Notes under the pieces: generated by a model | The model's database searches: none | The model's input: the letters and a program-made list of their open reading frames with translations, nothing else | Told to the model about the DNA's origin: nothing | Source: a virus | Strand: one strand, 5' to 3' | Virus record (IMG/VR): IMGVR_UViG_3300025598_001356 | Location: 1-40,769 of that record | DNA length: 40,769 nucleotides | Translations under genes and position numbers: made by a program | Part shown: positions 1 to 40,769 of the stretch, piece after piece | Layout of the letters: every line of letters starts with the position of its first letter | Position numbering within the stretch: the first letter of the stretch is position 1

Positions 1-8
1 AAGGTATC

Positions 9-485
9 ATGGAGCACCTTACGCAATGTCGGGGTGATCGCACACCTGTGTGGCAACCTGACAGATGGAAAGGAAACGTTTTATTAGAGAAGTTTACTGA
101 AATGGCTCGCCCAGGTTATTCCAACAATCAATATTTCTTCCATCAAGTAAATCCCAAGAGCAAGGAAATGCAAGACTTCAAGTTTACCTTGCCCAGTGTT
201 CCTGAAAAGAGATCAAACGTAAACTGGTGGTTTGTCATGCTGTACCCTGGCGAGTTCCAAGCCATGCACATAGATCCTCAACTAACAGAAGTTAGTAATC
301 CTGTACGTTATACAATGTTTTTACAAGATTGGGAACCTGGGCATATATTTGTATGGGATGACAAATACATAGCAAATTATAAAGCAGGTGATATGTATGA
401 GTGGAGTGATCCTATGACAGTACATGGTCCTGCTAACATAGGTTACACTACAAGGTATACGTTACAAATAACTATGTACGATTAA
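9..485 (+). CDS. 2OG-Fe(II) oxygenase-like protein (possibly 5'-truncated by the window edge)
   Basis: This is probably a small non-heme iron, 2-oxoglutarate-dependent hydroxylase of the double-stranded beta-helix type. What is seen is an H87-x-D89 pair (MHIDP), then strands rich in F/W/Y, a distal H139 (VHGPANIG) and R149 (TTRYTL) that would bind the 2OG carboxylate. That H-x-D...H...R order is the family's iron and cosubstrate facial triad. The reading frame stays open to base 3, so the true start may lie outside the window; the ATG at 9 is only the first visible one. Its stop overlaps the stop of the convergent oxygenase-like gene at 482-1000 by four bases. The substrate is unknown; proteins of this fold hydroxylate proteins, nucleobases or small molecules and are common in marine phages. 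Confidence 0.6.
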   Translation: MEHLTQCRGDRTPVWQPDRWKGNVLLEKFTEMARPGYSNNQYFFHQVNPKSKEMQDFKFTLPSVPEKRSNVNWWFVMLYPGEFQAMHIDPQLTEVSNPVRYTMFLQDWEPGHIFVWDDKYIANYKAGDMYEWSDPMTVHGPANIGYTTRYTLQITMYD

Positions 486-1000
486 TAACCTAGCAAGTGG
501 AACATATACTTGTTAGCAAGACTGCCGTTGATACCGTTGTGCCAAGCTCTATAGTCGTTCCATACTAGCACACTACCTTGTTCCATATTGTAGTAGTAAT
601 TACTGCCCATAATGAATAATTGTCCTATACTGGGCTCGCCGATAAACACACTGTATCTTTTTATCTGTCCTAACTTCAAGTATTCTTCTTCGTTGTCATC
701 TATATCATAATGATAGCCGGTCATGTAACCAGGCTCCACGCAACTGATCCAACTGCGCAAGGGTGTTACAAAAAACTGTTCAGCTAGTTCTTTTTCAAGA
801 TCCTCGGTGTCGTAGTAGTTGGTCCATTTGACGCTGTCTGTGTTGAAGTTACTTGCCTTCCAAAGTTTTAGTATTTCTGCGTACTCAGGGTTGGCCATGT
901 TCCACTTGCTAGGATCAACCGTGATATCTCTACCGTCTTTGAGATTGGCTATTACTTGATTCCAATTAATCACAATAGACCTCTTGGAATAATTCAGCAA
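482..1000 (-). CDS. 2OG-Fe(II) oxygenase-like protein
   Basis: This 172-residue protein has the same organisation as the gene at 9-485. A candidate iron motif H97-x-D99 (GYHYDID) is followed by an RYSVFIG strand, then a second histidine H154 in RAWHNGIN and a basic residue K164 (NKYMFH) where the family usually has Arg or Lys for 2OG. This supports a cupin/double-stranded beta-helix hydroxylase, with no visible substrate clue. It is the last gene of a minus-strand block running from 3864 down to 482 and overlaps the upstream gene by about 35 bases, so it is probably translationally coupled or starts at a slightly later codon. The identification rests on motif order only, so a non-catalytic cupin remains possible. 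Confidence 0.55.
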   Translation of the reverse strand: MLNYSKRSIVINWNQVIANLKDGRDITVDPSKWNMANPEYAEILKLWKASNFNTDSVKWTNYYDTEDLEKELAEQFFVTPLRSWISCVEPGYMTGYHYDIDDNEEEYLKLGQIKRYSVFIGEPSIGQLFIMGSNYYYNMEQGSVLVWNDYRAWHNGINGSLANKYMFHLLGY

Positions 1001-1661
1001 ACACAGTATTGCCCCACGACTTTTCTTGTAAGTGTTTGGTCACTGTAATTTCAAAAAACTTCTTAAAGTCAATGAAACCATTTTCGTCAGTTGAATAGTT
1101 GAAACGATAAGCACCGTCTTTGCCTATAATACCTTCTATTAGATCACGTTTGATAAAACGTTCCTCATAAGGTACTACAGCATAGTTGTCTATGGTTTTT
1201 AGTTGCCCTCCTTTACTAACAAAGAAACAGTTAGGATATAGACTCAGCTTCCAGAACTCACGCTCTTTAGTAGAGATGAAAAATGCTTTCATCTGCTCAC
1301 GCCAATCAGGCACTTCCTCGTCTAAGTTACGGCCAGGAGTAAACAAGATCTGACTAAATGTTTCTTTGTTCCATTCCATAAAAATTCGTCTAGTGGTATG
1401 GTCAACATCATACAGTTTAGGAGTAGTGGCGAGATCGGCTAGCTCTGTTAAGAACTTGACGTCACGCTTAAAGAACCAATCAAGTAGTTCTTCCGATATG
1501 ATGTTAGTGTCGTTGGGTCTATAGTTGAGGTCGGTACAGTAATGAGCACACATTACAGTCTGCTCAGAATTAATCCTAGGAGTATATAACATATTAGAGG
1601 ACCATAGTGTTCCTGTAGGATTTAGTTTGTGATAATAGTTCCAAGTGCTAGTGTCTGTCAT
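966..1661 (-). CDS. kinase-like-fold protein (tentative)
   Basis: A protein of 231 residues that I cannot assign firmly. Near residue 140 it has LSLYPNCFFV followed by a short turn and TIDNYAVV. This resembles the catalytic-loop and DFG-like strands of aminoglycoside-phosphotransferase or LPS-kinase folds (typically HPGNILV...IDF), but the catalytic Asp position is replaced, so it may be a pseudokinase. The ATG at 1661 is chosen because it forms an ATGA overlap with the upstream radical SAM gene's stop; a TTG start at 1673 would be the longer alternative. It lies between a B12-type radical SAM enzyme and a 2OG-oxygenase-like gene, so a role in the same modification pathway is inferred from position only. 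Confidence 0.45.
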   Translation of the reverse strand: MTDTSTWNYYHKLNPTGTLWSSNMLYTPRINSEQTVMCAHYCTDLNYRPNDTNIISEELLDWFFKRDVKFLTELADLATTPKLYDVDHTTRRIFMEWNKETFSQILFTPGRNLDEEVPDWREQMKAFFISTKEREFWKLSLYPNCFFVSKGGQLKTIDNYAVVPYEERFIKRDLIEGIIGKDGAYRFNYSTDENGFIDFKKFFEITVTKHLQEKSWGNTVFAELFQEVYCD

Positions 1662-3202
1662 TGTGGTGTCCAATTTAATTTTTTTGTTATATAGGATTTG
1701 ACTTGATCCTTGAATTTTTGATCGCTAGTATCTATATCGGTAAGACGTTGATCATATATGTCTTCGTAATTGTTGGTCTCATAGTAGGCAAACAATCTGT
1801 CACTTAGGAAAGGATTACATCCACGCAGGCCTTGGAAACCTTGTGGGCTATAGAATTCCTGTACCAGTGACTGTGCTCGATACCAATCCATATCCTTATG
1901 ACTCCAGATAACAATATCGTTTCTGGTACTGCCCACACCACCTCCTCGCGGTGTGGTGCTGGTAAATTTAACCTCGCCCTTGCTGTCTCTGGTGACTTCA
2001 TATCCTGGGTTATGCCTTGCTTCTAACTTAATTAATCCATTACTAACAAGTTCCTTAGTAAAGCGGCTTTGGTTAGTCAATGACTCGTCATAGTCTGGCA
2101 CTTCCAATATGTGTGCGCTGGCACTTTGTCTTAGCCAATTGGTATTCAACCATTCAAGACTAGAATACCAAGACTCCTTAGTCTCCCCTGGTATACCACA
2201 TATCATTTGTATGTTGGCTCTATAACGTCGGGGAGCGTATATATCTGTATAGGCTTGGAAGTCTAACAAGCCTTGTTGCAGTTTGTCTGGGTCCATGCCC
2301 TTACGTACTAGCCGACCTGCTTCCTTGTTAAATGTTTCAATGCCCATGCTGTGTCCAAGGAATCCTAGTCTTACATAAGTGTCCCAATAGTCTCTATGAT
2401 TAACCACAAGGTCACCCCTAGCAAATCCACACATCCAAGTATTGTATCCTAGTTCATCTACAGCTTCGGCATACTTCTCTAACTTATCTGGACGATCATT
2501 AAATGTTTCGTCCATCACACGCCAATTGACAATGCCCCACTTTTCGTAGCCTAACTGTAATTGTTTCTTAAATTCTTCTTTGCTGACACTGACATCTTTA
2601 GTTTGTCCTAGTAGGGGAAAGTTACAGTAGGAACATTTGAACATACAACCACGTGCTGTTTCGATCTGTGGGCACTCCCAAGGCATCATAAAATCACGTG
2701 CTTCATAGTCTACTAGGTAATTGTCTAATGGCGCACTAGGATAATGATACAAGCCACGAACAACACTCTTGACTCCAAAGTACATAGGGTCACGCATCAA
2801 AGGTGCTCCTAGTGTGCCAGTAAGATGACGACATACAGCCAACACAGCGTTTTCGCCATAACTATCGACCCAGTAGTCTACGTGATTAGCAGGAGTAGTT
2901 AGAGCATTGTTGCCGCCTACTACTATAGCTACTAAGGGATATTCGTCTTTGAGCCAGGCTGTAAATTCATTAAGGTATGGACTCCATGGATTCAAAAAGG
3001 CAGTGCCAAAACAAAACATCACAGTCTTACTAGTTGTTCTACTACGTACAAGCTCTTTAAGTTCTTCTAAAGCCCAGAAGGCTGTAAAGTCTACAACTTC
3101 ACAGTCCCAGTCCTGCTGTCGTAAGAAAGTGGCCACACGATGTGTCCATAGAATACGTTCCCAGCGTTTGCCTGTTAGGCTAAAGAATATGGCGTGATTC
3201 AT
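1658..3202 (-). CDS. B12-binding-domain-type radical SAM enzyme
   Basis: A 514-residue enzyme. The N-terminal roughly 150 residues look like a Rossmann, cobalamin-binding-type domain: an early RxxxFLRQQ helix and the strands IVVGGNNAL and YWVDSYGENAV. The radical SAM core follows with C186-x3-C190-x2-C193 (ARGCMFKCSYC) for the [4Fe-4S] cluster that cleaves SAM. A GMDPDKLQQ helix and the QMICGIPGETKESW strand are typical of the later barrel strands in B12-radical SAM proteins, many of which are methyltransferases or ring-forming enzymes. The cobalamin DxHxxG motif is not evident, so B12 binding is uncertain. Its start overlaps the stop of the upstream gene (3199-3864) by four bases. A relative with the same layout and the same SYCNFPLLGQ-like stretch lies at 26651-28261. 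Confidence 0.85.
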   Translation of the reverse strand: MNHAIFFSLTGKRWERILWTHRVATFLRQQDWDCEVVDFTAFWALEELKELVRSRTTSKTVMFCFGTAFLNPWSPYLNEFTAWLKDEYPLVAIVVGGNNALTTPANHVDYWVDSYGENAVLAVCRHLTGTLGAPLMRDPMYFGVKSVVRGLYHYPSAPLDNYLVDYEARDFMMPWECPQIETARGCMFKCSYCNFPLLGQTKDVSVSKEEFKKQLQLGYEKWGIVNWRVMDETFNDRPDKLEKYAEAVDELGYNTWMCGFARGDLVVNHRDYWDTYVRLGFLGHSMGIETFNKEAGRLVRKGMDPDKLQQGLLDFQAYTDIYAPRRYRANIQMICGIPGETKESWYSSLEWLNTNWLRQSASAHILEVPDYDESLTNQSRFTKELVSNGLIKLEARHNPGYEVTRDSKGEVKFTSTTPRGGGVGSTRNDIVIWSHKDMDWYRAQSLVQEFYSPQGFQGLRGCNPFLSDRLFAYYETNNYEDIYDQRLTDIDTSDQKFKDQVKSYITKKLNWTPQ

Positions 3203-3864
3203 TCTAAAATAAATTCTTCTGGCAAGTAGTTTTTCAAATCCGATACTTTACTACTATCCATAATAAATCTAACGTGTGCCGCAGAATGTTCAAAATTAGT
3301 TATCTGTCCAGCTTTGTTAGCTGAGTTAAGCCAAGGACTTATATAGTTGTCAAACATGTATCTAGCTTGATCTAAATTGCCTAACTTAGTTGTTATAGTA
3401 ACTGTTGTAGGATCAGCTATTTGATTTCTTTTTAATAATTTCCTAATGACCAACTGTACTCTAGCACGACGGCCAAAGTTAGCGGCAGTATGATGAAAGC
3501 CAGCATCCATGTCATACCATATACCGTCTTGAATTAGTCTATACATTTGTTCTTGTACTAGATTGATAAGAAAACATTCGTCTCCCAAAATATTCAAATG
3601 GTACCTATCATCTATATCAGCATGACTAGTATAACATGTACCAGGATCCAAAATAATAATTCTTGCTTCACCTTTACTAACAGGCAAACTGTTGTATAGT
3701 GTTTCCCAAACTGTTCCTTTATACTCATCCTTTAGTACCCAAGGATCGTAAAAGAAATTGCCTGTGGGTTTATTGATAGTAGTTTTGATACCTGATTCAG
3801 GTAATTGGCTACAGGCTTCTTGAAATAATTTTGGATCTGTTGTATAATTGGTTGTAGAAAGCAT
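3199..3864 (-). CDS. Asp/Asn beta-hydroxylase-like 2OG oxygenase
   Basis: Residues 80-140 carry SHADIDDRYHLNI, then AGFHHTAANFGRRARVQLVIR. This matches the iron-binding H81-x-D83, distal His (124 or 125) and 2OG-binding Arg (about 135) layout of the aspartyl/asparaginyl beta-hydroxylase branch of 2OG-Fe(II) enzymes. These hydroxylate side chains or small molecules in the cytoplasm. The reading frame extends to 3960, but that would overlap the divergent gene at 3903. The ATG at 3864, leading into MLSTTNY, leaves a short divergent promoter region and is preferred. It is the first gene of the minus-strand block and is coupled to the radical SAM gene downstream by an ATGA overlap. Confidence 0.65.
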   Translation of the reverse strand: MLSTTNYTTDPKLFQEACSQLPESGIKTTINKPTGNFFYDPWVLKDEYKGTVWETLYNSLPVSKGEARIIILDPGTCYTSHADIDDRYHLNILGDECFLINLVQEQMYRLIQDGIWYDMDAGFHHTAANFGRRARVQLVIRKLLKRNQIADPTTVTITTKLGNLDQARYMFDNYISPWLNSANKAGQITNFEHSAAHVRFIMDSSKVSDLKNYLPEEFILE

Positions 3865-3882
3865 GAAATATTTATGTGCTAC

Positions 3883-3888
3883 TATAAT
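3883..3888 (+). promoter_or_regulatory. possible -10 element between divergent operons
   Basis: An exact TATAAT lies in the 38-base gap between the divergent genes starting at 3864 (-) and 3903 (+). No good -35 is seen 16-18 bases upstream. The same gap read on the minus strand holds a TATAGT and an ACATAAATA that resembles the T4-type late motif with one mismatch. Two operons must start here, so some promoter is expected; which motif is used is not resolved. Confidence 0.3.
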
Positions 3889-3902
3889 GATGTAAATAAA
3901 AC

Positions 3903-4748
3903 ATGAAGACAAAAATCGCACCCGAGTACGATCCAATTTATTTAGAAGTGGATAGGCCACAACCTTTAGTAGACAATTATATTGAATCCCTAATACAGGA
4001 TGTATTATCTGGCCGATTGGATAGAGACATAAGTGATCAAGTTTATATTAATTTCAAAAAGGAAATGACTGCTTGGTTATTACAATCTAAACTTAACACA
4101 ATTACAGGATTGGATACATTTAATCGTGTGGACATAATTAACGGCTGTACTCAATTTATAGATACGGCTTATATGAATGGTCCTGTGCAGGTGCTGGCCG
4201 GCGACTATAGATATCATGCCAGACTGGGTAACTGGTATACATATCCAGGATACCTCAGCGAGGAGAAGCAACTAGTTGTAGCCATGCCATTTCCCAGTAC
4301 AGGAGATACCCACGAGGCTATGAAGGAGATATTAGATGAAGCGGGAAACAAAGGTATTGGTGTACATGTGGACGGCGCTTGGTTTACTTGCTGCCGCGGA
4401 ATTGACTTTGATGTATCTCATCCATCAATTAGGTCTGTCGGGATAAGTCTAAGCAAGGGATTAGGACTAGGATGGAATCGTGTGGGCTTACGTTGGACCA
4501 AGAGTACAACAGCTGATGCCGTTACTATACAAAATGACTTTGCCATGAACCTCCGTGCTCCCGTGATGATTGGCCTACACTTCCTACGCAATATTGCTCC
4601 AGACTACTTGTGGACAACCTATGGCGATATTTACTATAAGATATGCGAGGACTTTGATCTCGCACCAACCAAGAGCATTTATCTTGCTCTCAAAGATAAT
4701 CGACCAGTAGGACTTAGTCCTTTAATAAGGTATCTAGCTGATGTCTAG
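3903..4748 (+). CDS. PLP-dependent aminotransferase-like protein (fold type I)
   Basis: A 281-residue protein. The diagnostic pieces are VHVDGAW around D157, where fold-type I enzymes place the Asp that pairs with the PLP pyridine nitrogen, and ISLSKGLGLGWNRVGLRW with K185 as the likely Schiff-base lysine and R193 as phosphate contact. The S-x-S-K-x(7)-R-x-G pattern is typical of aspartate-aminotransferase-superfamily enzymes. It is shorter than the usual 370-420 residues, with most of the missing part at the C terminus, so the small domain is reduced. It begins a plus-strand operon; its stop overlaps the SGNH gene start (4741). It could act as a transaminase, decarboxylase or C-C lyase. The partners suggest a biosynthetic role, which is inference. 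Confidence 0.65.
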   Translation: MKTKIAPEYDPIYLEVDRPQPLVDNYIESLIQDVLSGRLDRDISDQVYINFKKEMTAWLLQSKLNTITGLDTFNRVDIINGCTQFIDTAYMNGPVQVLAGDYRYHARLGNWYTYPGYLSEEKQLVVAMPFPSTGDTHEAMKEILDEAGNKGIGVHVDGAWFTCCRGIDFDVSHPSIRSVGISLSKGLGLGWNRVGLRWTKSTTADAVTIQNDFAMNLRAPVMIGLHFLRNIAPDYLWTTYGDIYYKICEDFDLAPTKSIYLALKDNRPVGLSPLIRYLADV

Positions 4749-5367
4749 ACTTATAGCATTTGGTGATAGTTTTACCTACGGTCATGGACTAGCCGACTGT
4801 CATGTTCCTGTAAAAAATTGGGCAGGGCCTAACCCTAGTAAATTTGCTTGGCCGCAAGTCCTAGGAGACATGCTTGGATTAGAAGTAGTTAACAAAGCAA
4901 TATGCGGATCTAGTAACGTTCAAATTCTAAAAGAAATATTAAATTTTGAAGATTTTGTGTCCTACGACACAGTGATTGTAGGTTGGACTTTTAATATGAG
5001 AGACTGTATTTTCAATAAAAATATATTTGGAATTGAATCAGATTATCGAGTAAGTGCTTGGCATACAGATATGAAACTTGTAAAAGAATATTTTAGTGTG
5101 CATAATGATCACGATCTTGCTGTTAGAACAGGATTATATATACATCATGCCGAATCCTATTTGAAAACAAAAGGAGTTAAACAATTTCACTTCTCTGCTT
5201 TTCAACATAGATGGTACAATAAAATGCCATCCTTTATCAAAAAACCAGATCATTATATATCCAAAAGTATAATTGATCACAAATTAGATATAGCATTAGA
5301 TAACAGCCATCCTGGACCGATAGCGCATAAACTAGCGGCTGAAAAATTATATAAGATATGCCAATAA
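4741..5367 (+). CDS. SGNH/GDSL-type hydrolase
   Basis: A 208-residue protein with the SGNH hydrolase blocks. Block I is FGDSFTYG with nucleophile S10. Block II is the glycine in AICGSSN. A weak block III lies in VGWTFNMRD. Block V is DNSHPGPIAHKLAA, with D187 and H190 completing the Ser-His-Asp triad. Such enzymes remove or transfer acyl groups on sugars, lipids or peptides. There is no signal peptide, so it should act in the cytoplasm. It overlaps both neighbours by 8-10 bases inside the 3903-8315 operon. A second, more divergent SGNH protein ends the other radical SAM operon (37019-37831), so the pairing of SGNH with radical SAM genes repeats. Confidence 0.75.
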   Translation: MSRLIAFGDSFTYGHGLADCHVPVKNWAGPNPSKFAWPQVLGDMLGLEVVNKAICGSSNVQILKEILNFEDFVSYDTVIVGWTFNMRDCIFNKNIFGIESDYRVSAWHTDMKLVKEYFSVHNDHDLAVRTGLYIHHAESYLKTKGVKQFHFSAFQHRWYNKMPSFIKKPDHYISKSIIDHKLDIALDNSHPGPIAHKLAAEKLYKICQ

Positions 5368-6626
5368 ACATTAATCCTCCAACATTTTGTATGCACCCTT
5401 TTACAGGCCTGGCAACTAGAGAAGATGGAGCCATATGTGCATGTTGCCGTAGTCATCCTGTAGGTAATATACAAGAACAAACACTCGAAGAAATTTGGAA
5501 CAACGATACAATGAAACGTATCCGTTATCAAGTGTTGAATGGCTATCGTCCGCCAGAATGCGAACCTTGTTTTAGTTTAGAAGATCAAGGAGTTGAAAGT
5601 CTTAGACAAAGACATGTGCGAGGAAAGATTCCCGAAGCACGTATCAAACTATACCCTAATGCTGTTAGTAGTATGAACAGTGATTTCACAATGCCGTTTG
5701 AGATTCCTACCATGGAACTTAAACTAAACAACTTGTGTAATCTCAAATGTCGCATGTGCCATCCTATGGATAGTACTAGCTGGAATGATTGGAGTGAGGT
5801 AAAAGAGTTCTACAAGAAAGAAGGCAACATTATGTATGCCATTATAGAAGAACACGACTTAGAAAATAAACCACACTTGGATAACTTTCAAGACAATCCA
5901 TCATGGTGGGCTAGTTTAGAAAAGCTCTTACCTTACTTCCGTCGAGTAGAGTTTGCCGGAGGCGAGCCCTTAATGGATCCTCAACACTATCGCATACTAG
6001 ATATGTTGGCGCCTTATGGTAATCAAATAGAAATTAAATATGCTACTAATCTAAGTATGCTGGGCAAGAGCAATCGTACTGTATGGGAATACTGGCCTAA
6101 ATTTAAGAGTGTGGCTGTCAATGTAAGCATTGATGGTATTGGTAGTAGTTATGAATATGTTCGCGGCAATGCTAGTTGGGCTGAATTGATTAACAACATT
6201 AAACAAATACAAACTATTCCTAACATCAGTCGCATAGTAGGTGCTGTTACTGTACAGGTTAGTAATGTGCTAGTACTGGACAAGATTATTGAATATTTTT
6301 TAGATGACCTTGGCATTGTGTTTCATACGCACAGGGTGGAGTATCCTAAAGTATTATCGGCTCAAGTGTTGCCCAAGCCATTGCGTATGTTAGCGGTAGA
6401 TAGATTAATTGCTATACAAGAAAGAGTTAAAGATTTCAAACTGGTTAAACTGCATCCAGAGCTGTTGTCTTATACATTAGGACAAATACAAGATAATATA
6501 AATTATCTAATGGCTCGAGATCAAAGCGACAAATGGCAGGACTGTATAGAATTTAATCAAAAATTAGATAGCAGTCGAAATCAAAGTTTTTTTGAAGTAA
6601 CTCCGGAGTTCAAAGATTATGCTTAA
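5358..6626 (+). CDS. twitch/SPASM-type radical SAM protein with N-terminal Cys cluster
   Basis: A 422-residue enzyme. The N terminus has FCMHPFTGLATREDGAICACC, then NGYRPPECEPCFSLE. Together these cysteines look like an auxiliary iron-sulfur cluster placed before the core rather than after it. The radical SAM motif is C127-x3-C131-x2-C134 (CNLKCRMC), followed by FAGGEPLM, the SAM-amino-binding GGE motif. The C terminus ends with LDSSRNQSFFEVTPEF, a signature shared with the proteins at 9329, 30855, 32261 and 33621. Reaction and substrate are unknown; SPASM/twitch enzymes often modify peptides or sugars. It lies mid-operon with a 10-base overlap on the SGNH gene and 8 bases on the next gene. 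Confidence 0.85.
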   Translation: MPININPPTFCMHPFTGLATREDGAICACCRSHPVGNIQEQTLEEIWNNDTMKRIRYQVLNGYRPPECEPCFSLEDQGVESLRQRHVRGKIPEARIKLYPNAVSSMNSDFTMPFEIPTMELKLNNLCNLKCRMCHPMDSTSWNDWSEVKEFYKKEGNIMYAIIEEHDLENKPHLDNFQDNPSWWASLEKLLPYFRRVEFAGGEPLMDPQHYRILDMLAPYGNQIEIKYATNLSMLGKSNRTVWEYWPKFKSVAVNVSIDGIGSSYEYVRGNASWAELINNIKQIQTIPNISRIVGAVTVQVSNVLVLDKIIEYFLDDLGIVFHTHRVEYPKVLSAQVLPKPLRMLAVDRLIAIQERVKDFKLVKLHPELLSYTLGQIQDNINYLMARDQSDKWQDCIEFNQKLDSSRNQSFFEVTPEFKDYA

Positions 6627-7425
6627 GGTAATATTAACTAACGGAAACGAAGACCTGATACTAGATTTCAAATTAAGGAATACTGATATAGCAAACAAGT
6701 GGTTTACAGAATTATCTAAAAACTATCCTCTATACGAAACTGATAGATTTAGTAATTGGGGCTCTCATGATTTTGTAAAACAACTTAATAATCAAATTAA
6801 TATTATAAATGCATACCAACCAATAATAGATAAACAAGTATCAGAGTTTTCCACACAACAGGAACTAAATTATCTTCACAAATTTTTTGAAGACCTGCGG
6901 GGTGATATTATTAAAGGAACTGACTGGTATAATAGTGCGCCTGCACATATACAGGAAGCTGTTTGTCGATTTAATATATTAATACATCAATTAGAATCAT
7001 CAATTAGAACAGGCAATACGCATCCTACTCTAGTAGTAACTTTTTCAAATACCCTGAGATTAAATCTTTCTGAAAAAGACATGCGTGAATTTACTTACAA
7101 ATGGAAACAGAATACCGTATATATAAACTATTGTCAAAATGGAAAAACTGTTCTAGATGTTTTCAAAGATAATGATACTATGGCAGAAGCTATCAGACCG
7201 CAGATTTATTACAGTGCAGACTTTATGATTAAATTTGGTCCGAGCACTCACTGGTTGATTTATCTAATACGATCTGTAATAATTAAAATATGGTTGTTAC
7301 GGAAAAGGTTTCCATTTAAGAATCTAAACATAGGAATGATACCGGTGGCAGATCTAGTTACATCCGTAGATAAATCTACACTATTAAAATTTAATAAGGT
7401 TAAATCAGTTGTATGCTTAAAGTAA
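6619..7425 (+). CDS. hypothetical protein in radical SAM operon
   Basis: A 268-residue protein that I do not recognise. It is rich in aromatic, Asn and Lys residues, with a helical middle (YLHKFFEDL...) and a later hydrophobic stretch, STHWLIYLIRSVIIKIWLLRK (residues about 211-231), that may be a membrane-associated helix or a buried strand-helix. No catalytic motif is evident. It is enclosed between two radical SAM genes and overlaps both (8 and 13 bases), which makes it a plausible dedicated partner or substrate-binding protein of those enzymes. That role is inference from gene order only. Confidence 0.6.
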   Translation: MLKVILTNGNEDLILDFKLRNTDIANKWFTELSKNYPLYETDRFSNWGSHDFVKQLNNQINIINAYQPIIDKQVSEFSTQQELNYLHKFFEDLRGDIIKGTDWYNSAPAHIQEAVCRFNILIHQLESSIRTGNTHPTLVVTFSNTLRLNLSEKDMREFTYKWKQNTVYINYCQNGKTVLDVFKDNDTMAEAIRPQIYYSADFMIKFGPSTHWLIYLIRSVIIKIWLLRKRFPFKNLNIGMIPVADLVTSVDKSTLLKFNKVKSVVCLK

Positions 7426-8315
7426 CCAGTAGATATCCTCATCAGGGTACAATTAAGATCGAATGGAATCTTGGCAAACGCTGTAACTACGATTGTAGTT
7501 ATTGTCCTAGCGAAATACACGATAACACAAGCCCGCATACTGATATTGAAATATTGAAAACATGTGTTGATAAACTAGTTACTCTTGGCAAACCTGTTCG
7601 TCTTAGCTTCACAGGCGGAGAGCCCTGTGTACATCCTAAGTTTGATGAGCTAGTTAAGTATTGTAAACACGTTGGCATCAGTTGGATCAGTGTAACTACC
7701 AATGGAACTCGCCCTTACGATTTTTACGCTGGACTTCCTGTTGATCAATTTGTTTTTAGCATCCATTTAGAATACGATTGGAAACGTGTATTCAATACTG
7801 TAGAAAGCATTAATAAATTGTCCACTGTAAAAGTTATAGCACAGATTATGGCACACCATGATCATATGCCAGCAGCCATACAATTAAGAGCTAGATGCCA
7901 ACTAGGTAATATTCCTAATACTGTCCGTCGTATACGCTGGACTAAAGGCGATCATGATTTGTTTGATGACATGCGTTACAATACTAATGATTTAGATTTT
8001 ATCAAATCTATGGAATCTACAGTAGAAGCAAATACGGTAGTATGGCTAAACAACGAACATGCACAGTTATTATATCATGCTAACGACATGATTAAGAATC
8101 ATCAGAACCAATTCAAAGGATGGTCCTGTAGTGCTGGTATAGAAAGTCTAATGATTAACTGGGACGGAGATGTACACAGAGCAACTTGTAGAGTTGGAGG
8201 TAGTCTTGGCAACATATATGAAGATAACTTTATTGCACCCGGCGAACCTGTAATTTGCGACCGTAATTTTTGTACCTGCGCGGCAGATATTCCGTTAACT
8301 AAGTCTAAACTTTGA
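7413..8315 (+). CDS. radical SAM protein with C-terminal Cys cluster
   Basis: A compact 300-residue radical SAM enzyme. The cluster motif lies very near the N terminus, C24-x3-C28-x2-C31 (CNYDCSYC), and is followed by LSFTGGEPCVHP. The C-terminal region has GWSCSAG, then ATCRVGG and CDRNFCTC. This set of cysteines could bind one auxiliary [4Fe-4S] cluster, as in twitch/SPASM proteins. The same layout (GWSC or NWTC, then a cysteine group near the end) occurs at 8295-9332 and 13387-14346, so the three form a subfamily. It is the last gene of the plus operon and its 3' end overlaps the convergent radical SAM gene by 21 bases. The substrate is not predictable. Confidence 0.85.
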   Translation: MLKVTSRYPHQGTIKIEWNLGKRCNYDCSYCPSEIHDNTSPHTDIEILKTCVDKLVTLGKPVRLSFTGGEPCVHPKFDELVKYCKHVGISWISVTTNGTRPYDFYAGLPVDQFVFSIHLEYDWKRVFNTVESINKLSTVKVIAQIMAHHDHMPAAIQLRARCQLGNIPNTVRRIRWTKGDHDLFDDMRYNTNDLDFIKSMESTVEANTVVWLNNEHAQLLYHANDMIKNHQNQFKGWSCSAGIESLMINWDGDVHRATCRVGGSLGNIYEDNFIAPGEPVICDRNFCTCAADIPLTKSKL

Positions 8316-9332
8316 TTGTTGTGTTTCGCAAGCACATAAACAATTCTTAATAGAACATATAGAAGATTTGAATTCGGGATCAAATTTTTCTGTGAAGTCT
8401 TTATCAAGAATATTAAAGGTATAGTCTAATCCATAAATCTTCTGTGTGCAGGCTCCTTGTATCGAACCTGTCCATTCAATGAAAACATTGTCTAATCCTA
8501 TATCACAACTCCACCCTTCAAAACCAGTCCAGCCATTATTAATATAGGTATTAGATTTTGTTTTCATGGTCTTACCATTTTCAAAGTGAGCAACGCTTTC
8601 GTAAAGTCTTATATGCCCGTCTGAAATTAATTTTCTATTTTTCCAGAACCATAATATGTTAGGTATTCTTTTTAAGGAGTTTTTTAAGAAACTTTTTTGT
8701 TCCTTTGTTAGTTGAATATCATTGGCATCGATAACTCGTATACCTTTGATGTTTGCTACATCCGGTTCAATGACTTCGCAGGTGGTTATAAACCAGTTGT
8801 ATTTGCTTTTTGTTTTCATGTATTCAATAACATCCAATCCTTCTTGCCAGTATTTCCTATCCATTAAAACCTTAACGGTGACCTTTTTACCTAACTCAAA
8901 TAGTGTATCTGCCACAGCTATCATATGATCAGGATCCGCTTGGGAAATATGATATGACAATCCTGCATTGTCTATTAAATGTCCGTATTCTTTCCACCAT
9001 CGCAATGTTCTTGAACCATTGCTAATCAAAGTAAAGTAAACATTATTTTCTTTTTTGATTTCTTCTATAAATTTACCAAGATCTTTCCATAAAGTAGGTT
9101 CTCCTCCTGCTAGACTAAGATGAACAACAGTTTTACCTAATTTAGTTTTGTATCTTTCAATCATGTGATTAAAATTTTTCACTATAAGATTGAGGTCTTC
9201 AGGAGATTTATAGTCGCCCTTATTACTGCCAGGCCAACAGTACTCGCATTTATAATTGCAAACGTTATTAGGATTCCATCTTATCGCTAAAATATTAGGT
9301 TTTTGTGTTGATACAATCTTTATAGGTTTCAT
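8295..9332 (-). CDS. radical SAM protein with C-terminal Cys cluster
   Basis: A 345-residue protein of the same subfamily as 7413-8315. C25-x3-C29-x2-C32 (CNYKCEYC) comes right after a short N-terminal strand, followed by LSLAGGEPTLW. The C-terminal part has GFEGWSCDIGLDNVFIEW, then SICSIKNCLCAC, a dense cysteine group for a likely auxiliary cluster. It is the last gene of the long minus-strand operon that starts near 14346. Its start codon shares four bases (ATGA) with the stop of the upstream gene, and its 3' end overlaps the convergent relative at 7413-8315. The adjacency of two related enzymes on opposite strands suggests an inverted duplication followed by divergence. Confidence 0.85.
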   Translation of the reverse strand: MKPIKIVSTQKPNILAIRWNPNNVCNYKCEYCWPGSNKGDYKSPEDLNLIVKNFNHMIERYKTKLGKTVVHLSLAGGEPTLWKDLGKFIEEIKKENNVYFTLISNGSRTLRWWKEYGHLIDNAGLSYHISQADPDHMIAVADTLFELGKKVTVKVLMDRKYWQEGLDVIEYMKTKSKYNWFITTCEVIEPDVANIKGIRVIDANDIQLTKEQKSFLKNSLKRIPNILWFWKNRKLISDGHIRLYESVAHFENGKTMKTKSNTYINNGWTGFEGWSCDIGLDNVFIEWTGSIQGACTQKIYGLDYTFNILDKDFTEKFDPEFKSSICSIKNCLCACETQQSKFRLS

Positions 9333-10747
9333 AATAAATGTGATAGTTCCGGAAATGTATTCTTAAAATTAGTGTTACGTTGTTTATCCATAACACTAAT
9401 ATAGTCTTTGAAATCTAATAGTAAGTTGGTATGATCTTCTTTATCCATCCAATCTAGTATCCCTTCCCAACGTTTCCATCCATAGGGGTTAACTTCCCAG
9501 AATTCTTCATCTTGTGTATAATTTTTCCATAGCCATTCCTGAAGAGCAACAAACAACTTGCGCACCTCCAGTTTGTCTTCCTTGGGCAACACACGTAGAC
9601 TTAGCCATGTAGGTATCCATAGCAAATGTACACCTACTAGTCCGCCACCCATTACATGACCTGCGGCATTCTTATCAAAATTAATTTTCTTAAAGTCCAT
9701 ACGCACTTTCCATTTAATGAAATCTGGAACGTGTTTGATATTTAATATCTGTACTGCCATGGCAATATTAGTTTGAATATTGTCTGGAGCATTATCTAAT
9801 TTGATTAAATTTTCTTCCACCGTCTTCCACTCGAGGGGATAACGTATATACTCTCCCCTTGGCCCAATACCATCTAAACTAACACCGACTTTGACTTTGC
9901 GGAATTGACTCCATATTTCAATGATCTCGTCGTTGACTAATATACCATTAGTATTATATCTTAAGCTAATTTGTTTAGCATAACCACGTTTTATAATTTC
10001 TAAAAGAAACACCTTGTGTTCTTTGATCAGTAGAGGCTCACCCCCAGCAAAATATAATTGTTTGATGTTGGGAATTTGATCATATACTTCTTCCCAGAAC
10101 TCAGGATTTTCGTGCCACTTGTTATTGAACTCGTCAGACTCCCAACTCATTTGTTTTTTAATTAAAGGGCTGGTAAAAATAGGGAATACTTTTTTATGTT
10201 CAGGTACCCACAAACTACTATCGTGTGGACTACACATGATGCATTTCAAATTACATGTATGCCCTAGCCTTAGATCTAGATATTGCAACTTGTAGGGAAC
10301 AGTTCCGTCTATTTCTGTTTCTGCAATTAGTTCTTTAATATCAATTTTTTCGTTCAAGTGCCACGTACCAGTTTCCCAAATACGTTTACTGGCAATACCT
10401 TCTGCTTCTTCTTCATAACACTTTACACAACTGGCAGGAACTTCGCCTGCCAACATAGTTTTACGCACCGATTTCATATAGTCGTTATTAAATGCTTCTG
10501 TAGGTAAGTCCTTGGCAAAGTTAGCAGGATTGCCATTTTCTTTTTTTACAAGTCCTACTGTATAGTCTCCGCTATCGGCACCGCTTGCATTGGCAACACA
10601 ACAAATACGCATATCACCATTGGGCCTTGTTGCTAAATGAATCCATGGTAAAACACAGAAACTAGCACTACCGGTTAAATCTGTAATCTGTTGTTGCCAG
10701 TTACCTAATTGTGTTTCGGCCGGTTGTATCCAAAATGTTTTACTCAT
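9329..10747 (-). CDS. twitch/SPASM-type radical SAM protein with N-terminal Cys cluster
   Basis: About 472 residues. The N-terminal cysteine block reads FCVLPWIHLATRPNGDMRICC and is followed by PASCVKCYEEEAEG. The radical SAM triad is C165, C169, C172 (CNLKCIMC), followed by FAGGEPLL. Towards the end is QRNTNFKNTFPELSHLL, the signature shared by five proteins in the window. The frame is open to 10780, but the ATG at 10747 overlaps the upstream stop by eight bases (ATGAGTAA) and leads straight into MSKTFWIQP, so it is preferred. The family is annotated from many uncultured phages and bacteria as twitch-domain radical SAM; its chemistry here is unknown. Confidence 0.85.
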   Translation of the reverse strand: MSKTFWIQPAETQLGNWQQQITDLTGSASFCVLPWIHLATRPNGDMRICCVANASGADSGDYTVGLVKKENGNPANFAKDLPTEAFNNDYMKSVRKTMLAGEVPASCVKCYEEEAEGIASKRIWETGTWHLNEKIDIKELIAETEIDGTVPYKLQYLDLRLGHTCNLKCIMCSPHDSSLWVPEHKKVFPIFTSPLIKKQMSWESDEFNNKWHENPEFWEEVYDQIPNIKQLYFAGGEPLLIKEHKVFLLEIIKRGYAKQISLRYNTNGILVNDEIIEIWSQFRKVKVGVSLDGIGPRGEYIRYPLEWKTVEENLIKLDNAPDNIQTNIAMAVQILNIKHVPDFIKWKVRMDFKKINFDKNAAGHVMGGGLVGVHLLWIPTWLSLRVLPKEDKLEVRKLFVALQEWLWKNYTQDEEFWEVNPYGWKRWEGILDWMDKEDHTNLLLDFKDYISVMDKQRNTNFKNTFPELSHLL

Positions 10748-11825
10748 TGATTGATGTCTCAGTTTCTTGTTCGTGAACACCTAAATATGGACTGTATGGC
10801 CCGCACATAATGATACAAGTAGAACTAGATCGATCTTTCCATTTTTGTTGCCACATGGTTTGCCATTGTTTGGATTCGATGATATTTTGAAATCCTTCCT
10901 TGAGTACATTTAATCTAGGAAATGCTAATACTTGATTTCTTACTCTTTCACCTTCTTCAATAATAGAATCTTCTTGGAACAGATCATAAGATTTATATAA
11001 ATCAACATCGTAGTTTGTGTATAAAAATGCACCAATCATACAACAAGGGCTTAGTTGATAATGCGCATCTATAAACAAATCTTTATCTCGCATAGCCACA
11101 CAATTAATCTTATCAGCGTTAGGCCAATTTTGATGTCCTTCTAAGTCTGATTTACTTACAAATTTAATAGTACTGTCGCTAGGTTGTTCAAGATTATATA
11201 AAAATTTTCCATGCTCATCTACAACTGGAAAAGGTCTCCCATGTCGTCTACTGGTTTTCATGGTAAATTGTTTGAAACCTAATTCTTTAGATAGCTGTTC
11301 TGCTTCTCTAACTTGATGTTCGTTATGTTTGAATCTAATAAAATGCCATTCGGCTGTTCCGCCTGCTTCTATAAAAGTTTGGGCATTTTTCAAAATCATA
11401 CTATAATTAGTTCCAACACGATAAATGCTGTGTGTATCTTCTAGTCCATCTATAGCAAATATTACATTATGATTATTAGGTAATGCAGATTTTAGTTCTT
11501 TCCACCAAGCTGTAGATCTTAAACTACCGTTGGTATGTATAGCTATTTCTATTTCAGGATTGCTGTTTTTAACATATTCACACATTTTAATAATATCATT
11601 GTTTATCAACGGATCACCAAAGTTTCCACAAAAATTTATTATTTTAAGTTGTTGTAATACGTCTATAGGAAATATCTTTACAAAATCATCTATTGACCAA
11701 TCATTTATTTCTAGCAAGGGATTATCGATTCCACCGTGGATATTTCTTGGACACATAGGACAAGATGCTTGGCATCTATTGGTAATCTCCAAGTGAACAC
11801 TTTTAAGTTCGGACATACTAAACAT
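10740..11825 (-). CDS. radical SAM protein (CxxxCPMC group)
   Basis: A 361-residue enzyme beginning with VHLEITNRCQASCPMCPR. The cluster cysteines are C18, C22 and C25. A NFCGNFGDPL stretch takes the place of the usual GGEP, a variant seen in the two related proteins at 12413 and 34810 as well. A central FKHNEHQVREAEQL motif is also shared by all three. The C-terminal region has CVAMRDKDLFIDAHYQLSPCCM and later STCIIMCG, a SPASM-like auxiliary-cluster arrangement. The ATG at 11825 is preceded at 8 bases by AGGA; a second in-frame ATG at 11816 is possible. It lies between the methyltransferase gene and another radical SAM gene, overlapping both. Confidence 0.85.
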   Translation of the reverse strand: MFSMSELKSVHLEITNRCQASCPMCPRNIHGGIDNPLLEINDWSIDDFVKIFPIDVLQQLKIINFCGNFGDPLINNDIIKMCEYVKNSNPEIEIAIHTNGSLRSTAWWKELKSALPNNHNVIFAIDGLEDTHSIYRVGTNYSMILKNAQTFIEAGGTAEWHFIRFKHNEHQVREAEQLSKELGFKQFTMKTSRRHGRPFPVVDEHGKFLYNLEQPSDSTIKFVSKSDLEGHQNWPNADKINCVAMRDKDLFIDAHYQLSPCCMIGAFLYTNYDVDLYKSYDLFQEDSIIEEGERVRNQVLAFPRLNVLKEGFQNIIESKQWQTMWQQKWKDRSSSTCIIMCGPYSPYLGVHEQETETSINE

Positions 11826-12423
11826 TTTTATTTCCTATGATCATCCAACGAGTATATAAGGGTAACGCCAATTCACCGGCCCAGACAACATCAATTTTAG
11901 ACTGAGCTTTGAATTCATCCAAGCTATTGGCAATCCTAATATGCTCAGGTATATTGTAGTTATTACTTTGTAGCACCAGCAAACTGTCATTAGGCACTAG
12001 ATCTAACCACTTGTGATACTGTGCTTGTGTGATATGTTCACAGCTAGTATTGATTACAATGTTGGCTTCACTCATAGTGCTACACATGTCTGCTGTAATG
12101 GCTGAGAATCTTCCTTGTATTTCTTCTCCCTTGTTCATCATAGTTGCTGTCTTTTCACAACTGGGATCTATATCAATGCTACGAATCTTCCAAACAGGTA
12201 TTGTGCTTTGAAATAGCATACTGGCCAACACACCCACCCAGCCGCCATAGATGTCTACATCATATGGTCCGGACTTGATAGAACAATGCATAGCTAAGGT
12301 TTCAATCAGCCACTCTTTACTTTTGAGTTGGCCGCTCCAAAAGGCATCCATAGTGCGCAAGGGATCTTCACTTTGTCTAATGGCCTGCATCCAGTAGTGT
12401 AAGTGTTCAGAGTCAATTAACAA
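11818..12423 (-). CDS. class I SAM-dependent methyltransferase-like protein
   Basis: About 201 residues with a Rossmann SAM-binding pattern: VDIYGGWVGVLASML (motif I, glycine loop) followed by IRSIDIDPSCEKTA (acidic end of beta2, ribose contact) and ITADMCSTM, then INTSCEHI as motif IV. These features indicate a small class I methyltransferase or a non-catalytic relative. A TTG at 12423 is chosen because GGGAG sits six bases before it; a TTG at 12444 would add seven residues, and an overlap with the upstream stop exists in both cases. It is embedded in a run of radical SAM genes, so O-, N- or C-methylation of the pathway product is the simplest reading. Confidence 0.65.
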   Translation of the reverse strand: MLIDSEHLHYWMQAIRQSEDPLRTMDAFWSGQLKSKEWLIETLAMHCSIKSGPYDVDIYGGWVGVLASMLFQSTIPVWKIRSIDIDPSCEKTATMMNKGEEIQGRFSAITADMCSTMSEANIVINTSCEHITQAQYHKWLDLVPNDSLLVLQSNNYNIPEHIRIANSLDEFKAQSKIDVVWAGELALPLYTRWMIIGNKNV

Positions 12424-13399
12424 ATTGTGCTCCCATCTTGTCAAAACTGCCGCACTGTTTACTGCACTCCAATAGAGGTTTAATATTCCATGTATCCTCT
12501 ATTTGTTGAAAATATCCAGAATCAAAGATATCTTCTAAAGATTGTGTATTTAGATTAAGAAATTTGCCAATAGTATCCATGTAGTCTACACGACTGTCTT
12601 GTCTTGGTACATACCAACTAAAGTCAAGCCAACAACAGGGGCTTATAACTCCGTTAGCAGAAACGTAAAATTGTTTACTTGTTTTTGCTTTACATTTAAT
12701 AATAGGTTTGATTTCGGTAATAGACGATTTAACTTTTGGAATCATATCCAAACTATGCTGTGTGGGGTAAAGAATGTGTTTGGTTTTCCCACTATCGTCT
12801 AGCACATGCAATTTATTTTCTGAAAATCTACTAGTGTGTTTCACACTAAATTCTTTGAAGCCCAGCGAGTGAGACAACTGTTTGCAATCGTCAATTTGAT
12901 GTTCGTTATGTTTGAACGCCAACATGTCCCATCTTGCTACTCCGCCTGCTTCTATAAAAGCCGTGGCATTTTTTATAATTTTGTTCCAGTCAGTATCCAC
13001 TCTGTACAAAGAATGGGTGTCTGCAAGGCCGTCGATACCAAACACAACTTTGACATTATATTGAGCTAGTTCTTTCCACCAATGTATATTCCTTGCACTG
13101 CCATTTGTATTCATCTGTAATTGAATATGCGGATTTATCGTTTTTAGGTATTGTATTATTTCTAGACAATCTTCTGCAATAATAGGATCTCCTAAATTAC
13201 CACACATAAAAATTCGATCAAGCTGTCGAATAAAATCTGGATTAAACCATTTCTTAAAAGTATCTAAATTTATTTCTGTTATTTCAAACAACGGATTAAT
13301 AATACCGCCATTAACACGTCGTGGGCACATGGGGCAACGTGCTTGGCATTTGCTGGTTAATTCTAAGTGGATTTCTTTTATATCTTCTAATTTATACAT
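12413..13399 (-). CDS. radical SAM protein (CxxxCPMC group)
   Basis: A 328-residue relative of the genes at 10740 and 34810. It starts with IHLELTSKCQARCPMCPR (C18, C22, C25), has the MCGNLGDPI variant in place of GGEP, and carries FKHNEHQIDDCKQLS in the middle. The C terminus has SANGVISPCCWLDF and LLECSKQCGSF, likely auxiliary-cluster cysteines. The DNA encoding the FKHNEHQ segment is nearly identical to that in the gene at 10740, which supports duplication within the operon. Its start overlaps the stop of the gene at 13387 by about 13 bases. The substrate is unknown. Confidence 0.85.
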   Translation of the reverse strand: MYKLEDIKEIHLELTSKCQARCPMCPRRVNGGIINPLFEITEINLDTFKKWFNPDFIRQLDRIFMCGNLGDPIIAEDCLEIIQYLKTINPHIQLQMNTNGSARNIHWWKELAQYNVKVVFGIDGLADTHSLYRVDTDWNKIIKNATAFIEAGGVARWDMLAFKHNEHQIDDCKQLSHSLGFKEFSVKHTSRFSENKLHVLDDSGKTKHILYPTQHSLDMIPKVKSSITEIKPIIKCKAKTSKQFYVSANGVISPCCWLDFSWYVPRQDSRVDYMDTIGKFLNLNTQSLEDIFDSGYFQQIEDTWNIKPLLECSKQCGSFDKMGAQFVN

Positions 13400-14346
13400 T
13401 TTGGTATTTTACTATCGGCGCTACTTACGCACCTTTCGGTTACGCATGGTCTAGGGGCGGAAAACAAAGTAAAGTTGTCTAACGTTCCCAGAGGTTGTTC
13501 TTTACAGCTATATGCTCTCTTGACCTCATTACCTCTTATTATAACACTCTGATAGCCTGCATTGCAAGTCCAATTGGCAAACTGATTAAAGCCCAATGCA
13601 TTAAATCTCTCTGCTTGATCTATGTAATAATCTTGCTCACCATCAGTTAGACGAATTTGATAACCTTCCTGTTGTTCAAAATCATCTTGCATGATCTTAA
13701 CCATATCAGGAGTATAGCCAGTAACAATGGATGTAGCGGTATCGTTGCTCTGTGGTTTGAGTGTTACATTGATTCCACGGTCACGCAAACGGTTGCATCG
13801 TTCTAATGTTTCATAAAACAGTTCTGGCACCATAACTTGGTTGACTGTTACATGTACTCGTTCATACATTAGTTGTAGGCATTTGTCACCAAACTCCTGC
13901 TCTTTGGCAAACTCAGCGTGAAAGCTGGCTGTGATACTACGACGCTGTAAACAGTCAGTGATATCGCACCAATTCTCCCACCATTTTGATCCTGGCGACA
14001 AATTGGTTGTCATATGTATGCTTTGATAGCTACTTTGGGTTTCATCCAAGTGTTTGATTAAATTGGGAAGCTCTTTATAAGCCGTAGGTTCGCCGCCACT
14101 AAAACTCCAGTGGAATTGGGTAAATCCGTTCAAACCAGCTTGACGCTTTATCTCGTTGACTGTAGACTTATAAACTTCTAAAGTTTGGTAGTCCAACTTG
14201 TTACTTCGAGCATATGGCCAGCAATAGCTACACTTGTAATTACAAAATCTTCCCAATATCCAACTTATGTTAAATAAAGGACGATCCAACATTGTTTGCT
14301 GTCCAAACCGTTGTATTTTTGCGAATGGGATAAGAGAGAAATTCAT
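13387..14346 (-). CDS. radical SAM protein with C-terminal Cys cluster
   Basis: A 319-residue protein grouped with 7413 and 8295. The triad is C35-x3-C39-x2-C42 (CNYKCSYC), with the SFSGGEPTAY motif after it. The end has ANWTCNAGYQSVII, then AYSCKEQ and CVTERCVSS, again a C-terminal cysteine cluster. It is the first gene of the minus-strand operon that runs to 8295. Its first codons overlap a plus-strand consensus -35 box (14346-14351), so transcription toward the tRNA-like gene starts just outside this coding sequence. Its own promoter must lie within or beyond the tRNA-like gene on the minus strand; I see only a weak candidate there. Confidence 0.85.
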   Translation of the reverse strand: MNFSLIPFAKIQRFGQQTMLDRPLFNISWILGRFCNYKCSYCWPYARSNKLDYQTLEVYKSTVNEIKRQAGLNGFTQFHWSFSGGEPTAYKELPNLIKHLDETQSSYQSIHMTTNLSPGSKWWENWCDITDCLQRRSITASFHAEFAKEQEFGDKCLQLMYERVHVTVNQVMVPELFYETLERCNRLRDRGINVTLKPQSNDTATSIVTGYTPDMVKIMQDDFEQQEGYQIRLTDGEQDYYIDQAERFNALGFNQFANWTCNAGYQSVIIRGNEVKRAYSCKEQPLGTLDNFTLFSAPRPCVTERCVSSADSKIPKCIN

Positions 14347-14374
14347 TGACAGTATTTACAAAGGATGCTATAAT
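14346..14374 (+). promoter_or_regulatory. consensus sigma70 promoter for the tRNA-like RNA
   Basis: TTGACA at 14346-14351 and TATAAT at 14369-14374 are separated by exactly 17 bases, a perfect sigma70 promoter. Transcription would begin about seven bases after the -10, at or next to 14381. That is the first base of the 7-bp acceptor-like stem of the downstream RNA. Host RNA polymerase could therefore express this RNA without viral factors. The -35 lies over the start codon of the divergent radical SAM gene. Confidence 0.8.
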
Positions 14375-14380
14375 TACTAC

Positions 14381-14491
14381 GTGGACGTGAGTGTAACTTG
14401 GTAAACCTCCTCCTAGTAGCTTCGGCGAACGGAGGGAACGGGTCTAGCTCATTGAGTGACTTTGAAGGTTCGAATCCTTCCGTCCACACCA
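14381..14491 (+). tRNA. tRNA-like RNA, 111 nt, atypical body (anticodon not identifiable)
   Basis: The ends are tRNA-like. GTGGACG (14381-14387) pairs perfectly with CGTCCAC (14481-14487), followed by A and an encoded CCA. Just before is a perfect T arm: stem GAAGG/CCTTC with loop TTCGAAT (14464-14480). The 5' part has a D-loop-like AACTTGGTA. The middle does not fit a tRNA: there is no 5-bp stem with a 7-base anticodon loop. Instead CCTCC/GGAGG (14409-14413/14431-14435) closes a 17-base loop containing a GC-UUCG-GC mini-hairpin, and GTC..GCTC-ATT-GAGT-GAC (14442-14460) forms a variable-arm-like hairpin. It may be a degenerate or insertion-bearing class II tRNA, or a tRNA mimic. A consensus promoter places its start exactly at the 5' end. 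Confidence 0.5.
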
Positions 14492-14520
14492 TTTTTAACT
14501 TAGGCACTGAAAGGCATTGT

Positions 14521-14847
14521 ATGAAAAAGGCACTGGTATTAGTTGTAATGTTAGCAACCACTAACGTGTTTGCATATTCTGAAGATCCACATCAACAATT
14601 TGATATGACTCATAATGAAGTAAATGAAACAAAGATTTCATTTATACAAGCGCCTGTCGATGTTACCAAAACCTGTGACGAGGAAAGTCGCCGACGTGGT
14701 TTTAACGGAATGCCTTACAACGTCGATGCCTGTAGTTTTTACAATGGTTCTAAATCCGAGTGTACTATTGTTACAGGAAGAACAACAAACTTTCATACCA
14801 TTGGACACGAAGTCCGTCATTGTTTGCAAGGCCACTGGCACAAATGA
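14521..14847 (+). CDS. secreted small HExxH protein (putative metallopeptidase-like)
   Basis: A 108-residue protein. It begins with a clear signal peptide, MKKALVLVVMLATTNVFA, probably cleaved after the A-x-A-like VFA, so it should go to the periplasm. Near the C terminus is GHEVRHCLQGHWHK, with H96-E-x-x-H100, the zinc-binding signature of metallopeptidases, plus further histidines. The protein is very small for an active protease. Two other proteins in the window (15775, 25912) also have HExxH. Four cysteines may form disulfides. Its stop overlaps the start of the next gene by four bases. Transcription from the promoter at 14346 could read through the tRNA-like gene into it, since no terminator is seen. 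Confidence 0.65.
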   Translation: MKKALVLVVMLATTNVFAYSEDPHQQFDMTHNEVNETKISFIQAPVDVTKTCDEESRRRGFNGMPYNVDACSFYNGSKSECTIVTGRTTNFHTIGHEVRHCLQGHWHK

Positions 14848-15377
14848 AAAAAGTAGCATCAAGTCCTGAACGTCATACCTTTCAAAAAGAAGGGTATATC
14901 AAGCGTTGTGAGAAAGAAGGCAAAGAACCCAATTCCGACTATGTTGCCATGTACAAGACTTGGCGTGAACAGGATGAGGAGAATCTAAAAGACCCTGTGT
15001 GGCAAAAGAACAATATGGAGTACGATCTCCGTAGTTCAAAAGAACTTTGCGACAAAGTTAAGGCCAGTGATGCGTATGCTCAAAACTTATATGCGGCCAT
15101 GTGTAACATGACTTGGCAAAGCAGAGAGTTTTGGCAGGAAATGAAAGGTGAAACTTGGAGTTGCTCTTGGCGTCACTCTGGTGGTATAATTGCTGACATG
15201 CGTGAACAAGGTGATTACATCGATTGGTATTGTAGCGGTATTGGCGGTGGACTCGGCAATGGCGATGAAGAAGGTAATAAAGGCTATGTGCCAGAAGGTG
15301 TAGTCACTGAAGAAATTGAGTTGGACTTAAACCGTTTAGGTTGGAGACCAATTCCTTATGAGGATGACGAAGTTTAA
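14844..15377 (+). CDS. hypothetical phage protein
   Basis: A 177-residue protein that I do not recognise. It is charged and soluble-looking. It has several Trp and Cys residues (MCNMTWQSREFW, TWSCSWRHSGG) and a glycine-rich GIGGGLGNGDEEG turn, and ends in an acidic PYEDDEV tail. The start at 14844 overlaps the stop of the secreted HExxH gene (ATGA), indicating coupled translation. The central region with WRHSGGIIADMRE resembles phage proteins of unknown function encoded near DNA-metabolism genes. No function is claimed. Confidence 0.6.
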   Translation: MKKVASSPERHTFQKEGYIKRCEKEGKEPNSDYVAMYKTWREQDEENLKDPVWQKNNMEYDLRSSKELCDKVKASDAYAQNLYAAMCNMTWQSREFWQEMKGETWSCSWRHSGGIIADMREQGDYIDWYCSGIGGGLGNGDEEGNKGYVPEGVVTEEIELDLNRLGWRPIPYEDDEV

Positions 15378-15391
15378 GGTTAAATATTAGC

Positions 15392-15562
15392 ATGACACAT
15401 TGGACCGTAACAGTTGAAGAAGCAGAAGATGGTAGTGGGGACCTAGTACTGCCATTACCTCAAGACTTATTGGATTTACAAGGATGGGTAGAAGGTGACA
15501 CACTTGAGTGGACAGATAATAAGGATGGCTCGTGGAGCATAGCAAAAGTAACTAATGGCTAA
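15392..15562 (+). CDS. small AbrB/MazE-like protein
   Basis: A 56-residue protein not obvious from long reading frames. The sequence MTHWTVTVEEAEDGSG is followed by LVLPLPQDLLDLQGWVEGD and TLEWTDNKDGSWS. The pattern of a short strand, LPLPxxLLxxxGWxxGDxLEW, then a strand fits a swapped-hairpin AbrB-like DNA-binding domain, the fold of MazE-type antitoxins and many small phage regulators. It sits directly upstream of the IF-1 gene and overlaps it by eight bases, so its expression is tied to infA. No toxin partner is visible next to it, so an antitoxin role is unlikely. A regulator of this operon is possible but not shown. Confidence 0.6.
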   Translation: MTHWTVTVEEAEDGSGDLVLPLPQDLLDLQGWVEGDTLEWTDNKDGSWSIAKVTNG

Positions 15563-15773
15563 AGACGACACGTTAGAATTTACCGGAGAGGTAGAAGAAG
15601 TATTGCCTGGCAATATGTTTAGAGTTAGAGTAGAGGGATATGATAAACCGCTACTTTGCTATTTGGGTGGTAAGCTCAAACAAAACAAAATTAGAATCAT
15701 ATTAGGCGACGAAGTAAGATTAGAAGTCAGCGTATATGATTTGAGCAAGGGCAGGATCACTTATAGGTTGTAA
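15555..15773 (+). CDS. infA: translation initiation factor IF-1
   Basis: A 72-residue protein, the exact family length. MAKDDTLEFTGEVEEVLPGN, then MFRVRVEGYDKPLLCYLGGK and a C-terminal YDLSKGRITYRL match IF-1 along its whole length: the OB-fold strands, the LGGKLKQNKIRIILGD segment corresponding to the ISGKMRKN-IRIL-GD core, and the invariant YDLSKGRI. IF-1 occupies the ribosomal A site of the 30S subunit during initiation and supports IF-2 and IF-3. Host IF-1 is normally chromosomal, so a phage copy suggests capture to favour viral initiation. It overlaps the AbrB-like gene by eight bases and is one base before the HExxH gene at 15775. Confidence 0.92.
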   Translation: MAKDDTLEFTGEVEEVLPGNMFRVRVEGYDKPLLCYLGGKLKQNKIRIILGDEVRLEVSVYDLSKGRITYRL

Positions 15774-15774
15774 T

Positions 15775-16437
15775 ATGAACATCATTCTCGATCGCGTTAA
15801 TCAAGTATGTAAACAAGTTCGAGAATCAAGTCCTGAACTAACAACTTTCAAAAAATTAATATCCTTAACTAGACGAACTTTCAAAAAACACGAGTTTGAT
15901 CTAGTAATTAAAACTAAACGTATTAAGGACTGGGATCCTGACAAATGGTATGTAGAGGCATACTATGACAGCGAAAACGATCTACATGGCGAAACTCCTA
16001 TAGAAGTAGTTGTGCATCACAATCTAGTGGGAGATGAGGAATTTGGTCCTCACCAAGTGACCAGTTTCCTTATTGAAATATTCGATGCTGTGGTACACGA
16101 GCATCGTCATCAATATCAAAGTATGCGTAGGAATTTTCAAGACTACGTAGTTAATCCTATGAGTCCATACGACGAGTATCTAGCCAATCACGACGAAATG
16201 GATGCCTATGCTGTCAGCATAGCAATTGAGCTATTAAGAACTATGGATAAAGATAGAGCTCGTAGAAATTTGAGCAGGATCAGCATTATGAGTAAAATGC
16301 GTACAGGTTCCAATTTATCTAGCCCAATGCTTAGGGCCTATATACAACACTTTGGTTTGAATGACATAACCAAACGCATTGCCAAAAAAGTCTATCTGCA
16401 TTTGGATCGACTTGACAAAGACCTAATATTCATGTAA
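15775..16437 (+). CDS. HExxH phage protein (putative metallopeptidase-like)
   Basis: A 220-residue protein. A hydrophobic helix leads to VVHEHRHQYQ, with H108-E-x-x-H112 as the zinc motif. Downstream is DEYLANHDEMDAYAVSIA, where an E or D could supply a third ligand in gluzincin fashion. A very similar pair (HEIVHQRQF, then DRDEMGAHAF) occurs in the protein at 25912-26637, so the two are relatives. The remainder is basic and helical. No signal peptide is seen, so a cytoplasmic or virion location is likely. The family's role in phages is not known to me; proteolytic activity is inferred only from the motif. Confidence 0.65.
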   Translation: MNIILDRVNQVCKQVRESSPELTTFKKLISLTRRTFKKHEFDLVIKTKRIKDWDPDKWYVEAYYDSENDLHGETPIEVVVHHNLVGDEEFGPHQVTSFLIEIFDAVVHEHRHQYQSMRRNFQDYVVNPMSPYDEYLANHDEMDAYAVSIAIELLRTMDKDRARRNLSRISIMSKMRTGSNLSSPMLRAYIQHFGLNDITKRIAKKVYLHLDRLDKDLIFM

Positions 16438-16440
16438 AAT
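16412..16440 (+). promoter_or_regulatory. sigma70 promoter
   Basis: TTGACA at 16412-16417 and TAAAAT at 16435-16440 with a 17-base spacer, one mismatch from consensus. It lies within the last codons of the HExxH gene and would start transcripts near 16447, just ahead of the gene at 16471 and the small-gene train behind it. Confidence 0.7.
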
Positions 16441-16470
16441 ACTTGTATTGAAACTAACAAAGTGAGCAAC

Positions 16471-17145
16471 ATGAAAGAGTTTCCCACACAGCAAGTATTA
16501 GAATTGGCCTGTGCCGCACAGCGAGTTAATGGTGCTTATCTCAAAGATCAAGAATCGGTATATGCCGAGGACGGTGTCTTTATGTACGCCAAGCAACCAA
16601 ATAAAATTCTAATGATGCTTACATTGGATGATCGAATGGTTATTCTTGATACCAAAGCACTTAAGATTGAACCCGAAGATGTAGCCCGTGCTGAAGAAAT
16701 CAAAGCCTACTACAAGCGACTAATGTTTGCCGCCATTGATGGAGAAAACGAATTTCTCACAACTATTAATACTATTTTGAATAGTGACACAGTAAAAGAA
16801 AATCAATTTGGTTATGTAGCCTGTTTGCCCAGCGTACAGGCTAGAGATGCTGTACACAATCAAGTTAAGAAAGCCGCAAGGTCAGTTGAAGAAGGATTCT
16901 TGGGCAAGCCTGGAGATCGTTTGGCAGATTTAGACGGCGAAATACTCGAAGTAATTAAGTCTAAAAACTTTACAGGTTGGAACATCTGTGCTATTATAAA
17001 CAACAAGATGGCCAGTTGGATGAGCCAGACGGAATTGAAACGTGGACCATGCGTCATTGTCAAAGCTAAGGTCAAGGACAATAGCAAACATTGGAAGCAT
17101 GGAAATGATGAAACTAGACTTAACTTTGTAAAGGTGGCCCAATAA
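16471..17145 (+). CDS. hypothetical phage protein with basic C-terminal domain
   Basis: About 224 residues. I do not recognise the family with confidence. The C-terminal part, FTGWNICAIINNK followed by LKRGPCVIVKAKV and KHWKHGNDETRLNFVKV, is basic, strand-rich and looks like a small OB-like or nucleic-acid-binding domain that recurs in phages, but this is an impression only. An in-frame GTG at 16462 would extend the protein by three residues; the ATG at 16471 is preferred as the usual codon. A sigma70-like promoter precedes it. Its stop overlaps the start of the next small gene by one base. Confidence 0.55.
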   Translation: MKEFPTQQVLELACAAQRVNGAYLKDQESVYAEDGVFMYAKQPNKILMMLTLDDRMVILDTKALKIEPEDVARAEEIKAYYKRLMFAAIDGENEFLTTINTILNSDTVKENQFGYVACLPSVQARDAVHNQVKKAARSVEEGFLGKPGDRLADLDGEILEVIKSKNFTGWNICAIINNKMASWMSQTELKRGPCVIVKAKVKDNSKHWKHGNDETRLNFVKVAQ

Positions 17146-17318
17146 TGGCAGGTACAGCAAAATCGGTTTACTTAACTATCAATAAGATTGGTAGTTACAA
17201 AACAGAATTCACCAAAGTGTTTTTTAACGCTAAGGACTACAATGAATACATCAAGACAGAAGAATTCAAAGTCAAGTGGCCCAAAGAAGAATATGTGATA
17301 CACAAAGAAGTCTACTAG
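17145..17318 (+). CDS. small hypothetical phage protein
   Basis: A 57-residue basic protein starting MAGTAKSVYLTINKIG and ending VIHKEVY. It shares the start region with the previous stop (TAATG overlap) and is followed after one base by the gene at 17320. The lysine- and aromatic-rich composition with alternating strands (YLTINKIG, KTEFTKVFF) suggests a small beta-rich fold. No family is recognised. The tight fit in the operon and consistent frame support a real gene. Confidence 0.55.
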   Translation: MAGTAKSVYLTINKIGSYKTEFTKVFFNAKDYNEYIKTEEFKVKWPKEEYVIHKEVY

Positions 17319-17319
17319 T

Positions 17320-17574
17320 ATGAGCAAGGCAAAACACAAACCCTATCAGTGGATAGACGGCGAAACAGCCGATCGCATTACCAGTCTTAATCTAAAAGAC
17401 TATCGTGCATATCTTAAGAAAGAAATCAAACAATGGAAAAAGAATCCTAAAACGGAATCCAATCCAGACGGCTATTGGTTGCATCCAGAAGACATAGTAA
17501 TCAACATGCGTACCATTGAAGCACTAGATTTAATTATCAGTCACTTTCCAGAAACATCAGACGAGGTCAAATAA
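17320..17574 (+). CDS. small hypothetical phage protein
   Basis: An 84-residue basic, helical protein (YRAYLKKEIKQWKKN, then EALDLIISHF). It is encoded in a closely spaced run and its stop overlaps the ATG of the next gene (TAATG). I do not recognise it. The central YWLHPEDIVINMRTIEAL has the look of a small dimerising helix. Its role is unknown; its position among early-type small phage genes is the only hint. Confidence 0.6.
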   Translation: MSKAKHKPYQWIDGETADRITSLNLKDYRAYLKKEIKQWKKNPKTESNPDGYWLHPEDIVINMRTIEALDLIISHFPETSDEVK

Positions 17575-17798
17575 TGTATCGCACAGTTTATAAAGAAGTT
17601 GAAATTGACGTTGAGTTGGACGACTTTGACGATGACGATCTTATTGAAGAATTGGAACGTAGAGGCAAGGGCTTTGAAGTTCCAGGAGTTACTCCCACAG
17701 AATTACTTACAGCTATTTGGCTCAAGCGCAGGACGGGTCAAGATTATCAACAAGAGTTAGATGAACTGATTTATGTAGGCTTAGGAAAGATTATATGA
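17574..17798 (+). CDS. small acidic hypothetical phage protein
   Basis: A 74-residue protein with a strongly acidic stretch, DVELDDFDDDDLIEELERRG, at residues about 12-31, followed by a compact helical part with LLTAIWLKRRTGQDYQQEL. The run of Asp recalls small acidic phage proteins of unknown function that may mimic nucleic acid or bind partners, but this is only a resemblance. Its stop and the next start overlap by four bases (ATGA), implying coupling to the gene at 17795. Confidence 0.6.
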   Translation: MYRTVYKEVEIDVELDDFDDDDLIEELERRGKGFEVPGVTPTELLTAIWLKRRTGQDYQQELDELIYVGLGKII

Positions 17799-18394
17799 AA
17801 AGAGAACTCGACGAATACCTATGTAAGGTATATCCAAAGATGATGGTTAACCGCAATGCACCTATGACTGAAACTTGTATGTGTTGGGGCTTTGAATGTG
17901 GAGATGGTTGGTTCCAGATCCTCAATCAGCTTATGGCCAATATCCAACAGCACATAAATTGGCGCGAACGTCAGCGTGAAGTTGCTATTAGATTCAATAA
18001 AATTCGTGAAGCAGGTCAATCGGGCAATGCTGAATTGTTTGCAGACTTGATGGCAGAGCAATATGGTGATCGAGGATTGAGTGCGGACTTTGTCAAAGAA
18101 CGTGCTAAAGAATATATGACCACTCCTTTACAACCAGTGCCAGAAGAAATTCCGCAAGTGGTACTAGATCAGGTAAAAGAAAAGTTTGGTACACTACGTT
18201 TTTACTATACAGGCGGAGATGATTATATCCGCGGTATGGTTACTATGGCGGAATCAATGTCAGGCGTTACTTGCGAAGAGTGTGGTAAACCTGGAACACA
18301 AACACCTGGCGGATGGATTAAGACTGTATGTGTAGAGCATGGCGGTGAAGATTTTGATACTCCGGAAGATGAATACTTAGCAAAGGAAGAATAA
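17795..18394 (+). CDS. hypothetical phage protein with C-terminal zinc-ribbon-like motif
   Basis: A 199-residue protein. The middle is helical and charged. The sequence FGTLRFYYTGGDDYIRGMV precedes a metal-binding-like motif, C160-x2-C163 (TCEECGKPG) and C179-x2-H182 (TVCVEH). This FYYTGGDDYI...CEECG...C arrangement recurs in phage hypothetical proteins that I know only as unnamed. Zinc binding is likely; function is not known. It is coupled to the previous gene and followed after one base by 18396. Confidence 0.65.
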   Translation: MKRELDEYLCKVYPKMMVNRNAPMTETCMCWGFECGDGWFQILNQLMANIQQHINWRERQREVAIRFNKIREAGQSGNAELFADLMAEQYGDRGLSADFVKERAKEYMTTPLQPVPEEIPQVVLDQVKEKFGTLRFYYTGGDDYIRGMVTMAESMSGVTCEECGKPGTQTPGGWIKTVCVEHGGEDFDTPEDEYLAKEE

Positions 18395-18395
18395 A

Positions 18396-19004
18396 ATGAT
18401 TACGATGAAAGAATGGATGGAATTGGTAGACTATAAGATCACCGAAGGTGCTGATTATGGTTGGCGTTGCTACGGACCAAATGCTTATCAATTGAGCAGT
18501 TGGAACGGACTTCACGACAAAGGCGGTTGGAGTTTTAATATTGTGTTCAGTACCAAAACTCAAAAAGTCTACGAAGTAACAGTATGCGACTATACTAAAG
18601 ATCGTGCTTATCGCATGATTGCAGAGAACAAGCGAGACAAGCACAGTAAGGAATCCCAGTCTCGTGGAGTCAATCTAAACGAAGCGTGGGATAGTGTCGA
18701 CTATGTAGATTTGGAAGTCGACGACGACTTTATTTCTAAGTGTCTAGCTATCAAAGCTGGCGAGGATTATAGTACAGACGTAAGCGTTCCTTTGGATTTA
18801 CCAGACGACTTGCTCATGTTTGCGTTCAAAGCCGCACACTCTGAAAACATGACATTCAATGATTGGATGAACAAGATGCTCAAAGCATTTATTGACAAAG
18901 TTGAAAAAGGCCAGTATACTAAAGAAGATGCAGAAAAGTTTAAGAAAGAGCCCGGTCCTTATTTAGACTATTCATTTTTAGACGAACACACCGAAGAAGA
19001 GTAA
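18396..19004 (+). CDS. hypothetical phage protein
   Basis: A 202-residue acidic protein. The N-terminal half has several aromatic residues in strands (YGWRCYGPNAYQL, GWSFNIVFSTKTQKVYEVTVCDY). The C-terminal half contains VPLDLPDDLLMFAFKAAHSENMTF and a lysine-glutamate helix. The DLPDDLLMFAFKAAHEMNMTFNDW-like section is reminiscent of short ribbon-helix or helix-turn phage motifs. I cannot assign a function. It lies in the small-gene train, one base before the metallophosphoesterase. Confidence 0.6.
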   Translation: MITMKEWMELVDYKITEGADYGWRCYGPNAYQLSSWNGLHDKGGWSFNIVFSTKTQKVYEVTVCDYTKDRAYRMIAENKRDKHSKESQSRGVNLNEAWDSVDYVDLEVDDDFISKCLAIKAGEDYSTDVSVPLDLPDDLLMFAFKAAHSENMTFNDWMNKMLKAFIDKVEKGQYTKEDAEKFKKEPGPYLDYSFLDEHTEEE

Positions 19005-19005
19005 A

Positions 19006-19866
19006 ATGAGAATCAAACTAGTCAGTGACCTACACTTAGAGTTCAGTGACATCAACATTCAAAATGATCAAGACTACGATGTTTTGATCCTCGGTGGCGA
19101 CATTATGGTTGCCCAGGATCTCCACGATCATCCCGAACCAAGCAATTCGAGCGATCAAGCGGCTATTGCTAATGGTACTGGGTTGGGTCGTAGACAAGAA
19201 AAGGCACAACGATTCCGCGATTTTTTGAAGCGTTGTAGTTTTCAGTTTCCACATGTTATCTATATCATGGGCAACCACGAATTCTATCATGGTAAGTTCT
19301 ATGCGGCTATTGATTACATGCGTGAAGAATGTGCCAAGTTTCCCAACGTGTATATGTTGGAACAAGACACAAAGATCATCGATGATGTAGTGTTTGTAGG
19401 CGGTACACTTTGGACCAATATGAACAAACGTGATCCATTGACTATGCATGCTATCGAAGGCATGATGAATGACTTTCGTATCATCCGTAACGACTATAGA
19501 AGCTATGCTCCTATGAGTGCGTTGGATGTTGCACATCGCCACGACAAGACTCTTGCCTACATCAAACATATTGTTCAAGAACACAAGGACAAGAAGTGTG
19601 TTGTAGTTGGACATCATAGTCCTAGTTTCCAAAGCTGTCATGAACAGTATGGCAATGATCATTTGATGAACGGTGGCTATCACAGTGACTTGAGTGAGTT
19701 TATTTTGGATCATCCACAGATTGTGCTATGGACACATGGACACACTCATCATCCGTTTGATTATACTATCGGTGAGACAAGAGTAGTATGTAACCCACGT
19801 GGTTATGAAAACGATGGTTACAGCGAAGACACTGGCTGGAACCCAAATATTTTATTGGAGATATAA
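19006..19866 (+). CDS. calcineurin-like metallophosphoesterase
   Basis: A 286-residue protein with the full metallophosphoesterase signature: SDLHLEF (D-x-H, metal site 1), LGGDIM (bridging Asp), MGNHEFYHGK (GNHE), VVGHHSPS (GHH) and THGHTHHPF (GHTH), in the right order and spacing. The family hydrolyses phosphomono- or phosphodiesters with two metal ions; phage members often act in nucleic-acid or nucleotide metabolism. There is no signal peptide, so it is cytoplasmic. The gene is closely packed, with a one-base gap before it and the 58-residue coiled-coil gene starting right after its stop. The exact substrate is unknown. Confidence 0.88.
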   Translation: MRIKLVSDLHLEFSDINIQNDQDYDVLILGGDIMVAQDLHDHPEPSNSSDQAAIANGTGLGRRQEKAQRFRDFLKRCSFQFPHVIYIMGNHEFYHGKFYAAIDYMREECAKFPNVYMLEQDTKIIDDVVFVGGTLWTNMNKRDPLTMHAIEGMMNDFRIIRNDYRSYAPMSALDVAHRHDKTLAYIKHIVQEHKDKKCVVVGHHSPSFQSCHEQYGNDHLMNGGYHSDLSEFILDHPQIVLWTHGHTHHPFDYTIGETRVVCNPRGYENDGYSEDTGWNPNILLEI

Positions 19867-20043
19867 ATGAAAGAAGTACCAAAAACAAATGGTGATATGT
19901 TGCGTGTTACCGCAGAGAATCTAAATGAATTTTTAGTTCAGGTAGCAGATCACTTGGAAGCATTGGAAGCAGAATTGGTAAGACTTCAATCTCGTGTAGA
20001 AGAATTGGAGGCCAGCAATGGCAACAATACTAAGGCACAGTGA
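19867..20043 (+). CDS. small coiled-coil protein
   Basis: A 58-residue protein (MKEVPKTNGDMLRVTAENLN...). Residues about 22-50 show heptad-like leucines (VADHLEALEAELVRLQSRVEEL), so a short parallel coiled coil is likely. It begins directly after the metallophosphoesterase stop and ends 26 bases inside the next gene. It is probably an oligomerising accessory protein; no function is known to me. Confidence 0.55.
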   Translation: MKEVPKTNGDMLRVTAENLNEFLVQVADHLEALEAELVRLQSRVEELEASNGNNTKAQ

Positions 20044-20251
20044 CACTTGTTTTATCAAAATGGCCAAAAGTGCTAAAATGACTGAGGCAGTTGTGCAGGA
20101 CTTTGAGGACAAGGTCCTTCTCAATGTTGTTGTAGGCAAAGCTGTTAAGATAAACATGAAATGGAATGGCAAGTGCTATGAAGGGCGCAATGCTGGCATG
20201 GACTTTGAAAGCTCGGGGCCCACTGTAACAAAAACACAGACTGGAAGATAA
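20018..20251 (+). CDS. small hypothetical phage protein
   Basis: A 77-residue basic protein. The ATG at 20018 has a strong GGAGG six bases upstream, inside the coiled-coil gene, so it is preferred over the next ATG at 20060. The sequence has an N-terminal helix and strands such as LLNVVVGKAVKINMKWNGKCYEGRNAGMDF, which look like a small beta-barrel. It is not recognised. It is followed after one base by 20253. Confidence 0.6.
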   Translation: MATILRHSDTCFIKMAKSAKMTEAVVQDFEDKVLLNVVVGKAVKINMKWNGKCYEGRNAGMDFESSGPTVTKTQTGR

Positions 20252-20252
20252 A

Positions 20253-20672
20253 ATGAAAATTGGTCTAAGTTACAGTCGTTGTGTTAGAGACATTGTTGAT
20301 GGTATAGTAGACATTGACGATGTTCTCGTCGTTATTAGCCGTACAGATTTCGATCCGCGAAATGATATACAGTGGGCAGAAATTTGGGGAGGATACCATG
20401 ATCCTTATGGACTGAGTAATCCAGAATGGGCGGCATATCCGGATGGTGATGAGGATCGTTTTCGTAGTGTCAGTATCGAATTACTAGAAACTGGTAAGCT
20501 ACACCAGCCACGCCAATTCGGCGCACACCCAAAACGCCGTCCAGAAATTTGGCTAGAAGCTGTATTGCCCAACAGTGAATTGGAAAAGAATCCCAGTGCC
20601 AAAAAGGCTTTTGAAAAGTTCAAAACTATAGCTGGACTTTCGAACGTCGAATTGAATGACAAATATCGTTAA
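20253..20672 (+). CDS. hypothetical phage protein
   Basis: A 139-residue protein. It begins MKIGLSYSRCVRDIVDGIVDID, with an acidic start of the core, and has WAEIWGGYHDPYGLSNPEW and RRPEIWLEAVLPNSELEKNPSAKKAFE. This combination is typical of an unnamed phage protein family of similar length. No motif reveals a function. It is the last gene before a roughly 43-base gap leading to the lipoprotein block. Confidence 0.6.
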   Translation: MKIGLSYSRCVRDIVDGIVDIDDVLVVISRTDFDPRNDIQWAEIWGGYHDPYGLSNPEWAAYPDGDEDRFRSVSIELLETGKLHQPRQFGAHPKRRPEIWLEAVLPNSELEKNPSAKKAFEKFKTIAGLSNVELNDKYR

Positions 20673-20715
20673 TGACTGTACAATACTAATATCGTAACTA
20701 CACACAGAGTTCATT

Positions 20716-21135
20716 ATGAAGTATGCACTATTGCTGTCAGCACTATTACTTACAGCCTGCGATCAAGCACCTATCCCATCTGCACAATCTGCCACTGTTG
20801 AAGATACAGTGGCTCTTGGACCGGACGGGTGTAATATAGATACCAGAAGCAATTTGGTTACTGAACACAAGGTTGGTCCTGTTCAAAATTTGGCTAGAGA
20901 AGAATATGAGCTTGGTGCCAAAAATGAATGTACTGTAAGATTTGATATGACTGTAGATGGTGAAGTTTATCATTTTGAACAGACTGAAGTAGGACTAGAG
21001 CAAATGGCAAGTATTTGTTACTATGCCCAAGAAAGAGCTCGTAAAAATTTCCTTTTGGATTTGGGCGGTACATTCAAAAGCGAATCCAATATCACTTGCC
21101 GCCATTCGGATAAAATTGGTAAATCTAATAGTTGA
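20716..21135 (+). CDS. predicted secreted lipoprotein
   Basis: A 139-residue protein with a lipoprotein signal peptide, MKYALLLSALLLTAC, in which Cys15 follows an LTA box, so it should be lipidated and anchored in a membrane facing the periplasm. The mature part contains four more cysteines and beta-rich sequence (CTVRFDMTVDGEVYHFEQTEVG). I do not recognise the domain. It opens a cluster of membrane and lipoproteins (20716-23635) that may alter the host envelope or prevent superinfection, which is inference. Confidence 0.65.
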   Translation: MKYALLLSALLLTACDQAPIPSAQSATVEDTVALGPDGCNIDTRSNLVTEHKVGPVQNLAREEYELGAKNECTVRFDMTVDGEVYHFEQTEVGLEQMASICYYAQERARKNFLLDLGGTFKSESNITCRHSDKIGKSNS

Positions 21136-21160
21136 CATTTGATTATTATTACGCTATAAT
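21132..21160 (+). promoter_or_regulatory. consensus sigma70 promoter
   Basis: TTGACA (21132-21137), a 17-base spacer and TATAAT (21155-21160): a perfect match, with the -35 overlapping the stop of the first lipoprotein gene. Transcripts would start near 21167, ahead of the small membrane protein gene at 21196 and the lipoprotein block. Confidence 0.8.
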
Positions 21161-21195
21161 AATAACATGTTCAACAACATCACAGAGGCACACAA

Positions 21196-21324
21196 ATGAA
21201 GGCATTCATAGCAGGCACTATCTTTGGATTGGTACTAGCAACCGTTGGATTTTCCGGCATTGCTCGTATGCTTGATAAAGGTGTAGACACAGTTAAAACA
21301 CAAAGTCAGGAGTTGGCAAAATGA
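21196..21324 (+). CDS. small membrane protein
   Basis: A 42-residue protein with one membrane helix (AFIAGTIFGLVLATVGFSGIA) and a charged tail, MLDKGVDTVKTQSQELAK. Similar short proteins with the FGLVLATVGFSGIA-like helix and LDKGV tail occur in marine phages as unnamed proteins. It is preceded by the perfect sigma70 promoter and GAGG, and overlaps the entericidin-like gene by four bases. Confidence 0.7.
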   Translation: MKAFIAGTIFGLVLATVGFSGIARMLDKGVDTVKTQSQELAK

Positions 21325-21443
21325 GAATCTTAGCATTGATCATTTTGGTTTCAGCCCTTACCGCTTGCTCGACCGTAGCAGGTATTGGTAAGGATATTCA
21401 ATCGTCCGCAGAATGGACAAAAGAACAGATGGGTGGCAAATAA
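21321..21443 (+). CDS. entericidin-like small lipoprotein
   Basis: A 40-residue lipoprotein. MRILALIILVSALTAC has a clear lipobox with Cys16. The mature part, STVAGIGKDIQSSAEWTKEQMGGK, matches the entericidin pattern of CNT-x-x-G-x-GKDI(Q) followed by a short amphipathic helix. Entericidins are tiny bacterial envelope lipoproteins; in E. coli EcnA and EcnB act as an antidote/toxin pair. A phage copy could affect host envelope or lysis. It overlaps the preceding small membrane gene and the following lipoprotein gene. Confidence 0.65.
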   Translation: MRILALIILVSALTACSTVAGIGKDIQSSAEWTKEQMGGK

Positions 21444-22006
21444 TGAAAAAAGCTCTATTACTAATTCCTGTGGTTGCCATGCTGGCGGCTTGTGGTACAA
21501 CTCGTGATGCCTATGAGCGTAGAGCAGACAACGAACGTGAAATGAGTGTTCGCACACAAGAACGTATTTTGGATAAAACTCCTGACTGGTATAATAAAAT
21601 TCCTATCAGTAACAGCGCAGTTTATGAATCCGGTTTTGGTAGTTCTTACAACATGGCTGATTCGGATGCCTATGCTAAGAATGATGCCTACGGCAAATTG
21701 TGTATGGCGGCTGGCGGTAAAACTAGTCAAATGACCAAGACTTATTCTAGCGAAGGTGCTAGTTCACGTACACAATTGAATGAACGTGCTACTAAGAGCT
21801 ACTGCCCTGGTGTAGATTTAACTGGTGTTGAGCAAAATGCAATCAAACGCATTGTTACTCCAGATGGCAGAGTCAACACTTATGTATTGGTAGTGTTGCC
21901 CACAGGTGATGCTAACATTTTACGCAAGGCCAAAGAAGCACATGCCGAACGAGAAATCGCTATGCGTCGTGCTCCAGAAGCTTTCAAAGAAATAGACAAA
22001 CAGTAA
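21443..22006 (+). CDS. LPP20-like lipoprotein
   Basis: About 187 residues. MKKALLLIPVVAMLAAC is a lipoprotein signal with an LAAC lipobox. The mature domain has WYNKIPISNSAVYESGFG, then an alanine-rich helix with several Ala and Asp (MADSDAYAKNDAYGKLCMAAGG) and a C-terminal RVNTYVLVVLPTGDAN strand. This order (GxG, alanine-rich helix, late VLV strand) resembles the LPP20/flagellar-assembly-type lipoprotein domain of Gram-negative envelopes. An upstream in-frame ATG at 21413 exists, but the lipobox sits correctly only from 21443, which overlaps the entericidin stop by one base. Confidence 0.6.
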   Translation: MKKALLLIPVVAMLAACGTTRDAYERRADNEREMSVRTQERILDKTPDWYNKIPISNSAVYESGFGSSYNMADSDAYAKNDAYGKLCMAAGGKTSQMTKTYSSEGASSRTQLNERATKSYCPGVDLTGVEQNAIKRIVTPDGRVNTYVLVVLPTGDANILRKAKEAHAEREIAMRRAPEAFKEIDKQ

Positions 22007-22015
22007 AGGATAAGC

Positions 22016-22333
22016 ATGTTTAAGGAAATCTCGGCAATCGTAGTAGGTTGGATCGCTTTCATTGTTTTGGCAATGTTCGGTAGCTTTTGGGCTTATCAAT
22101 ACTTTGCTCCAAAGTATCGTGCAGTGGATAATCAAGTGTTCAAACAAAGTGAACAGTACAATGATGGTATGATCCGTGATTTGGAAAATCTCCAAATGGA
22201 TTATATCAATGCGGACAAGGATCATAAAGATGCAGTCCGTGCTATAGTGTTACACCGTTTCTCGGTGTATCCAGAGGATAAAATGCCTCCCAACCTTCGT
22301 AACTTCTATAACGACTTGCGAGCAGGAAAATGA
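22016..22333 (+). CDS. membrane-anchored phage protein
   Basis: A 105-residue protein with one N-terminal membrane helix (IVVGWIAFIVLAMFGSFWAYQYF) followed by a soluble, helical, charged domain (VFKQSEQYNDGMIRDLENLQMDYINADKDHK). It is likely to be inner-membrane with the soluble part outside or inside, orientation not clear. Similar short single-helix proteins are known from phages. Its stop and the next start overlap by four bases. Confidence 0.6.
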   Translation: MFKEISAIVVGWIAFIVLAMFGSFWAYQYFAPKYRAVDNQVFKQSEQYNDGMIRDLENLQMDYINADKDHKDAVRAIVLHRFSVYPEDKMPPNLRNFYNDLRAGK

Positions 22334-22527
22334 TTTTAGATGATCTAAAACATATTTTTCAACCGCAAATCGATGAAGGTACAACCAAGTTGTATTTTAT
22401 GTTAATAGACGATGACCATAAAGTCATAGAACGTCACCCAGCATCTGATTTGGAATCATTGGTTCCAATGTTAGATAATTTTCAATATCATGGCACTGAA
22501 GCCAGAATCCCGAGGTTTGTAAAATGA
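22330..22527 (+). CDS. small hypothetical protein
   Basis: A 65-residue soluble protein (MILDDLKHIFQPQIDEGTTK...) with strand KLYFMLIDDDHKVIERH and a helical ending. It is coupled to both neighbours by four-base overlaps, which supports a real gene. No family is recognised. Confidence 0.55.
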   Translation: MILDDLKHIFQPQIDEGTTKLYFMLIDDDHKVIERHPASDLESLVPMLDNFQYHGTEARIPRFVK

Positions 22528-23009
22528 AACGTATCCTAGCCCTTGCCGCTGTCGCAACACTTTTGACAGCATGTGATGCTCCGCATGAAACATCAACTCA
22601 GATCGAGCGCCGTAAGCAGGAAGAATTGAGCCTGCAGGCTGTACAGTCAGTTGGTATGCCAGCAATCACTAACTTTGCTGAAAAGCGTATGTTCAAAGAC
22701 ATTCTTGAATTGCGTGACCGTAGTGTACCTACTACAACCTATTTGGTCGGTATGAACAACCAATTGACCAAATTGTGTGATTCGGTCGGATATGGCTTGC
22801 CTTATGCTACACAGTATACCAACCCAATGCGTGTCGGCGGTGACGGTACTCACGGTTATGTAACACTACCACAAGCAGATCCAAACGGCCTGTATAGCCC
22901 AGCATCGGCTGAAGGCACTTGGATCTTGTGCGTGGATCATAAAGACGGCAAGGCTAAACCAATTTATGTCGAGCCTCGTGTTATTGTAAGCCCAATCGCT
23001 CTACAGTAA
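22524..23009 (+). CDS. predicted lipoprotein
   Basis: A 161-residue protein with signal and lipobox MKRILALAAVATLLTAC (Cys17), then a soluble domain beginning DAPHETSTQIERRKQEE. The mature part has RDRSVPTTTYLVGMNNQ, CDSVGYGLPYATQYTNP and GTWILCVDHKDGKAKPIYVEPRV. The long stretch YLVGMNN...GYGLPYATQ resembles lipoproteins encoded by other phages and by bacteria as hypothetical. It is the third lipoprotein of the cluster after 20716 and 21443, plus the entericidin-like one. Its function in envelope biology is inferred. Confidence 0.65.
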   Translation: MKRILALAAVATLLTACDAPHETSTQIERRKQEELSLQAVQSVGMPAITNFAEKRMFKDILELRDRSVPTTTYLVGMNNQLTKLCDSVGYGLPYATQYTNPMRVGGDGTHGYVTLPQADPNGLYSPASAEGTWILCVDHKDGKAKPIYVEPRVIVSPIALQ

Positions 23010-23010
23010 T

Positions 23011-23487
23011 ATGAAACTGTTTGCTCGCTCCGGAGGACACTGGCTCTTCTGGAGCGGTGTCTTTTACATTAGTTTAGCCTTATCGGTTGCATTTAGCCCG
23101 TATGGGCAGTATACTTGGTATACACAGATTGTATGGTTGTTATTGGTATCGCTACCACTAGTATGTAATCCGCTGGCTCGCTGGCTTAATATGAAAGAGA
23201 ATAATATGTTTGATATGTTCAAAAAGAAACCTAGTAACGTAGTTCCATTTCCCAAAGAGCCTGAGCATGGCGGTGGAGACGGTGGCGGTTATACTCCTGA
23301 ACCTAAAAAGCCTGCTGTGACCTATTACACATTAGGAATGAACAGTGATAACAGGCTAGAGTTCAAAATGGGCTATAGTGCTATTACTATGAACTATGGC
23401 GGTGTTACTCATATGATTGAACAGTTACAGCTTTACCAAAAACAACTTGCCCAATATGAAGGCATCGAGGAAGAAGAAAATGCATGA
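23011..23487 (+). CDS. membrane protein with soluble C-terminal domain
   Basis: A 158-residue protein. Two membrane helices are likely at residues about 10-30 and 37-55 (GVFYISLALSVAF and IVWLLLVSLPLVC). The region MFKKKPSNVVPFPKEPEHGG leads to a Gly/Pro-rich linker, then a beta-rich part (TYYTLGMNSDNRLEFKMGYSAITM) and a helix. The start at 23011 follows one base after the lipoprotein stop; internal in-frame ATGs near residues 61-66 might initiate the soluble domain alone. No family is recognised. The end overlaps the next small gene by eight bases. Confidence 0.55.
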   Translation: MKLFARSGGHWLFWSGVFYISLALSVAFSPYGQYTWYTQIVWLLLVSLPLVCNPLARWLNMKENNMFDMFKKKPSNVVPFPKEPEHGGGDGGGYTPEPKKPAVTYYTLGMNSDNRLEFKMGYSAITMNYGGVTHMIEQLQLYQKQLAQYEGIEEEENA

Positions 23488-23635
23488 TTGGTTTATCCGT
23501 AATCAACCAAAAATTGCTCTGTTTATAGCAGGCTGGTGTGCGCTGGCCGCTATTGATTGTTTTTCAAAGGGCGATGACTTTTGGGCATTAGTTAACGCAT
23601 TTTTAGTTTGGTTTAATATAAGGTTATCAGAATGA
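23480..23635 (+). CDS. small membrane protein
   Basis: A 51-residue protein (MHDWFIRNQPKIALFIAGWC...). One or two hydrophobic helices (IALFIAGWCALAAIDCF and FWALVNAFLVWFNI) suggest an inner-membrane hairpin; the holin-like size is only suggestive. The ATG at 23480 lies within the end of the preceding gene. Its stop overlaps the next start (ATGA). Confidence 0.5.
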   Translation: MHDWFIRNQPKIALFIAGWCALAAIDCFSKGDDFWALVNAFLVWFNIRLSE

Positions 23636-24078
23636 TTAAAGAATTTATCAATATAGTAGAATCAATGGAAGGCATCACCGATGCATGGTTCAAGCATGGT
23701 GGCTTTGAAACTTATAAAAAACCTGCCAAAGAAAAATATGAAATTGCACACCATGATGGTCAGATTCAAACACTAGAAGGTCCTGTAAACTATAAAGCAG
23801 GATACTATATCTTGACAGGACCAAAAGGTGAGCAGTATCCTATTCCTCCAGAAAAGTTTCATAATCTTAAAGATGATCACGGACATGGTGTATGTACTCC
23901 CAAGAAGATCATGAAAGTAGCCAAACTTGCAGATCATTCCGGAAGCGTTGACACTAGTTGGGGCGAGAAGTTACACTACAATACTGGAGAAGACTTTATT
24001 GTACGCCACGGTCCAAATGACTATGGTGTAGTAAAGAAAGATATTTTTGTACAAACCTACGACACATCAAATGTATAA
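23632..24078 (+). CDS. PGDYG-type protein
   Basis: A 148-residue protein. The end reads EDFIVRHGPNDYGVVKKDIFVQTY, which matches the PGDYG family signature (D/N-x-Y-G near a late F-x-x-TY). The central IQTLEGPVNYKAGYYILTGPKGEQYPIPP is consistent with that family. Its N terminus, MIKEFINIVESMEG, resembles the start of the glycine-zipper protein at 24870-25790, a recurring short leader in such phages. Function is unknown. It overlaps genes on both sides. Confidence 0.6.
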   Translation: MIKEFINIVESMEGITDAWFKHGGFETYKKPAKEKYEIAHHDGQIQTLEGPVNYKAGYYILTGPKGEQYPIPPEKFHNLKDDHGHGVCTPKKIMKVAKLADHSGSVDTSWGEKLHYNTGEDFIVRHGPNDYGVVKKDIFVQTYDTSNV

Positions 24079-24283
24079 CGAAATTGAATTAATGGAAATG
24101 GCTCGTGACTACGAAGCTATGGAAAGAGTAGCACTACAAGATGCAGAAGAATTGCGTCAGTTGCGTAATGGCGAAAGAATTATTGTGCCTGTAGATATCG
24201 AACATGCACGTACAATGTTCAAGTTGTCTAGTTTTTATCTTAGCCAACACGACAAAGAATTTACTTTAACAATGGAGATGTAA
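24071..24283 (+). CDS. small helical hypothetical protein
   Basis: A 70-residue acidic protein ([17 protein letters not shown]...). The N-terminal half is a long charged helix ([13 protein letters not shown]), followed by [26 protein letters not shown]. It overlaps the previous stop by 8 bases and shares one base with the ClpP start. It may be a partner or adaptor for ClpP because of the tight coupling, but no motif shows it. Confidence 0.5.
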
Positions 24284-24873
24284 TGCCTACTTTAGTACCA
24301 ATGGTTATCGAGCAAGAAGCTCGTGGAGAACGCAGTTATGACATTTACAGTCGCTTGCTCAAGGACCGTATTGTCATGCTGGATACGGACGTAAATGAAC
24401 ATTCAGCAAGTTTAATTGTAGCACAGCTACTTTTCTTAGAAAGTCAAGGCAATGAGGATATTAGTTTTTTCATTAATAGCCCTGGCGGTGTTGTTACCGC
24501 TGGTATGGCAATTTATGATACTATGCAGTTCATCAAGCCAGATATCCAAACCATCGTTATGGGACAGGCTTGCTCAATGGGTAGTTTACTCGCCACTGCT
24601 GGCGCTCCTGGCAAACGCAAGATTCTACCAAACGCTCGCCACATGATTCACCAACCTAGTGGCGGTGCAGGCGGACAGGCTACAGACATGGAAATCCAAG
24701 TAAAGGAAATCCTAAAGATGAAACAAAGTCTTACACAAATTTATGTAAACCATAATAGCAAAGGTAAGACGTTTGAAGAGTTTTATACAGCCATGGAACG
24801 TGACAATTTCATGACAGCGCAGGAAGCCGTAGATTTTGGCTTAGTCGACGAAATCGTTACTGAACGCTCTTAA
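24283..24873 (+). CDS. clpP: ATP-dependent Clp protease proteolytic subunit-like
   Basis: A 196-residue ClpP homologue. The Ser-His-Asp triad is in place: S98 in [11 protein letters not shown]123 in [11 protein letters not shown] and D174 in [31 protein letters not shown] is the classical substrate-binding region. ClpP forms tetradecamers and needs an AAA+ partner (ClpA or ClpX); none is in the window, so the host's would be used or the phage encodes one elsewhere. Phage ClpP-like proteins can act in head maturation or in removing host proteins. Its stop overlaps the convergent glycine-zipper gene by four bases. Confidence 0.88.
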
Positions 24874-25790
24874 TCCTCAGAGCCTGCTGTTAATGGTTTA
24901 ATATTAGCGGCAGGTTCAATGCTGGCAACTAATTTTTGAAATTGCGCATCACCGCCATCTTTATAGTTTGAAGTTTTACCCCAATACCATGCCGAAATCA
25001 TATGCAAGCCTTTTCCCATAGGAGATTCAAAGGCAAACAGTTGTGAAGTGTCACAAGCAGTAATTTCTTTACTTAAAAGGCCTGTATCAAGGTGAACCAT
25101 ATCTATAGATAAATTACCTAATCGATTGCTGGTTTTAATTTCTTTCTTTGCTGTTAGTTTATACCCTTTGAACTTAGCTTGGAAATATTTTACCCAACTG
25201 TCCATATCGTCAGCTTCGGTGGCCATTGTTGTTATATCTTGCCATATACCCACATGCCCGTCGCCATTGCCCTCTTCGGGGTATGCTTCGTTTCTACAGG
25301 TTAGTGCTAGTGTGGCCCCGTTATAATCCCAAGTTTCAATTATATTGTAACCGCCACCTCTCATTTCAAGATATTGTGATAATACGCTAGTATCTCCGCC
25401 TTTTGGCAGAGATAAATTTGCAGTAACTGACACTACTTTTTGTTGAGAAGTATAATCAGGTTTACCATTTCCATACTTGTCTTTTCGAGAATTATTATCA
25501 GAACTTCTGACGTTACTAGCAGGTACACTAACACCTGAGCTAGTTGTTGCGGCCCAACCTCCGCCATTATCTGCTTTTTCTACAGGGCCAGTTTCGTGAC
25601 TTTTAGACACTGGATCTAACCAATCTCCGATCTTATTGCCTAGATATGCACCGCCTGCGGCACCTAGTGCTGTACCCACAGGGCCTAGCATGGATCCGGC
25701 TAGCCCGCCCAAACCGGCACCAATTGCAGATCCGATTGGACCTTCTTGGATTTGATCTATTGTATTAATGTAATCTTTAAGGGTTTTCAT
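24870..25790 (-). CDS. glycine-zipper protein
   Basis: A 306-residue protein and the only minus-strand gene in the right two thirds. After [17 protein letters not shown] it has a glycine-zipper region, [20 protein letters not shown] then [20 protein letters not shown], typical of membrane-inserting or oligomerising segments. The C-terminal part is a strand-rich soluble domain ([21 protein letters not shown] ...). The short leader is like that of the PGDYG gene. It may be a virion or injected protein or a membrane-active factor, which is inference. A likely promoter lies in the 121-base divergent gap to 25912 but I cannot place it with confidence. Confidence 0.6.
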
Positions 25791-25883
25791 CTAATTCCTC
25801 AATTTGTTGTATTTATTGTATGGGTAACAAATATCGAAGAAAATGTCCGTAAAATGCGTATATAATTGAAACAGGTAGTACAC

Positions 25884-25891
25884 TATAAATA
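25884..25891 (+). promoter_or_regulatory. T4-late-like TATAAATA motif
   Basis: An exact TATAAATA lies about 21 bases ahead of the start at 25912, in the divergent gap. T4-type late promoters consist of just this -10 element. A TATAAT at 25861-25866 without a clear -35 lies upstream. One exact 8-mer in an AT-rich genome can occur by chance, so confidence is low. Confidence 0.35.
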
Positions 25892-25911
25892 GCTATGTCT
25901 AGGAGTGTGCT

Positions 25912-26637
25912 ATGGTCCAATTACCGTTCAATTGGTCGGAAATAACCCGCAGTAATCTGTACTCTATGTTCTATTCACTTAACGGTGAAATAGTGGGCAA
26001 AGAGCTATCTCCTAGCCAAATTCAAAAACGTCTTACAAGACACATTAAAGCCCATATTCCGCTTAAACTTAAAAAATGCTTATATGCACCCACTACCCCT
26101 GGCTTTGTTTTTATGGGTGGTGTATATTATAGCGATTTGGATCATAAGGGCAAACCTGCAATTGAAGTTAACTTTAACTATAATCCAACCGATCGAAAGT
26201 TAAAATTGACACAGCATCGTTTCAAGCGCATGGCTATCCGTTTTGCAGATGTTGTGCTACACGAAATCGTCCACCAGCGTCAATTCCGTGCTAGAAATTT
26301 CAAAAATATTCCAGGTTATCAAAGTACTGCATTATTAACCAAAGATCGTAAAAAGCAAGAATATTACGGTGACAGAGACGAAATGGGCGCACATGCATTT
26401 AATTGTGCCTGCGAGTTGATTGACCGATTTGGTTACGATCCTACAGCTATTGCTCGTTACTTAGATTCAAATCAATGTCGTAGACACAAAAACTCCACTT
26501 GGAACGATTACCTAAAAGTATTCGACTGGAATCATAATCATCCAATCATACGCAGAATGAGAAATTTGATTTTGCGTAATTTGGAAAATGCCTACTACGG
26601 CAAGCCATTTAAGACCACAAACCACTTGACATACTGA
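25912..26637 (+). CDS. HExxH phage protein (putative metallopeptidase-like)
   Basis: A 241-residue protein related to 15775-16437. H117-E-I-V-H121 (VVLHEIVHQRQF) is the zinc motif and DRDEMGAHAFNCACEL follows, where the E/D could be the third ligand. The order and the DEM-A-AF continuation are the same as in the relative (DEMDAYAVS). A basic C terminus with WNDYLKVFDWNHNHPIIRRM suggests binding to nucleic acid or a protein partner. No signal peptide is seen. Its start is not preceded by a strong ribosome binding site; AGGAG lies at 25900-25904, about seven bases before the ATG. Confidence 0.65.
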   Translation: MVQLPFNWSEITRSNLYSMFYSLNGEIVGKELSPSQIQKRLTRHIKAHIPLKLKKCLYAPTTPGFVFMGGVYYSDLDHKGKPAIEVNFNYNPTDRKLKLTQHRFKRMAIRFADVVLHEIVHQRQFRARNFKNIPGYQSTALLTKDRKKQEYYGDRDEMGAHAFNCACELIDRFGYDPTAIARYLDSNQCRRHKNSTWNDYLKVFDWNHNHPIIRRMRNLILRNLENAYYGKPFKTTNHLTY

Positions 26638-26650
26638 TAATTAGTATATC

Positions 26651-28261
26651 ATGCCAAAATTTAATGTAATAATTTTTTGCGGGCCGGCAGAGCCTAATAC
26701 CAAAACTCGAAATTATGGAGCACATCGACTTGCTACCCACATGCGTGAACATGGCTACACATGCCTAATTGTTGATTTTTGCACAATATTAGATTGGAAA
26801 ACTTATCAAGAAATACTTGATCTCACCATGGACGAAAATACCTACATGGTAGGCATTTCCACTACATTTTTACCAAGACGCATTGTACCGCTGGACAATA
26901 TGAATCCAGTATATCAGGAGTTTGATTCTTTTACAGGCGACATCAAAACTTATACTCCTGCACAGGCAGAAAATACACTGTTAATAGACGACCTAGCACA
27001 TAGTAGAGGTGCATCTTGGCTACAATATATTAAAAAAATAAATCCTAAAACAAAAATTGTCTTTGGAGGCACAGGAGTTGCTTCCTATATGGACTATAAA
27101 GAAGTTGATAACTTTATGTATGGGTTATCTGAAAACATGGTCATCGATTATCTAAATTCTGTAAGTGGGAGAGGTACCAAACGAATATTTAATCGTGTGT
27201 TGGATTATGATAGTAAGGCACAAGGAACTGATTGGGATTTTACTACTAGTGCTACTAGATACACTGATCTAGATTTTATCACACCCAATGAAACTCTTGC
27301 TCTTGAAATTGGCAGAGGCTGTAGATTTAGTTGTTCATTTTGTTCATTTCCATTGATAGGTCAAAGAAATATTAATGACTACGTGAAGTGCGAAGAATCC
27401 TTGCGTACCGAACTAATGGAAAATTATGAAAAATGGGGGACTACACAGTATTATGTAGTAGACGACACTTTCAATGACAGTACAGAAAAACTACTTAGAG
27501 TCAAAAGTGTGATTGATAGCTTGCCATTCAAGTTTAGATTTTGGTGTTATCTACGTGCCGATATCTTAGCGGCCCATCCAGAACAGATTCAAATATTAAA
27601 AGATATGGGATTGGAAGAAACTTTTTTTGGTATCGAAACTTTTCATCCATTGGCTGGTAAATCAATTGGTAAAGGAATGAAGGCTGAAAAAATTAAAGCT
27701 GTGCTGGCCAAGTGTAAGGAAATATGGAAGGATGAAGTATTCATATCTGCTGGATTCATTGTTGGATTGCCGTACGAAGGAGAAAGTTCTATTGCAAAAA
27801 CCGCAACATATCTTCAAGATCCAGAATGTCCAATACACTCAGCATGGTTACATCAATTGAGTATGTTCGATTCAACTGCTGACCCTAGATTGAAATGGCT
27901 TTATAAGAGTGAATATGATAAACACTATGAAAAACACGGGTATTATTTTGATCCACCAAAACAACTAACTGATTTTGTTCTTTGGAGAAAGAAGGAAGAT
28001 GGATCAGGAATTTATACGTACGAACAGGCTAAAGAAATTGCAGATCATTATAACGCTATCATTCCGCACAAACAGGTAATTAATTTTTATCTGCAATCTT
28101 TTGATCATCCAATTATTTCCAATAGAGAGCTTACCCGAAAAATGCCAATTGAGGAATACAAAGAATTACAAGGATCATTGGGAGATTTGACAGAAATATT
28201 TTATCATACTGTTAAAAACAAATACCTAGATCCATTACTCAAAAAACTAAAATCCGATTAG
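26651..28261 (+). CDS. B12-binding-domain-type radical SAM enzyme
   Basis: A 536-residue enzyme. The first 170 residues are a Rossmann-type, B12-binding-like domain (KIVFGGTGVASY and FMYGLSENMVIDYL). The radical SAM core has C224-x3-C228-x2-C231 (GRGCRFSCSFC) and the SFPLIGQ stretch, closely like the protein at 1658-3202. Later pieces such as KSIGKGMKAEKIKAVL and FIVGLPYEGESSI are typical of the B12-radical SAM barrel. The cobalamin DxHxxG motif is not evident. It stands alone between the HExxH gene and DNA ligase, away from the other radical SAM genes, so it may act with either island. Confidence 0.85.
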   Translation: MPKFNVIIFCGPAEPNTKTRNYGAHRLATHMREHGYTCLIVDFCTILDWKTYQEILDLTMDENTYMVGISTTFLPRRIVPLDNMNPVYQEFDSFTGDIKTYTPAQAENTLLIDDLAHSRGASWLQYIKKINPKTKIVFGGTGVASYMDYKEVDNFMYGLSENMVIDYLNSVSGRGTKRIFNRVLDYDSKAQGTDWDFTTSATRYTDLDFITPNETLALEIGRGCRFSCSFCSFPLIGQRNINDYVKCEESLRTELMENYEKWGTTQYYVVDDTFNDSTEKLLRVKSVIDSLPFKFRFWCYLRADILAAHPEQIQILKDMGLEETFFGIETFHPLAGKSIGKGMKAEKIKAVLAKCKEIWKDEVFISAGFIVGLPYEGESSIAKTATYLQDPECPIHSAWLHQLSMFDSTADPRLKWLYKSEYDKHYEKHGYYFDPPKQLTDFVLWRKKEDGSGIYTYEQAKEIADHYNAIIPHKQVINFYLQSFDHPIISNRELTRKMPIEEYKELQGSLGDLTEIFYHTVKNKYLDPLLKKLKSD

Positions 28262-28263
28262 TA

Positions 28264-28292
28264 TTGACATGTTGTTTGATAGGCTATATAAT
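28264..28292 (+). promoter_or_regulatory. consensus sigma70 promoter for DNA ligase
   Basis: TTGACA (28264-28269) and TATAAT (28287-28292) with a 17-base spacer, a perfect match. The start would be near 28299, about 22 bases before the ligase ATG, which is preceded by GGAG. Confidence 0.8.
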
Positions 28293-28321
28293 ACGCTATA
28301 CAGTTAACTATTGGAGTCGAA

Positions 28322-29641
28322 ATGATCGTTTGTGCTAGCCATATTTGGAATTTAGAAACTCATCCTAGTCGTCTTAATAAAGAAGGCATTATTGAAGCTA
28401 TTGCCAAAGAAGGATGTGATGAATTTTTTGAAGGATGCCGTCTTGCTCTGGATCCAATGATTACCTTTGGACTTAAACAAATACCGGAGAAACAAGATGA
28501 AGATGGGCCTGGCTTACCTTGGGACAGTTTTACTCTCGCTCTTACTGGCTTTACAACTCGCAATGTCACAGGTAATACAGCTCGCGACATGATTCAAGCG
28601 ATGATGAAGTCGGCAACCAAAGCAGAGTGGAACGGTTGGTATCGTAGAATTTTAATCAAAGACTTACGCTGTGGTGTAAGCGAAAAAACAATTAACAAAG
28701 TAGTAGAGAAAAAATATGCTAATTACGCTATACCGGTATTTGGTTGTCAGCTTGCTCATGACAGTGCTAATCATGAAACTAAAGTCTCCGGCAAGAAACT
28801 TATCGAAGTCAAACTTGACGGCGTCCGTGTTATTACAATCGTTCGTACTGACGGTCGTGTTGACATGTTTAGTCGCAATGGTAAAGAACTTGCTAACTTC
28901 CCTCACATAGCAGAACAAATTAGTTCAGTGATTAAACAACAAGGTTCCAGTAAGAGCATGGACGTTGTACTAGATGGCGAGATTATGAGCTCTAGTTTCC
29001 AAGACTTGATGAAACAAGTACACCGCAAAGACAATGTAGAAGCAGGTGATGCTGTGTTAAACTTATTTGATGTTCTTCCTCTTGCAGACTTTGAAAAAGG
29101 AGTGTACAATAAAGATCAGACTACTCGTAGTCAGATGGTTAAATTTTGGGTAGAAACTAATCAAGCATTGTTACCTAATGTAACTTATGTTGCTAATGAA
29201 CTGGTTGATTTGGATACAGAGTTGGGCCAGAAGCGTTACAAAGAAATTAACCAAAAGGCCATCGATGGCGGCTATGAAGGTATTATGCTTAAAGATCCAA
29301 ATGCTCCTTACGAATGTAAGCGTAGTGTTGCGTGGTTAAAATTAAAGCCATTTATTGAAGTTAGTCTTACTGTAGTTGCTACAGAAGAAGGTACAGGCAA
29401 AAATGTAGGCAAGATGGGCGCACTAGTATGTGAAGGAGTAGACGATGGAAAGGCTATTCGCGTTAATGTTGGTAGTGGCTTTACTGATCAACAGCGTGAC
29501 GATTTTTGGAGTTGCCGAGTGGATGGACAAGTTGTTGAAGTTCGTGCCGACGCTGTAACACAAAATCAAGACGGAACTTATAGTTTACGTTTTCCTCGGT
29601 TCAAGTCGTTCCGAGGATTCAAACAAGGTGAAAAAATTTAA
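28322..29641 (+). CDS. ATP-dependent DNA ligase
   Basis: A 439-residue ligase of T4/T7-type. Motif I is VKLDGVR with K164 as the adenylated lysine. Motif III is LNLFDVLP, motif IV EGIMLKD, and motif V WLKLKP. A C-terminal OB domain ends the protein (VRVNVGSGFT, then RFKSFRGFK). It seals nicks in DNA during replication and repair using ATP, and the N-terminal helical domain is of the longer phage kind. It has its own consensus promoter and is followed by the MazG-like gene after 12 bases, so the two are probably cotranscribed. Confidence 0.9.
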   Translation: MIVCASHIWNLETHPSRLNKEGIIEAIAKEGCDEFFEGCRLALDPMITFGLKQIPEKQDEDGPGLPWDSFTLALTGFTTRNVTGNTARDMIQAMMKSATKAEWNGWYRRILIKDLRCGVSEKTINKVVEKKYANYAIPVFGCQLAHDSANHETKVSGKKLIEVKLDGVRVITIVRTDGRVDMFSRNGKELANFPHIAEQISSVIKQQGSSKSMDVVLDGEIMSSSFQDLMKQVHRKDNVEAGDAVLNLFDVLPLADFEKGVYNKDQTTRSQMVKFWVETNQALLPNVTYVANELVDLDTELGQKRYKEINQKAIDGGYEGIMLKDPNAPYECKRSVAWLKLKPFIEVSLTVVATEEGTGKNVGKMGALVCEGVDDGKAIRVNVGSGFTDQQRDDFWSCRVDGQVVEVRADAVTQNQDGTYSLRFPRFKSFRGFKQGEKI

Positions 29642-29653
29642 TAGGAAAAAAAT

Positions 29654-30022
29654 ATGACAGATGTATTTCAAGATCAAGCAAAGTTTATGGCAGCCTGCGA
29701 TCAGACTGTTGGCGAATTCAATATTAATCAACTCAATATGTATTTGAATTTGATTAAAGAAGAAGGCGATGAATTAAGTGACGCTGTTAAGGCTATGGAC
29801 AAAGTTGCTACACTAGATGCACTTATTGATATTCTAGTAGTTACCGTTGGTACACTACATAGTATGGGTGTCTATCCCGAAGATGCGTGGAACGAAGTCA
29901 TGCGTAGTAACATGGCAAAGGTTGATCCCGAAACAGGAAAAGTTACCAAACGTGAAGATGGAAAAGTGTTGAAGCCAGAAGGTTGGACCCCACCAGCGTT
30001 GGCACAATTCATTAAGGAATAA
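29654..30022 (+). CDS. MazG-like nucleotide pyrophosphohydrolase
   Basis: A 122-residue all-helical protein. The metal-binding residues E36, E37 and E40 in KEEGDELSDA and D55 and D59 in LDALIDILVV fit the MazG/phosphoribosyl-ATP pyrophosphohydrolase-like pattern. The C terminus, NMAKVDPETGKVTKREDGKVLKPEGW, is the long loop typical of phage members. These enzymes hydrolyse nucleoside triphosphates to monophosphates and may tune the nucleotide pool or ppGpp-linked response during infection. It follows the ligase gene in the same operon. Confidence 0.8.
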   Translation: MTDVFQDQAKFMAACDQTVGEFNINQLNMYLNLIKEEGDELSDAVKAMDKVATLDALIDILVVTVGTLHSMGVYPEDAWNEVMRSNMAKVDPETGKVTKREDGKVLKPEGWTPPALAQFIKE

Positions 30023-30023
30023 A

Positions 30024-30854
30024 ATGAGAAGCAATTATTGGTCATGCAGTAAGTTTGCAGATTGGATTCGAGGTACTGCTAAACTAGGTGCGGCTACAAG
30101 CGAGGAGTGGGACGAGTGGCGTACTACTGCGCAAATGAGTCACAATTTTCGTTATTGGGTAGCCGAAGAAGCGTTGGATGCAGTACAAAACTTTGTAAAC
30201 TGGCCTATGGATAAATTAAATGACATCAGATACTACATCAACAATCGTTGGGTTAGTAAGAGTCACGCTCTTACTGCCCACCCTCGTGATATCCGTCCTG
30301 GCAGTTGGAGTGACGTTGGTAATCGGTTTCTCCCTTGTCTTTTTAACGAGCTTGTGGACTTTGTTGAAATCGAACAAGCATGGCACTATGTAATGTGGAA
30401 TGACGAGGAACGAGTAAAGTACAATGTTCCTTGGTACCGTAGCGGATGGTTGCGCTGGCGCACTTGGCGTTGCCCAGAAGCCGGCTTAGCCTATTTGACA
30501 TGGGCAAGTACTCTTACTAACGAAGAGTTTTTGGAAGAAGGTGAAAAGCACAAGGCAGAGCCAACTTATCAAGCCACTGCCGCAAAAGAAATTATCGAGT
30601 TGTACACTTGGTGGACACAAACTTATCGTAATCGTCCAGACCCGTACGAAGCAAGTGGTTGGACAGCGGTGTGTGAGGCTCAACGTCTAGCTAACGGTGG
30701 TAAATTAAGTTGGGGTGTTGAAAAAGATCCTGTACTTAAAAAGGCCAGTGACAAAGCACACAAACTACTTCAAAAGATTGAAAAATCTTACGAAGAGGAA
30801 GAAGAAGCCATGATGATTAGACTCATCAAAATACGTCAAAGTTTATGGACTTAA
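30024..30854 (+). CDS. hypothetical Trp-rich phage protein
   Basis: A 276-residue protein unusually rich in tryptophan (WSCSKFADW, WRTTAQMSHNF, RSGWLRWRTWRCPEAGLAYLTW). Helices dominate and the C-terminal end is a charged helix (LLQKIEKSYEEEEEAMMI). I know comparable sequences only as unnamed phage proteins. It is one base before the radical SAM gene at 30855 and one base after the MazG-like gene. No function is claimed. Confidence 0.65.
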   Translation: MRSNYWSCSKFADWIRGTAKLGAATSEEWDEWRTTAQMSHNFRYWVAEEALDAVQNFVNWPMDKLNDIRYYINNRWVSKSHALTAHPRDIRPGSWSDVGNRFLPCLFNELVDFVEIEQAWHYVMWNDEERVKYNVPWYRSGWLRWRTWRCPEAGLAYLTWASTLTNEEFLEEGEKHKAEPTYQATAAKEIIELYTWWTQTYRNRPDPYEASGWTAVCEAQRLANGGKLSWGVEKDPVLKKASDKAHKLLQKIEKSYEEEEEAMMIRLIKIRQSLWT

Positions 30855-32264
30855 ATGAACAATGAGATAGACTATAAAGACTATCTTGGCAAAGTCAAAC
30901 AAGAGATGGACAAGATTAGTCCATCTATCTGTCTTGCCAAATGGAAACAGGTAACTGTACATTTAGCAACTGGACATACACACAGTTGCCACCATCCAAC
31001 GACTCACAAAATTCCCTTAGAAGAAATAGCTATTGATTGTAGTGCTCTACACAATACTAACTATAAAAAAGAACAACGTAAACTAATGTTGGAAGGGCAA
31101 CGTCCTGGCGAGTGTGATTACTGCTGGCGTGTTGAAGACAGCGCCAAGGGAGAAGCTGTATACAGTGATCGAGTGACAAAAACAGGTGCGGCATGGGCAA
31201 AGGATTTCAAAAATGAAGTTCTCGCTAATCCTTTAGGCAATATAAATCCCAGTCATTTTGAAATAAGTTTTAGTAACACTTGTAATTTTAAGTGTAGTTA
31301 TTGTGGGCCCGAAGTCAGTAGCAGATGGATGGAAGAAATTAAACAGCATGGTGCTTATCCGACATCAACTAACTACAATGGTCTCGATTATCTTAAGAAT
31401 AATCAAAAAATGCCTATCCTTGAAAAAGACTACAATCCTTATGTAGAAGCATTTTGGAAGTGGTGGCCTGACCTGTACAGAGACTTGCGAGTGTTTAGGG
31501 TAACTGGAGGAGAACCATTACTTACTAAAAACACATTCAAGGTATTGGATTACATAATAGAAAATCCTAATCCCAAACTTGAGCTTAATATTAACAGCAA
31601 TTTATGTGTGCCTGATGATCTTTTGAATAAATTTATTGAGAAAATAAAACGTATTCAAGGAGAGGGTTACATTAAAGAGTTTGTTGTATATACCAGTGCC
31701 GAAGCACATGGTGCTCGTGCCGAATATATTCGTAATGGTTTAGATTACAATCAATGGTATGATAACTGCAATCGAGTATTAAATGAAGTTCCTAACAGCA
31801 AATTGTCTATCATGGCTACTTATAACGCCCTTAGTGTTACTAGTTTTATTCCATTCCTTGAAGACATGATACAGTTACGCAACACGTATAATACAGGTCC
31901 TGACCGTAGGAATCCTATCGGGATAGACATTCCCTACTTACGGTATCCTCAACATCAAACAGCATTTATATTGACCGAAGACTATCTAAAAATGATAGAA
32001 GATCAAGTGACCTACATGTATCGTAACAAAGAGCATGCCTACTGGCCTCCATTATGTGGCTACGGGTTTTACGAGCATGAGATAAACAAGATGGAACGTT
32101 TGTACTATGTTGCCAAAGAAGGTAACAAGAATCAAAACGAATTACTGAGAACTAGAAAAGACTTTGTTATATTTGTCGATGAACATGATCGCAGACGTGG
32201 TACCAATTTCCTAAAAACATTTCCTGAGATGGCGGAATTTTATAATTACTGTAAAGACCTATGA
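30855..32264 (+). CDS. twitch/SPASM-type radical SAM protein with N-terminal Cys cluster
   Basis: A 469-residue enzyme. An N-terminal block with ICLAKWKQVTVHLATGHTHS, CHHP and GECDYCWRVED carries cysteines that could bind an auxiliary cluster. The core triad is C143-x3-C147-x2-C150 (CNFKCSYC) and FRVTGGEPLLTK follows. It ends HDRRRGTNFLKTFPEMAEF, the group's C-terminal signature. Its closest relative in the window is the next gene (32261), with matching N-terminal, core and C-terminal features, so the two arose by tandem duplication. The start follows the previous gene by one base and its end overlaps the next by four. Confidence 0.85.
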   Translation: MNNEIDYKDYLGKVKQEMDKISPSICLAKWKQVTVHLATGHTHSCHHPTTHKIPLEEIAIDCSALHNTNYKKEQRKLMLEGQRPGECDYCWRVEDSAKGEAVYSDRVTKTGAAWAKDFKNEVLANPLGNINPSHFEISFSNTCNFKCSYCGPEVSSRWMEEIKQHGAYPTSTNYNGLDYLKNNQKMPILEKDYNPYVEAFWKWWPDLYRDLRVFRVTGGEPLLTKNTFKVLDYIIENPNPKLELNINSNLCVPDDLLNKFIEKIKRIQGEGYIKEFVVYTSAEAHGARAEYIRNGLDYNQWYDNCNRVLNEVPNSKLSIMATYNALSVTSFIPFLEDMIQLRNTYNTGPDRRNPIGIDIPYLRYPQHQTAFILTEDYLKMIEDQVTYMYRNKEHAYWPPLCGYGFYEHEINKMERLYYVAKEGNKNQNELLRTRKDFVIFVDEHDRRRGTNFLKTFPEMAEFYNYCKDL

Positions 32265-40388: not shown

Positions 40389-40769
40389 ATGGCAAAATTT
40401 TACTCAACAAAAACTTACGGAAACGACCGCGGCTTATCATGCTGTTTTAGACAATGGCGTGCCACACATAGCCACTGCTCGCTACTACATGGATACTCAA
40501 TCGGTATCAAATTAATCTTTGAATGTGATACACTAGACGAAAAGAACTGGGGCATGGATTTTGGTGGACTAAAAGAATTCAAAGCATGGGCAGATTGGAT
40601 GTTTGATCACACTACTGTGATTGCTGAAGATGATCCACTGTTAGATCGATTCAAAGAAATGTCTGGCTGGAGCTCAAATCCAGAGCACGATGGCAATCCA
40701 GAAAGTGTACAAACAGAACCATTCCGCAGATCAGGTGTATGCGATCTACGCATTGTTCCTGGTGTTGGA
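40389..40769 (+). CDS. queD: QueD-like 6-carboxytetrahydropterin synthase, 3'-truncated by window end
   Basis: The first 127 residues of a 6-pyruvoyl-tetrahydropterin-synthase-fold enzyme; the rest lies beyond the window. FRQWRATHSHCSLLHGYSIG has the zinc histidines (about H27, H29, H34) and catalytic Cys30. WGMDFGGLK and MFDHTTVIAEDDP match the later family blocks. The HGY in place of HGH is as in the phage-type QueD group. QueD makes 6-carboxytetrahydropterin from dihydroneopterin triphosphate toward preQ0, the precursor of queuosine and of 7-deazaguanine DNA modifications in phages. It has its own promoter and an AGGAG ribosome binding site. Confidence 0.85.
   Translation, partial: MAKFYSTKTYGNDRGLSCCFRQWRATHSHCSLLHGYSIGIKLIFECDTLDEKNWGMDFGGLKEFKAWADWMFDHTTVIAEDDPLLDRFKEMSGWSSNPEHDGNPESVQTEPFRRSGVCDLRIVPGVG

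Follow-up and report, generated by a model that had tools for sequence, protein, structure and literature searches.

A conserved tRNA-like RNA with leucine-tRNA identity bases and no anticodon heads the IF-1 operon of uncultured phages

The stretch of viral DNA analysed here (the window, 40,769 nt) encodes a 111-nt RNA that belongs to a conserved and structured tRNA-like family. Computation shows that this family lacks an anticodon, carries the identity bases of tRNA-Leu and heads a phage operon coding for translation initiation factor IF-1. The 106 distinct members examined come from uncultured, mostly freshwater phages, with one copy per phage; the carriers are a large family of freshwater giant phages.

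Results

Architecture and promoter of the RNA gene

The features of the RNA gene and of its surroundings are listed in table 1. A previous sequence-only reading of the window had proposed a TTGACA-17-TATAAT promoter with a start at 14381, and an RNA with a 7-bp acceptor stem, an encoded CCA and a perfect T arm. All of these are present, at the coordinates and spacing claimed for the promoter and with the T loop TTCGAAT. In the 76 distinct RNAs first compared, the promoter is conserved together with its spacing, the distance from the −10 element to G1 being a constant 6 nt. The encoded CCA is found in all aligned homologues but one, which has CCG, and the discriminator A73 in 106 of 106 members. 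The −35 element abuts the start codon of a divergent radical SAM gene. Perfect promoters of this type abound in a 265-kb relative, where there are dozens of the same class, so the promoter is a mark of early host-type transcription and nothing peculiar to the tRNA-like RNA.

Table 1. Coordinates of the RNA gene, its parts and the neighbouring genes in the window.
Feature	Position	Strand	Basis
tRNA-like RNA gene, 111 nt, encoded CCA end	14381..14491	+	covariance model and homologue family
Sigma-70 promoter TTGACA-17-TATAAT (−35 14346–14351, 17-nt spacer, −10 14369–14374, G1 at 14381), TG ahead of −10	14346..14374	+	sequence; near-invariant in 76 homologues
Acceptor stem, 5′ strand GTGGACG, partner 14481–14487	14381..14387	+	99.3% paired; double changes at 4 of 7 pairs
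D-arm region, tRNA-Leu type (A14 = 14395, A15 = 14396, G18G19 = 14400–14401, A20a = 14403)	14388..14408	+	homologue comparison; sequence nearly invariant
Hairpin replacing the anticodon arm, UUCG-containing cap, no anticodon loop; 5-bp stem in the best pairing (14409–14413 with 14431–14435)	14409..14435	+	stem 100% paired; compensatory changes
Class II long variable-type arm, 2-nt UA/UU bulge	14440..14462	+	strongest covariation of the molecule
U48, Levitt partner of A15	14463	+	invariant in 106 of 106
T arm GAAGG-TTCGAAT-CCTTC	14464..14480	+	100% paired; covarying
Acceptor stem, 3′ strand (CGTCCAC), A73 (14488) and CCA (14489–14491), then a short T run	14481..14491	+	homologues
Small secreted protein with HExxH motif, operon gene 1	14521..14847	+	in 54 of 79 loci
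Conserved operon gene, fold without known match	14844..15377	+	in 73 of 79 loci
Small AbrB/MazE-type protein	15392..15562	+	homologue weakly matches PF04014
Translation initiation factor IF-1 homologue	15555..15773	+	PF01176, E = 5.5e-17; PDB IF-1 chains down to 6e-18
Divergent radical SAM gene, usual but inconstant neighbour	13387..14346	−	PF04055

The sequence-only reading relied on the RNA not fitting a standard tRNA model with an ordinary anticodon, and this was borne out: the Rfam tRNA model RF00005 gives 16 bits against a cut-off of 29, in the wrong register. ARAGORN calls no tRNA and no tmRNA in the window, and an Rfam search with the RNA returns nothing at the cut-off. tRNA finders thus overlook such genes in phage genomes. 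The fold energy of the single sequence is unremarkable in comparison with shuffled sequences (z = −1.12) and so proves nothing alone; homologues were therefore needed.

Homologues and covariation

With the divergent radical SAM protein as query, 80 loci were retrieved from viral contigs, and most of these have the same RNA and the same promoter on the strand opposite to the radical SAM gene. The alignment contains 79 distinct RNAs of 95–121 nt, with four helices written by hand. The helices are paired in 99.0 per cent of cells, compared with 38–52 per cent when the partners are slid, and double changes occur at 16 of 26 pairs, a result equalled by none of 500 shuffles. The stems are thus conserved in the covariation analysis that the sequence-only reading had called for. 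The long variable-type arm, which it had also described, shows with the T stem the strongest covariation, while the D stem is nearly invariant and beyond the reach of this test.

A second retrieval, independent of the RNA, used the HExxH protein of the operon and also gave 80 loci. The family covariance model finds the RNA 5′ of the HExxH gene in 69 of them, with scores of 80–130 bits and with the promoter conserved as well; several of the loci in which it was not found are cut by contig ends. In this set 97.6 per cent of cells are paired, in an alignment that was fitted to the model and so leans towards it. The copy in the window, which belongs to the model-building set, scores 123.5 bits. 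The observation of a structured tRNA-like RNA is confirmed, and the suggestion that it is a new one is supported by conserved and covarying helices, a promoter of its own and the lack of an Rfam match.

A DNA pattern for the D-arm region matches at least 119 viral stretches and none of about 85,000 bacterial and archaeal genomes. In the same genomes a looser pattern has five chance matches, none with a convincing model score; the one among them that the family model hits weakly (16.2 bits over 73 nt) is not a member. A bacterial origin or an integration target was rejected, since these two patterns reveal no member in the approximately 85,000 genomes. The RNA has no match in plasmid DNA, and a DNA search of phages and E. 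coli yields only T-arm-sized matches to ordinary tRNAs.

Replacement of the anticodon arm

The sequence-only reading described a UUCG-capped hairpin with a 17-base loop in place of the anticodon arm. The hairpin is there; the fixed 17-base loop is not, as this arm varies in length across the family and often has a UUCG or CUUG cap or forms a longer hairpin. Most of the caps are of 4–6 nt, and loops of 7 nt appear in only two of 106 folds, with no conserved anticodon. The shortest members (95–101 nt) have at this place either a UUCG-capped stem or a 4-bp CCAG-CUUG-CUGG hairpin, and the latter form, present in RNAs of 95–96 nt, is too short to hold a 7-nt loop. One explanation offered earlier was a tRNA with a small insertion. 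This reading, or that of an intron in an ordinary tRNA, is ruled out, because no removal of any part of the 95–101-nt members leaves an anticodon loop.

The 7-bp acceptor stem, the T arm with TTCRA and the CCA end are those of a canonical tRNA; an anticodon arm with a 7-nt loop and recognition by tRNA models are lacking. The replacement arm looks like a cap and not a reading head, and the RNA is unable to read codons.

Leucine-tRNA body

The body of the RNA is specifically that of a tRNA-Leu, which the sequence-only reading did not recognise, as it did not recognise the position at the head of the IF-1 operon. U8, A14, A15, G18G19, A20a, U48, U54U55C56, A58 and A73 are jointly present in 105 of 106 members, which share descent, so that such counts overstate independence and the invariant identity bases are not independent observations. 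Among ordinary tRNAs the same set is found in 14 of 15 tRNA-Leu and in none of 78 others (93 tRNAs from two phage arrays, T4, SCTP-2 and E. coli). In divergent members the D arm reads TGAGTGGAATTGGTAGACCT and resembles those of tRNA-Leu more than those of other tRNAs. Among canonical tRNAs the family model scores a tRNA-Leu highest in each of E. coli, T4, Salicola phage SCTP-2 and the 265-kb relative; these matches reach 28–37 bits, whereas members score 80–130.

The leucine determinants of E. coli are A73, A15-U48, G18G19, A20a and contacts between the D and T loops; for charging of tRNA-Leu the anticodon arm and the variable arm are dispensable, while editing by leucyl-tRNA synthetase (LeuRS) needs the anticodon arm (PMC9976931). 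The identity bases of the family match these published E. coli elements. The RNA resembles class II bacterial tRNA-Leu in its D arm, A15-U48, G18G19, A20a, long variable arm, T arm and A73-CCA. It differs in the lack of an anticodon arm and loop, in a 2-nt bulge in the variable arm and in an irregular D stem with few standard pairs and one extra base between the acceptor and the D arm; with this irregular stem LeuRS might bind less well. At the second acceptor pair most of the family have U2-A71, where E. coli tRNA-Leu has C2-G71. No LeuRS-type synthetase was found in the large related phage records, which would leave charging to the host. On these sequence features we predict that the RNA is leucylated by the host LeuRS despite having no anticodon.

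SCTP-2 encodes at 317099–317176 (L378, about 2100–2177) an odd 78-nt tRNA-Leu(GAG) without a long variable arm. Its D arm, TGAAGGGAATTGGTATACCT, closely resembles that of the anticodon-less family, of which it is possibly a distant cousin that has retained its anticodon.

Genomic context

The order in the window is the RNA, a small secreted HExxH protein, a protein of unknown fold, an AbrB-like protein, IF-1 and a second HExxH protein. The phage IF-1 contains the eIF-1a/IF-1 domain; IF1 has already been reported in huge phages (PMC7162821). Eight larger related records carry the RNA in single copy, with IF-1 (PF01176) about 1.1–1.3 kb downstream. The 178-aa operon protein was considered as a partner of the RNA and set aside, as its AlphaFold model (pLDDT 76) has no fold match in Foldseek. 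Dependence on the radical SAM neighbour was also rejected: in several RNA-positive loci it is replaced by other genes, while the RNA and the operon stay.

Six loci (L273, L281, L282, L287, L288 and L290) have the operon and the same promoter type, and no RNA. The promoter there lies directly before the next gene. Since the first ATG comes only 5–6 nt after the −10 TATAAT, the operon mRNA of these relatives should, from its sequence, be leaderless. No second copy of the RNA was found elsewhere in the contigs of these loci, which are fragments. The RNA is thus dispensable for transcription of the operon, and these loci favour an action in trans.

Two large records each have 28 array tRNAs and a separate Met tRNA, about 29 ordinary tRNAs in all, and there are three ordinary tRNA-Leu in the 265-kb record. 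As ordinary tRNA-Leu are already present, the RNA fills no gap in the leucine tRNA set. The isolated Met tRNA (77 nt; L189 3295–3371, L190 2283–2359) lies far from the tRNA array, is identical in its printed parts between the two large phages, and is perhaps an initiator.

Comparison with known RNAs

The bacteriophage T4 stable RNAs C and D (species 1 and 2) are small RNAs of unknown role encoded near tRNA genes (PMC3014915, PMC9697503), and are late RNAs (PMC9697503). RNA C has a T arm like the RNA described here; unlike it, RNA C has no encoded CCA, and its length and promoter setting are different. On T4 the family model scores tRNA-Leu best (31.2 bits), RNA C weakly (16.6 bits) and RNA D not at all, and homology to RNA C or D was rejected on these scores. 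Both could be looked at afresh in light of the anticodon-less family.

The tRNA-like domain of tmRNA also lacks an anticodon arm. A tmRNA, however, has pseudoknots and a message part with a tag reading frame, for which there is no room in 95–121 nt, and its identity is alanine, not leucine. The pair 3-70 varies in the 79 RNAs (A-U in 61, G-C in 13 and G-U in 5), and an alanine identity (G3-U70) was rejected for that reason. The tmRNA models of ARAGORN and Rfam do not match the RNA. With no message part and no model match, a tmRNA or split tmRNA was rejected as well.

The tRNA-like structures at the 3′ ends of plant viruses are viral tRNA mimics charged by host synthetases (PMC4810235). Those structures form the termini of RNA genomes and differ in fold and specificity, whereas the phage RNA is a separate gene of a DNA phage. 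A minimal tRNA-Leu without an anticodon arm made in the laboratory is described as still charged by LeuRS (Larkin 2002, as cited in PMC9976931); it is artificial, and the phage RNA, judged by its sequence, appears to be a natural counterpart. No anticodon-less phage tRNA was found in the open-access literature, which is weak evidence of novelty.

Discussion

The usual explanation of phage tRNAs is codon supply, a purpose that a body without an anticodon cannot serve. That such a body is conserved therefore suggests that phages have a second use for tRNA mimicry during infection. We lean towards the view that the RNA is a leucine-tRNA derivative without an anticodon arm, charged by the host LeuRS and acting in trans as a non-decoding mimic of Leu-tRNA. 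It would be transcribed early by the host RNA polymerase, with the mature 5′ end (G1) as +1, and a cut behind the CCA would release it from the operon mRNA. Leucine would then be attached by the host LeuRS, for which the anticodon arm is unnecessary at this step. Because the product cannot pair with a codon, it would work in trans without decoding. Its most likely use would be to occupy or satisfy enzymes whose substrate is tRNA-Leu or the elbow and acceptor of tRNAs; candidate targets are a host tRNA enzyme or an antiviral effector that attacks tRNA, and the tRNA set of the phage would thereby be shielded. A decoy for host tRNA enzymes, already suggested by the sequence-only reading, is possible, and the enzyme or defence engaged is a matter of conjecture: neither a known effector that attacks tRNA-Leu nor a partner protein was identified. 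More tentatively, these RNAs may represent a class in giant phages of natural leucine-charged anticodon-less tRNAs that serve as non-decoding mimics, possibly escaping LeuRS editing and shielding against tRNA-directed defence.

A less probable explanation is that the RNA is a cis-acting leader, that is, the 5′ element of the IF-1 operon transcript with no further task of its own; cleavage behind the CCA by tRNA-processing nucleases would determine the 5′ end, the stability or the start of the mRNA. This would agree with the location of the RNA, nearly always directly ahead of the same operon, with the T run of only 3–4 nt after the CCA in most loci and no strong terminator between, and with the few and mostly poor promoter-like sites between the RNA and IF-1. 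However, in the six RNA-less loci the operon begins straight at a promoter of the same type, and which gene comes first downstream is not constant. Nor would a punctuation element need the full leucine identity set or a replaced anticodon arm.

The trans-acting mimic might instead be used, as our second choice after a decoy, as a leucyl donor in a non-ribosomal reaction. In this improbable variant the charged RNA feeds leucine, without ribosome competition, to a tRNA-dependent aminoacyl transferase such as the host leucyl/phenylalanyl transferase or a peptide-modifying enzyme. A predicted leucine identity without an anticodon would suit such a donor, and genes for a ClpP-like protease and numerous radical SAM enzymes lie in the phage region; yet the phage has no recognised transferase of this kind, and the link to ClpP and radical SAM is one of proximity only, the radical SAM neighbour being inconstant. 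Slightly less probable again is a regulator linked to initiation or the ribosome, which together with IF-1 would help to redirect translation; it might, for instance, bind the 30S subunit, EF-Tu or tmRNA partners. The operon shared with IF-1 is consistent with it, as are the roughly 29 tRNAs of these phages, a separate Met tRNA among them; against it, loci that lack the RNA still retain the operon. Finally, a functionless decaying tRNA or tRNA with an insertion, as might be thought of an RNA that tRNA finders do not call, is refuted by the covarying helices, and the compensatory changes, the invariant core and promoter spacing and the retention across well over a hundred contigs leave it next to no probability.

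Other genes of the region

Many radical SAM genes flank the operon (window positions 1658–13399 and 26651–36027); together with the sugar-modifying genes that the related 265-kb record has in addition, they suggest a cluster for the modification of glycans or of the surface. The ClpP-like protease of the window (24283–24873) has head maturation protease as its best PHROG, and there is also a strong ClpP match in the 265-kb relative. This relative (L197–L210) codes for a 5-aminolevulinate synthase (E = 1.7e-168), as well as for DnaK, IscU, a RimK-type ligase and a class Ia ribonucleotide reductase.
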